A stretch of 64,000 nt of DNA from NCBI RefSeq assembly GCF_022539505.1, contig NC_061509.1, forward strand, positions 206,732,254 through 206,796,253. Reading direction: 5' to 3'. The notes below the pieces were generated by a model that saw nothing but the letters and a program-made list of their open reading frames with translations, was not told the origin of the DNA and ran no database searches. Positions 1-64,000 of this stretch are shown here, in pieces (position 1 is the stretch's first letter; each line of letters starts with the position of its first letter). The position numbers and the translations under genes are program-made. Source of the stretch: Lolium rigidum. Taxonomy: Eukaryota > Streptophyta > Magnoliopsida > Poales > Poaceae.

Positions 1-3000
1 ACACCCCTGATGGAACAATTAGATTGGTTTTTCACAACATGTGAATGGACTCTAAAATTTCCCAATACAATGGTATTCCCTTTATCAAAATCTACCTCAG
101 ATCACATCCCTTGTGTGGTGTCTATCTCTACATCTATTCCAAAAGCAAAGATTTTTAGGTTTGAGAATATCTGGCTGGAGCAGCCAGGGTTTATGGATGT
201 AGTGAAGAAGGCTTGGGATTTACCAACTCACAAAAATAATGCTGCTTCTGCTTTGGCTGCAAAATTTAAAAATCTCAGATATGCTCTGAAGAAATGGGGG
301 AAAAATTTGTCTCATTTGAAATTGATAATTGAGCACTGCAACAAGGTCATATTATTCTTTGACAATCTGGAGGATTCTAGGGATTTAAGTAGGGAGGAAT
401 TCAATTTCAGAAATATTGTGAAGGTGCATCTTAAAAAGTTATTGGGCATACAGTCAACATATTGGAAGAATAGATGTACAATTAGATGGATTAAACTTGG
501 AGGAGAAAATACCAAATTCTTTCATGCCAAGGCTACTGAAAGATACGAGATATAATGTGATCTCAGTTATTAAGGATGAACAAGGGAACTCTATGGTGGA
601 TCATAATCGAAGGCTAATGCTCTTTGGACATGTTATAAAAATAGAATGGGAGTAACAAATGCTTCTGCCACACAAGCTGACATATCACATCTTATCTCTC
701 CTGTGGAAGGTTTGGAATCTTTGTCAAAAGAGTTTACTGTTGAAGAAATTGAGGGTGTGGTTAAGCATATGAAAACTGATAAAGCTCCTGGTCCAGATGG
801 ATTCAATGGGTTGTTTGTCAAAAAATGTTGGCACATTATAAAAGATGAATTCCTTAACTTGTGCAAGGATTTTCATAAGGGTCAAGTTTCTCTGGAAAGT
901 ATTAATAGCTCCTTTATAACCCTGATTCCAAAGAGTTTGTCTCCGAAACATGTGAATGATTTTAGACCAATCTCATCGACAAATACTTGTCCGAAATTTC
1001 GACAAAATTGGTCTGCTAACGTACTTCAGATTCAAATTACAAGGTGCATTCATGAAAACCAAGTATGGGTTCATAAGGGGTAGAACTATTCAAGACTGTT
1101 TAGCATGGACTTTTGAATACCTACATCAATGTCACAAATCTAAGAGGAAAGTTATTGTGTTAAAGCTAGATTTTGAAAAGGCCTTTGATACAATTGAACA
1201 CAAAGCTATTATCAAGATAATGGAGCTTAAAGGGTTTGATCCAATATTTATTAATTGGGTGATTGAGATTCTTTCTTCTGGTTCATCCGCAATTCGTTGA
1301 ATGGGGTTCCCGGTAAAACTTTTCTATGCAAAAGAGGGGTCAGACAGGGAGATCCTTTATCTCCTCTTTTATATGTTCTTGGTGGGGATCTTCTACAAAG
1401 CTATGTCAATCATGCATACAGAGAAGGGAGATTGAAGGCACCAATTCCAAATAGAGGAAGTAATGACTACCCTATAGTGCAATATGCAGATGACACTATT
1501 ATTATGTTACCTGCTGAGATTGAGCAATTACAGATATTGAAAGAGGTTCTTGGGGAGTATACAGCATTCACTGGTCTCAAAGTTAATTATCACAAGTCTT
1601 CACTCATACCAATAAATATTTCTCAGTTAGAAGCTGAGGCACTATCAGCACAGATACAATGTAATATTGCCTCCATGCCATTTCCATACCTTGGTATTCC
1701 AATGGGCACAACTAAGCCAACAATCAGGGATCTCTCTCCACTCACTGATAGAATTGAAAGAAGGCTTACTGCTTCAGCATCATTCTTGTCTTATGGAGAT
1801 AGATTAATTTTGGTTAATTCAGTTTTGTCATCCATGCCTATTCATTTTCTTAGTACATTGGATATACCAGATGGAGTGATTGATGTGATTGATAGAGCCA
1901 GAAGGAATTGCTTGTGGAGGAAAAGAAAGGATGATGAGAAAGTGCACTCTCTGGCCTCCTGGGATATGGTATGCAAACCAAAGAATAAAGGAGGCTTAGG
2001 TATCATTAATCTAAAGATTCAGAACAAGTGCCTCATGATGAAGCGGCTCCATAAATTCTATAATAATGTGGATCTTCCTTGGGTCAAACTAATAAGGAAC
2101 TCATACTATTATAAAGAAGCACCACATGCTGTCACTGTTTGTGGTTCATTTTGGTGGAGGAACATTATGAAAATGTTTGAATTATACAGACATTTGACAA
2201 ATTGCAAGATTGGGTCTGGAGAGACTATCCTTTTCTGGTCAGATAATTGGAATGATGGGGTACTACAAGATATTTTTCCCAGACTATTTTCTTTTGCAAG
2301 AGACACATACATTTCAGTAAAAGAGGCATTGCAAATTATTGATCCTGCACAGTGCTTTTCACCTGCCTATTTCTGCCGAGGCTGCTATTGAATTAAGAAC
2401 ACTTCAACATATGTTAGCAGGTGTAGTTACCTCAGACCAGGATGATCAATGGCTTATTACAAGCAATAAATCAGGAGCCTTTGTTCCAAGTCAAGTATAC
2501 AGATTGAGTTTTCAACATATCAATTCACACTTTCCATCGCAATGGATATGGAAAAGCAAGTGTACATCTAAGCACAAATTCTTTGCTTGGCTTATATTAC
2601 ATGATCGAATCAACACCAAGGATATGTTAAGGAGAAGACATTGGCAAGTTACATCTGATCATAATTGTGTCCTATGCTTTGTCTGGTGCTCCGGAAGATT
2701 GGTCCCACTTATTCTTTGAATGCACTTTTAGTGTCGAGTTTGGATATACTTACAAATCAATTGGGCATCGTGTTCTGGACCGTAAATGTTGAAAAATACG
2801 AAGAAACGTTTTAAGGGTCCCTGTTTTGTGGAGATTATTATTTTGGCTTGCTGGAATATATGGAAACAAGAGGAATAATAAGATTTTCAAGGATATACAA
2901 CCAACCTTTAGAAGTTGGAAGGAGGGTTTCTTTTCTCGATATTACTCTACTTAAGTATAGAGTAAAAGAGAGTACTCGTACCCATCTTGTCATCATGGAT

Positions 3001-3125
3001 TGACAATTTGTTGTAAATAGTTAGAGTCTAGTTGTGTTCTTTTTGTAAATATTGTACATACTTCTGCTTTGAGTAATAAAAGGCTGTGGGGGGCTCCCCT
3101 GCAGTAGTTAGTTTCAAAAAAAAAG
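1..3125 (+). mobile_element. Decayed L1-type LINE retrotransposon, 5' end cut by window edge
   Basis: This is a non-LTR retrotransposon of the grass L1 group. Reading frames in three phases give, in order, the end of an AP-endonuclease domain (a SDH-I-P motif near 90-105), a linker, a reverse transcriptase, and a C-terminal zf-RVT region. The 3' end is marked by a short A-run at about 3115-3124, just after a CTGCAGTAGTTAGTTTC stretch. The ORF is broken by stops and frameshifts near 555, 1083, 1300 and 2391, so it cannot make an active protein. Its 5' part lies outside the window, so a target duplication cannot be checked. It abuts Athila-like sequence on the right, so it may have inserted into that element. 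Confidence 0.88.
646..2719 (+). pseudogene. LINE ORF2 reverse transcriptase and zf-RVT region, broken
   Basis: The translation shows the LINE RT blocks in order: KAPGPDGFNGLF near 780-815, LDFEKAFDTIEH near 1170-1200, a GVRQGDPLSPLLY block near 1335-1375, and the catalytic YADD box near 1483-1494. A zf-RVT-like region follows at about 2450-2690, ending in an HNCVLC motif. The product would reverse-transcribe LINE RNA at a nicked chromosomal target. Frameshifts separate 646-1083, 956-1300, 1297-2391 and 2339-2719, so it is a pseudogene. The overlapping frames give a continuous domain order, which argues for one decayed ORF rather than several genes. Confidence 0.88.
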
Positions 3126-3140
3126 ATGGGCTTAGTGATT

Positions 3141-3827
3141 TTAATGATGCTCGCGCAAGAAATAAGAGTTAAAGTAAAAGAGAGCATCAAGAAGCCAATT
3201 CAAAACACATTTAAGCCTAACCCACTTCCGATGAAAAGGAATCTTGTAAATAAATAAGTCATGTAAGCACAATGCAACAAGCATAGAAAGGCAACACAAG
3301 CGCAACTTCAAGATTCTCAACATAAAGAGGAGAAACTTAATATTATTAAGATGCATATAACCATGTTTCCCTCTCTCATAATAACTTTCAGTAACGTCAT
3401 GAACAAACTCAACAATATAACTATCACATGAAACATTCTTATCATGAGCTACATGCATAAAATTATTACTCTCCACATAAGCATAATCATTACTATTAAT
3501 TGTAGTGGGAGCAAATTCAATAAAATAGCTATCATTATTATTATCATCACCATAATCATCATATATAGGAGGCATATTATAATCATAATTAATTTTCTCC
3601 TCAATAGTAGGTGGAATGAAAATATGATAGTCACCATTGTAATCATCATATATAGGAGGTAAAGTATCATCAAAGTAAATTTTCTCCTCCATGCTTGGGG
3701 GACTAAAAATATCATGCTTCTCAAAACCAGCTTCCCCAAGCTTAGAATTTTCCATAGCATTAGCAACAATGGTGTTCAAAGCATTCATACTAATAACATT
3801 GCCATTAGCATGCATATAAAGTTCCAT
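3141..3827 (-). CDS. Internal ORF of the Athila-like element, function unknown
   Basis: The open frame encodes 228 residues and starts about 230 bp inside the element from the primer-binding site. A second in-frame Met (MENSKLGEAGFEKHD) is a plausible alternative start. The N-terminal half has two imperfect repeats of the form PPSMEEKIYFDD..LPPIYDDY, rich in Asp, Tyr and Asn. The C-terminal half is hydrophobic and basic. I see no protease, RT, RNase H or integrase motif. Similar ORFs recur in grass Sabrina-like elements, but I know no established function. Part of the acidic repeat is driven by an ATT/ATC-rich low-complexity stretch at about 3520-3660. Confidence 0.45.
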   Translation of the reverse strand: MELYMHANGNVISMNALNTIVANAMENSKLGEAGFEKHDIFSPPSMEEKIYFDDTLPPIYDDYNGDYHIFIPPTIEEKINYDYNMPPIYDDYGDDNNNDSYFIEFAPTTINSNDYAYVESNNFMHVAHDKNVSCDSYIVEFVHDVTESYYERGKHGYMHLNNIKFLLFMLRILKLRLCCLSMLVALCLHDLFIYKIPFHRKWVRLKCVLNWLLDALFYFNSYFLREHH

Positions 3828-4059
3828 AGGTTTTTAATTTTCTCTTCAAACACCTCATGTCCTAGCTCAAGATAAATACTATAAAGATCTCTAATATGTT
3901 TGTTGTTTTCCATTAAACCTAACTAGTGAAAATAAAAACAAGATACAAAAAGATAAAATTACAGAATCTAAAGGAGATACCTTCGAGCACTCACACACCG
4001 GCAACAGTGCTAGGAAATAGCTTAGTAGTCGGAGGATGTGAATACCTTTTACCTTACCT

Positions 4060-4076
4060 CCCCGGCAACGGCGCCA
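4060..4076 (-). other. Primer-binding site, tRNA-Asp type
   Basis: The minus strand reads TGGCGCCGTTGCCGGGG, complementary to the 3' end of plant tRNA-Asp. It lies 10 bp inside the LTR edge at 4087. This PBS is typical of Athila-lineage elements and fixes the orientation as minus. Confidence 0.85.
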
Positions 4077-4086
4077 GAAAATAGCT

Positions 4087-5549
4087 TGATGTCTACGCAC
4101 GCTTCTATTCCCGTAGACAGTGTTGGGCCTCCAAGAGCAGAGGTTTGTAGAACAACAGCAAGTTTCCCTTAAGTGAATCACCCAAGGTTTATCGAACTCA
4201 GGGAGGTAGAGGTCAGATATATCCCTCTCAAGCAACCCTGCAATTAAGATATAAGAAGTCTCTTATGTCCCCAACACAACTAATACACTTGTCAGATGTA
4301 TAGGTGCACTAGTTCGGCGAAGAGATAGTGAAATACAAGTAATATGGATGATTGTAAGTTGTAATTGCAATCTGAAATAAAAATGGCAGCAAGCGAACAT
4401 GTAGCAGTAACTTGTTGGAAACGGTGTTTCAATACTTAGAAACAAGGCCTAGGGATCATACTTTCACTAGTGGACACTCTCAACATTGATCACATAACTG
4501 AATAAATAAATGCTACTTTCTACACTCTCTTGTTGGATAACAAACACCATTCATTGTGTAGGGCTACAAAAGCACACCTCAAGCCGGAGTAAACAAGCTC
4601 CACAACATCCGGAGTTCATATTAGAGTAACCTCTAGAGTGCATAATAGACCGTTGCAATTTAGACCGAGTACTAACATAGCATACACACTCGTCAACAAT
4701 AGCTATGAAAGGGGGATAGATCGCATCAATACTATCATAGTAATAGTTAACTTCATAATCTACAAGAGATTACAATCATAACCTACGCCAAGTACTACAT
4801 GATGCACACACTGTCAACATTACATCATGGAGGAGGAATAGACTACTTTAATAATATCACTGGAGTAGCACATAGATTAATAGTGGCTCATGATCACATA
4901 AAGATCACACCATGGGAGAGAGATGAACCACATAGATACCGGTAGAGCCATCAGCCTCGGGGGAGAACTACTCCCTCCTCATCATGGGAGACAGCAATGG
5001 CGATGAAGATGGCGGTGGTGTCGATGGAGATGACTCCGGGGGCAATTCCCCGTCCCGGCGGCGTGCCGGAACAGAGATTCTGTCCCCCGAAACGGAGTTT
5101 CGCGATGGCGGCGGCGTCCCTGGAGTCTTTCTGGAGTTTCGTCAATTGTTGTAGGGTTTTCACGTCACGAGAGATTATATAGGCGAAGAGGCGGCACAAG
5201 GGGGTGCCTGGGGGGCCCACCCCATAGGGCGGCGCGCCCCCCCTCTTGGTCGCGCCAGCCTATGGCGTGGAGGCCCTGGGCCTCCTCTCTGTCTCCCCTT
5301 CGGTGTTCTGGTCCGTCTCGGTGAAATAAGATGTTTGGCTTTTGTTTCGTCGAATTCCGAGAATATTGCTCGAACAGCCTTTCTGGAACCAAAAACAGCA
5401 GAAAACATGAACTGGAACCTCGGCATCTTGTTAATAGGTTAGTTCCGGAAAATGCATAAAATCATTATAAAGTGTGAGCAAAACATGTAGGTATTGTCAT
5501 AAAACTAGCATGGAAAATCAGAAATTATAGATACGTTGGAGACGTATCA
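4087..5549 (-). repeat. 5' LTR of the Athila-like element
   Basis: The repeat is 1463 bp, bounded on the plus strand by TGATGTCTACGC at the left and GAGACGTATCA at the right, so it has TG..CA ends. The matching 3' LTR is not in the window. The sequence 5550 onward is unrelated, consistent with a true terminus. Confidence 0.8.
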
Positions 5550-6092
5550 CTCGACGAAATGACAGGCCAGGCACCAGCCAACCCGGTATGCTTGTAACAA
5601 CTCTTTTCTCTGTCCATTTGCATGTGAAACCGGCATGTAATATGTCCAATTATGTGTACGGCTACCATGCCAAAGACGGCGAGCCCTTTTATGCACGGCA
5701 TGATCAATGGCGACGGCCAAATGACGATGTTCTAGAGACCATGCAAGAGACTCAACAAGAGGGGTTCTCTATTGATGGGGATCAATCGTTTGGGAAAGAT
5801 GACCACCCTTTGGATGATGTCACCGCCATGGATGATGATGCCGGCTATATGGATGATCGCCCTATGGATGATGTCGACTATGCAACAGAAAAAAAGAAGT
5901 CAAAGGACTAGAGGAAACATTGTGAAGGAGGACAAGTGCCTTTGTGAGGCTTGGATGATGATTATGCAATATCCAAGGAGAACCGGATCATGTTCGCCGA
6001 TTTGACCATCATTGACCTCGGAAAGCGTCCTTGGTTTGAGAAGAAATAAATGATCATCCGCCAACACAATGCATGATCTCACACATCAATTT
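5550..6092 (+). other. Unassigned remnant with a 107-residue ORF
   Basis: An open frame at 5588-5911 encodes 107 residues rich in Asp and Met, with repeated DDHPLDDV and MDDRPMDDV stretches. A second frame downstream (about 5915-5960) reads KEDKCLCEAW, which recalls the SANT/trihelix-like start of grass transposon-associated GST-T3-like or NAM-associated proteins. The two are out of frame, so at most this is a broken fragment. No terminal repeats were seen. Confidence 0.3.
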
Positions 6093-7300
6093 GAAATATA
6101 CCCCGGAGGCAATACTAATAATTTTATTACCATATTTCATTGTTCATGATAAATAGTTGTACTCTATACTACAATTGTAGGATGGATCAAGACTGGGATT
6201 TATCCATCCATGTGGCGGAGAGATGTGCTTAGTGCCCACTCGGTAATCCACATTCTATATCACTTGCAAACACTTGACTAATGAGTTAGCAACAAGAGAA
6301 TATCATATTACGGTACAAGTAAAGAGTACTTGTTACGAATGGTATTGAACTAGGTATGTGATACCGACGATCAAATCTCGAGCAAGTAAAATATCGCAAG
6401 ACAAAGGGAATGGAATACATGATTGTTTGAATCCTTGACATGGTGGTTCAACCGATAAGGATCTTCATTAAATATGTGGGAATCATTATGGAAATCTTGG
6501 TCCCGCTATTTATTATTGATCGGAGAGGTGTCTCCACCATGTCCACATATTCTCGAACTTGCATGGTCACACACTAAACGCTCGATGTCCCTAGGGTAGA
6601 AATTAAATACTAATGATGGTGATACCGATGGTTTGTTTGGAGTCTATGATGGAACCCAGGACTTCACGAGGAGCTACCGTATGGTCCAGAGAATAAGAAT
6701 CATACATGGGAATGTCATTTTAGGGTTTGTGGAAAACTTCAGGATTTTTCATTATTTTACCAAAAGGTTCTAGAAGTGTCATGAGGGTCCACCGGTGGAG
6801 CCCACACTTTCGGAGGGCCCACGTGGACCAATGGGGTGCGCACATGCCTACATAGACAAGGCGCACCAGCCCCCTTTGGCCAATGCGGCCAGCCCAAGGG
6901 GAAACCATAGGGGTCACCAACTTTGAACCTCTTTGGCCGCCACCCCAAAGAGTGGGAGGGTCTCAAGCTCGCCACAGCCCTCCACCGTCCCTAAATAATA
7001 AAGGGGGCGCGGGTGCAGAGCCATCCAACCCCATGCGTCCATACCGTTGTGATGCCCCTCTCTCGTGCCTAGGCGAAGCCCTGCTCGTGGAGTGCTCCAC
7101 CATAGCCATCACTGTCGTCACGCTGCCGGTCTTACATCCCATCTAATACTTCATCTCTCTTGCTGGATCAACGAGAAGAATTCGTCATCAAGCCTAACAT
7201 GGGCGCATCTTGGAGGTGTCGCTCGCTGCGGTGTTGATTGGATTGGATCGCGGAGAGTATGACTACACCATCCATGCTAGTAACTGTTTCCGCTCACCTT
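6093..7300 (+). repeat. Degenerate BARE/Angela-like Copia LTR fragment
   Basis: The sequence parallels the better-preserved LTR at 8075-9847. Shared blocks include GGAGGCAATACTAATAA, TACGGTACAAGTAAAGAGTA, TACCGACGATCAAATCTC, GACAAAGGGAATGG, and the C-rich U5 part with TGCTGGATCAACGAG. The canonical TGTTGG start and CAACA end are missing, and several internal deletions are evident. It is best read as an old, truncated LTR with no coding region beside it. Confidence 0.7.
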
Positions 7301-7304
7301 CTTA

Positions 7305-10060
7305 AAAAAAAATTCAAAAGAGAAAAACCCGGCTTCTGCATCATGGTGATGCACACAGCCTTTTATTGAAAACAAGTATTCTTTGTTCAGTATTTATTAC
7401 ATCTCAAGGATCGCCTAAAGTCGATACAAGAATCAACCAGCGAAAAAAGGAGAACAACACGAATCGACTAAGCATCCTCTAGTCTACTAATATGTTGCCA
7501 GCCAGCCCAGCACAAGATATCTTCAGCGACCACCTGATGCCGTGTGCATCCAGAAGACATGACATCCCGCTGCTCTCGTGGTGAGAGGCGAGTCCAAAGT
7601 TGGATCCAATGCACCATGCAGAAGATAACCTGTAAAAAATTGAATTTTTTCTTGTTGTTAAAGATTATGTCATTGCGGCATCTCCATATTGACTAACATA
7701 AGGCTGATACACCATTGCAAATTAAAACCTTGGAATGTTTGTCAACTCCATTTAAGCAATTTCCAAACATATTTGTAATATTAGTATGTGGAGGGAGATT
7801 ATGAGTAAAATTAACAGTTAGTCATATTAATTTAGCAAAAGGGCATGTTAGGAATAAGTGTTCTACCGTCTCTTGTTCTCCACAAAAAACACATTTAGTA
7901 CACCCAGTTCATTGTCTCTTTGCTAAATTATCTTTTGTCAAAAGCACCTTATTACTCAGGAACCACATAAAAGTTTTAATTTTTAGGGGGATTTTCATTT
8001 TCCAAAGATATTTTCGCAAGTATGATGTATGATCATTCATAAGATCCTCATACATAGATTTGACTGTAAATAGCTGTTGGAGATATGCCCAAGAGGCAAT
8101 AATAAAGTGGTTATTATATATCTTTATGTTTATGATAAATGTTTGCATATCATGCTATAAGTATTAACCGAAACATTGATACATGTGTGTTATGTAAACA
8201 ACAAGGAGTCCCTAGTAAGCCTCTTGTATAACTAGCTTGTTGATTAATAGATAATCATAGTTTCGTGATCATGAACATTGGATGTTATTAATAACAAGGT
8301 TATGTCATTGATGAATGATGTGATGGACATACACCCAAATAAGTGTAGCATATGATCACGTCATTAAGTTCTATTTGCTATAAGCTTCCGATACATAGTT
8401 ACCTAATCCTTCGACCTGAGATCATGTAAATAACTTATACCGGAAGGGTAATTTGATTACATCAAACGCCACTGCGTAAATGAGTGCTTATAAAGGTGGG
8501 ATTAAGTATTCGGAAAGTATGAGTTGAGGCATATGGATCAAGAGTGGGATATTGTCCATCCCGATGACGGATAGATATACTCTGGGCCCTCTCGGTGGAA
8601 TGTCGTCTAATTAGCTTGCAAGCATATGAATGGTTCATAAGAGATGACATGCCACGGTACGAGTAAAGAGTACTTGTCGGGGACGAGGTTGAACAAGGTA
8701 TAGAGATACCGATGATCAAACCTCGGACAAGTAAAATATCGTGTGACAAAGGGAATCGGTATCGTATGTAAATGGTTCAATCGATTACTAAGTCATTGTT
8801 GAATATGTGGGAGCCATTATGGATATCCAGATCCCGCTATTGGTTATTGTTCGGAGAGAAGTCTCAACCATGTATGCATAGTTCATGAACCGTAGGGTGA
8901 CACACTTAAGGTTTGATGTCGTTTAAGTAGATATGGAATATGGAATGGAGTTCGAAGTTTTGTTCGGAGTCTCGGATGGGATCCAGGACATCACGAGGAG
9001 ATCCAGAATGGTCCGGAGAATAAGATTCATATATAGGAAGTCATTTTCTAAGTTTGAAAATGATCCGGTGCATTTATGGAAGGTTCTAGAAGGTTCTAGA
9101 AAAGTCCGGAAGAAATCACCATGGAAAGTGGAGTACCGGAGGGACTCCACCTAGCATGGCCGGCCAGCCTAAGGGAGGAGGAGTCCCAGGTGGACTCCAC
9201 CCCATGGTGGCCGGCCACCCCCCCAAGGAAGGGGTGGGAGTCCCACCTTGAGTAGAAGTCCCACCTTGGGTAGGTTTCGTCCTTATGGCAAGTTTTGAGT
9301 TGGGGTCTTATTCGAAGACTTTGAGTCAAACTCTTGGGGGTTCCACCTATATAATGAGGAGCAAGGGGAGGGGGCCGGCCACACCAAAGCCTCCTTGGCC
9401 GCACCTCTTAGTGGTCGGCGCCCCCCTCTCCCCAAACCCTAGCCGCCTCTCCTCCTCCACCTCTCCCACATACGCTTTGGCGAAGCCCTGCCGGCGATCT
9501 CCACCACCACCGCCACCACGTTGTCGTGCTGCCGGGATTCCGAGGAGGATCTACTACTTCCGCTGCCCGCTGGAATGGGGAGAAGGACGTCTTCATCAAT
9601 ACCGAACGTGTGACAGAGTACGGAGGTGCTGCCCGACTGTGGCACCGTCAAGATCTTCTACGCGCTTTTGAAAGCGGCAAGTGATCATCTTCTGCAACAA
9701 CGAGATCTAATCTCGTAGGCTTTGGAAATCTTCAAGGGTTAGTCTGTGATCCCCTCGTTGCTACCATCTTCTAGATTGCATCTTGGCTTGGTTTTCGTTC
9801 TTGCGGTAGGAAATTTTTTGTTTTCTATGCTACGAATCCCTTCAACAACCCATTAGTTGTTAGTTTCTACATAAAATAGTCCGGTTCATCATTTAAATTT
9901 ACCATCATTAATCTTTGGCATAAGTGTAACCATGTTGTCCACTTATTACCAGATAGCACACGTCTGAACTCAATGTTCAGCGGTGTTGGTACCAATACAT
10001 GAGCCACTAACACATTTTTATGGTTCACGATATTATATAAAGATCTAATCTCTCTGTTGA
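7305..10060 (-). mobile_element. LINE 3' half (minus), split by a Copia LTR
   Basis: Minus-strand translation from about 10050 to 9848 gives an L1-type C-terminal region ending in LTTNG. After the LTR the frame resumes at 8074 with FTVKSMYEDLMND and continues through W-K-P-L-K-I-K-T-F-M-W-like residues to a zf-RVT CVFCGEQETVEHL-type motif near 7870. The 3' UTR contains TGATGCAGAAGCCGGG near 7340. Resumption in the same frame across 8075-9847 shows that the LTR inserted into an existing LINE. Stops are present, so it is not functional. Confidence 0.75.
8075..9847 (+). repeat. Probable solo LTR of a BARE/Angela-type Copia element
   Basis: The left end reads TGTTGGAGATATGCCCAAGA and the right end CCCTTCAACA, the start and end known for BARE-1/Angela/WIS LTRs, in plus orientation and 1773 bp long. 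Internal landmarks include ACGGTACGAGTAAAGAGTAC and TTGGCGAAGCCCTGCCGG. No internal domain follows on either side; the split LINE resumes directly. I do not see a matching 5-bp duplication (ATAGC at the left against ACCCA at the right). It is therefore either an old solo LTR with decayed flanks or a recombination product. Confidence 0.85.
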
Positions 10061-10544
10061 AGGGTATGAAGATCTAATCTCTCTGTTGCTTACATCTTTC
10101 TAGATTAGATCTTGGCTCTTCATAGATTGTATCTTGGTCTCATTCGCATGTCGCAATAATTTATTGTTTTCCATGCTAAAACTCTTACCAATATCTATCT
10201 CACTTTATCAATTACGTATGAAACTTGTGTGCTTTTGCACTTTGCTACGGTACTATGGCATCTGAACTATGTGATTAATTAATTAGTGGTAATTTATCAG
10301 CACTATTTGTTGTTTTTATGCTAGTTTCATTTATATTTTGGCCAATTAGGTGAAATGGAAAAATAACAATGACCATCATAGACCAAATGGGCCGGTTCGA
10401 CCCCTGATCCAGGCGGATCAAAAAGAGGACACATCCTCATTATTGTCTACAGACTTGTCAAAATGGACCAAACAAAACATATTTGGTGTACTAGATGGGC
10501 CGAGATGCAATAACATGCACCGTATAGTTTGTTTTTTTTATAAA
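10061..10544. other. No recognisable feature
   Basis: AT-rich sequence between two LINE-derived blocks. It contains a short partial repeat of an AAGATCTAATCTCTCTGTTG motif (about 10040-10090), apparently duplicated Copia LTR-edge sequence. I see no coding potential or terminal repeats. Confidence 0.4.
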
Positions 10545-13110
10545 TGGAGGTTGAGGCCCCCAGCCTCATGACCAAAGAGGTGCATACGATCTTTATTTAG
10601 ATTGTATTCAACACATACTTGTCAAGAGGATACATTACAAAACCTGAAGATACCACTCAACACCTACAGACTGGACAATTGGTGAAAAAACATGTAGTGA
10701 GGGCCTTAGGCCCTAAAAACCGAAATAACACCCCACGACCAAATACCGGGGGCATCACCGAGTCACCATATAGCCAACATGGGAGCACACAATCGGTCTA
10801 GCAGACCCTCATCGAGTTGTTCATTTACTCTAGCCGTCACCACCATCAAACCGTTGTTCTATCTTCATGGTAGATATTCGCATGGCCCTTGTCAGGCATG
10901 CCGTGGACAACACCATGATGCCAAACAAAACCCCTCACCCTACCTGAGTCCATCACATCACGTCCATCACCGATGCTTTGCTGCATCATGTGGTCGAGAC
11001 TTGCCATCGTCTACATCAATGATGTCACCACTCCACCACTTGTAACCACCATCAAACAACGGCTCCAAAAATGATGCCCTCAAGATGTAAATCAACACCG
11101 AAAAGGCCGCTGATGGTGCTCCGGCGATGGTGCCAGACAATCTTGTTGGCAGTTGTTGTGCACGCGGTTGGGAAACCCCAAGAGAAAGGTGTGATGAGCA
11201 CATCAGCAAGTTTTCCCTCAGTACGAAACCAAGGTTTAATCGACCAGTAGGAGAAAGGTGTGACTTGTGAAGTTGTTGCTGGCTGACTAGTGACAGGGCG
11301 CACTACCGGCGTCAGGAACAACGTGGAACCTACACACAACACAACCAAAGTACTATGCCCCAACTTACAGTGAGGTTGTCAATCTCACCGGTTTTCTGAA
11401 CACAAAGGAGTAGACGTATCGAATGGAAGGAGATGTTTGCAGAAAGTAAACAGAACATGATTGCAGTTGAATTTATCAGTAAAGGAAGAAGGACCGGGGT
11501 CCAGAGTTCACTAGAGGTGTCTCTCCATAAAGAAATAGCATGTTGGGTGAACAAAATAAGTCTGAGCAATTGACAGAATATCGACCATACATGACAAGAT
11601 GATTACTATGATATTTGGTATTGGGCATTACAACATAATACATAGACTGTAATCCAATTGCGTCTATGACTAATAATCCACCTTCAGGTTAGCGTCCGCA
11701 CCTCTTCCAGGATAAAGTTACAAGCAACAGACTATCGCATTAAGCAATATGTGTAAAGTAAACAATAGAATTACCCTTGAATAAAACATTGTTGTTTCCT
11801 CCCTAGTAGCAACAACAAATCTACAACCTTAAAAGTTATAAAGTCACTCTCCCAGAAAACTAGAGGCATGATCCTACTATCGAGCATAAATACCCCCTCT
11901 TGGATTCACAAGTGTCCACTTGGCCAGAATTTCTACTAGCAATGGAGAGCATGCAAGATCACAAATAATATATGACATGAATACGTAATCAATCTCAACA
12001 TAGTATTCAACATTCATCGGATCCCAGCAAACCAAACATATAGGATTGCATAAAGATGATCTTGATCATGTATGGCAGCTCACAAGATCGATACATGAAG
12101 CACAAAGTGGAGAAGACAATCATCTAACTACCGCTATGGACCCATAGTCCAGGGATGAACTACTCACGCATCACTTCGGAGGCGGGCATGGCGATATAGA
12201 TGCCTCCGGCGATGATTTCCCCCTACGGCAGGGTGTCGGGAAGAGCTTCAGAACCCCCCGAGATGGGTTCGGCGATGGCGGCCGCGATGGAACTTTTCGT
12301 GGATGGAGGCTCGGGTATCCAGGGTTTTCCCGAGAAAATATATAAATAGGCGGAGGATTCAGGTCGGTGGGGCGCCTAGGGGTCCCACACCATGCCTTGG
12401 CGCGAGCCCAGGCTTGGCTTCGTCCCCCCTCCGGACTTCGTCTTCGTTTCGGTAAAATATTGATTGTTTCGTCCAATTCCGAGAATATTTCCTGTACAAC
12501 TTTTCTGAAATACAAAAATAGCAGAAAATAGGGAACTGGCATTGTGGCATCTTGTTAATAGGTTAGTGCCGAAAATCATGTAAAAGTGCAACGAAGTGTA
12601 AACAAAACACATATAAATTAGTGTAAAACAAGCATGAAACATCAAAAATTATAGATACGTTTGAGACGTATCGGCCGCCATTGTCCAATTTTAGATACCC
12701 AGATCCCGTGTTTTCCCTGGAGAAGCACAAGTGAGTTGACGCAGTCTGAAATGACGATGCCTTCAACAAGGTAACAACGCGTAAACGCTCCCATTGCCTA
12801 CCGTGACTGGAGTCGGACTCGATTTTCAATGGCATTCGCGCCTCCCCGACTCGCTGTCAAGACCATCCGGCGGACCACCTTCGCCGGAGAAGGAATCCAC
12901 CACCCCCATGTCGGGGCAGAGCCCCCGACTTCCTCAAACTATGTGGTGAAGCTGACGAGCACCATCAAATGGCGTCGGAGCAAAGAAGAAGTAGTGTGCG
13001 AACTGTGGCCCATCCGAGACCAGATCGGGCCTGGCCGCAACCCACCACCTCGCCACCCACCGCCGCCAGCCATGTCGACCTGTCTTAGGGGCGCTGCCGC
13101 ATTATATTAG
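10545..13110 (-). mobile_element. LINE-derived non-coding sequence split by an Athila-type LTR
   Basis: The left block (10545-11135) begins like other LINE 3' ends in the window, with a GCATACGATCTTTATTTAGATTG stretch comparable to 7350-7400 and 21870-21900. The right block (12673 to about 13110) shares CCTTCAACAAGGTAACAAC with 22450-22470. At 22320-22460 the same segments are adjacent (CCAAAACGATGCCC, then TTTCCCCTGGAGCA). This order suggests that the LTR at 11140-12672 interrupted one copy. No ORF survives. The minus orientation is inferred from the other copies. Confidence 0.5.
11140..12672 (-). repeat. Athila-type (Sabrina-like) LTR, probably solo
   Basis: On the minus strand this begins GATACGTCTCAAACGTATC and runs to a GTGCACAACAACTGCCAACA end, about 1.53 kb. 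Landmarks are CTTGTTAATAGGTTAGT, GGACCCATAGTCCAGG and TCGAGCATAAATACCCCCTC. It differs from the LTR at 4087-5549 but shares the same terminal layout. A PBS-like CTCCGGCGATGGTGCCA at 11118-11134 is too divergent to prove internal sequence. Clear target duplications were not found, so exact ends carry a few bases of uncertainty. Confidence 0.7.
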
Positions 13111-14955
13111 GCCACTGATGAGGAAAACCATCGTCGCCACCCAAACTTTTCGGGCAGTGCTATCGGCGGTGCTGGGAGGAGGGGTTTTCGAGGAGAGCGA
13201 GGGGATGGGGCGGGGACGCCCCGCCGCCACGTGGCAGCGCCGCATGGAGTGTGTGTGTGTGGGGGGGGGGGGGGGCAGGAGTAGGGTTAGGGGGCATGAC
13301 TACTTATAGCCCTAGTGTGCTACTTATCCGTAAGGTAGATTCACCTTACGTTCGGCATGCTATGCAATTTCGTCCCGATCTCTTATGTTGTTTATTGTGA
13401 GAGCGTGGGCACCCAGCAGCAGGAAGTCAGGAGGAGGCCGTGAAGTTCTTTGTCGGCGGCGAAGAAGGCTCCACTGGTTTGGTCGACGCCAAGAGGAATA
13501 ACGAAATCAGAATTGGCGCGCCTGCTGGGTGGCGCGGCGGCAAGGCGTGAAACGAGGAGGGCAGGAGAGAAGTTTCGGCTCGGATTTCGGCTTCCGACGA
13601 CGACGAACGAGTTCAAGTTTGATGCTGTCGGTGGGTGCTTAATTAAGCTTACACACGTGGTTGATGTCCCGGTGACAGTGCCAACACAAGGTGAGTCCTG
13701 ATTCCTTGATTCACGGCTTGATTAGACTCACAGGACAGACCGTGACGCTAACCAGTGACAGCCGGTGTGCAGTGTGCTGATAGCTAGCTAAGCATAGTTC
13801 GTTCGTGCGATGCGATTTGCCGTTGCGTGGGCGCGCGTGCGGTGATGGCTGATTTGATATCGATCAATACTTAGTCTTCTAAGATCAAGGCCTGGCTCGC
13901 AAAGCTGCTCAACAAGTCTCACTATGGGCATGCAGAAGGACAATACGTGTCTTTACATTTCATCAAACATTTTGTGAAGAAAATAAATATGTACTTTAGT
14001 CGGAAAAAATGACAAATAAGTCTTATAAAAAGTCATTTTGTAATATCGGAACTCATCTTTTTTTAAGTCGCAGAAAATGTCTTCTTTCATGAAACATTAC
14101 ATACTTAACTAGAATATGTAGATGTCACCAGAATATTTTGATATTTTGAAATGTGTTTTTTCGCAATTGAAACTTATACTCTTATGAGCCAAAACCGCAA
14201 GTATGACAATTGATAAGACGTCAAGGTAGCGATGGAGACATGATGACTAGGGATGGCTCCACTATCCCGGTCCGACTCCCGCTAATCCATGTCCCCGTCA
14301 ATCCCCAGTAAGTTGTTGGGGGAAAACGATCCATGCAACCTCCAATGGGGGGTATCCACCACCGTTGGGTCCCCACGGGACGTCGACACCGATGAGTCAC
14401 CTTGGCGAAGCGGCCGCGAACGAGCTTATCTTTCCGAGGCTGACGAGCTCCTCCTTGCCGAAGCGGACGAGCTCCTCTTTGCCAATGGCGAGAACTCCTC
14501 CCGTTCTTTTGTCACATGCCTTGTGTTCTCGAGGTGAAGTATTAGATAAGGAGCATGAACGGGTGGCGAGATGGCGATGCCAGACAAGAAGTAGTAGGTG
14601 ATATTGAGCCACATTTGGGGTGAGGGAGAGAGGAGCCGAGTTAGGAGACGAGCAGTGCGGCTCATGGCTGTGGGCCCATGGCGCCTAGATCTAGATCATG
14701 GGACTGGGGGTGATGGAATCGGTGAGGTGGGTTTGCGGGTGCGGAGAGGGTAGGGTTTGGTTGGTTTATTACACTGACATGCAGGGTCAACCCGTTAAGC
14801 TATAGGGTTCCCACCCCGCTATCCCTACAGGGCAAATTTGCGCCATCCCTGGTTCTTAGCGGCTAATTACCCACTAGAACCCGTCCCTACCTGGAAAACT
14901 GCCATCTTGAATAAGACAATCTTATCTAGGATGTTGCGTGGAGATTGATAAATTA
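13111..14955. other. No assignable gene; GT/G microsatellite near 13249-13275
   Basis: The sequence is GC-rich to about 13700, with a (GT)n run passing into a 14-base G run near 13262. It is mixed beyond that. Short ORFs on both strands overlap and show no domain I recognise. The region at 14250-14830 has repeated TGACGAGCTCCTC stretches (14440-14480). I see no terminal inverted repeats or conserved splice-coding pattern. Confidence 0.4.
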
Positions 14956-15078
14956 TTTCCTTCGTTCCAAATTAATTGACGCTACTTTTGTTCAGATAAG
15001 GATATATGTACATATAAAAACGTGTTTAGATACATATGTATCTAGATAAAGTTGTGTCACTTAATTTGGAACTATACC
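14956..15078. mobile_element. Stowaway-like MITE, degenerate
   Basis: The left end TTCGTTCCAAATTAATTGAC is matched as an inverted repeat by the right end near 15058-15075 (TCACTTAATTTGGAACTA). The interior has a symmetrical GATACATATGTATC core. Length of about 120 bp and the sequence type fit the Mariner-derived Stowaway family. Confidence 0.65.
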
Positions 15079-15790
15079 TTTTAGCATTTTCTTCAACAAT
15101 TATAGTTTTCATCCTCCTTAATTTCGGACATCAAGCAAACTAGAGAGCATATGACTAAAATAAAACATCTCGACATCTTATTTTTTATTTCTACTGTTGT
15201 TGTTGTTGTGGAGATAAAACCACTTTGTATATGAAAAGAAGGAGAGAGACCTAACCTACCAACTTGTAACACCAATAGCTTGGCTGGCGGGCCTGCTGGG
15301 CTAGGCCCACTAAGCTGATTACTAATGTCGGGTACCGGCTCATCAGCCTGCTCGGCCAGACTGGCTAAGCTGGGAGCATGTACAGTACAAGTATGTAGGG
15401 TATGCAGGCGTGTAAGTGGATAGGATAATTTTTGCGTTGAAACCGGTCCCGAATCCATTTTAAGCTGTCCATATTCGATTTTAAAGAGTCCAGCGGAGGA
15501 TACCCAAATTCGAAGTCGTGTCCGTATTCGAATCCGAAATCGGTCAATATTTCTGATCTGAATCTGAGAAAAATATATAGTAAAGTATATGGTATGAGTG
15601 AAATCCGATCCGATTCGTTTACACCACACCCCCCCTCCCCTCCTAAAAAAACAAGTAGTACAAGTGTCGAATTGCATACCCCCTCGCATACGGACATTCC
15701 AACGAAAGATCTGATGGCTCAAGTCAACATGTTCAACGGACACGTACCAGCACGGCTAGAAGATATTGGAGGAGTAAGCGCGGGGGTGAA
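15079..15790. other. No recognisable feature
   Basis: Minus-strand open frames at 15093-15743 and 15365-15697 show no domain. The stretch 15430-15600 carries repeated ATTCGAATCCGAAATCGG-like words, a compositional pattern seen in some DNA transposons. I found no paired termini. Confidence 0.35.
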
Positions 15791-17075
15791 AGCCTAGCTA
15801 CGAAAGGTCCTAGTGAAGAAAAAAACGCTTCGCCCCGCTCCCTCCCCCGCGGGTGGAGGCGGGCGATTCCCAACTCCCGTCCACCTCCAGGCCCCCTCCC
15901 ACCCTCCTCCCCTCACCGCCATAGGCGCAAGCCGCCGGGCAAAGCCCGGTTGGTTGCCGGCGGTAGCGGACAAAACTTTAGCCGCACGCAGGCGGGCGAC
16001 ACGGGGTCCCCTTGTGCTGGTGGTGGTGCGACTCATGCGGCGGAGGTTCAATAGCGGCCGGATGGTGACGATGCTGCGACGCGGTGGGGATGCGGGCTGG
16101 CGTAGGTCAGCCGGTGACAGGCGGCAGGGCGGCGCCGGCCAATTCCATTCGGTCCAGATCTAGGCCCCTTTGGGCCCAATCTAGGTTGGGTGCGGCGGGC
16201 TCTGCCCTCCTCCGTTTAACCTGCAGGTGGATGTGAAGTGGCCGTGGTTGGGGTTGCGATTCCGGTAGCCGGCTTGTTGCAGCACTGCAGCAATCTTTAC
16301 GGGACAGATCTGGGCTTGACCGGACTCTCTCGGGACTAGTTTTCCCCCACGGGGGCTTCACGGGCCCACGGGGCTCGTCCGGACCTAACTGAGACCGGTG
16401 CGATAGTGGCGACGTCCGGTCGACTACCGCCTTGCGGTGGAGGTTATTCCCTTCCGCTTGGTCGTGGTTTCGCTGGCCTCGACTCGAGCTTCTCTTTGAC
16501 TCTGTCATGCAGGCCTCGTGTTGCTATCCGTGGTGAGACGATGATGGCGGCTTCGTGAACATGTGGCGCATGTTCGTGGGTGGCGAGTTTGGTGGTGGTG
16601 AGGTCGTGTCCTCACCGATCTCTGCTGCGACGGATCACTCGGGGGGCGGTGGATATGGTTTTTCGGGAGAAATCCTTGTCGGCTCATCTGGCACCGATGC
16701 GGTGCCGCTCGCGGGTGGCATCATTCCTTCTTGTAAGGCGTCGTGGCTACCCTTTGTCCACTTCCCTCTGTGTGTTGGGGGGAACCCTAGGACCATGGTC
16801 TGGGCAGCAGCGGTCGCTATCCTTCTTCAAGATGTTGCTTGGTACGTGGCGATCCGGTGCTTGGAGCGTGGTGGTACATCTCCGAAGGGCGCATCGGTTG
16901 TGGGTCACCTTCATTTAGTCGATCCGCCTTTGTTTCCTTTTTGTTCCTTCTTTTCTTTGTTTGGGTGTGTGTTTGCTGCTGCCCCAGTATTGTGTTTCGT
17001 TCCGAGACTCGTGGTTATATCTGGTGGTTGTGATATTAATATAGCAGGGCGAAAACCTGTTTCGAGGAGGGCTAG
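15791..17075 (+). mobile_element. LINE-like 3' sequence (plus), non-coding
   Basis: The last part reads GTTTGGGTGTGTGTTTGCTGCTG then GTGATATTAATATAGCAGGGCGAAAACC at about 16960-17060. This resembles 3' UTR ends of grass L1 LINEs, which finish in a GCGGGGCGAAAGCC-type motif. The upstream kilobase is GC-rich with overlapping open frames but no RT or endonuclease motif. No poly(A) tail or target duplication is visible. It may be a LINE 3' fragment or a non-autonomous derivative. Confidence 0.45.
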
Positions 17076-17301
17076 AAGATATACCAATGCTGTGAGTTAA
17101 TTTTGGTTTTTATTAGTTTATATCATACATATGCTTCTTGATTCTCTCTTACTTTTGCTACTGCCAAAATAAGTTTCTGATAATTTATATAACCCATATG
17201 TTGTGTTGGTCAAATTAACGGCATAGGAATGCTCTTTGTAAAACGAAATGGAGATAGTATTCCAGGAGCAGCTTGGGTAGGATCTAATTTTGGATAGGAT
17301 C

Positions 17302-17544
17302 TGCTCCCTCCATTTACAATTACTTAGTTTAGTGAAATTTAAACTTTGTAAAATTTGATTAAACAGTTATGAAAATATCGACATCTACAATATAAAATAT
17401 ATTTTATTAGAATAATCATCAAGTATATATTTCCATATTATATGTATTTGATAATATAGATATTTTCTTATATTATTGGTCAAACTTTGCAAATCTTATC
17501 TTTAACTAAACCTAGAACTCGAAGTAATAAAACCGAAGGGAGTA
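17302..17544. mobile_element. Stowaway-like MITE
   Basis: The termini are inverted: CTCCCTCCATTTAC at the left and CCGAAGGGAGTA at the right. The element is 243 bp, AT-rich and non-coding, with the CTCCCTCC end typical of grass Stowaway MITEs. Confidence 0.75.
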
Positions 17545-17790
17545 TGAGAAAAATTTTAAAACGGAAAATAAGCTAAAATATTCTTAAATAATTTGTTAAC
17601 ACCCATCCCCGTCAAATATGCAACACAAAAAATTTGCTGCGCCAAAGAGATGCAAAAAAATGATAAATTTTGGTGTGAAATCTATTCACCAAAAGAGAAC
17701 ATATAATTTATACTTTTTGTTTCTCTACCCATCAATCGATTTTTGAGCTGAATTTTTTTGTAGTTGCAGAAACAACGTGTAGGTATCTTG

Positions 17791-17915
17791 TACTCTCTCC
17801 GTCCATAAAAAGATGTCAAAATTTTACCTAAATTTAGATGTATTCATACACTAAAAAGTGTATAGATTTATCTAAACTTATATAGACTTGCGACATCTTT
17901 TTATGAAGAGAGGTA
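17791..17915. mobile_element. Stowaway MITE with long terminal inverted repeats
   Basis: The left arm TACTCTCTCCGTCCATAAAA and right arm TTTTTATGAAGAGAGGTA pair as inverted repeats flanking an almost palindromic 125-bp body (GATGTC..GACATC). TA-type ends fit Mariner/Stowaway. Confidence 0.82.
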
Positions 17916-17960
17916 GCATAAAAGTTATAGATTTGTTCGGAATTTCTAAATATACCATTA

Positions 17961-18240
17961 GAGCATCTCCAGTCGCAAACCCCAAACGACGTCCGGCAAT
18001 AGCGCCGAATTTTCGTTTGGGGGACGTCCGGACGAAATTTTCATTTGGAGGAGGTCTCTTTCCTAGCCATGTCCCCCAAACGCGACCTCCAAATAAAAAG
18101 CAAGTGTAAAAATCGTGTCCGGCGTCTCCGATGGAGCCTCTATACACAGGGGATGGGCTAGGGACGCCGGACAATATTTGAGGGACGTCCGGAGCGAAGC
18201 GATTTAAGGAACGCTTTGGGTGACGCGACTGGAGATGCTC
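17961..18240. mobile_element. Harbinger/Tourist-type MITE with TTA duplication
   Basis: The 16-bp termini GAGCATCTCCAGTCGC and its exact reverse complement at 18225-18240 bound a 280-bp element. TTA is duplicated at 17958-17960 and 18241-18243, the PIF/Harbinger signature. Nested inverted GACGTCCGG words lie inside. It has no coding capacity and would depend on a transposase in trans. Confidence 0.88.
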
Positions 18241-18243
18241 TTA

Positions 18244-21200
18244 TTTACGAGTTGATCGTATGACTCACCTAAAAGTGTCTCCCCGTAGTATTCTTCTCGC
18301 AGATACAGCGAAAGGCACACCCTGTGCTAAAATATACAGAAACAAGTAGCCTCCGTGCACATGCTGGGCTCGACACCAACCGTCAACCGACAACCCTCGT
18401 CCCCAGAAGGAGCACGATTCGGACCATGGTGTGTACACATGGGCCCAATCCTAACGACCAAGTAACGGCCGATTCGGTTCTTTACCGCCACTGGATGTGT
18501 TTAAATATACTGTTTTTGTGTTCGTCCCTTTCTTTCAACCAATGGGCAATGGTCCCCCGTGTTATACACCAGACGAACAAAAGGATGCCCCAGGACCTTG
18601 GTGGATGACATAGTTTTCGGTATATACGCACATGCAGCCTCGGTGTCCCTGAATTCTAGTGTGTCTGTTAGCTTAAGGTGTAGTTCTCGATGTAGTGGAA
18701 AACTCTTATCTTGACATCCCTTTATTTTGGGTGCCTATTAGCTTAAGGATTATTCTGGGACATGGGAATTTCAGAAACTCTTTACATGCTGGAGTTTTTT
18801 TTGAACATTTCTTTAACAGTTTTGCTAACTCACAATTAGCTTCATCTATAAAAAAAAACTCACAATTAGCTTAATTCTCACTCGACTCCTAGACCTTATA
18901 ATTACATCATGATTCGTGGTAGCCATGATTGATAACCGAGAATTTTGTAGTTATATATGGGGTTGCAATTGTGAAAACATGGAGAACCCGCTACCAGCGC
19001 ACATGATTTCAAAAGGTCAAAAAATGGTAATTAAAATTTTCAAGTTTTTAAAAATAATTCACGCATCGTGCATGTCAACTTGATACTTATTCGTGCAAAA
19101 AAAAAAATTTAAAAAAAGATTGTATGTGACCTACAGAAAAAGTGAAAATGAAAAGAAAAAAAATTGTGAATAGTATACGTCTACTCCTTATATCGTGAAC
19201 AACACAATTTCTCATTTTTATGTAGGTTATATACTTTTACATTTTAGGTTGAACCTTTACATGCTCATACCTGTATATATTCTCTACATGCATGATTTAT
19301 GGCATATTTTTTAAATCACTTTTATTATTTATTTTGATTTTATTGATCAAAATATGTTCTGCAAACCAAGAGCCAAAAAATCATGTCTATTGCAATTGAC
19401 ATTTTACTACTTGCACTTGTGTTACGACTGAGAAAAACGCACTATATCGTTCGATATCTTCGTGATTCCTGTTAATAATGAGTTGTACCTAGAAAAATGC
19501 TTCGTGATTTATGTTAGTTGTAAGTTGCAATATGGGTTACGAGTGAGATTTGATGACATTACTTAATTCTCAACCGACTGAAAAACTCTCTTTCTTTAAC
19601 CATTTGTAGATTTAATCTCTTGATGGGTTTATTTGCTTTTTTAAAATATACCTGGAAAATTGAATGAATAAGTACTCAACAATGCCATTTTAAATTCAAA
19701 AATTATTTCGAGCTACAAACACAAAGCACACATAGTATCAGCCTTTGCTTGATACTCACATTCCGGCCACCGAATCTGATCCAACGACAGATACAGATTG
19801 TATGCACGTACACATGCATGTGGCTGTGGGGTCACCTGGCTCAACAACCAAAAATTCGAAAGTTCATGCATGATTAGAGGATGATTCGATTCGAAATTGC
19901 CTAGCGAATCCTTAAAAGAGTGTATATATGGTGTTGCCAGAGCGGCTAACTACTTCCATTCTGAATTGGAAGGTAGAAATTTGATGTGTATATTATGTGC
20001 AATATGTCACACTGTGTCTTGTCGTGTGAACTGTACTACTCATTTCAATTGGACAACATGCATGTACAGTTCATCTCCAAGCAACGAGAAAGCTACCTTC
20101 AATCATACTCCACAATATGGTTTATTGTACACTACCCTCTACAGTCAAGATAAAGTGATGCGTCACTTTGGTCGGTCACGTAACCACATGGTGCAGGATC
20201 AAATTATTCAGCCCCGATTAGATAATAAAACGGATGCGGTACGTACGTGCAAAGTCGCAAACGCAGCAACCTGGGAAGACATTCTCCCGCCTGGCACGAG
20301 AGAGCGAACTAATGATCGAATACGTACGCCAGGGTCGCATGGCGTGCATGACAGGTAAGGTTTGGTGGTGAGCCAAAGATGAAGAATGATGCGCATTATC
20401 TAGCCAAAACCACCCATGCATGTGTGTATTTCAGAAACGATCGAGTGGTTCAAAGATGGCAGATCATTACCGGTTCTTAATCGATCTCTGTGATATCATA
20501 GCTAACAACCGATGACAACTACCTCGTGTGGGGACTTCGTTTCTTTAAAGTAATCATGACAAGTTCAAAAGAATTCTGCGGAAATCCACCAGAAAAAACA
20601 TATTTCTAATTTTTGAAAATTTCCAACAAAAAAATTGCATGTACGTCTTGATAACCTATGTGCGTTCGTACAGTTTCGTGAAAATCCGATGTTTTTTATG
20701 ATCGATGTAAAAAAGACAAAATATACCTCACAAAAAGCCTTACTTTTAGCACCAAATTTTGTATTTTTTACACTGCCCAAACGACAAGTCGGTTTTTCAC
20801 GGAAAGATTGTGTGCACGCAGCATGTGAAAATGTACATGTGAATTTTTCGTTTAAATTTTTTTAACATTTCAAAATGTATCAAAGATGCATTTTAAAATG
20901 AAAGGAGCATATGCATCCAAGAACCAAAACTTTAATGAATTATGTTCCTATAGAAATTTTCTTACTGAAATTATCTATTTTTAAAAGTTCTATACGGAGT
21001 AAAACTCCGAGTTTTACAATCAAACGATAACGGAACAGAGTATATTTATTTTACAAAAACCAACTCCAAAAGGAATAGGCGACACCCAAACAAAAAGGAA
21101 AGAAATAAAAGGGAAACACAACAAAAGGGAAATGAACTCCCTCAGCAAACTGAACTGTTGTCATTTTAAAACACGTGAAATTAATAAGTTAGACCAACTG

Positions 21201-21422
21201 CTTAGAGCATCCCATCACGCAGATATCATCGGCAAAAAGTCCCAAGTTTCAACGCTGAACTTCAGGCAACCGTACGCAGAGTATTAGAAGAGCTTCGGAA
21301 GTCAAATACAAACATCTCAAACAACTACAAACTGGACATAGTCATGTGTCGCATACTCGCATCCAAACTTTGAAACGTCTTCATAAGTTTTTGATAAGAG
21401 ACATGCACCATCTGAACGCTTC
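18244..21422. other. About 3.2 kb with no assignable feature
   Basis: The sequence is AT-rich, with A-runs at 18848-18858, 19096-19120 and 19155-19172. The longest open frame (19897-20358, plus) encodes 153 residues without a recognisable domain. The stretch 20560-20900 has a repeat-like style but no termini I could pair. A GAGCATC word near 21206 has no partner. Confidence 0.4.
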
Positions 21423-21718
21423 GGGTTCCTTTGATTCAAAGGATTTGCATAGGAATTGTGTAGGATTTGGTTCCTATGGGAAAATTTCCTATACATGTTG
21501 TTTGATTCATAGGAACATATCCTATAGGAAAAAATCCTATAGGAATCTTGTAGTGTAATTCCTATAGGAAAAAAGCATTAGCTCATGCCTCATGGAAAAA
21601 TTCCTTTGCTACAATCAAACAAACTTCATCTTCCTATAGGATTCAATTAGACATGCCATTCCAATCCTAAACCTTTCCTATTCCTATGCTTTTCCTATCC
21701 TTTAAATCAAAGGAGCCC
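21423..21718. mobile_element. MITE-like element with inverted ends, superfamily unassigned
   Basis: The left end GGGTTCCTTTGATTCAAAGG pairs with the right end CCTTTAAATCAAAGGAGCCC as imperfect inverted repeats. The interior is full of TTCCTATAGGAA-like palindromes, for example near 21527-21570. Length is about 296 bp and it is non-coding. A target duplication was not clear, so I leave the superfamily open. Confidence 0.7.
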
Positions 21719-21811
21719 TTCTTTTTTACGGCCGATGATCACCATGTTGATCAGTCGCCGAGTCCGAAACGTCTTCAATCTGTAGCGCCATCCGGGACGA
21801 AGAAGATGCAT

Positions 21812-22990
21812 TTTTTTCTTTTTTTAAAAAATGGGGGAAATATCATCCCAGCTTCTGCATCCAAGTGATGCACACAGTTTTTTTATTAGATTATTCACAA
21901 CATCTTACAAGAGTAATACAAAAGATCAAACTCGAAGCCACCCCACAAAACCTACGAAGGGATGAAGGGGGTGACAGTTCACCAACTAACATCATCCAAA
22001 AAAACAAATGCCTTCCTAGGCCGTCCAATAGCAGATGAGAAGCACATCCACTCAAGCAGACTCTCAGCGCACGCCAACACACACGCCATAGAAGTTGCTA
22101 CCGCCGTCTTCCGCGACTCCATCTTCAAGAGAGATCATCGCATTGACCATGCCAGGCCTGCCATCGATGCCGCCACGGCGCCAGACGACACCACCATCTT
22201 GCGCGCGTCCATCACACTGCATCCGTTTCCGAGACACCACTGCACCATGCCGTGGAGACTCGACGACGCCGACACAGCAAAAACACACCGCTCCACCTCA
22301 GCACCACCACCATCCGTTGTCTGCTCCAAAACGATGCCCCCGACAGGTAGAACGGCGTTGCATGCCGCCACCGTCCGATCCAGGAGACCCGGGTCTAGGG
22401 TTTCCCCTGGAGCAGCCCATGCGAAACGCAGACTGCAGAGACAATGCCTTCAACAAGGTAACAACAAACATGCGCCGCCATCATCCTCCATGACCGAAGT
22501 CAGGGCCAGCTTTCACTGGCAGCTACGCCTCGCCATCGGGAGCTAGATGACGGATCGCGAGATCCGCCAAAGCTAGCCACACAACTAGCCGATCTCCTCC
22601 GGCGAAAGAGAAGACCACCACCGCCGTGCCACGGTCAGCAACACCGGACGCCCGCCACCCGCTGCCAGGTCGATGCCGTCTCCGCCATCCAGGGGTGCTG
22701 CCCTTGCTACCGTGGTCCCAGACCTGGACGAGGAGCAGCACCCCGCAGCCATCCAAGCACCGGCGAGGCAGATGCGAGGGGGGGAGAGGAGGGCCGCGCC
22801 GCCAGATGCCGGGGCCATCCCCCAACGTGGAGGCCTGCCTCCATTCCGTCACACCAGGGGACCCACGAGCAGATCCCCGCTGCCCCCATCACCGGCTGTG
22901 CCAGGCTTCGGCGGCGGTAGCCTCAGGGGACGGCGAGGTGAGGGGTGGGGGAGGCGGCATGGAGCGAGGTTGATTGCATCTTGAGAGCCC
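21812..22990 (-). mobile_element. LINE 3' region (minus), non-coding
   Basis: On the minus strand the 3' end reads GTGCATCACTTGGATGCAGA, then an A-rich tail complementary to 21812-21827. The same 3' UTR style occurs at 7305-7400. Upstream is about 1 kb of GC-rich sequence with CCTTCAACAAGGTAACAAC near 22447, shared with 12750 and, in part, 62665. Overlapping frames on both strands reflect GC content. The 5' limit near 22990 is approximate. Confidence 0.55.
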
Positions 22991-23099
22991 GAGCACTTGT
23001 CATAGGATCCTCCTTGTCAACACCCAGTTGCAAACTAGCCCAATATCTCAAAAAGAAACACGCATAACAAATAAAAATGTTTAACTTTCAAAACATCAT

Positions 23100-25270
23100 C
23101 CTAACACACACACGCATAATCAGTTCTCCTGTGGTGAATTAGGGCAGTGGGTCTATTACAAAGATACTTTGCATGTATAATTTCTTTCCACAACTCTACA
23201 TTGTTTTCCAACTTCCACCACCATTTACAAGTAAGTTAATGTTCATTTTATCAAGGTTTTTAATTCCCAGACCCCCTATGTCTTTTGTCCTACAAAGGAT
23301 TTGCCATTTGACCATATGATACTTCCGAACAAAATGACCACCTTGCCAGAAAACCTTCTCTGAATTCTCAAATGCTTCTCACAAAAAGTTATGGGAATCT
23401 AAATAAAGACATGTAATAAGTGTAAATTTCTTTCGAAGAAGAATCAATCAAAACTTTCCTAGCAGCCGAAGACATGGAACCCCTTGCCACCAATACAGCT
23501 GTTTCAAGCACCTTTCTTCAATAAAATTTAAAACTATAATAATCCTAATTCTAGAACCACTAACAGGAGCACCTAGATATTTCATACGCCAACTGCCTAA
23601 CCGACAGTTTAAAATTTCAGAATAATATTCTAATTTTACACTGTCCTCTAGAACCAACATCACTTCACTCTTGTCAAAATTAATTTTCAACCCATCCATC
23701 TCCTGAAACAGATAAAGAAGATTTTTAACATCCATAGCCATATCAATGCTATCTTGGAACATAACTATAGTATCATCAACATATTGTAAGATACAGATCC
23801 CATTATCAACTATATGAGGGTCTAACCCTTTAATCAAACCATTGTTTTGTTTTGTTTTTGCCTTCCTGAACATTCTTCCTAAAATATCCCCAGCTGCATT
23901 AAACAACAAAGGAAAAATTGGATCTCCTTATCTCCCACCTTGAAAGTGCCAAAAATATTCCCTAAAGAGTTATAATTCTTACACATAAAGTGCTCCGAAC
24001 CGTCACTTTTTTCATCCAGCCACACCAAGTATCATTAAAACAACTGAGTTCCAAACTCTTGAACAATGTTCCAATCTAATTTATCCTGGGCTTTTTCAAA
24101 ATCAATTTTTAACACCACTCCCTATTTCTTTCTTATTCTAGATTCATGTAAGATTTCATGTAAAGACATAACCCCATCCATAATATTTCTACCCTTACAA
24201 AAGACATTTTGATAAGATAGTATAACTATATCAATAGCAGAATCAAAACGAAGAGACAGAACCTTAGAAAAGATTAAAAAACATTCAGCAAATAAAGTGA
24301 ACTAAACAAATGAATCATATCTGCACCTTTCTTTTTAGGTATGAGAGTAGTAAGTTTGAAATTCCTCACAAAGATGCACTAAATCATGCTTGATTACTTG
24401 CCAACAAGTTTGAAAGAATTCAGTAGGAAGACCACCAGACCATGTTGCTTTGTTTCGCTCGATTTGAAAAATGGCAGCTCGAATTTCCTCCTCATCAAAA
24501 GATATACATAACTCAAGATTTTGAAGAACTGAAAGTTTTTCATCATCTAACCACAAATCTGGGTCTAATTGTAGAGAGGAATTGTTATCTTCCCAAAAAA
24601 GAGTCTTATAATAGGTTGTTGCATGTTCCAAGATCTCAACATCACCAACTATTTCCTTATCCTGGGACTGTAGCCTAAAAATTGTATATTTCATTATCCT
24701 ACCATTGGCCATCATGTGAAAATATTCAGTATTGATGTCACCTTTTAGCAACCAATTTTCATTTGATCTACTGTACCAAAAAAAAGTTCATGAGCTTCAC
24801 AAATGCCAAGTAATTCCTTATGTATTTTTGACATGTAAACCAACTCCTCAGCCGATAAAGGATTCAATTTTTTCAAAATCTCAAAGTCTTTAATCTCCAA
24901 AAGGATAAGTTTCTTCCTGTTAAGCTAACTGCCTCTCAAATTTATCCCCCAATACGTTAGGGCCATTTTTTACGTTCTTAAGTTTGGAAATGAAAGCACT
25001 CCGGGCATCTTCCCCCCCTAACCGGAATGAACCGTGCTTTTTGACTCTATCCAAAAAATCAACCTCCTTCTCCTAAAAAAAACTCATATCTAAAAGAAGT
25101 AGAAGGTTTTACTTGCACATTATTCAGACTAGGAATCAGAGGATTATGGCCTGAATAATCTCTCGCCACTTTTTGAACCATTGACAAAGAAAAAAAGATG
25201 CTCCCAACCCCTTGAAACCAAAACCCTATCCAAATTTTCTAAAGTGGGATTCTTATGCTTACTGACTTTA
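23100..25270 (-). mobile_element. Decayed LINE coding region (minus)
   Basis: Minus-strand reading gives RT blocks in order from right to left. An ERNKATWSGGLPTEFFQTCW block lies near 24420-24475. An LQYVDDTIVMF catalytic box lies near 23765-23800. LGAPVSG follows near 23555-23575. WKLENNVELWKEIIHAKYL lies near 23160-23215. The first and second open pieces are 24335-24751 and 23448-23909. Stops and frameshifts separate them. It lacks a recognisable 3' UTR and belongs to a different LINE lineage or copy from 1-3125. Confidence 0.82.
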
Positions 25271-25781
25271 TTTCATCTGTAAGATTTGAAATCATATGAA
25301 TTTTTCTTATGTGCCGTTTTGCATGCGATTTCATAGGAAAAATACTTCTTAATAGAAACTTTGGTATGCGCACACCTATTAGTTTAGACAAAATTGTGCA
25401 TGCTTCCTGTGGTGCAACGAAACGTCTATTAGTACATAGTATTAATTTGTTTTTGTTTTCCTGTAAGATTTCATATACATAAATTTGATCGTACTATTTC
25501 CTATCTATAATATCTAAATAGGAGCAACCCACTAAGTGATTTCTCTCAACATGCAAGGTATCCACATCAGCGAGCCTCTAATTGGTCCACATCATTCATC
25601 CATCCATGTAGATCCGTTTTTCTAATTGTTTTCTTGAGCCACCTAATCTGCTAAGCCACGTCATTAGCTAAAAGAAAAATCAACATAAGTGAGACTGGCC
25701 GCCCTGCAACGTTCGGTTCTCCAGCAAATAATTTCTATCAGTAACAGCTACGGGAGTCGAACAGCCCTGGTAGTGGTGTTT

Positions 25782-26613
25782 TTTTTTGACAATCAATACC
25801 ACATATATTCATAATAATAAATAGTACATGGTAGAGATACACGAGCTATCTTCAGCGATTACAAAATAAAATCTAAAAGATACTAGCAAATCTTCGAGGT
25901 CTTCAAACTCTATCTTCTTCCAAAGCATAATCTTGTACTTTTCTGAAGGCAGCCAAAGATAGATAACAAACCATAAACCTGTAAATACCAACGAAGGTTC
26001 TCCCATAACTTTAATTTGAGCCGCAATGCCAAGGCTGCGTGCACGCACGCAACCATTAAAGTAATCAATCAACATCGGCAAGAGTACCAACACCAGTATG
26101 TCAGGGAATAAAAACCGATCTGCCTTGTCGACGTTGATGGAGAGCCGAGAGTATGAATCACCATTGTCGAGGACGTAGCAACCGGGATAAAAACTGCGAG
26201 GATAATCCTCCTCGCGGCAACCATGAGAAAAGATCCAAGATCGATCTGGCGAAGCAAGATCTGAACACCCATACCTAGATAATTGTAATCTTTCAACACC
26301 ACCATTGACGTCGGGAAGGAGATCTCGTCGTCGAACGAAAGGCTGAAGATCACTTATTGCAGACGATGTCATCTTCATTGCGGGGAAACCAACAAGAAAA
26401 CAGCGACCAAAATCCTAACATAGACTACTGAAAAAACTACTTTTATTAAAAACTCCACGCATAGATCGGGTTCACCACTCCTCCCGACGCCGGCGAAGCC
26501 GGTCGGAGGAGGGGGAACCGATCTATGGAGGAGGCTGAAGGGAGGTGGCTAGGGTTTTTTCTTCGGAGGCGGCGGCTGAACTAGAGCCAAGCGCTTAATG
26601 TAAACTACAACTT
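25782..26613 (-). mobile_element. Poly(A)-tailed non-LTR retrocopy with 17-bp target duplication
   Basis: The 17-mer CCCTGGTAGTGGTGTTT occurs at 25765-25781 and again at 26614-26630. On the minus strand the insert ends in an A-run directly against the left copy, as expected from target-primed reverse transcription. The 832-bp insert begins at its 5' end with a GC-rich CCCTAGCC..CGCCGGCG leader and holds one open frame. It could be a non-autonomous LINE or a processed copy of a host transcript; I do not recognise the source. Confidence 0.82.
25809..26378 (-). CDS. 189-residue ORF within the retrocopy, unknown
   Basis: The frame starts about 235 nt from the 5' end of the retrocopy and runs almost to its tail. 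It encodes a mixed N-terminal half (FVRRRDLLPDVNGG, SFYPGCYVLDNGD) and a hydrophobic stretch near residues 85-105 (PDILVLVLLPMLIDYF), which could be a membrane segment. No family is recognised. An intact frame from near the 5' end to the 3' end is compatible with a recently retrocopied short gene, or with chance in a non-autonomous LINE. The overlapping frame at 26069-26353 is likely a shadow. Confidence 0.35.
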   Translation of the reverse strand: MKMTSSAISDLQPFVRRRDLLPDVNGGVERLQLSRYGCSDLASPDRSWIFSHGCREEDYPRSFYPGCYVLDNGDSYSRLSINVDKADRFLFPDILVLVLLPMLIDYFNGCVRARSLGIAAQIKVMGEPSLVFTGLWFVIYLWLPSEKYKIMLWKKIEFEDLEDLLVSFRFYFVIAEDSSCISTMYYLLL

Positions 26614-27754
26614 CCCTGGTAGTGGTGTTTATTATACCATCCACTCATATTCTCGCACGCTGGAGTGACTATCCGTACAATCATCTTTACATATTGCTTC
26701 TTCTATGACTTGGACACTTTTCATTTTCCATAGAGCAACGTGGAGCAGGTCCTGCCATTGCATACTAGGCAACCATCAGTCTCTTACAGACCTATGTCCG
26801 TGACTCTGTGTATCCCGAGTACATAGCAATATCACAGCCGCATTACCGTGATTTTTTTTTTGTTTTGATGTGTGTGTTAATTCCGGTCCCTTGCATATAT
26901 GGATAAATTTCTCATAATATATACTAATTCTGGGCATTTTTTTCAGATTTGCAAGATTGCATCAGTTTTGCTTGTGTCTTTTTATCATACATCACACAAG
27001 GTAAGCCCTCTCCTCCTCAATAAGATCATCACACTAAAGTTATGTCCAGTTCTCACTATCAACTTGCAGTACAAATGAATGAGTTTGCAAGCTGAACCCT
27101 GTCCTCCTCCACGGGATGTATTTTCTAAGTATTAGTAGGATAGATTTTTTTTAGGTATTTATTTATTATGCACTTCCTGGGTTCCTCCATCTCTGAATGA
27201 TTTCAATGGGCTGCACTTCTTCTTCCAAGCATCTATGTATTGTTTGTTGTTCGAGATTTATTAATTCCAAACCACGATCCATAACACACGTGGATCGCTC
27301 TGTGCCCAATTTCCATAATGAAAGCTTCTTTATTATTTCACAGATATTATTCATTATATGTATAGCAAGCATCTTCATACAAGTATTTTCAGAAGATTAA
27401 CATATCATTAATTTCTCTGGTCAATGTTATTTGGAATATGAAGGATTGATATGGAGTAGCTCACGTACATCATAACGACATTTTGGCGACACCACTATCA
27501 CCATTATATTGGTTGCTATGTTGGAGATTTTACTGACCAACGTAACTATATCTCTCCCTGACAATGTTCAGCACCAGCGAATTTTCCCACAAATGATGCT
27601 TATTGGCCGCTATGTATTGTAAAAATGTAAAATAATTTTTAAAAAACGATTTAACTAATAATTGTTGTAGCTCATTTAAAGAAGTATATCTAATGTCTAT
27701 GTACTTTCGAGGCCACATACCCATCTATCCTATAGCTATTTTTAAATAAATATC

Positions 27755-27770
27755 CCGCAGCAACGTGCGG
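27755..27770 (+). other. Helitron 3' terminal hairpin
   Basis: CCGCA and TGCGG pair as a 5-bp stem around GCAACG, 8 nt before the terminal CTAG. This placement is characteristic of Helitron 3' ends, where the hairpin is thought to signal termination of transfer. Confidence 0.75.
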
Positions 27771-27873
27771 AAAATTATCTAGTTTCTGCAGCTTTAATAA
27801 CCAAACAAACCCTTAATCACATCTATCATACGTCAACATTGCATTAATTAGAGGTAAACCTCATATCATCCTC

Positions 27874-28116
27874 AGACTAGCCACAGTTGGAGTATCATAT
27901 ATAGGTAGTATCATGCATGCCATGTAGGCAAAAATCTTATGTGGCACATCAATTAATGAGAAGATCGAGAGGTAATAGTAGTATTATAGGTAGATACCGT
28001 ATCATAGCATGTAAAACTAGAAATTTTAGTGGCAAACACATCACGTACACATATTTGCATTGAGATATAATGAAACTATGATACTAATTAATGATACTAT
28101 CCATTGTAACTAGTCT
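27874..28116. mobile_element. MITE with about 25-bp imperfect terminal inverted repeats
   Basis: The left end AGACTAGCCACAGTTGGAGT and right end ending CATTGTAACTAGTCT pair as inverted repeats over about 25 bp with several mismatches. The 243-bp element is AT-rich and non-coding. The terminus resembles Mutator-type grass MITEs, but a 9-bp duplication was not evident. Confidence 0.65.
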
Positions 28117-29019
28117 CAGGAGTTTGTTGCATCCATCCCAACCTCGAGGTTAGCCTAGCCCTCTCTTTGATCCCGGAGAGAGATAGAAGGAAGAGGAGGC
28201 CACGCTAGCAGCTGAGGGCGCCAGCTCCGTTCCCAGCCCTCGGCTAGAGACACTAGGCGAGCTAGCCTTGCCTACAATAACTTAAACCCATGATTTGTTC
28301 TAATTTATTTTAGATTTACATTAACTTTGAGATTTAGAGTACAAAGTTAAGTTTAGCACTATCTAATTTACCAGGTATTTTAGAGTAAATTTGTTGTTCT
28401 AATTTAGCTTAGAGAAACTTTATTAGAACTATCTCATATTTGTAGTTACACTAGTGCATATTAGCACTGTAGTGACGTGGCAAAATCGTCATTAGTACCG
28501 CTATTTTTTCACGCTTTTGCCGACTTGACACCACTTTTATTTTTTACTGCCAGCGTTGCCCCGATGCGCCATGCCATGCCACCATCACTAATGAAGTTGT
28601 GGCGATGTGAAGGATCGCTCGCCCCCAAAAAAAAGGTGGATCCGTGGAATGTAAAGCAACACACCAGGAGTCGATTACATAATCCCACCGCGTTATTGTT
28701 TGAAATTCCATAGAATTACGGCATGGGAAATTTAAACTAATTTGAACCAAAAGTTCAATGAGGATTTCATTCAAATTTAGGACAATTTAGAGATTTGAAT
28801 GAAATTCAAAATGGAAAATTAAACACTAATCTACTGGCGTTGGTCGAAGACACTGAAGTCTAGGTCGTCTTCTTCAAAATTGTTGCCTCTGTCACGGTGA
28901 CCGTCATTGTCGACGGTGATGATGCCCATATCCTCAGCCGACTGCTGACCGGCAGCCTCTTGCGATAACGGCACGACGGGGTTAGCCCTGCAACGCCGTG
29001 CACTGGCCTGTAACGTCGT
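28117..29019. other. No assignable feature
   Basis: Mixed sequence with a local near-repeat of TTTAGAGTA/TTTAGCTTAGA words at 28320-28420. The CACTAGTGCAT at 28449 resembles a CACTA end, but no partner was found. From about 28840 the style becomes that of the tandem array that follows. Confidence 0.35.
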
Positions 29020-29370
29020 GGAGCTTGGCGCTACCCTCCGTTAACAGAGAGCGTACAAGGTGTGCACCCGTCGAAACGACTAAGAAAAGGAGGGTACCGT
29101 GGTGTGGGACACTACCCCTTAGTGCAGTGGGGGTCGGTGCTACTCTTTGATAACAGAGAGCATGCAAGGCGTGCACCCCCAAAACGACTAAGGGGAAGGT
29201 AGCGCCACGACCTTGGGAGCTTCCCCTATAGCGTCATGGTGGTCGGCCCTACCTTCCAATAATAGATAGCATGATAAGCATGCACCCGCCGAGATTTCTA
29301 AGAAAAGGAGGATAGCGCCAGACTTGGCGCTATTCCTATAGCGTCCTAAGCTGGCGTGCTACTCTCCTTT
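29020..29370. repeat. About 110-bp tandem repeat, three copies plus a partial
   Basis: Units start near 29024, 29134 and 29244, with a partial from about 29352. Each has a TTGGCGCTACC-like start, an AACAGAGAGC(A/G)T core, an AAGG(C/T)GTGCACCC segment and an ACTAAG(A/G)(A/G)AAGG end. Copies differ at many positions, so the array is old. GGTAGCGCC words recur here and at 59150-59250, on the far side of the nested transposons, suggesting both belong to one larger pre-existing element. Confidence 0.7.
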
Positions 29371-29889
29371 TCCTTTGCATTTTCAGCACTCTCTTTTTCT
29401 TTGCACTTTTACAACAAACAAGATTACTACAAACAAGGAAGCAAATAAGATAACAAAATATGGCAGCAAATGCACATCTTTGGCCAGTAAATCACACAAC
29501 GACATGTTCGCAAGCATTTGTAGTTCATGGAAGCAAATACGGACAAGTTAACAACCAAATACGACACTTATTCATTGACATAAGCATCAATTTCATGAAG
29601 TAATCACATCTACGCCCTCCGTCTCCTAAGCCTAAGCCTTCTCCGAATCTTCGCAGGCTACTCCTCTTCCTCGCTAACATCGCCATCATTCTCTTTCTCC
29701 TGTGTTGAATTCTCCAAAACAACATTCTTCTTCTTCTTGTCGTCCATCTTCTTCTTGTCGTACGCTTACGGTGTATATCTATCCTCTCTTGTCCCCTTCC
29801 TAGACTTGAACCAAAATCGTGGACTTTGTTATCCTCCAGCAGCTGTCATCTCATCAAGGATCTAAAAGTAATAACGTTAAAGTCACAAT
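29371..29889. other. No assignable feature
   Basis: Low-complexity CTTCTTCTT stretches lie near 29725-29760. Short minus-strand frames show no domain. By position this could be the 3' end or downstream flank of the minus-strand PMD gene. Confidence 0.35.
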
Positions 29890-31200
29890 ATAGTGTATGC
29901 TACAAGTTTTAGAATGTATGGTAGAGAAAATATCGTACCTCCTCGTGCTCCATTTGATGACCATCTTCACGAGTCAATGAGGCATAAAATCCACCACTAT
30001 CACTTGGAGCAATCTCGGGGACATGACAACCCATTAGGTTTCCTAGCCGACGTAACCGAGAGGTGCTACGATGAGAACGGAAAAACAGGTTATTAGGGTG
30101 TTGAACCAAGATATACATGCACCGAGAGGAAGCACAGTTTGGTGACATACCTTAACAAACACTCTTAGGGAATTTTCACCCTTCTAGCCCCGAGGAAATG
30201 CGAGATCTTTCTCCCATTCATCGTCCTGCCGCGTGACCTCAAGCACTATAAAAAAATAGGTAAATTCTCTGTTTATGTTGAAAGAAATGATATTGAGTAA
30301 ATAGTATCACAAAGTTGATGACTGGAGCAAATTCAATTTGGCTATCGTCTCTAGCAAGGCGGTTGTAGTCGGCTTTCTCAAATTCGTCGAAATATGTCAG
30401 CTCTTCCAATAGATGCTCGTTCCAAGAATCCGAGCACAACTCAACACGAGTCCTCAGATTAAACCATTGCATATAGTGGTTGAATTCACTTTAGGAGAAA
30501 TGCATGAGTTCAGCCCCCGGTTTTCATTAGCCCGTGTCACTCCATCAATGAACTTGATGGATGTACGAGTGATGGAATGTTTGCCAATCCTTGTGCTTCT
30601 TCTGTCTTTTTCTTTCCAACCTTGATATAAAGGATAAGAAAAATTAGCACCATTTAGATTTATTGCACTGGAAAAGTTTAAGCATGGACACTCACTTGTG
30701 AAGTTCAATTTTCATCTCCTTGATATAACCCAAATTGGGGCATCACACGGTGTGGCCGATGAAACTCCGCCGCAAACAAGCATACCGAGGGGCACATTAT
30801 GGTACAAAGATGCCTTTCCTAAATGCACTTTGGGTTCAACTCGAACTGGTAAGCGTTGCCAAAGTTGTCCTCATATCCATATATCTCTCATATAACCTGC
30901 AACATAGCAAAACATGTCGAATAATTACTCTGTCATGAATTCGAGACGAAGCAGGACATAGACAACACAAAGGAAAATGATGGCATGAAAATTAATACCT
31001 GGTCTACGGTGAGGGTGTCGAAGTCATTTATGTACTGCGAGTACATCCTCTAGGGGGGCTAGTGAACTCGGATACCACATCCCACCGAAACTTGCATGTA
31101 GCCCGTTGGAGTGGGTTGCCATGATAATTCCACGGCTGATAACTAACATTGGGTGGCCGCCCGACTGGGAAGTGCCCCCACATCTAGACCGAAACAACAA
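29890..31200 (-). pseudogene. Plant mobile domain (PMD) protein gene fragment
   Basis: Minus-strand translation in pieces gives PMD-family blocks in order. WGHFPVGRPPNVSYQPWNYH lies near 31100-31170, then DVVSEFTSPP near 31060-31085. MYSQYINDFDTLTVDQ at about 31005-31052 is followed by GTATTAAT, a good donor site. EFHRPHRVMPQFGLYQGDEN lies near 30710-30770. WKEKDRR..GKHSITRTSIKFIDGVTRANENRG is near 30515-30610, and YMQWFNLRTRVELCSDSWNE near 30400-30470. PMD proteins are domesticated transposon proteins, and the domain is also carried by grass transposons. Stops and frame changes, and separation from its 5' side by the CACTA insertion at 31245, argue for a pseudogene inside an older element. 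Exon limits are approximate. Confidence 0.65.
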
Positions 31201-31265
31201 AACCTCTCTTGTTTTCCATCATGCAACAAGAATCGTCAAGCTACCACTAGTAGGAAAGGTCTCAT

Positions 31266-31461
31266 CTGTGGCGCACCAAAAAGGACATTCTGTGGTGCAT
31301 GGGCGGTGCGCCACAGAATTCTTGCCACAAAAATAAGAATTATGTGGTGCACCTGCCCATGCGCCACAGAAAGTCTTATTTATGTGGCGCACCAGGCAAA
31401 GTGCGCCACAGAAACAGAAAGTCTTATTTCTGTGGCGCACCGGCGGTGGTGCGCCACAGAT
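31266..31461. repeat. CACTA left subterminal palindromic repeats
   Basis: Four units pair TGTGG(C/T)GCA with TGCGCCACA across short loops, for example TCTGTGGCGCACC and GGTGCGCCACAGA at 31429-31461. Subterminal repeats of CACTA elements are transposase-binding sites, and here each unit can also form a hairpin. Confidence 0.85.
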
Positions 31462-31559
31462 TTTTTTTTAATTTCAAAAAAATGGCGGCCAGATCTAGAT
31501 CTAGATCTGGGGCCACCGACTTTTTTTTTTTGAATTTTTTTTGAAATTTCACCGGTAGG

Positions 31560-31990
31560 TTGCCGGAGTTGGGTGGTTGGGTACGTGGGTGGGGTGGGGT
31601 GGGGTGGGGTGGGTGGGTGGGTGGGTGGAGGAGGAGGCCGTCCGGAGGAGGTGGTGGTGGTGGAGTAGGAGGAGGAGGAGGTGGTGGTGGTGGTGGAGGA
31701 GGAGGTAGTGGTGGAGGAGGAGGAGGTGGTGGTGGTCGAGGAGGAGGATGAGGTGGTGGTCGCCGGAGGAGGAGAAGGTGGTGGTGGAGGAGGAGGTGGT
31801 GGTGGTCGCCGGAGGAGGAGAAGGTGGTGGTGGTGGAGGTGGTGGTGGTGGTGGTGGAGGAGGGGGTGGTGGTGGAGGAGGAGGAGGAGGAGGTGCTTGC
31901 CGGAGAAGGAGAAGGTGGTGGTGGTGGTCGCCGGAGGAGGAGGTCACCAGGTGGAGGAGAGGAGGGAGGAGAAATGTAGGAGGAGAAGTG
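31560..31990 (+). repeat. G-rich GGT/GGA low-complexity tract
   Basis: About 430 bp in which the plus strand is almost only G, T and A in GGTGGT, GGAGGA and GGGGT units. Four or more GGGG/GGG runs lie at 31590-31625. It lies in the CACTA left arm. All six frames are open for long stretches (poly-Gly, poly-Val, poly-Pro), which is compositional and not coding. Confidence 0.85.
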
Positions 31991-32353
31991 GAGAAGTGGA
32001 GGAGAAGAAGTGGAGAAGTGAGCGCCAGAAAATTCAAATTTTCAAGTAACATTCTATGCGCCACAGTTTTTTTTCGAATTTTCTATTTTGCAGGAAAAAT
32101 CTTGACTCTACCATAACTTTTTGCTCTTTTCGAATTTGGATGTAGAATTTTCTCCCGGTTATTTTGATATATTCTGCGTTTTTTTCCGAGTTCGTATGCA
32201 ACCAGAAATCCAGTTTGATGATTTTGTAACGCAATTTTGCAAAAAAGATCGAAATTCATGTTTATTAATTTTCAGTGGTACTAGATGACATAATACATGG
32301 GCACCTCGAAGGATTTTATTTTTTGAAATTTCTATCTATTTCTTTTATATTTT

Positions 32354-33520
32354 TGTTGCCTACCAAAACCCACCGGCGAGCAGCGACGGGCAACACGTAG
32401 AGCCGGGAGGCTCCCAGGACTGCTGGTGGATCCTGGTCCCTCGGGCAACGGCCCGCAATGCTCCTGCACGCGTCCTGGCGGTTGCGAGGGCGTGCCACCT
32501 GACCTATACCTGGTCAGGAAGGTGATGGATTGCTTCGACTAATTTCTTGCATGGTAAACACGTAAACATTAAATACGAGCCCCGATCGGCTCTTAGATTG
32601 TTCTGTGGATCGGCTCAAGGAGCTGATTGCCCCATGGTCCACGTTGGGTTTACGATGACATGGGGATCCTGCCTTATCAATATCAAGCTAAACCAATCTA
32701 CGACAGTCTAGGGTTTTCACCGCATAACCGAAACATCCTACAGGTAATTGAGCCTAGCAGATACGTAGGATGATGGAAAACCAGCCCTAAAGAGGCCTAA
32801 AAACCAACATGAAGTTGATCCCCAGAACAATCCCTCGAGGGCTTAATAAACCACACCTTACGCACTACCGGATCGTTCAACCCGTTTGCAAGGCCTAACC
32901 ATGCAGATATCAAACTAATCCTTGTAGAACAAGGAACAACTATAACAGATCGGATCTACTAAACAAAGATTAAGCAAGATGATGCCCTTACACCCAAAAT
33001 AGGTGTAAGGGCAGCTAGATATTGAGGGGCAGTGTAGCTAAGCAAGCATATCATAAAAGCATCGACGTAAGCCCCAAAACATCTACGATAAGGGTGTTGC
33101 TCGCTATCAAAAAGGCTTCAGCACGAGCAACACCAACAACGAATAAAGTAATACCGCCTAGATCGCAAGATGCGATCTAGGCGGCATGTTGCTTACCCGG
33201 GAGAAACCCTCGAAACAAGGGGTGGCGATGCGCCTAGATTGGTTTGTTGTGAACGTGATCGTCCTGCTTTCTCAATAACCCTAGGTACATATTTATAGTC
33301 CGTGGACTTTCTATCTTGGGAACAAACCCAGCTGTGTACGACTAAAGTCTATCTCTTAATTCTAAACATAACACGTAATCTACCATAAAATACAGATACA
33401 CGGGCAATCTAGCCCAAATTCTCGCACAAGGCCGATTCAGAGACACTTCATATGCATGTCCTCTAAGCCCTTCTTCGATCACGGCCCATCTCCGGACTTG
33501 GTTAAAATCTGGTGATAACA
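32354..33520 (-). repeat. 3' LTR of the long Gypsy element
   Basis: The LTR is 1167 bp, the same length as the 5' copy. Its hairpin stem CCGCCTAGATCGCA lies at 33154-33167 with partner 33171-33184. The sequence just beyond it (33521-33531) is the complement of the purine tract that primes plus-strand synthesis. Confidence 0.92.
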
Positions 33521-33819
33521 CATGCCCCCTGGTTTTGGCAATGATAATTTCAAAACCACTCTGTTTTTTCTTCGTAGGGTCACGTCGTGGCAGAGCAGAA
33601 CCATCTGTTATCACCAGAATTTGACCGAGTCAGAGGTGGGCCGCGATCAAGATGGACTTGAAGATTATATATAGAAGAAATACATGAATCGGCCTCGTAT
33701 GCAACGTTTGGGCTAGTTTACCCTTGTATCATGTAACATATTAGATTACGTGTCGGTTAGGAGTTAGAGTTTTACCCGTGCACGGTTAGGTGCACACCTA
33801 AATTAGAAAGTCCCCGGGA

Positions 33820-33828
33820 CTATAAATA
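33820..33828 (+). promoter_or_regulatory. LTR TATA box of relative A
   Basis: CTATAAATA is conserved in all six LTRs of the three elements (for example minus strand near 50517-50525). It lies about 105 nt before the first leader hairpin, so the hairpins should be in the transcript. Confidence 0.7.
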
Positions 33829-33933
33829 TGTATCTAGGGTTTATGGAATAAACAACAACCAACGTTCAACCACAAACAAATCTCGGCGCATCGCCAACTC
33901 CTTCGTCTCGAGGGTTTCTACCGGTAAGCACCA

Positions 33934-34140
33934 TGCTGCCTAGATCGCATCTTGCGATCTAGGCAGCACAAGCCTGCCCACGTTGTTCATGCGTTGCTCG
34001 TACTGAAGCCTTTTTGATGGCGAGCAACGTAGTTATCTTAGATGTGTTAGGGTTAGCATTGTTCTTCGAATTACATGCTTTCGTTATGCAACCCTTGCAC
34101 GTCTAGCCGCCCTTACACCTATCTTAGGTGTAGGGGCGGC
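33934..34140 (+). other. Three conserved LTR leader hairpins
   Basis: Hairpin 1 (33934-33968) has a perfect 16-bp stem starting TGCTGCCTAGATCGCA around a TCT loop. Hairpin 2 (33992-34000 with 34021-34029) pairs CGTTGCTCG with CGAGCAACG. Hairpin 3 (34106-34140) pairs GCCGCCCTTACACCTA with its partner, one G-T pair, around another TCT loop. All occur in every LTR of the three elements. Between the long element and relative A, stem 1 changes T-A to C-G and stem 2 changes C-G to T-A, which preserves pairing. A role in dimerisation, packaging or translation of element RNA is inferred. Confidence 0.7.
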
Positions 34141-34779
34141 ACCCCGCTTGATCATAATTTAGTAGATCTGATCCGTTACGGTTGCTCCTTGTTTCATCAA
34201 GGATTAGTTTAACATCCGCAATAGTTAGGCCTTACAAAGGGTTGGAGGATCCAGCGGCGTGTAGGGTGGCGTTTGCTGGCCCTAGAAAGGATGTTCCGGG
34301 GATCAACCTCGTGTTGGTTTTTAGGCCCTCTCTAGGATCGGCTTACGGTCACCGTGCGCGAGCGCGAGGCCCAATCGTGAGTAGGATGATCCGATTATGC
34401 GGTGAAAACCCTAAATCGTCGTAGATCTCATCGGCTTTATCTTGATCAAGCTGTGACCACCATATATTCGGACACCCCGTCCGGATCATGGGTGGATCGG
34501 CTCTCGGAGCCGATTCACAGGATAACCCGAGAGCCGATCGAGGCTCGTATTTAATGTTTACGTGTGTGCCCTGCAGGAAACTAAGCGAGGCATCATCCAC
34601 ACCTTCCCGACCAGGTATAGGTCGGTGGCACGCCCTGCAATTGGCATCGGCGCGTGCGACCAGGAGGCTTTGCGGGCCGTCGCTCCGAGGGACCGGGGCC
34701 AGCCGCAGCCCTAGTTGTTCCCGGCTCTACCGTGTTGACCATCTCTGCCCGCCAGGGGGTTTCTGACGTCAACACATTC

Positions 34780-34797
34780 TGGCACGCCCGGTGGGAC
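34780..34797 (+). other. Primer-binding site of relative A
   Basis: TGGCACGCCCGGTGGGAC lies 5 nt inside the 5' LTR and is identical to the site of the long element. Sharing it is consistent with use of the same tRNA primer. Confidence 0.75.
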
Positions 34798-34835
34798 ACC
34801 CTTCAACATCCACCACATCGCCGTCTGCATCCGAG

Positions 34836-37606
34836 ATGGCGGAAAACACTCCGGTCACGTACGAGGATCTGCCTGATGAGCTCAAGAAGAAACATGACGA
34901 GATCAAGGCAACCCTCGAAGCCGAACTCATCGGCTCCTTCCACCGAACCCGCTCCCATGGCGTCAGGTGGAAGGGTTTCACACCTGAAGGCGCACTCGAT
35001 GGAGTGGATCTGTCCGCCCCGTCGAAGAACGCACCCAGGTCGCTGCGGCGAGGAGATCAACTACATGGTAGCTCATTCGCTGCACCAACACTCTGAGAGC
35101 CTGGTGAACACTTTGGAGCGTGTCGCTCTGCGCGTCGTCCAGGAAATCATGAGCCACCGGTATTCTCCATCGGCACCAGCTCTGGGGACTTTCAAGGGAG
35201 AGATGCCGCTCCAGCCCCAGCCGTTCGCATGGGCAGCACCGGAACTGCCGAACTCATCGGCATACATCGTCTACAAGATTGGTGGTGATCCTAGTGACTA
35301 CCAATTCCTACCTGAGGCACCCAAGGAGATCCCGCACGGATACGCGTGCGCATACGTACCGGACTGCAACGTCTGGGCACTCTCGAACCAGGCTGCAATA
35401 TCAGGGGCCTCTGGAACGGCAGGAGGAACGTCAGGAGCTGATCCTGAGAAGCAACCGTGGCTAGCTAAGTACGCCACTCCGACAAACCTCCAAAGCCCAG
35501 CTCCTGCAGTTGGCTTAGAACCGGAAAAGCAAGCATGGCTGGTTAAATATGCCACCCCGGCGAATCTTCGTGGTTCGACACCTTCAGCCCATCACAACGG
35601 ATCAGATTTGTGCAATTCGAAAGATCGGTCCGGCATGATGCCGAAAAGGAAGACGTTCGGCTACACCAAGCCGTACCCCAACGACTACGAACCGATCCCG
35701 CTACCACCCAAATATCGGCTCCCGGACTTCACGAAGTTTAGTGGATCGGAGGGTTCCAGCTCTATCGAGCATGTGAGCCGATATTTGGCACAAGCTGGGC
35801 ACGATCTCAGCATCAGACGAGTTGCGTGTGAGGTTCTTCGCACAGTCCCTCACAGGATCGGCTTTCGGGTGGTACACATCGCTGCCACCGAACTCCATCC
35901 GGACTTGGAAGCAGTTGGAAGAGCATTTCCATGAGCAGTATCACTCAGAGGCTTCCGATGTTGGTATTGCCGATCTAGCGCAAGTACGACGAAGCGCGGG
36001 AGACAAGTGTCGAATACGTCCAGCGCTTCGAGACCATTAGGAACCGATGCTTTTCGGCTCATATAAGTGAAAAAGAAGCAGTCGAGTTGGCGGTGGTGGG
36101 TCTCTCATCATCAATCAAGGACGTGGCCTCCCAAGCAGTACTACTCCTTCGTTGGCGCACATGGTGCGTAAGCTGTCGCATATGCACAGCGCCACCCGGA
36201 TGTTTACCAGGACAAATTCAAGCGTGCGGTGACCCCGGTTGAGGCGGACGAGGATGAAGGTGCTGCGGGAGATCGGGAGATAGCAAGTGGCTGAATGGAC
36301 TCGAGCGACGGGCCCCGTGACCTGCAAATGGGTGAAGCCACAAGGCCCTCCAAAAGGGTTCGACTTCGACGTGACCAAGACGGAGCAGATTTTTGATCTC
36401 TTACTCACGGAGAAGCATATAAAGGTACCCGAAGGCCACAAGTTCCCCACGGTACAAGAGCTGAACGGAAAGCCGTACTGCAAATGGCATAACACGTTCT
36501 CCCACACCACCAACGACTGCAGGGTGTGGCGGCAGCAGATCCAAATGGCGATAGAAAACGGACGGTTGATTTTCAACCAATACGCCATGAAGGTCGACAC
36601 ACACCCCTTCCCCGCCGTAAACATGGTGGAGTATACTTACCATGGAGGGTGCCAGCCGGATTTCTCGTGCCAAATCAATATGGTAGATCTTGGACACCAC
36701 GCTGGCAAGAATGGAGATGAGGGCAGCTGCTCTCATAGCGAGGATACAGAAGAAGCCGCTCCACGCGATCGGCTCCGCCAAGATGGCAAGCGCTACGTAA
36801 CAGAGGGAGAAGTGAGGAACATAAGATATCAGCGACCTCTCTCTGATCACCTCCTCAACAAGTATGTGAGTCAGTATGACCAACGCCGACGGTCCAGCAA
36901 TGATGATGAAAGAGATCGTCTGGCTAGAGAAGACAGGAGACGTCGTCGACATGATCGTGATGAGGAGGAGCACGTGCGCCGTGCCAAGGAAAAGTTGGGG
37001 GAGCAAGTCGACGAGGATAGGCACTGGGACTGTCCCTTCTTCAGACACTGCTGGGATTCAGGAATGAGCCGATTGCCCACAATCGGCAACTGCCCAGAAT
37101 GCAACCAGAAGAAGAAGGAGACAGCCCACGTGTCCGTGTTCAAGCGCCTAGGGCCTCTCCCGCCACAAAGTAAACGCGCTGAGTCCCCTCGGTTGAAAGA
37201 TCTCGAAGATTCAGAAGACGAGGGAGAAGAAGAAGACAGGTACCACCGGCCAAGGTGGTGCCCTGATGGACTCAGCCGTTCCCGTAAACGCAGGGTTCAG
37301 CGATTGCGCGGCCTGGAGGAAGCCGAGAGGTTATACTTGCATACATTGAGGAAGGCAAGGCCTGATCTGGCTGCGAAGGTTCAACAAACCCTGGATGAAG
37401 AGGGTCATCCACGGAAAATGGAGTGGCGCCCCAAGCAAAGGAAAGCCGATGATGAAACATCGGCTGGCAAAAACATGGTGCTCGTCCTTCCGACGAAGCT
37501 TAGTGCTCCACGTTTACACGATGCACTCAAGGTGGACGACAGCAAGCGCTCCAACATGATAAAGTCAGAGATTGGGCTGGTTTTATCCACCGGCCTAACC
37601 ATGTAG
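34836..37606 (+). pseudogene. gag of relative A, several frameshifts, ends without protease
   Basis: The start is the ATG at 34836 (MAENTPVTYEDLPDELKKKHDE). Frames change near 35030, 35810, 35990 and 36290. Blocks in order are EINYMVAHSLHQHSE, EIPHGYACAYVPDCN, KYRLPDFTKFSGSEGSSSIE, SLTGSAFGWYTSLPPNSIR, CKWHNTFSHTTNDC, an Arg/Asp-rich region, and CPFFRHC..CPEC. The last open part is 36287-37606. Compared with the long element, the protease DTG region has been deleted: the frame jumps from the FVLPTKLSAP segment straight to GLVLSTGLTM and stops. Confidence 0.85.
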
Positions 37607-38767
37607 CTGGAGCAAATCAATGAGCAAACGTGGCGAGGCTGATCCTTGTGATCGGCCCCCAAAAGTTTATGAAGGAACATTACAAAACCTTCATCGAATA
37701 AGCAACGTGGAGGCCGATCCCAGCAATCGGCCAAAATTATCCTCACCATCCATTCTGCCTGGGTTCAACATTTAATCCGACAGAGCCGATACCATCAAAC
37801 CTCTTGAAAGAATCGGCTCGGGGGGGCACCCAGGTGGATAAAACACAAGGATATGCAGTAGAAGTGTCTCATCCTTTGGTGATGAGTATTAAAGTATGGG
37901 GGGCGATGCATAAATCGGCCGTAAAAATTCGAAAAATTCTGAGCACAGCCGATGCAGCAGACATCGACTTAAGGATATAAAAGCCGATGCATGGCCATCG
38001 ACTCAAGAGGTGTAACTGTAACTGTCAGAGGATCAATGGAGGGAAGTGGACCACGAAGAGAGGCTGTGATGGGAGAACTCCTCAATGGAGTGGTTCAATG
38101 GTTCAATGGCTCAGGTTCTCTCTTCAAGAACAATGCCAAGAACAGCATGGATGTGCAGATCGGGCTAAGGCGGTCCGAAGAAGCTCGGGGGCAGCTCACC
38201 CTAAAGGTTCTCTCGCTTCCGAAGAGCCGATTTTGCCGGGAATCGGCTGGCTCTACATGAGTGTTCTCTCGTACATTGATCTGGCCTAGGCCCCTTTGTC
38301 TCGAATGGCATGCCCTCGTCTCTGTTTCGCCTTGACTGAGACTCGGGGGGCAGCTGGCCTGATAGATGCTCTGTTTTTTGAAAAGCCGATCGGTTAGCCA
38401 TCGGCTAGTTCTGTGCCGCGATTTGCGTCAAGGGTGATGATCTGGCGGAACTCAAGTTCATTGTTCGGAAGGATGAAGGATAATTCATGACGACTTGATG
38501 TGTTGACATCGGCTTATTGAGTTTTGACCAAGATTCCAGTCACCCTGTGGTCGAAAGATGAGGGGCGGATTACGAGAGACCGATGCGTTGCCATCGGCTC
38601 ATTGAGAATCGGTTCAAAAGAAATCGGCAATGCCAAATTGGGGAAATTTCTTCATTAATAAACAGGATTTCTTACAAAGGAAGAACCGATTACTCAAAGA
38701 AGGAAGAACAAAAGAAGGGTCTATTGACCAATTTACTACTGCTAGGCCTATACTAGTAGATCCTAAT
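37607..38767 (+). other. Spacer replacing pol in relative A, rich in GCCGATG/CATCGGC palindromes
   Basis: About 1.16 kb with no ORF of note. It is studded with palindromic words such as AGCCGATGCATGGCCATCGA (37981-38000), GCCGATCGGTTAGCCATCGGC (38384-38404) and CCGATGCGTTGCCATCGG (38581-38598). A segment at 38322-38356, containing CTCGGGGGGCAGCTGGC, matches in reverse orientation 45430-45465 of relative B, so the spacer is shared. Confidence 0.7.
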
Positions 38768-39209
38768 CTACGGGCCATCACTGCCCTCGTCGTCATCCTC
38801 GGAACTCTCATCGGCACTGCTGCCGATGGGCTCCTCGTCGCTACTCCCGTAGCCCTCTACAGGAGCTTCATCCCCGTCTTCATCATCGTTGCTGTCGTCG
38901 TCCCACCACATGCGGAGGCGTTTCGCCGGCGGGTAGCCCTCGAGGGAGTCGTCGTCGTCTTCCTCTTCCTCTTCTTCAGAGGTGGGGCAGCCGTCCCAGG
39001 GGAACCGGTCGTCCTCGCTTCGACTCCAGCTCCCCGTCGGCGAGGAACTGAAGATCTTCATCCCCGCTGGTCAAGGACTTGTCGTCCTCGGACCAAATGG
39101 AGGAGGCATGGCTCTCTTCGTCCCATTCTTCTGGGGCACGGATTTCCGGCGGCGTCTCGCGGGATGAGGAGGACCCGTAGGAAAGCTCCGAGGAGGAGGA
39201 AGAAGACAT
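38768..39209 (-). pseudogene. Antisense acidic Ser-rich ORF of relative A, one frameshift
   Basis: Starting at 39209 on the minus strand in CCACCATGT context, it reads MSSSSSSELSYGSSSS, then PEEWDEESHASSIWSEDD. A one-base change near 39010 moves to the frame SRSEDDRFPWDG..SEEEEEEDDDD, then PPAKRLR, then EGYGSSDEE. The C-terminal GSDGP ending is shared with the copy at 40857-41360. The break is single and recent-looking. The homologues in the other two elements are uninterrupted. Confidence 0.75.
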
Positions 39210-39277
39210 GGTGGCACAGCGGGTTTTTTTGGTGCTAAGGCGAGGAGGACGAAGGAGGCGCAAGCTGTTGAGAACGG

Positions 39278-39284
39278 TTAAATA
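39278..39284 (-). promoter_or_regulatory. TATA-like box of the antisense ORF, relative A
   Basis: The minus strand reads CCCTTTTATTTAACCG, 75 nt upstream of the ATG at 39209. It is identical in core to the boxes of the other two copies. Confidence 0.6.
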
Positions 39285-39480
39285 AAAGGGATATGAGGGA
39301 GATTCAATGCCACAGCAGTTTCCGAGGAGATGTTGCCCAACAGGAAGGTTTTGCGGCCACGTGGAGAAGTGGAGGGGGCAATGCATCATGATGAGGATTC
39401 TGCGGCGGTCTTTTGTTCTGCCACGACATGACCCGAGGAAAGAAGAGCATAATGATTTTGGAAATGTCATTTCCAAAACC

Positions 39481-39491
39481 AGGGGGGCATG
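39481..39491 (+). other. Polypurine tract of relative A
   Basis: AGGGGGGCATG is adjacent to the 3' LTR start at 39492. Its counterparts are at 33521-33531 and 44299-44309 on the minus strand. Confidence 0.65.
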
Positions 39492-40660
39492 TGTTATCAC
39501 CAGAATTTGACCGAGTCAGAGGTGGGCCGCGATCAAGATGGACTTGAAGATTATATATAGAAGAAATACATGAATCGGCCTCGTATGCAACGTTTGGGCT
39601 AGTTTACCCTTGTATCATGTAACATATTAGATTACGTGTCGGTTAGGAGTTAGAGTTTTACCCGTGCACGGTTAGGTGCACACCTAAATTAGAAAGTCCC
39701 CGGGACTATAAATATGTATCTAGGGTTTATGGAATAAACAACAACCAACGTTCAACCACAAACAAATCTCGGCGCATCGCCAACTCCTTCGTCTCGAGGG
39801 TTTCTACCGGTAGCACCATGCTGCCTAGATCGCATCTTGCGATCTAGGCAGCACAAGCCTGCCCACGTTGTTCATGCGTTGCTCGTACTGAAGCCTTTTT
39901 GATGGCGAGCAACGTAGTTATCTTAGATGTGTTAGGGTTAGCATTGTTCTTCGAATTACATGCTTTCGTTATGCAACCCTTGCACGTCTAGCCGCCCTTA
40001 CACCTATCTTAGGTGTAGGGGCGGCACCCCGCTTGATCATAATTTAGTAGATCTGATCAGTTACGGTTGCTCCTTGTTTCATCAAGGATTAGTTTAACAT
40101 CCGCAATAGTTAGGCCTTACAAAGGGTTGGAGGATCCAGCGGCGTGTAGGGTGGCGTTTGCTGGCCCTAGAAAGGATGTTCCGGGGATCAACCTCGTGTT
40201 GGTTTTTAGGCCCTGTCTAGGATCGGCTTACGGTCACCGTGCGCGAGCGCGAGGCCCAATCGTGAGTAGGATGATCCGATTATGCGGTGAAAACCCTAAA
40301 TCGTCGTAGATCTCATCAGCTTTATCTTGATCAAGCAGGACCACCATATATTCGGACACCCCGTCCGGATCATGGGTGGATCGGCTCCTGGAGCCGATTC
40401 ACAGGATAACCTGAGAGCCAATCGAGGCTCGTATTTAATGTTTACGTGTGTGCCCTGCAGGAAACTAAGCGAGGCATCATCCACACCTTCCTGACCAGGT
40501 ATAGGTCAGGTGGCACGCCCTTGCAATTGGCATCGGCGCGTGCGACCAGGAGGCTTTGCGGGCCGTCGCTCTGAGGGACTGGGGCCAGCCGCAGCCCTAG
40601 TTGTTCCCGGCTCTACCGTGTTGACCATCTCTGCCCGCCAGGGGGTTTCTGACGTCAACA
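39492..40660 (+). repeat. 3' LTR of relative A
   Basis: It has the same length as the 5' LTR and is about 99% identical by eye. It is preceded by the purine tract AGGGGGGCATG at 39481-39491, which fits the plus-strand primer site. Confidence 0.92.
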
Positions 40661-40777
40661 CCATCGCAGTATCCTTTCATCATGATGCCTTGCCTTCTCA
40701 ACTTCCCTGCACGATTTGACAGTTTTGGCACCACGTCCTCGGAAATTACCGCAGCATTAAATCTCTACTATATCCCC

Positions 40778-40789
40778 TTTTATTTAACC
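40778..40789 (+). promoter_or_regulatory. TATA-like box of the antisense ORF, long element
   Basis: CTTTTATTTAACC is preceded by a GCATTAAATCTC block. Both are kept upstream of the homologous ORFs at 44499-44505 (plus) and 39278-39284 (minus). Spacing to the ATG is 75-78 nt in all three, so this is a good candidate core promoter. Confidence 0.65.
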
Positions 40790-40856
40790 ACGTCGAGCAA
40801 CTCGCCTCTTCATCCCCTTGCTCCGTACTAGCAATCTAAAAGCCCTCCTCTACACC

Positions 40857-41360
40857 ATGGACTCCTCCTCCTCCTCTGCCTCATCGGCTCTCTCCTTCCA
40901 ATCCTCTTCCTCGAGCGAGCCGATGCCGGAGTACAACCAGATGGAGGCGTACAATAGGCGTGCTCCCGAGCATTGGGACAAGAGGGACTGGAACTTCGAC
41001 TTCGTGACAGATGGCCCACCCCTGACCGTCGTCGGATCAGATGACGATTTGCCCCTGACCGACGGGGAAGACGACCTCCGGTTCCTCGTCGACGGGGAAC
41101 TGGAGGCGGAGAGTGAGGACGACCTCTTCTCCTGGGGTGACTTCACTTCCTCCGACGAAGAGGAGGAAGAGGAGGACAACACCTCCTCCGACGAATACCC
41201 GCCGGCAAAGCGCTTCCGCGCCGGGTCGGATGACGACGATGACGACGACGAGGAGGAAGAAGCCCCTGCAGAGGGCTACGGCAGCAGCGACGAGGAGCTC
41301 GCCAGCAGCAGCGCCGATGGCGGCTACGACGGCGACGACGAGGGCAGCGACGGCCCTTAG
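40857..41360 (+). CDS. Antisense acidic Ser-rich ORF of the long Gypsy element
   Basis: The frame encodes 167 residues on the strand opposite gag-pol, between integrase and the 3' LTR. The ATG sits in ACACCATGG context, 76 nt after a TATTTAA box. The N-terminus is Ser-rich (MDSSSSSASS). The middle has repeated acidic runs (SSDEEEEEED). The C-terminus carries a PPAKRFR basic patch and a conserved EGYGSSDEELASSSA tail. The pattern suggests a nuclear acidic protein or regulator, but function is unknown. Homologues lie at 44577-44993 and 38768-39209 in the relatives, in the same antisense position. Antisense additional ORFs are known in some Tat-lineage elements such as maize Grande; I do not know this sequence. 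Confidence 0.75.
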   Translation: MDSSSSSASSALSFQSSSSSEPMPEYNQMEAYNRRAPEHWDKRDWNFDFVTDGPPLTVVGSDDDLPLTDGEDDLRFLVDGELEAESEDDLFSWGDFTSSDEEEEEEDNTSSDEYPPAKRFRAGSDDDDDDDEEEEAPAEGYGSSDEELASSSADGGYDGDDEGSDGP

Positions 41361-41744
41361 ATTAGGGACTACTAGCATAGGACTAGTAATAGCAATCTGC
41401 TCTTCTTTTGTTCTTCCTTTCCTGAGCAATCGTCTCTTCTCTGTAAAAAATCCCCTTTTAATCAATGAAGAAGGATTCCATGCTTGATTCTTCCGATCAT
41501 CAAAATAAATCAATGCTCAAAGAGCCGATGGCAACGCATCGGTCTTTACAAAAAACGCCAGCAAGGCCAGCCCCAAAAATTCAACCGGTGACCTGATACT
41601 TGCTTGTGATAGTTGTTCCTCTATAGTCGATGGCTACGCATCGGCTTTTAGTTCTAAAGTCGATGTCAGTGCATCGGCTGTGCTTTGCATATTAAATATT
41701 TTTTTATTTTTTACTGGCCAATTTCATGCATCGGCCCCCATATT

Positions 41745-43135
41745 TCACTGTCCATCTTCCCACATACTCGGGAAATATTTCTTGAGATGCTGACCATTGA
41801 CAGCCACTGAGAACTTCGCACCACTCAGCTCCTCGAGCATGTATGCATTGCCCTTTAAAACTTGGTCGACCCTGTACGGCCCGTGCCAATTTGGAGACCA
41901 TTTACCATACACCTTGTCCTTAGTCCCCAATGGCAATACAGCTTCCCATACTAGATCACCAACGTGGAACTCCTTTGGCTTCACCTTCTTATTATATGCA
42001 CGAGCTACCTTGGCTTTGTTCTCTTTAATCTTCTCAAGCGACCAAAGTCTAAGTTCCGTGACATCCTCAATGCTATCACTCATCGTGGCAGCATATTCTT
42101 CGCTTGTTAAATCATTCTGAAACGTAATCCGCCTCGAGCCAGCCGTGATTTCCCAGGGCAACACTGCTTCTTGTCCATAGACCAGATGGTATGGCGAGGT
42201 TTTTACCGCTCCATGACATGACATGCGATAAGCCCACAAAGCCTCTGACAATACCTCGTGCCAACGTCTAGGGTGCTCGTCGATTTTCCTCTTAATCAGC
42301 TTGATAAGGCTCTTGTTGGACGCTTCAGCCTGCCCATTTTCTTGCGCATAGTATGGAGACGATCGGATCAGCTTAATTCCCATGTCCTCGCAGAACTCTC
42401 TAAACTCGCGAGAAATGAAGACCGAACCTCCATCGGTCGTGATATTCTGGGGAATCCCGAATCTGTGAATGACATGCTCTTTCACAAAATTAATAACATC
42501 GGCCGATGCTACTGACTTCATAGGAACGGCCTCCACCCATTTAGTAAAATAATCTGTGATGGCCAAAATCCACACATGGCCTTTGCTCGATGGAGGATTG
42601 ATTTTGCCGATCATATCCATACCCCAACCTCGAAACGGCCAAGGCTTGATGATGGGGTTCATTGCTGATGCAGGTGCCATCTGAATTTTCCCAAACTTCT
42701 GACATGCTTGACACCCTTTATAGTAATTAAAACAATCCTCCAGCATGGTGGGCCAATAAAACCCCGATCGCCTGATCAACCATTTCATCTTATGAGCGGA
42801 CTGATGAGTTCCACAGGCGCCTTCATGTACCTCGTGTAAGAGCCGATTTGACTCGGCTGGCCCCAAACACCTGAGAAGTAATCCTTCCAAAGTCATGTAG
42901 AACATGTCATCCCCAATAAGGACATACTTCATGGCCTTGTACCTTATCCGTTTAGGTGCCCCCCGAGCCGAATCTTTCAAGTAATTGAAGATATCGGCTC
43001 TCCAATCATCCGGCTCCATGAACTGTACCTGGACATCGGCTCCATCTACTATGTCCTTGTAGCCTGACGCCATCTGTGCGAGATCGTTCGCCTCGGTAAT
43101 CTGCGACCTCGGGACCCAATTGAAGTTTATGTACC
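41745..43135 (-). pseudogene. pol: integrase part of the long Gypsy element, separated by insertion
   Basis: This open stretch continues pol after the nested element. It shows an H-H-C-C zinc domain (HEVHEGACGTHQ..CQACQKFG) near 42700-42840. The catalytic core has Asp in LAITDYFTKWVEA near 42545-42575, Asp in ITTDGGSVF near 42425-42445, and Glu in the ENGQAEASNKS segment near 42315-42345. A WHGPYRV motif lies near 41875. No chromodomain follows, supporting Tat rather than chromovirus. Integrase would join element DNA to chromosomes. It is intact as an ORF but cut off from RT by the 7.6-kb insertion. Confidence 0.88.
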
Positions 43136-44298
43136 TGTTGCGGTCAGAAACCCACCGGCGGGCAGCGACGGGCAACACCGTAGAGCCGGGAATCTCCCAG
43201 GACTGCGGCTGGCCCTGGTCCCTCCGAGCGACGGCCCGCAAAGCCTTCGGCACGCACGTCCGATGCTGATGCAGGGCGTGCCACCTGACCTATACCTGGT
43301 CGTGAAGGTGTTGGATGATGCCTCGCTTAGTTTCCCGCATGGCATACACGTAAACATTAAATACGAGCCTCGATCGGCTCTCGGGTTATCCTCGTGAATC
43401 GGCTCAAAGAGCCGATCCACCCATGATGCGTACGAGGTGTACGATCAGATGGTGGTCCTGCTTGATCAAGATAAAGCTAAAGCGACCTACTACGATTTGG
43501 GGTTTTCACCGCATAATCGGAACATCCTACTCGTGATCGAGCTCGGCGGCCACGCACGGTGATCGTAAACCGACCCTAGACAAGGCCTAAAAACCAACAC
43601 GAAGTTGATCCTCGGAACATCCTGTCTAGGGCTAGCAAACTACACCGTACGCGCCACTGGATCCTTCGACCCGTTTGTAAGGCCTAACAATGCAGATATT
43701 AAACTAATCCTTGAAGAACAAGGAGCAATCATAACGGATCGGATCTACTAAACAATGATCAAGCGGGGTGCCGCCCTTACACCCAAGATAGTTGTAAGGG
43801 CGGCTAGATGCCTAAGGGTTGCACGACGATAGCATATGATACGAAGAACAATGCTAACCCTAACACATCTATGATAACTACGTTGCTCGGCATCAAAAAG
43901 GCTTCAGCACGAGCAACGCATGAACGACGAATAAACGTGTGCTGCCTAGATCGCAAGATGCGATCTAGGCAGCATGGTGCTTACCCGGAAGAAACCCTCG
44001 AGACGGGGGAGTTGGCGATGCGCCGAGATTGGTTTGTGGTGAACGTGATTGTTGTTTATTTCATAAACCCTAGATACATATTTATAGTCTATAGACTTTC
44101 TAACGTGGGAATAATCCCAACCGGGCACGAGCCCAAACTCTATCTAACCGACACGTATCCTACTATGGTACAGATACACGGGCAAACTAGCCCAAACTTT
44201 GTATACAAGGCCAATTCATGTATTTCTTCTATGTATATTCTTCAAGCCCATCTCCAATCGCGGCCCACCTCTGATCCGGTCAAATTCTGGTGATAACA
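43136..44298 (-). repeat. 3' LTR of relative B
   Basis: 1163 bp with TG..CA ends. Hairpin 1 lies at 43940-43974 and hairpin 3 at 43770-43804, each able to form a long stem around an AGA loop on this strand. Confidence 0.9.
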
Positions 44299-44498
44299 CA
44301 TGCCCCCCTGGTTTTGGAAATGTCATTTCCAAAATCATTATGCTTTTCCTTCGTCGGGTCATGTCGTGGCAGAGCAAAATCGTTGCAGAGTCTTTCACCA
44401 CGTCGCCTCGCCTCCTTGGCTTCTCTGCATGAATTGATAGTTTCGGCATCACGTCCTCGAAAACCGTCGCGGCATTAAATCTCCACTATATCTCCTTT

Positions 44499-44505
44499 TA
44501 TTTAA
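44499..44505 (+). promoter_or_regulatory. TATA-like box of the antisense ORF, relative B
   Basis: CCTTTTATTTAACCG is 78 nt upstream of the ATG at 44577, after GGCATTAAATCTCCAC. An AATCAATAAGAAT word near 45093-45105, about 100 nt after the stop, may serve as polyadenylation signal. Confidence 0.6.
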
Positions 44506-44576
44506 CCGCATTGAGTAATTCGCTTCTTCATCCTCTCCCTCAGTATCAGACACCGAAAAAAAAAACCTTTCCCACC

Positions 44577-44993
44577 ATGGATTCATCCTCCTCCTCCGCT
44601 GCATCGGCCATCTCCTTCCAATCCTCTTCCTCAAGCGAGCCGACGCAAGAGCACAACCAACATGAAGAGCCGGAGTGGGACTTTGGCTTCGTGCCCGACG
44701 GCCCACCTGAAGCCCTCGTCGGGTCAGATGGGGATTCGCCCCTGCCCGATGAAGAAGAGGAGGGTGGAGAAGATGAAACCTCCTCCGACGAGGAAGAAGA
44801 GGAGGGCGACACTTCCTCTGATGAGCCGCCGGCGAAGCGCTTCCGCGGCTGGGCCTGGTCCGATGACGACGAGGATGACGATGAAGAGGAAGAAGCCCCC
44901 ATCGAGGGCTACGGCAGTAGCGACGAGGAGCTTGCCAGCAGCAGCACCGGCGGCGGCTACAATGGCGATGATGAGGACAGCAACAGCCCCTAG
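44577..44993 (+). CDS. Antisense acidic Ser-rich ORF of relative B, intact
   Basis: The frame encodes 138 residues on the strand opposite gag, with the ATG in CCCACCATGG context. It starts MDSSSSSAASAISFQSSSSS, has a short aromatic-acidic block (EPEWDFGFVPDGPP), then acidic runs, PPAKRFRG, and EGYGSSDEELASSST near the end. It is shorter than the 167-residue copy mainly by loss of central residues, and the frame stays open. The gag of the same element is broken many times, so an open antisense frame here is notable. Cellular role is unknown. Confidence 0.75.
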   Translation: MDSSSSSAASAISFQSSSSSEPTQEHNQHEEPEWDFGFVPDGPPEALVGSDGDSPLPDEEEEGGEDETSSDEEEEEGDTSSDEPPAKRFRGWAWSDDDEDDDEEEEAPIEGYGSSDEELASSSTGGGYNGDDEDSNSP

Positions 44994-46221
44994 AGCAGGG
45001 GCCAATTAGCGTAGGACTAGTAGTAGCAGTGCATTAGGCATCGGATGATCTTTTTGAGAGCCATCGGCTCTTTCTTGTAAAGCCGTCCCTTTGAATCAAT
45101 AAGAATTGTTCCTCCAATTTGTCTCCCAATTTATCTAATCTCAAGTCCTCCATTTGCCGCACCAATACCGACAGCAACGTGTCGGATTTCTCGCCTCAGA
45201 CGCCCATGAAGCCAGATTCAGATACCAATTTAGACCGTCAGTCAAGAACTTCTCAAATTCAGACTGTAATCTGATATCTGACCATAATACTTTGCAATTC
45301 TATAGCCGATGGCTGTTCATCGGCTCTTTTGAAAAATCCAGTTTCCTTCATCTTCTTGCAGCAACAGGACGGTCCAGACCCGCTTTCGAAGAAGTTCACG
45401 ATGCAGGGTCAGCCGATGATACTCTACCGAATCAGCTGCCCCCCGAGCCTCAGTCAAGGCGAGAATGGCGGTGAGGAGATACCGTTCAGACAAACGGACC
45501 CAAACTTGAGCGAATCCGAGCAAACTTGCACCATCGATCACCTTTTCTTCCGTTGAAAGCCGATATCGAAGGCGAAGCATCAATCAGCTTAACCGACAAA
45601 GGGTTGTAATACCTTGAAGAGAAAGTTCTGGCACCAAATCGGCTCATTGTCGCTGAGGAAGCTCTCACTGTTTACTCCCTCCAGGAATCAGAAGGTGACC
45701 CGCGTCTTCCAGGAACACGCAGCGGGTAGATCTTGTGTAATTGTGCTAGAGTCGATGGCTATGCATCGGCTTTGTTCCTTAGCTCTAAAGTCGATGTACG
45801 TGCATCGGCTGTATATCATGAGAATAATAAAAAAAATTTACGGGCCGATTTTTCTATCGGCCCCCAATGTTTTCACTGCACATGTATCGCACATGTTCAT
45901 CTGATTAGGTGCCCCCCGAGCCGATTCTCGCCGTGTAACCGCCGATATCGGCTCCGTGGTTAGCCAAGGCACTATATGTGAACGTCGGCTCTGTTAGGAC
46001 CAGTGTGGATTTCCTCCAGCTCATCAGCCGACGCAAACCCATTGCTCATTAGATCGACGTTGAACCCAGGCAGATTGAATGGTGAGGATAATTTTGGCCG
46101 ATTGCTGGAATCGGCCTCCATGTTGCTTGCTCGATGAAGGTTTTGCAATGTTCCTCCATAGATCCTTGGGGCCGATCACATGGATCGGCATCGCCACGTT
46201 TATCCATAGATGTTGATCTTG
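44994..46221 (-). other. Spacer replacing pol in relative B, with palindromic words
   Basis: About 1.2 kb without coding blocks. Palindromes include AGCCGATGGCTGTTCATCGG (45304-45323), GTCGATGGCTATGCATCGGC (45752-45771) and GTCGATGTACGTGCATCGGC (45789-45808). Segments CTGCCCCCCGAGCCTCAGTC (45438-45457) and GGTGCCCCCCGAGCCGATTC (45908-45927) have reverse-oriented matches in relative A. The two short elements thus share one replacement for pol. Confidence 0.7.
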
Positions 46222-49200
46222 TTACACGGTCAGGCCGGTGGATAAAACCAGCCTAACCCCATCCTTTGTCACGTCGATGCGCTCGCAGTCGTCCAAATTG
46301 ATGCCTGAGAGTGGCTCTTGGCCTGATGTCTCCCAAACATTCATGCCAGCCGTTGAAATCTCGGCTGAATCATCTGCGTGGACGACTTCTACTTCATCTC
46401 CATCCCACCGTATTAGGCATTGATGCATCGTGGATGGAATGCAACAGCTTGGCGTGGATCCAATCTCTCCCTAGTAGGACAGCGTAAGTGCTCTTGCTCG
46501 TCGACAATAAAGAACGTCGTAGGGACGGCTTTTCCTTCCTACGGTCAGATCCACATTCAGAACACCTTGTGCGTCAGATGCTTGGCCGTTGAAATCGCTC
46601 AGAGTCACATTGGTCTTGATCAGATCCGAGCTAGAGCGTCCCAACCGACGTAGCATGGAGTATGGCATAATGTTGACTGCCGCTCCGGGTCCACCAAGCA
46701 TCTTGTTGACAAAGCTGCCCATTGATGTAACCTCGCAAGTACAGTGGCCTTCGTATGCTCCGTATCTTCTTTCTCGTGGCTTCTCAAAGATGACCGGCCG
46801 TGGGCCGCAGTCAAGTTGTGCCACAGGTGCTTCGTCCACTCCTAGAGCACTAAACTCCGTTGGAAGGATGAACACCATGTTTGTGCCAGCCGATGTCTCA
46901 TCATCGGCTTTCTTTTGTCTGGGGCGCCACTCTTTCCTTTGTGGCCGACCTTCTTCGTCTAGGGTTCGCTGGATTTTAGCGGCCAGATCAGGCCGCGCCT
47001 TCCTCAACGTGTGCAGGTATAACCTTTCGGCTTCGTCCAACCCACGTAGACGCTGAACCCTCCGCTTTTGGGAACGGCTGAGCCCATCAGAGCACCACCT
47101 TGGCCGATGATACTTGTCTTCTTCTTCATCATCGTCCTCTAGTTCCTCGAGATCTTCCACCCGAGCGGACTCAGCGTTCTTGTTCCGAGGCGGGAGAGGC
47201 CCTAGACGTTTGAATACGGACACGTTAGCTGCATCCTTCTTCTTCTGTCTAACATTCTGGGCAGTTGCCGATTGTAGGCAATCGGCTCATTCCTGAATCC
47301 CAGCAGTGTCTGAAGAAGGGGCAGTCCCAGTGCCTATCCACGTCGTCTTGCTCTCTCGACTTTTCCTTGGGGTGGCGCTCATATCGCTCCTCGTTGCGAT
47401 CATGCCGACGACGTCTCCTGTCGTCCCTAGCCAGACGATCTTTTTCATCATCGTTGTTGTATCGCCGGCGTTGGTCATATTGACCCACATACTTGTTGAG
47501 GAGGTGATCAGAGAGAGGTCGCTGATATCTTGCGTTCCTCACTTCTCCCTCTGTGATGTAGCGCTTGCCATCGTGATGGAGCCGATCGCGTGGAGCGGCT
47601 TCCTCTGTGTCCTTGCTATGAGAGCAGCTGCCCTCATCTCCGTCCTTACCAGAGTGGTGCCCAGGTCCTACCATGTTGATATTGCATGAGAATCCTGGCT
47701 GGCACCCTTCATGGTAAGTGCACTCCACCATGTTAACGGCGGCGAAGGGGTGTGTGTCGACCTTCATGGCGTACTGGCTGAAAATTAGCCGCCCTTGTTC
47801 TATCGCCATTTGGACATGCTGACGCCACACCCTGCAGTCGTTAGTGGCGTGGGTGAACGTGTTATGCCACTTGCGCATGGCTTTCCGTTCAGCTCCCTGC
47901 ACCGTGGGGATCTTGTGGCCTTCGGGTAACTTTAGCTGCTTCTCCTTGAGTCAGAGGTCGAAAATCTGCTCAGCTTTGGTCACGTCGAAGTCAAACCCTT
48001 TTGGAGGACCTTGTGGCTTGACCCACTTACAGGACACGGGGCTTGCCCCCCGAGTCCATCCGGCTACTGCTACCTCTTGATCTCCCGCAGCACCTTCATC
48101 TTCCTCCCGCCTCAACCAGGACCACCGCACGCTTGAATTTATCCCGGTAAACATCCGGGTGGCGCCGTTCATATGCCGACGCTTTCGCACCATGTGCGCC
48201 GCTGAAGGGTAGTCCGCTTGGGAGGCCACGTCCTTGATCGATGATGAGAGACCCACCACCGCCAACTCGATCGCTTCTTTTTCACTCACATGAACCGAAT
48301 AGCATCGGTTCCTAACGGTCCCGAAGCGCCGGACGTATTCTCGCCACCGTTTCCCCGCGCTTCGTCGTACTTGTGCTAGATCGGCAATGCCAGCCTCTGA
48401 AGCTTCGAGTGATACCGCACGTGGAACCGTTCTTCCAACCGCTTCCAAGTCCGGATTGAGTTTGGTGGCAGCGATGTGTACCACCCGAAAGCCGATCCCG
48501 TGAGGGATCGTGCGAAGAACCTCACACGCAGCTCGTTTGATGCTGAGATCGTGCCCAGCTGTGCCAAATATCGGCTCACATGCTCGATGGAGCTGGAACC
48601 ATCTGATCCATTAAACTTGGTGAAATCAGGGAGCCGATATTTGGGTGGTAGCAGGATCAATTCGTACTCGTTGGGGTACGGCTTGGAATAGCCGATTGTC
48701 CTCCTTTTCGGCATCATACCGAACTGGTCCTTCAGGATTGTACAGATTTGATCCGCGGTGATGGCTGCAGGCGTCGAACTCTGAAGATTCGCCGGGGTGG
48801 CATACTTAGCCAGCCATGCTTGCTTTTCCAGCTCCGAGCCAACCGGCAGAGCTGAGCTCCGGAGGTTTGTCGGAGTGGCATACTTAGCTAGCCACGTCCG
48901 CTTCTCGAGATCTGTTCCCGACGTTCCTCATGCTGTTCCAGAAGTCCCTGCTGTTGCAGCCTGGTTCGAGAGTGCCCAGTTGCTGTAGTCTGGCACGTAT
49001 GCGCACGTGTATCCGTGGGGGATCTCCTTGGGCGCCTCATGTAAGAGTTGGTAGTCACTAGGGTCACCACCAATCTTGTAGACGACGTATGCCGATGAAC
49101 TCGGCACTTCTGGTGCTGCCAACGCGAACGGCAGCGGTGGACGGGACTGGAGTGGCATCTCTCCTTGGTAAGTCCCCAGAGCTGGTCCTGACGGAGAATA

Positions 49201-49523
49201 CTGATGGCTCATGATTTCCCGGATCACGCGCAGAGCGACACGCTCCAAGGTGTTCACCAAGCTCTCAGAATGGCGGTGCAGCGAATGAGCCACCATGAAG
49301 TTGATCTCCTGACGCAGCGACCTGGTGCGTTCTTCTGACGGGGTGGACAGGTCCACTCCATCGAGCGCGCCTTCAGCTGAGAACCCTTTCCACCCGATGC
49401 CATGTGAGCGGGTTCGTGAAAAGAGCCGATGAGGTCGGCTTCGAGGACTCGCTTTGATCTCGTCATGCTTCTTCTTGAGCTCCTCGGCCGATCCTCGTAC
49501 TTGACCGGAGTGCCTTCCGCCAT
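46222..49523 (-). pseudogene. gag and protease remnant of relative B
   Basis: The probable start is the ATG at 49521-49523. Open pieces are 48928-49520, 48376-48717, 47951-48484, 47249-47902, 46471-47223 and 46222-46428, in changing frames. Together they show the same blocks as the other copies, including EINFMVAHSLHRHSE, KYRLPDFTKFNGSDGSSSIE, a C-X2-H..H..C knuckle that has lost its first Cys (MRKWHNTFTHATNDC), and CPFFRHC..CPEC. In the protease the catalytic DTG reads GPG (LGGPGAAVNIMP), so it could not be active even if the frame were open. Confidence 0.85.
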
Positions 49524-49561
49524 CTCGTATGTAGATGGCGATGCGGTTGATGTCGAAGATT

Positions 49562-49579
49562 GTCCCACCGGGCGTGCCG
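49562..49579 (-). other. Primer-binding site of relative B, altered first base
   Basis: The minus strand reads CGGCACGCCCGGTGGGAC. The first base, normally T pairing with the terminal A of tRNA CCA, is C here; the other 17 positions match the relatives. Confidence 0.7.
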
Positions 49580-49584
49580 TAATG

Positions 49585-50738
49585 TGTTGCGGTCGTAAAC
49601 CCACCGGCGGGCAGCGACGGGCAACACCGTAGAGCCGGGAATCTCCCAGGATCGGCGGGCCTGGGAGCGACGGCCCGCAAAGCCTTCGGCACGCACGTCC
49701 GATGCTGATGCAGGGCGTGCCACCCGACCTATACCCGGTCGTGAAGGTGTTGGATGATGCCTCACTTAGTTTCCCGCATGGCATACACGTAAACATTAAA
49801 TACGAGCCTCGATCGGCTCTCGAGTTATCTCCGTGAATCGGCTCAAAGAGCCGATCCACCCATGATGCGTACGAGGTGTACGATCGGATGGTGGTCCTGC
49901 TTGATCAAGATAAAGCTAAAGCGACCTACTACGATTTGGGGTTTTCACCGCATAATCGGAACATCCTACTCGTGATCGAGCCTGGCGACCACGCACGGTG
50001 ATCGTAAACCGACCCTAGACAAGGCCTAAAAACCAACACGAAGTTGATCCTCGGAACATCCTGTCTAGGGCTAGCAAACTACACCCTACGCGCCAATGGA
50101 TCCTTCGACCCGTTTGTAAGGCCTAACAATGCAGATATTAAACTAATCCTTGAAGAACAAGGAGCAATCATAACGGATCGGATCTACTAAACAATGATCA
50201 AGCGGGTGCCGCCCTTACACCCAAGATAGGTGTAAGGGCGGCTAGATGCCTAAGGGTTGCACGACGATAGCATATGATACGAAGAACAATGCTAACCCTA
50301 ACACATCTATGATAACTACGTTGCTCGCCATCAAAAAGGCTTCAGCACGAGCAACGCATGAACGACGAATAAAGTAGTGCTGCCTAGATCGCAAGATGCG
50401 ATCTAGGCAGCATGGTGCTTACCCGGAAGAAACCCTTCGAGACAAGGGGAGTTGGCGATGCGCCGAGATTGGTTTGTGGTGAACGTGATTGTTGTTTATT
50501 TCATAAACCCTAGATACATATTTATAGTCCGTAGACTTTCTAACGTGGGAATAATCCCAACCGGGCACGAGCCCAAACTCTATCTAACCGACACGTATCC
50601 TACTATGGTACAGATACACGGGCAAACTAGCCCAAACTTTGTATACAAGGCCGATTCATGTATTTCTTCTATGTATATTCTTCAAGCCCATCTCCAATCG
50701 CGGCCCACCTCTGATCCGGTCAAATTCTGGTGATAACA
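49585..50738 (-). repeat. 5' LTR of relative B
   Basis: 1154 bp. The TATA box (minus) is near 50517-50525. Hairpin 1 lies at 50378-50412. A short deletion near 49650 (CCAGGATCGGCGGGCCTGG) accounts for most of the length difference from the other LTR. Confidence 0.9.
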
Positions 50739-50743
50739 GTACC

Positions 50744-52804
50744 TAAATTGTGTCATCAGCTCGCGGCATTGCATCCATAATGGGAAGAGCGACTCGCTCT
50801 CACATTTGTATTCTTCCGTGAGCTGGGAGATCACCAACTTTGAGTCTCCAAAGAGTTCCACTGCTTCTGCCCCGGCTTCGATAAGCAACTCCATCCCCTT
50901 GCGTATTGCTTCATACTCAGCGACATTGTTGGTGCAAGGGGTAGATAGCCTGATGGAGAAGGAATAAGTTGCCCCCCCGGGGCGACACGAGTAGGATGCC
51001 GATGCCGCAACCCTCATCACAAGCCGATCCGTCGAAGAACATGGCCCATGCACGTACAGACAGTGCAACTATATCAGTGTTGATTCGTTCAGGAATAAGA
51101 TCGGCCAATGCCTGTCCCTTGACTGCTTTCGCAGGTTGATACCGGAGATCAAACTCCGATAATGCAAACATCCACTTACCGAGTCGGCCTTTCAACACAG
51201 GAGCCGACAACATGTGTTTGATGACGTCTGATTTGCAGATGATGACAATTTCTGCCGTCGGAAAGATGTGACGAAGCTTGGTGCAGGTAAAAAATAGGCA
51301 GAGGCACAACTTCTCGATCTCAGGGTACCTAGTCTCTGCATCCAACATCCTTCTGCTGAGGTAGAAAGCGACTCTTTCCAGACCATCATAGACTTGCACT
51401 ACCACAGAGGCGATGGAAGTGTCAGCTACCGATGGGTAAACGAAGAATCGTCTGTCTTGCTGGGGCGGAACCAACACGGGTGGCTTCGTTAGATATTCTT
51501 TAATCTCGTCAAACGCTCGCTGTTGCTCTGCCCCCCAGTGAAATTCCTCATCAGCTTTAATCTTTACCAATCCCATGAATGGCTCGATACGCCCTGACAG
51601 GTTGGAGATGAACCTTCTGACGGAGTTGATTTTGCCGATGAGACACTGGAGTTCCTTCTTCGTGGTAGGCGGCTTCATTGTTCGTACTGCCTCCTGTTTT
51701 TTCAGGCCGATCTCAATTCCACGTTCATGAACCAAGAAGCCCAAGAATTGACCGGCCGTCACACCAAAAGCACACTTCTGTGGATTCATTCGCAGCCCGA
51801 ACTTTCTAGTTCGGTCCAGGATGCGCCGCAAATCCTCCAAGTGTCCTTCGACTGAGACAGACTTGACCACCACGTCATCAATGTAAATATCCACCAACTT
51901 GCCGATCAGATCATGAAATATGTAATTCATGGCCCTTTGGTATGTTGCACCGGTATTTTTCAACCCAAATGTCATGACTACATATTCAAACAAGCCCACC
52001 GCACCTGGTACTCTGAATGCAGTCTTGTGTATATCTTCTGGAGCCATTGTAACCGGCATTGCCATCCATGAAACTTAAAACCTTATGACCAGCGGCTGCA
52101 TTGATCAATGCCTCGGCTACCGGCATTGGGTACTCATCCTTTGGGGTGGCTCTGTTGAGATCCCAAAAATCTATGGCGACGCGCCATCGGCCGTCCTTTT
52201 TCTCTACAGGTACGATATTAGATATCCACTCAGGATACCTGCATGGCCTGATGAACCCGGCGCTCATCATCTTCTCGATCTCTTTCTTGACTTCTTCTAA
52301 AATTTCAGCCTTCATCTGTCGTGCTCGCTGCTGGAACGGCCGAAATCCTTTCTTAAGAGGGAGCCGATTCTCAATGATGCTCCTGTCTAACCCGGGCATT
52401 TCTGTGTAGTCCCAAGCAAAACAATCTGGGTATTCTTTCAACAGAGCTATCATCAGGCCCCATAGATGCGGATCCAACTTTTTGCTGATAAATGTTGGTC
52501 GTGGCTTATCCCCAGGACCAATGTCGATCTCTTCTAGCTCATCAGCTGATGTAAACCCATACCCTAGCTTTCCGTCACCTGCTAGATCGATGCTGAACAC
52601 AGGCAAAACGTATGGCGAGGATAATTTTGGCCGATTGCTGGAATCGGCCTCCTTATTGACTGTATTGCTCAATGAAGGTTTACAACTTATCTGTGCTCCA
52701 ATACGGGAGGGAGTCTCCCTACTACGACTACGTGACACGTTTGAGGTGAGAACCTTGCGTTTTATTTTTTGGGGCCGATCGCAGGGATCGGCCTTGCCAC
52801 GCAC
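50744..52804 (-). pseudogene. pol: reverse transcriptase, RNase H and second RNase H-like domain, broken
   Basis: In order on the minus strand: a connector; the RT start (EIEKMMSAGFIRPCRYPEW near 52245-52300); VAIDFWDLNRATPKDEYPMP near 52110-52170; a frameshift near 52060; then TFGLKNTGATYQRAMNYIF and the catalytic YIDDVVV near 51870-51890. The RNase H connection reads FHWGAEQQRAFDEIKEYL. An archaeal-type RNase H-like module starts FDGSACDEGCG near 51020-51045. After another frameshift near 50985 it gives NNVAEYEAIRKG and GDSKLVISQL. The extra module is a Tat-lineage hallmark. Element 43136-50738 is inserted directly downstream (GTACC duplication), cutting pol. Confidence 0.88.
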
Positions 52805-53007
52805 GTCGATGGATGTTGCTCTTGCTACTTGGTCAGGACGGTGGATAAGACCAGCCTCACCCCGTTTTTTGTAACCTCGATGCGATCACAGCCGTCCAAA
52901 CTGATTCCAGAGAGCGGCTCTTGGTCTTCCGAGTCCCAAATATTCATGCCAGCTATTGAGACCTCGATCGAGTCGTCTGCATGGACGACCTCCACTTCAT
53001 CTCCATC

Positions 53008-54489
53008 TCATTGTATCAGGCACTGGTGCATTGTAGATGGGATGCAGCAGTTGGCGTGAATCCAATCCCTCCCTAGCAGGACAGCGTAGGTGCTTTTGCT
53101 GTCGACGATGAAGAATGATGTAGGGATGGTCTTTCGGCCTATGGTTAAATCCACGTTCAAAACGCCTTGCGTCTCTGATGCTTGGCCGTTGAAGTCGCTT
53201 AGTGTGACGTTGGTTTTGATCAGATCTGCGTTAGGGCGTCCCAAACGCCGTAACATGGAGTATGGCATTATGTTGACTGCCGCTCCCGTGTCAACCAGCA
53301 TCTTGCCGACGGGCTGCCCATTGATATAACCTTTTAGGTACAAGGCCTTCAAATGTTTGTAGCCCTTATCTCGGGGCTTTTCAAAGATAACTGGTCGTGG
53401 ACCGCAGTCAAACTGTGCTATCGGCACTTCTTCAGTTCCTGGAGCTCGAAACTCCGAGGGAAGTATGAACACCATGTTTGTGCCAGCCGATGCACTCGCA
53501 TCGGCTTTTGCCTGCTTGGGGCGCCATTCTTTCTTCTGTGGACGATTCTCCTCGTCCAAAGTTTGCTGAATTTTCACGGCCAGATCGGGCCGCGCTTTCC
53601 TCAACGTGTGCAGGTATTGCGCCTCGGCTTGCTCCAAGCTACGTAGCCGCTGAACCCTACGCTTCTGGGAGTGGCTGAGCCCATCAGGGCACCACCTTGG
53701 CCGGTGGTATCTATCCTCTTCTTCATCTTCTGACTCCTCAAAGTCTTCATCTTGAGATGACTCAGCCCGTTTGTTCTGTGGTGGGAGAGGCCCTAGACGC
53801 TTGAAAACTGAAACTTCTCCTGCGTCCTTCTTCTGCCGTCTACACTCTGGGCAATTGTCGATTGTAGGCAATCGGCTCATTCCTGCATCCCGACAATGCT
53901 TGAAGAAAGGACAGTCCCAGTGTCTATCCATGTCTTCCTGCTCCCTTGACCTCCCCTTAGCGCGGCGCTCATATCCTTCGTCGTCTCTATCATACCGACG
54001 ATATCTTCCATTGTCTACGTCAGACCGATGACAGCTTTCTCTGTCGTACTGCCGACGTCGGTCATACTGACGTTCATACTTGTTAAGGAGATGTGCGGAG
54101 AATGGTCGTTGGTATCGCACGCTTCTCACTTGTTCCTCGGTGAGGTACCGTATGTCATCATATCGGGGCCGGTCACGTGGGCCGGCCTCCTCCTTTTCCT
54201 TACCACGGGCATGACTGCTTTCTTCTTTATCCTTGTCATGGTGGTGTACAGGCCCTACAATGTTAACATCAAATGAGAAACGTGGCGGATGCCCCGTGGG
54301 GTGATTGAGTTCCACCACGTTGACGCCAGGGAACGGATGTGTGTCCACTTTCATGGTAAACTGCCCAAAGATCAATCGGCCTTGTTCTATTGCCATTTGG
54401 ATCTGCCGACGAAACTCTTTGCAGTCATTGGTGGTATGGGTGGACGAGTGATGCCACTTGCAGTACGGTTTCCCGTTCATTTCTTGCAC
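53008..54489 (-). CDS. gag C-terminus and aspartic protease of the long Gypsy element
   Basis: This is an open 493-residue stretch. A CKWHHSSTHTTNDC knuckle (C-X2-H-X4-H-X4-C) lies at about residues 10-23. An Arg/Asp-rich linker follows, then a CPFFKHC..CPEC cysteine pattern near residues 185-210. An aspartic protease has the active-site motif DTGAAVNIMP near residues 415-425 and a later LLGRDWI motif. The protease would process Gag-Pol inside particles. The frame closes with a TGA at 53008-53010. The relative at 46222-46428 reads through at the homologous position, so this looks like a secondary nonsense change. Confidence 0.82.
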   Translation of the reverse strand: MQEMNGKPYCKWHHSSTHTTNDCKEFRRQIQMAIEQGRLIFGQFTMKVDTHPFPGVNVVELNHPTGHPPRFSFDVNIVGPVHHHDKDKEESSHARGKEKEEAGPRDRPRYDDIRYLTEEQVRSVRYQRPFSAHLLNKYERQYDRRRQYDRESCHRSDVDNGRYRRYDRDDEGYERRAKGRSREQEDMDRHWDCPFFKHCRDAGMSRLPTIDNCPECRRQKKDAGEVSVFKRLGPLPPQNKRAESSQDEDFEESEDEEEDRYHRPRWCPDGLSHSQKRRVQRLRSLEQAEAQYLHTLRKARPDLAVKIQQTLDEENRPQKKEWRPKQAKADASASAGTNMVFILPSEFRAPGTEEVPIAQFDCGPRPVIFEKPRDKGYKHLKALYLKGYINGQPVGKMLVDTGAAVNIMPYSMLRRLGRPNADLIKTNVTLSDFNGQASETQGVLNVDLTIGRKTIPTSFFIVDSKSTYAVLLGRDWIHANCCIPSTMHQCLIQ

Positions 54490-56036
54490 CGTAGGGATTT
54501 TATGACCTTCGGGTAACTTCAGCTATTTTTCCTTCAGCAATAAATCAAATATCTGCTCAGCTTTGCTCACGTCGAAGTCAAACCCTCTTGCAAGCCCTTG
54601 TGGTTTTACCCATTTGCAGGACACGGGAGCTGCCCCCCGAGCCCATTCAGCCACGGCTACCTCCAGGTCTTCTGCAGAATCTTCAGCTTCTTCTGTCTCG
54701 ACCAGGCCTACCGGACGCTTGAACTTGTCCTCGGTACAATCTCAGGGTGACGCCGCTCATACGATGTTAGTTTCTCGGACCATGTGCGCCAATGAACCGT
54801 ACTCTACTTGGAAAGCCGGATCCTTGATCGGCGTTGCGAGGCCCAATGCTGCCGGATCGACCGCTTCTTTCTCGCTTAAACGAACCGAATAACATTGGTT
54901 TCTGACAGCCCTGAAACGCTAAATGTATTCCGACACCGTTTCTCCCCGCTTCTGCCGCACCTGCGTTAGATCGGCAATACCAGCCTCGGTAGCTTCTGAG
55001 TGATATTGAACATGAAACTGTTCTTCCAGCTGCTTCCATGTCCGGACTGAGTTTGGTGGCAATGAGGTGTACCACCCAAAGGCTGATCCCGTGAGAGATT
55101 GTGCAAAAAAACCTTACACGTAACGGGTCCGATGCTGAAATCATGCCCAACTGTGCCAAATATCGGCTCACGTGCTCTATTGAGCTAGACCCTTCTGATC
55201 CATTGAACTTTGAGAATTCAGGGAGCCGATACTTTGGTGGCAGCGGGATTAAATCATAATCGTCGGGGTACGGCTTGGAATAGCCGATTGTTTTCCTCTT
55301 CGGCAGGATGCCGAACTGGTCTCTCAAGATGGTGATGATCTGTTCCATGGTATGAGCTGCAGGGACCGAGCTCTCATGACTCGTTCCGGTGGCATATTTA
55401 GCTAGCCATGCCTGTTTATCAGCGTCTGCTCCAGGAATCCCTGCTGGTGCAACCTGGTTCGTGCGCGCCAAGGTATTGCAGTCCGGCACGTATGTGCACA
55501 CGTATCCATGTGGGATCTCTTTAGGTGCCTCATACAGGAATTGGCAATCACCAGGATCGCCTCCAACCTTGTAGACGACGTACGCCGGTGAACCCTGTAG
55601 TTCTGGAGCTGCAAGCGCGAATGGCAGCGGCGGTCTGGTCTGGAACGGTAGTTCTCCCTGGTGTGTCCCTAGGGTAGGTCCTGACGGAGAGTACTGAAGC
55701 TTCATGATTTCCTGCACCACGCGAAGCGCAACGCACTCGAAAGCGTTCACCAAGCTCTCAGAATGACGGTGTAGAGAATGAGCCACCATGTAATTAATTT
55801 CCTGGCGCAGAGCTCTGGTGCGTTCCTCTGAAGGGGTAGACAGATCCACTTCATCAAGAACGCCCTCGGGGAGAACCCTTTCCACCTCGATGCCATGCGA
55901 ACGGGTCTTCATGAAGGAGCCGATGAGATCGGCTTCCAAGATGGCTTTAATCTCATCATATTTCTTCTTGTGCTCTTCGTGCAGATCTCGCGTACGTGAT
56001 CGGTTCGCCCACCACCTCATCCGCAGATTTAGACAT
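54490..56036 (-). pseudogene. gag of the long Gypsy element, N-terminal and capsid part, frameshifted
   Basis: The probable start is the ATG at 56034-56036, 58 nt inside the LTR edge (MSKSADEVV). A frameshift near 55980 moves to the frame that reads HEEHKKKYDEIKAILEADL and continues through EINYMVAHSLHRHSE and KYRLPEFSKFNGSEGSSSIE. That block resembles the retrotransposon gag capsid domain. A further frameshift near 55090 breaks the conserved capsid segment. Gag would form cytoplasmic particles that package element RNA. The same blocks occur in both nested relatives, which lets the breaks be located by comparison. Confidence 0.82.
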
Positions 56037-56071
56037 GGTTGCTGCAGATGTCGACGTAGTTGCTGTAGCGT

Positions 56072-56089
56072 GTCCCACCGGGCGTGCCA
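56072..56089 (-). other. Primer-binding site of the long Gypsy element
   Basis: The minus strand reads TGGCACGCCCGGTGGGAC, 5 nt inside the LTR. The same 18-mer is at 34780-34797 in the plus-oriented relative. I do not assign the tRNA with confidence. Confidence 0.75.
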
Positions 56090-56094
56090 GAATG

Positions 56095-57261
56095 TGTTGC
56101 CTACCAAAACCCACCGGCGAGCAGCGACGGGCAACACGTAGAGCCGGGAGGCTCCCAGGACTGCTGGTGGATCCTAGTCCCTCGGGCAACGGCCCGCAAT
56201 GCTCCTGCACGCGTCCTGGCGGTTGCGAGGGCGTGCCACCTGACCTATACCTGGTCAGGAAGGTGATGGATTGCTTCGACTAGTTTCTTGCATGGTAAAC
56301 ACGTAAACATTAAATACGAGCCCCGATCAGCTCTTAGATTGTTCTGTGGATCGGCTCAAGGAGCCGATTGCCCCATGGTCCACGTTGGGTTTACGATGAC
56401 ATGGGGATCCTGCCTTATCAATATCAAGCTAAACCAATCTACGACAGTCTATGATTTTCACCGCATAACCGGAACATCCTACACGTAATTGAGCCTAGCA
56501 GATACGTAGGATGATGGAAAACCAGCCCTAAAGAGGCCTAAAAACCAACATGAAGTTGATCCCCGGAACAATCCCTCTAGGGCTTAATAAACCACACCTT
56601 ACGCACTACCGGATCGTTCAACCCGTTTGCAAGGCCTAACCATGCAGATATCAAACTAATCCTTGTAGAACAAGGAACAACTATAACAGATCGGATCTAC
56701 TAAACAAAGATTAAGCAAGATGCTGCCCTTACACTCAAAATAGGTGTAAGGGCGGCTAGATATTGAGGGGGAGCGTAGCTAAGCAAGCATATCATAAAAG
56801 CATCGACGTAAGCCCCAAAACATCTACGATAAGGGTGTTGCTCGCCATCAAAAAGGCTTCAACACGAGCAACACCAACAACGAATAAACTAATACCGCCT
56901 AGATCGCAAGATGTGATCTAGGCGGCATGTTGCTTACCCGGGAGAAACCCTCGAAACAAGGGGTGGCGATGCGCCTAGATTGGTTTGTTGTGAACGTGAT
57001 CATCCTGCTTTCTCAATAACCCTAGGTACATATTTATAGTCCGTGGACTTTCTATCTTGGGAACAAACCCATCTGTGTACGACTAAAGTCTATCTCTTAA
57101 TTCTAAACATAACACGTAATCTACCATAAAATACAGATACACGGGCAATCTAGCCCAAATTCTCGCACAAGGCCGATTCAGAGACACTTCATATGCATGT
57201 CCTCTAAGCCCTTCTTCGATCACGGCCCATCTCCGGACTTGGTTAAAATCTGGTGATAACA
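56095..57261 (-). repeat. 5' LTR of the long Gypsy element
   Basis: The LTR is 1167 bp, TGTTATCACC at its minus-strand start and GGTAGGCAACA at its end. A TATA box (CTATAAATA, minus) lies near 57022-57032. Three leader hairpins follow downstream, one at 56895-56925 with a single G-T pair. It aligns without gaps to 32354-33520. Confidence 0.92.
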
Positions 57262-57329
57262 ATTTTACAGAGGTAAAAAAAAAGCGATCCACGGGAGGGT
57301 GGAGTTGCATGGAGAAGAAAAAGCTTATT

Positions 57330-57602
57330 TCTATGGCGCATGATCAGGTGCACCACAGAAAGGCCACATTCTGTGGCGCATGTGTTTGTGGTGCGCCACA
57401 TAATATCTTATTTATGTGACGCACTGGTGCTTGTGCGCCACTGAATGCCCTAATTCTGTGGCGCACGGGGTCCTGTGCGTCATAGAAATAGCGAAACTTA
57501 GGGCTGGCTGGATGTGGGCCCCATCATATTTCTGTGGCGCATGCGTGCCAGGTGCGCCACAGAAATTGTTTCTGTGGCGCACGAATAGCTGGTGCGCCAC
57601 AG
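57330..57602. repeat. CACTA right subterminal palindromic repeats
   Basis: About six units of TGTGGCGCA..TGCGCCACA, some mismatched. The last two (57530-57602) are near perfect hairpins reading TTTCTGTGGCGCA and TGCGCCACAGAAA. They match the left arm repeats and lie just inside the terminal inverted repeat. Confidence 0.85.
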
Positions 57603-57642
57603 AAATAGAATCCCATCTATAAGGATTTTCCTACTAGTGTAC

Positions 57643-59480
57643 ACATAGCTAGGGTACACACAATGATCAAGTACATAATGTTTGAAGAGCTATATTCGGA
57701 AGTAAACAAATATGTGAACAAGCATTACCTAAGGTACAAGTAGGCAAGTGCTGGTGAACCCTAGATTTTATGCTGCCTACTCGTCAACATATTCAGCCAC
57801 ATCCACGGAGCGGTTCCACCACCATCAGCAAAAAAATGTCCTCGAGATCACATACCATACTCTTTTAGTTATTATTAGAGAATTGTGTTACAAAATCGCA
57901 AATAATGTTTCTCCCAAATGGAACTAATATTTCACAGTTAGAATGTGTTTAGACATAAGGTTTACGATACCAAATTTCATGACTTTAAGGTTTATGACAT
58001 CCGAGGGCACGGCATATGAAAGTTCACAAAATAGCCTTAAATTTTATAACTTCAGATTTTAGGACATCAAAGTTCAATACATGACTCTACTGATTCCAAC
58101 GGGGATACTTTCCCTTCCTCTTCAGCCTCCTCCCTTCCACGAAGATCCCTCTCTCTCTCTCTCCTTCTCTTGTTCCGCATCACAAAGATTCTTCTTTTGT
58201 TGGTCCTTCTTCTCTTTCTTGAAACGTTGTTTCTCACACAAAATCTTCATCTTTTTCTCCCGCTCTCATCACGAATCATCCCAAACGTATAGTTCCACTT
58301 CCTTTGCTCCTTGTATGCGACCTCACTCTTGTGGTGGCTATCTTGCTCAAAGTCTCTTCACGCCATGAATGAACAAATAGATGGGGAGACTATAAACACA
58401 CTTAATATTATTAATGGAATGCACTAAAAATATATTCATTGTGGAAAATGCATAATTAGGACACATCCAAGTGAAGGCACATATCGATGGGTAGTCGAAG
58501 GGAATTTTGGTCTTGGCACTGTCATATGCATAATTAGGACACATCCAAAACCTCCTTCCATGTTTTTCATCCCAATCATCACATCACTTCGGGTCACGAA
58601 GGTCACTGCACCAACAACGAGCTTGTTCTATCCTTTCTGGAAAATTTTCAAGCCAACGCTCTATGGTGTACTTCCACTTCATCGGTTTGTCCTTCGGATT
58701 GGACGGCACCACCATACCTACAACACTTCTCAAGACAAAATATATTGTGAAAAAAATCTCTTACACCTGCACATGCAAAGATTTTAACCAAATACCAGCC
58801 ACATAATATGCATCCAAACTAGGATGCAACATAACAAGACTAAGGGATGAACTAGGGTTCCACCTATTGCAATTGTCCCCACAAATTCTGAAACAAGGGG
58901 TGAACTCTATACTAGCAATGTAAGATATTTTTCGGTTCAAATTGATTGGATCGGAGGAGAACACTTACCGGAAAGGATGGACAACGAAATCCACATAAAA
59001 TTCCTTCGTATCAGAGCAATCTTGGAGAAAGATTTGAGAGGGGTTGAGGTGGGAGAGACTGGGGTTGAACATACCGGTAGGGGAAGAAAGAAAATGAGCT
59101 AGGTGGGTGGCTAGAGCGGGCAGGCGCGAGCTAACCGAGTCGGTAGGGTAGCGCTGAGCTACGCGACGCTCTTCTACATAGGGTAGCGCCACTCAGCGGG
59201 GTAATACCCAACTAAACCGAGGGACCCATGCAGCCATGCTAGCGGCAAGGTAGCACCAGCTACAAAGAAGAGGGTAACCCCGGAGACAAGGGGCTACCAA
59301 AAGGGTTAAAAACAATTAAAAATAATTTTAAAATCGAGGTTTCCCCGTGATCGACCCGAAGGTCCGCACTCTTCGTTTAGCCTTTTCCTTTAGCACCAAA
59401 CCACCAGCCAGTCACGTTCTCCTCAATAATTCAACAGCAGAATCCCCACATCTCTTGACACGTACGTCTGGGCGAAGTTC
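57643..59480. other. Flank of the CACTA insertion, probably the far part of the older PMD-type element
   Basis: No intact ORF is seen. A (CT)n microsatellite lies at 58148-58163. Words GGGTAGCGCC near 59150-59195 and AAGGTAGCACC near 59248 echo the tandem array at 29020-29370. That suggests both flanks belonged to one element before the CACTA landed. Its true ends were not found. Sequence from about 59340 to 59480 is the upstream region of the expansin gene. Confidence 0.4.
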
Positions 59481-59482
59481 AC

Positions 59483-59490
59483 TATAAATA
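59483..59490 (+). promoter_or_regulatory. TATA box of the beta-expansin gene
   Basis: TATAAATA sits 91 nt upstream of the last base before the ATG (59581). This gives a predicted transcription start near 59515 and a 5' leader of about 65 nt. Confidence 0.75.
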
Positions 59491-59580
59491 CCAGTCCCGT
59501 GGTCACTCTCCTGCAACTCACCGAGCATCACTTGAGCTACTCCAGTGTACCAGAGCTAGCTATAAGAGGTAACTGCAGCA

Positions 59581-60800
59581 ATGGCGAAATGTTGCACCTT
59601 AGCGCTACTGGGCGCACTGGTGGTGCTCTCACTTCTCGTGAGCCCCATTGCCTGCTCCCGCAAGCTCACCAAACCGAAGACGAGGTCGGCGGTCAGCCAC
59701 CACCCTGCTGTCAAGGCCCACAGCAGCTACAATGGCACTAGCCCGTCGGCCGCCTACGGCTCCGGCGGCTGGTTAGCCGGCGGCGCGACGTACTACGGCG
59801 CCCCAAACGGCGACGGAAGTGACGGTTAGTAGTTGCCTACTTCACTTGCGATGGTCGTTTAGACAAAGCTTACATTAATTAATTGGTCAAATGTGTCTGT
59901 GAACCATTCAGGTGGCGCGTGCGGCTACCAAAGCGCCGTCGGGAGCCGGCCGTTCTCGTCGATGATCTCCGCCGCTGGCCCGTCGCTGTACAAGGAAGGC
60001 AAGGGCTGCGGCGCATGCTATGAGGTACGTCACATCACTATAACTGCCACAATTTGTGTGGTCTTCGTACACTCTACACTGTCACTCCCTACACTGTTCA
60101 TGTAGGTTGTAGCTCCATTAATGGCGCAAAGAGGTCGGCTCTTCCTAACTAAATGCATTCATGTGGCACTCGTACGCAGGTTAAATGCGATAGCGCGAGC
60201 AACTCGGCGTGCTCCGGCCAGCCGGCGACCGTGGTCATCACCGACTCTTGCCCCGGCGGCGCCTGCCTCGTGGAGGCGGCCCACTTCGACATGAGCGGCA
60301 CCTCCATGGGCGCCATGGCGAAGCCTGGCATGGCCGACAAGCTCCGTGCCGGCGGTATCCTCAAGATCCAGTACAAGAGGTACCTCTACATGCTTCACTG
60401 TAGAATTACGTCCAGGTAGCACAAATTCAGAGTTAGTGTACTGAATCTTTGTGTTTCCGATAATGGTAGGGTGCCATGCAAGTACCCTGGAGTGAGCATC
60501 GCCTTCAGGGTGGACCAGGGCTCCAACCCGTTCTACCTGGAGGTCCTGATCGAGTTCGAGGACGACGATGGCGACCTCAGCGCCGTCGACCTCATGGAGG
60601 CCAACTGCGGCTCCTGGACGCCCATGGCGCAGAACTGGGGCGCGCTGTACCGCCTCAACTCCAACACCGGCAAGCCGCTGCGCGGGCCCTTCTCGCTCAG
60701 GCTCACCTCCGACTCCGGCAGGAAGCTCGTCGTCAACAACGTCATCCCGGCAAGCTGGGCGCCCGGAGCCACGTACCGCTCCCTGGTGAACTTCCCCTAA
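59581..60800 (+). CDS. EXPB: Beta-expansin, four exons
   Basis: Exons are 59581-59824, 59912-60024, 60180-60379 and 60470-60800; all introns are GT-AG, giving 295 residues. Beta-expansins are secreted, non-hydrolytic proteins that loosen grass cell walls by acting on matrix polysaccharides. Residues 1-26 form a signal peptide (hydrophobic [14 protein letters not shown]). N51 is in an NGT glycosylation site. The double-psi beta-barrel domain starts near TYYG (70-73) and includes GACGY (83-87), CGACYE, ITD (Asp141) and the HFD motif (154-156). A CBM63 domain follows from about residue 200. Cys spacing and length are normal for the family. It looks intact and not recently duplicated. Group-1 pollen allergens are beta-expansins too, but I cannot place this one in that clade. 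Confidence 0.95.
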
Positions 60801-61636
60801 GTTACAGCTTCGTCAGTCTTTTTTTCACTGCACCGTGCTTAAGTAGCAGTGCAGAGTGTGGTAATTAATTTATAACCGTGGGGAAATTTATACTGCGGGG
60901 ATTATCTATGCGTCCGGGAGCGGCGAGAGGCGGTGTCAGAAGAGGAGGAGTAGGCCGTAAGATCGTGCTAGCTCTTCCCTCCATGGTCTCTTTCGCACTC
61001 CCCTAGTGATGCGTTTCAGTGTTTCATTTCTCCTCTATTTTCTTATCGAGGAGAATTGCTTGTAGTGCTATTTTTTGTGCTTTACTGTTGAGGAGAAGCT
61101 TGTAAGTGCAACTATTGTTGCATGCCGATCAGCCCATGTATCAAGTTGTGTGTTTGTTTTTGCAACGCAACCCTTGAGAGAAATGAATTGTTACCATCAG
61201 ATGTATTGTCTACTGAAATCTGCAGCGTCAAGTTCAGTACACTTAGATCAAAGATATACAAAATCAGCTAAACGGTGCCCCAGATTACATGAAAATTGCA
61301 CCCGAATCACTCCGACCTATGGCCTCTGGGCAGGCGCAACGTTCTGCAGAAGCCAGCCAACATGTTCAGAACTCTTTCAGAAAGTAATGACACGCTATTC
61401 CTTATTCTTCATGGAACGTGCATGTTACCTGTGTTTTGGGTCACCATTGTTCTCCAAGACAATTAGAAGTGCTAGTAGCTTTGGTATCAGTTTTGCTCGC
61501 CTGTTCTGACTGACGATGACACATGCAGTTCTCCAAAAGAAGCACACGAAGGGGCAGAGGTACCGTTAAAGTCCTCTAGAGACTGATTACACTATTCAAT
61601 TATTAATACATGAACTGTTTTTCCAAGGTACTAATA
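60801..61636. other. Expansin 3' flank, no further gene
   Basis: The 3' UTR presumably lies in the first 100-300 bp; no canonical AATAAA is evident, though AATTTATAA occurs near 60867. The open frame at 61075-61509 (144 residues) has no recognised domain. Confidence 0.4.
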
Positions 61637-61780
61637 TACTTCCTCCGTTTTATGAAGCTTGTTAAAAGTGCCTAGATACATCCGAATTTAGATAAATCTT
61701 AAACAAATTTTATGGAGACAGTACTTATTAGAAGATATCCGAATTTAGATAAATCTTAAACAAATTTTATGGAGGCAGTA
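61637..61780. mobile_element. Stowaway-type MITE with internal duplication
   Basis: The left end TACTTCCTCCGTTTTATGAA pairs with the right end TTTTATGGAGGCAGTA. A 57-bp segment starting TCCGAATTTAGATAAATC at 61681 is repeated from 61738, so the right end occurs twice (near 61723 and 61780). Confidence 0.72.
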
Positions 61781-61794
61781 CTTATTAGAAGATA
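61681..61794. repeat. 57-bp tandem duplication
   Basis: Two copies, 61681-61737 and 61738-61794, differ only at one visible position (GGAGACAGTA against GGAGGCAGTA), so the duplication is recent. Confidence 0.85.
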
Positions 61795-62169
61795 CAGTAG
61801 TAGTCAGTTGCAGAGCACTGATTTACATGTCTACACTCTACACACGATGGCTTCACTTGCTACGCTATTCGAGGACTGGATAACCATTAAATTATATAGA
61901 TCGTCACATGTGCGATTGACGGTTCAAGACTATCAAGTGTGCATGCAACCATATGGGACGAGGATACGTCCGTTGATTTCAGTTTAGGAAGTACCCAACC
62001 TCGAAAAAAAGTTTAGGAAGTACCAAAGACACATACACATTTCCACACGAGTTCTATGTACAAAATAATATATGCAGCTATGTTCCTCCGTTCAACACAA
62101 GCGGCGAGATTGGAGACCGAATATCTCTCTCAGGCTCTCAGCATGCATACCGCTGCTGCTCCTGCTGAA
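61795..62169. other. No recognisable feature
   Basis: Unassigned sequence with a local TTTAGGAAGTACC repeat near 61983-62022. No coding or terminal repeat signal was seen. Confidence 0.4.
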
Positions 62170-63230
62170 TGTTTTTTTAAGGAACATAAGGTCTTATCTT
62201 AGCTTTAAATTAATAAAGTCACAACAACTGATATTACATGGATGCTAAGAACAGCTTACAATACAGTGAAAACAAGCAAACAACAGCAACAACATGGTCC
62301 TTAGCAATTTGCAACCCGGTGCCATTGGAACTCCGTATGAAACTGGCAGGTGTGGCTTGACATGGAAACACACCAGGCAGTCGCACGTAAGCCACATCCA
62401 GTTCATCGTCAAAGAAGGCCCCATGTCTCCTCGCTCTTGCTCGAAGGGCGCCGAACCACCAGCCGATGGAAACGCTTCCCTGGGTCTATATGCAAACGAA
62501 TGGCAAGGTACGAATGAGAAGTTCCAAGCAAGCAACGTCCATCCAAACACGCTGGAGATCAGGAACATCGAAGACGAAGCTGTTGGGAGGGCTGGAGAAG
62601 ACACGTCACACCTCCAAACACACATCAAATGCCCAAAACCGTGTCAAGCACCCCACGACTGCGCCTTCAACAAGGGGAGCGATGCCATGCGCCACTGCGG
62701 TCCAATCCAAGATTTGGTTTTAACCTGGAGTCTTATGAGGAGGGGGAATGGCAGTACCTCGACGACGCCCACAATAAGGAAGGTGGCGCCCATGGACGTC
62801 GTCCCCGTCATGACCGGCACCACCGCATAAGGGATTTCTCCCGGTCGTGGAGTCCCGCCAATGTCTGGGCCGATTCAAAACCAACAAGATTGGGCGCATC
62901 ACAGGAGAGGGGGGTTGGCGGCTTCCGATATGGCATCGGCGACCACCGAGGGGGTCCCCAAGCCAAGGTCACCAGCCACCGACTCCGTGCCATCCACACG
63001 GCCGAAGCCGGCCCACACCTGCCAGCACCGCTCACCGCCAAGCCGGTGCCATCCCACCACCAAACCAGGGCCAGCGCCCCTGAGATCCCGAGCTCCCACC
63101 GAGGCCACCACCGGAAGAGACCGCCCTTACCTAAGGCCGAGCCAGAGGCCAAGCCGTCGGAGCCCACATCGGCCATAGCGAGTCCAGCGTGGCGTTCCTC
63201 CACCTAGCCACCGTGCGGGAGCCAAGAGCC
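62170..63230 (-). mobile_element. LINE-like 3' region (minus), non-coding
   Basis: The left end has a T-run at 62171-62177 (A-tail on minus) followed by sequence in the style of the other LINE 3' UTRs. GCGCCTTCAACAAGGGG near 62662 recalls the CCTTCAACAAGG word at 12755 and 22448. GC-rich overlapping frames on both strands carry no domain. The assignment rests on these shared words and is tentative. Confidence 0.4.
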
Positions 63231-64000
63231 CAGATCATCCTGCTGAAGGTCGATCGAGTGATGTGAAAGGACGCTTCCTGATAGCGATTTCTCCATGTGC
63301 CACGTTCACAACTACTGTATATTACCCATTCCAGAATTACAGTACTCGGCACTCATCAACGCACATGTTCAGCGAGACCAGGGAAAAAGCTTATGGCCAG
63401 CAGCGTTCACTTGGACACTTGGGACGACGAACGGCGGCCGGCAGCCACCAACCGGTCGAGCAGCAGCAACGGTGAGTCGGCCGTTCTCGGCCCGGCATCC
63501 CCACTCCCGGTCTCACTGTCACGTGGAGATATTCTGGCGCCCAAGGCAGGACGCACATGGTGGTCACGCAAACCCTTAACATGTTAATTGGCCGCATGCC
63601 CGCATCTAATCTATATCCATCTACCCAGCCTCCCATCGAGTTCTCAATTTAGGTTGTTTTTCAATATCTTCTTTAGAACGGTAAAAAAAAATCCCGCCCT
63701 ATCCTCATTTTGGTGATGTGTCGAGCACTGATGGAGGAAGCATGGAGTTGTTTGTATAGTGGATCACTTCGGATCCGATCCGTTTGTGTGTCCATTGGTA
63801 TGGTTTCGTTCAGCTCTCTTCAGATCTGAGGTTGTCATCATTGACGATAGTTACTACTCTTGTGCGTTGATCATTTGAGAACTTAGCATGCTAACTTTTA
63901 TTTGTTTACTACAACAAACTCTAATACGACAAGGTTTGCCCAGCCCGATGATGGAGGGGTGAGAATGGTGGCGCATCTTTAGTTCGCGCTAGTGTGTGTG
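63231..64000. other. No recognisable feature
   Basis: Short overlapping frames only. I see no domain, terminal repeat or RNA gene up to the window end. Confidence 0.4.

What the first reader, a model, noticed from the sequence alone, without database searches (positions are those of the whole stretch)
38768..44993. Conserved antisense acidic gene in three related Gypsy elements
Each of the three related elements carries, opposite to gag-pol and near the 3' LTR, a Ser-rich then Asp/Glu-rich ORF (40857-41360, 44577-44993, 38768-39209). All share a PPAKR basic patch and an EGYGSSDEE tail. Two are open and one has a single frameshift, while gag in the same copies is broken many times. Antisense extra ORFs are known in some Tat-lineage elements such as maize Grande, but I do not recognise this protein family. 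It could be a nuclear regulator of the element or of host silencing; that is inference.
Basis: partly seen in the sequence, partly recalled or inferred. Interest (0 to 1): 0.9.

Follow-up and report, generated by a model that had tools for sequence, protein, structure and literature searches.

The report
Antisense accessory gene of grass retrotransposons
Three nested ryegrass-type retrotransposons each carry a small backwards-facing gene for an acidic protein that natural selection has kept working in many copies, with relatives in other grasses, and the same elements are studded with one short conserved DNA word, which together may form a self-control system of this mobile DNA.

Summary
Three nested Tat-type Gypsy elements (A, B, C) each carry, opposite to gag-pol and close to the 3' LTR, a Ser-rich then Asp/Glu-rich ORF; C and B are open, A has one frame break. 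It is a gene. In the window's own genome, 31 of 39 copies chosen only by their non-coding leader keep the frame open (about 38% expected from neutral substitution alone). dN/dS is 0.25-0.36 over 74 ORFs, 0.22-0.40 in copies without the integrase end beside it and 0.30 in the B subfamily; most other frames are near or above 1. A TATA-like block is the most conserved part of the leader. Homologues form three divergent families (one with Lolium, one with Zea entries) sharing a WDF / LTDG / FLxDGEL / SW core; none of 66 members scanned has the TRP28 domain of known Retand antisense ORFs. Best reading: a disordered, nuclear-type acidic regulator with its own promoter, possibly part of a motif-guided activation or anti-silencing system. 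The gene is shown; nuclear location, function and the link to the motif are inferred.

The parts
40857..41360 (+). aORF of element C, 167 aa, open
44577..44993 (+). aORF of element B, 138 aa, open, lacks most of the LTDG/FLxDGEL middle; member of a uniform 137-138 aa subfamily
38768..39209 (-). aORF of element A, broken by one frame change; both pieces carry family motifs
40767..40786 (+). TATA-like block (CTATATC..CCTTTTATTTA) before the C aORF, most conserved part of the leader
44486..44504 (+). same TATA-like block before the B aORF
39279..39297 (-). same TATA-like block before the A aORF
41460..41469 (+). AATCAATGAA, polyadenylation-signal-like, about 100 nt after the C aORF stop (weak evidence)
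45094..45103 (+). AATCAATAAG, polyadenylation-signal-like, about 100 nt after the B aORF stop (weak evidence)
33606..40660 (+). element A, LTR retrotransposon with gag-like frames and aORF; no RT, RNase H or integrase found; TSD CCATC
43136..50738 (-). element B, LTR retrotransposon with gag-like frames, protease similarity and aORF; no RT, RNase H or integrase found; TSD GTACC
32354..57261 (-). element C, pol-bearing Tat-type element, interrupted by A and B; TSD ATTTT
41748..43133 (-). C integrase (H2C2, rve)
50739..51068 (-). C additional RNase H (RVT_3, E 1.5e-10), cut by the B insertion
50920..52074 (-). C reverse transcriptase and native RNase H
53011..54522 (-). C frame with aspartic protease
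37610..38640 (.). A, end of gag to aORF: 10 copies of ATCGGCT/AGCCGAT (9.7 per kb)
45110..46470 (.). B, aORF to end of gag: 9 copies of ATCGGCT/AGCCGAT (6.6 per kb)
41361..41744 (.). C, aORF to integrase stop: 3 copies of ATCGGCT/AGCCGAT (7.8 per kb), kept in 36 of 40 aligned cases in related copies

Best explanation
Shown: the ORF is a true accessory gene of a Tat-type Gypsy lineage, antisense to gag-pol, with a conserved TATA-like block and an ATG-free leader, kept by purifying selection at the protein level, also in the subfamily of B, whose window copy has no RT, RNase H or integrase, and in copies without the integrase end beside the gene. Inferred: it has its own transcript; the product is an intrinsically disordered acidic protein that enters the nucleus through its basic cluster (PPAKRFR in the Lolium type, PPSKRRRL in the Zea type) and acts by short motifs (W-D-F, LTDGExDLxFLxDGEL, SW) in the way acidic activation domains do, raising or protecting transcription of its own element. 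Because the elements also carry dozens of conserved, orientation-free ATCGGC(T/C/A) words, I think it most likely acts together with a factor that binds those words (host or element encoded), as a sequence-specific activation or anti-silencing system. Selected retention in copies that have lost pol suggests a benefit tied to the copy that carries it. My levels: real selected antisense gene 0.97; nuclear acidic regulator 0.6; connection to the motif 0.3.
For: Selection: 31/39 leader-chosen copies open, against 0.38 by a neutral simulation at 8% divergence, substitutions only; omega 0.25-0.36 in 74 ORFs, pN<pS in 2701 of 2701 pairs, bootstrap 0.33-0.37, window C-B pair 0.19; 0.22-0.26 with CpG sites masked; 0.22-0.40 in 18 copies without the integrase end and 0.30 in the B subfamily. 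Coding gaps are multiples of three in 5/5 (B-C), 4/5 (A-C) and 5/6 (A-B), against 2/6, 2/9 and 4/10 outside. Promoter: the 20 nt at -90 to -71 have 0.96-0.98 pairwise identity; TATA-like match in 75/75; no ATG in the last 70 nt of the leader in 75/75; leader divergence 0.126 against pS 0.272 in 36 protein-selected copies. Position: 70/74 copies have the LTR end + PPT 279-317 nt upstream of the ATG. Family: overlapping lists of 102, 34 and 349 database proteins, shared core. Mechanism: strict K[KR]x[KR] in 79/101, 18/32 and 47/120, looser basic cluster in 85/101, 24/32 and 106/120; acidic-activation-domain tile in 94/101, 31/32, 120/120 and in C; disordered model with short helices at 28-35 and 72-76. 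Motif.
Against: No expression, localisation or binding data. Composition-shuffled proteins also pass the activation-domain rule often (means 78/101, 18/32, 104/120), and window B has no such tile although its subfamily is still selected, so the activation core is not indispensable. The protein has no recognisable DNA-binding domain, so nothing ties it to ATCGGCT. The strict basic motif is missing in 73 of 120 members of the third family. Frame -1, whose third positions coincide, shows nearly as low an omega over the whole ORF (0.29-0.41), a lower one in the first 34 codons (0.19-0.32 against 0.24-0.55) and about equal in the tail; only the middle (0.33-0.52 against 0.20-0.37) and the stops (open in 1 of 31) favour the + frame. 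In the B subfamily one shifted frame is at 0.84. Copies are related, so the 39 are not independent trials.
Confidence: 0.5

Rival explanations
1. The protein serves replication rather than transcription: an acidic, NLS-bearing chaperone or adaptor that helps Gag, integrase or the pre-integration complex enter the nucleus or contact chromatin (histone-chaperone or DNA-mimic like).
For: Asp/Glu tail, Ser/acidic repeats and a basic cluster fit; PMC7264820 (parts 1-2 of 3 read) proposes a role like that of retroviral accessory factors for antisense ORFs.
Against: A trans-acting replication factor would be expected to decay where pol was lost; it is kept under selection in copies without the integrase end (0.22-0.40) and in the B subfamily (0.30).
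Confidence: 0.2
2. Silencing suppressor that hooks Argonaute through its conserved tryptophans (W40, W45, W93 of C).
For: Three tryptophans conserved in all three families in an acidic setting predicted to be disordered.
Against: They are mostly not WG/GW pairs (read by eye); the B subfamily lacks W40 and W93 yet is selected. The Argonaute-hook idea is recalled, no call tested it.
Confidence: 0.1
3. The antisense RNA, not the protein, is the functional product (dsRNA or transcriptional interference).
For: Antisense transcripts of LTR elements can be regulatory (PMC7264820 part 2; PMC12786077 passages). The leader is less diverged than synonymous sites.
Against: Amino-acid level selection, three-base indel phase and cross-family protein conservation.
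Confidence: 0.07
4. Low-complexity GA-rich DNA that is open by chance, or a gag-pol-strand frame as the real gene.
For: Several overlapping open frames in single copies; frame -1 omega 0.29-0.41 overall and lower than the + frame in the first 34 codons.
Against: Among the 31 open copies each of the other five frames is open in 0-2; the neutral simulation predicts fewer open copies; homologues in other grasses are in the + frame.
Confidence: 0.03
5. For the motif: ATCGGC(T/C/A) is an RNA hairpin or packaging signal, or a host factor site, unrelated to the aORF protein.
For: Sites lie in the later part of the LTR, gag, pol and the 3' noncoding part and are nearly absent from the LTR stretch next to the aORF and from the aORF leader; 15 of 22 neighbours within 40 nt are inverted pairs that could form hairpins.
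Against: Orientation is balanced (29 sense, 26 antisense of 55) and many sites have no close neighbour, which fits double-stranded DNA better; not decisive.
Confidence: 0.45

Closest known systems
Grande gene23 (maize, Retand-type element)
   Same: Antisense ORF between pol and 3' LTR with its own promoter, protein reported nuclear (from PMC7264820, parts 1-2 of 3 read; the primary 2013 paper was not read)
   Different: Sequence relation not testable here (gene23 sequence not held). In PMC11963269 nearly all Retand clusters, from a survey that used Grande as one query, carry TRP28; none of the 66 family members scanned here does
Retand-lineage antisense TRP28 ORFs (PMC11963269, parts 1 and 3 of 5 read)
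   Same: Antisense, pol-3'LTR position
   Different: No TRP28 domain; pol-3'LTR stretch of C is about 1.16 kb, not 2.9-6.6 kb
VANC / VANDAL anti-silencing system of Arabidopsis (PMC5735166, PMC10398659, passages read)
   Same: A short DNA word accumulated in the element, and an accessory protein encoded by it
   Different: VANDALs are DNA transposons (recalled); the VANC21 word YAGTATTAY often sits in tandem repeats in non-coding parts and is bound by VANC21; here the word is dispersed, also in coding DNA, and no binder is known
RLG_Wilma/Sabrina/WHAM system of wheat (PMC9744471, passages and sections 12-13 read)
   Same: Abundant gag or gag-protease elements beside pol-bearing partners; non-autonomous variants with unique short coding segments
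   Different: There partners share almost no sequence; here A, B and C share LTR ends, gag and aORF. The word antisense does not occur in that main text (0 hits)
Plant mobile domain (PMD) genes of Gypsy elements (PMC5418596, passages read)
   Same: A PMD gene lies in relatives L091-L093, on the aORF strand
   Different: A separate domain; not part of the aORF protein

Membership tests
Tat clade of Ty3/Gypsy | additional RNase H next to the native RNase H, before integrase | tested here: met
   RVT_3 at 50739-51068 (-), E 1.5e-10, beside RT_RNaseH, cut by the B insertion; integrase at 41748-43133 on the other side of B
Tat clade of Ty3/Gypsy | reverse transcriptase phylogeny | not tested
   no reference set of lineage RT sequences held
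Retand lineage with TRP28 antisense ORF | antisense ORF between pol and 3' LTR | tested here: met
Retand lineage with TRP28 antisense ORF | TRP28 (PF04195) domain in the antisense protein | tested here: not met
   0 of 66 members at E<=0.1
Retand lineage with TRP28 antisense ORF | pol-3'LTR region of 2.9-6.6 kb | tested here: not met
   about 1.16 kb in C with the A insertion left out, counted
gene23-like accessory gene | own promoter | tested here: inconclusive
   conserved TATA-like block and leader; no RNA data
gene23-like accessory gene | nuclear protein | not testable with these tools
   basic cluster only
gene23-like accessory gene | sequence homology to gene23 | not tested
   gene23 sequence not held
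VANC-type sequence-specific anti-silencing | short word accumulated in the element | tested here: met
   ATCGGCT 55 against 2.66 expected, conserved between elements
VANC-type sequence-specific anti-silencing | element-encoded protein binds the word and removes methylation | not testable with these tools
   no binding or methylation data
VANC-type sequence-specific anti-silencing | word in tandem repeats of non-coding DNA | tested here: not met
   dispersed, also in gag

The most novel reading that the evidence does not exclude
A plant LTR retrotransposon lineage has its own sequence-specific activation or anti-silencing system: an antisense-encoded acidic nuclear protein works with a factor that reads dozens of conserved ATCGGC(T/C/A) words spread through the element, including coding DNA, and derivatives that lost pol stay in the system by keeping both gene and words.
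Probability: 0.25. Interest if true: 0.92.

Novelty: new variant of a known kind. Interest (0 to 1): 0.74.

Why it matters
Antisense genes of plant retrotransposons are known but have no established function (PMC7264820, PMC11963269). This one is short, abundant and under measurable selection, it can be followed through pol-bearing and pol-less types in one genome, and its elements carry a candidate target word. That makes the question testable: what does the protein do to its own element, and who reads ATCGGCT? If it is an anti-silencing system, it would be an LTR-retrotransposon counterpart of VANC.

Tried and rejected
Chance ORF and gag-pol-strand frame: judged unlikely, with the reservation that the -1 frame has a low omega too. 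CpG decay as the source of low omega: rejected, masked omega 0.22-0.26. Known domain or solved relative: none in Pfam for C or B; among 66 members only three single-member matches of E 0.005-0.04; none among PDB sequences. Copies in viral contigs: none. AlphaFold gave a mostly low-confidence model (mean pLDDT 59), so no fold search was made. Counting indel phase against C in 39 copies (multiples of three 0 of 44 leader, 146 of 344 ORF, 47 of 180 downstream) was set aside because low-complexity DNA aligns with compensating gaps; the three window copies were used instead. In one search I translated the integrase end in a wrong frame; the hits reflect DNA homology only, and the frame was corrected. 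A-type copies could not be sampled: each A-type genome search was unanswered. Motif conservation in the PMD segment of L091 is not above background (5/7 and 6/7 against 0.72 and 0.69), although the word is the top or joint top 7-mer there.

Rows dropped: of 88 sequences 8 were not open and 6 were dropped for shifted ends or N. The 40 loci L051-L090 were chosen rows at 72-86% identity listed without an inside stop, so they do not count for openness. Of the 40 leader hits, 39 were fetched (the other is the window). Of the 40 B-type hits, 20 were fetched; 12 of 20 are open to the family end by my reading (the script's own count of 13 of 21 includes the window and L113, which is out of frame in the middle, and misses L101). 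Of the 349 proteins, 120 were listed.
Full report
Anatomy. The stretch 32,354-57,261 is a nest of three related LTR retrotransposons. C is a - strand element (TSD ATTTT) with protease, reverse transcriptase, native RNase H, an additional RNase H and integrase found as separate pieces, which places it in the Tat clade by domain content (PMC10508981, passages read). B sits in its pol, A between its aORF and its 3' LTR. tblastn of the C pieces finds no RT, RNase H or integrase in the interiors of A and B at E<=1e-3; B keeps gag and protease similarity (protease 61% over 97 aa), A gag only. LTR distances are 0.010 (A), 0.024 (B) and 0.018 (C), about 0.4-0.9 My at the rate of 1.3e-8. The window lies in a 2.44 Gb assembly; named homologues from Lolium perenne and L. 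multiflorum make a ryegrass likely (inference).

The gene. Each element carries the ORF opposite to gag-pol near the PPT and 3' LTR. A three-way alignment shows a shared leader with a CTATATC-CCTTTTATTTAACC block about 70-90 nt before the ATG, the ORF, and AATCAATGAA-type signals about 100 nt after the stop. Coding gaps between window copies are multiples of three in 5 of 5 (B-C), 4 of 5 (A-C) and 5 of 6 (A-B), against 2 of 6, 2 of 9 and 4 of 10 outside.

Selection. Copies were sampled by the non-coding leader of C alone. 31 of 39 keep the ORF open to the family stop (one, L018, has a large in-frame deletion). A neutral simulation of the C ORF gives 38% free of nonsense at 8% divergence, ignoring frameshifts; leader divergence was 7.6% and ORF divergence 10.6%. 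Among the 31, each other frame is open in 0-2. Pooled Nei-Gojobori ratios over 74 ORFs are 0.25-0.36 by divergence class; four other frames give 1.2-1.7 (1.0-2.1 in the small <3% class) and the frame sharing third positions 0.29-0.41. By region the + frame gives 0.20-0.37 in the middle (frame -1: 0.33-0.52), 0.25-0.38 in the tail (0.20-0.39) and 0.24-0.55 in the first 34 codons (0.19-0.32), so ratios alone do not separate the two strands outside the middle; openness does. Bootstrap over sequences gives 0.33-0.37, and pN<pS in 2701 of 2701 pairs. With CpG sites masked the ratio is 0.22-0.26. The integrase end in the same copies gives 0.12-0.13 and, by my count of stops and frame changes, is open in 11 of 17; the aORF is open in 13 of those 17. 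So the aORF is less constrained per site than integrase but about as intact.

Copies that lost pol. 22 of 39 leader-chosen copies lack the integrase end beside the aORF; 18 of 22 are open, with ratios 0.22-0.40. Three of the 22 were read over 5 kb: they have only relics of pol there, with other DNA in its place; the other 19 were not read further. B-type copies keep a uniform 137-138 aa form that lacks most of the LTDG/FLxDGEL middle; 12 of 20 sampled are open, ratio 0.30 with one shifted frame at 0.84; of these elements only the window copy was read whole. The gene is thus still selected in at least two groups of copies without the integrase end beside it or related to an element without pol.

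Regulatory unit. Over 75 leaders the 20 nt at -90 to -71 have pairwise identity 0.96-0.98, the highest of the leader; a TATA-like match is in 75 of 75, no ATG stands in the last 70 nt in 75 of 75; a purine is at -3 in 61 of 74 and G at +4 in 53 of 74. In 36 copies chosen by protein the leader diverges 0.126, the 3' flank 0.199 and synonymous sites 0.272. The LTR end and PPT lie 279-317 nt upstream of the ATG in 70 of 74; in the window C copy they are displaced by A.

Family. Three database searches gave overlapping lists of 102, 34 and 349 proteins (120 of the 349 listed), which I sort into three divergent families. One holds Lolium entries, one Zea mays entries; the listed members of the third bear no organism. 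Across 66 aligned members P37, W40, D41, W45, D46, F47, S61, D64, L67, T68, D69, G70, L74, F76, L77, D79, G80, E81, L82, S92 and W93 are the commonest residue in at least 70% of each family (C numbering; C itself has N46). A basic cluster lies in the middle in the Lolium type and at the C-terminus in the others; strict K[KR]x[KR] occurs in 79 of 101, 18 of 32 and 47 of 120. No Pfam family is matched by more than one of 66 members and no PDB sequence matches. The model is of low confidence with two short helices, as for a disordered protein. The published rule for acidic activation domains (PMC10550315, passages read) is met in 94 of 101, 31 of 32 and 120 of 120, against means of 78, 18 and 104 after shuffling, so composition explains much of it.

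A conserved DNA word. ATCGGCT or its complement occurs 76 times in the window against 7 expected; 73 lie in the nest. In the single-copy parts there are 55 against 2.66 expected; ATCGGCC (23) and ATCGGCA (17) are also raised. It is the commonest 7-mer in the A and B interiors (18 and 19; at most 8 for any word in 60 simulations each). Orientation is balanced, 29 to 26. Between A and B the word is kept at 14 of 16 and 14 of 18 sites against 0.35 of other 7-mers (0.38 of CpG-bearing ones); between A and C gag at 6 of 8 both ways against 0.13; between B and C gag at 7 of 9 and 7 of 8 against 0.17. In C-type copies it is kept in 36 of 40 cases against 0.66. It occurs in 39 of 39, 39 of 40 and 3 of 3 fetched loci and is the top or joint top 7-mer in the PMD segment of L091-L093. 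It is nearly absent from the aORF leader and the LTR stretch next to it. 15 of 22 close neighbours are inverted pairs. This points to selection on a short word, most simply a binding site in double-stranded DNA; an RNA hairpin is not excluded.

Mechanism. Shown: a selected antisense gene with a conserved leader, and a conserved DNA word in the same elements. Inferred: an own transcript, nuclear entry, acidic activation or anti-silencing, and joint action with a reader of the word. The nearest working analogy is VANC in VANDAL transposons (PMC5735166, PMC10398659, passages read), with the differences listed. The nearest relatives by position are gene23 of Grande and the TRP28 ORFs of Retand; TRP28 membership was tested and not met.

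In print. Ten literature searches listed no paper that in what I read describes this family or the word. The library holds open papers only; the surveys by Steinbauerova 2011 and Gomez-Orte 2013 were not read and may include relatives.

Noticed in passing
L091:1596-2264 (and L092, L093): Relatives that lost pol carry, on the aORF strand, a plant mobile domain gene (PF10536, E 3e-14 in L091), partly decayed; pairwise omega 0.12-0.28 among three copies. PMD genes are known in Gypsy elements (PMC5418596, passages).
   Followed up: partly
L091:3913-4524: A second ORF on the aORF strand with a coiled-coil-like stretch and a weak DUF1409 match; P0101 joins an aORF start to the same kind of sequence.
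   Followed up: partly
33606-50738: Mosaic: A and B are about 85% alike over LTR and gag, but their aORF leader and body are only 64% alike, and B's aORF is closer to C (80%).
   Followed up: partly
43136-50738 and 32354-57261: B is nested in C, yet its LTRs differ slightly more (27 against 21 substitutions); within noise or conversion.
   Followed up: partly
P0100, P0101, P0129: Database gene models in Lolium and Zea that fuse part of this aORF to other coding sequence.
   Followed up: no
31602-31951: Short-period direct repeat array just left of element C (15 overlapping copies).
   Followed up: no
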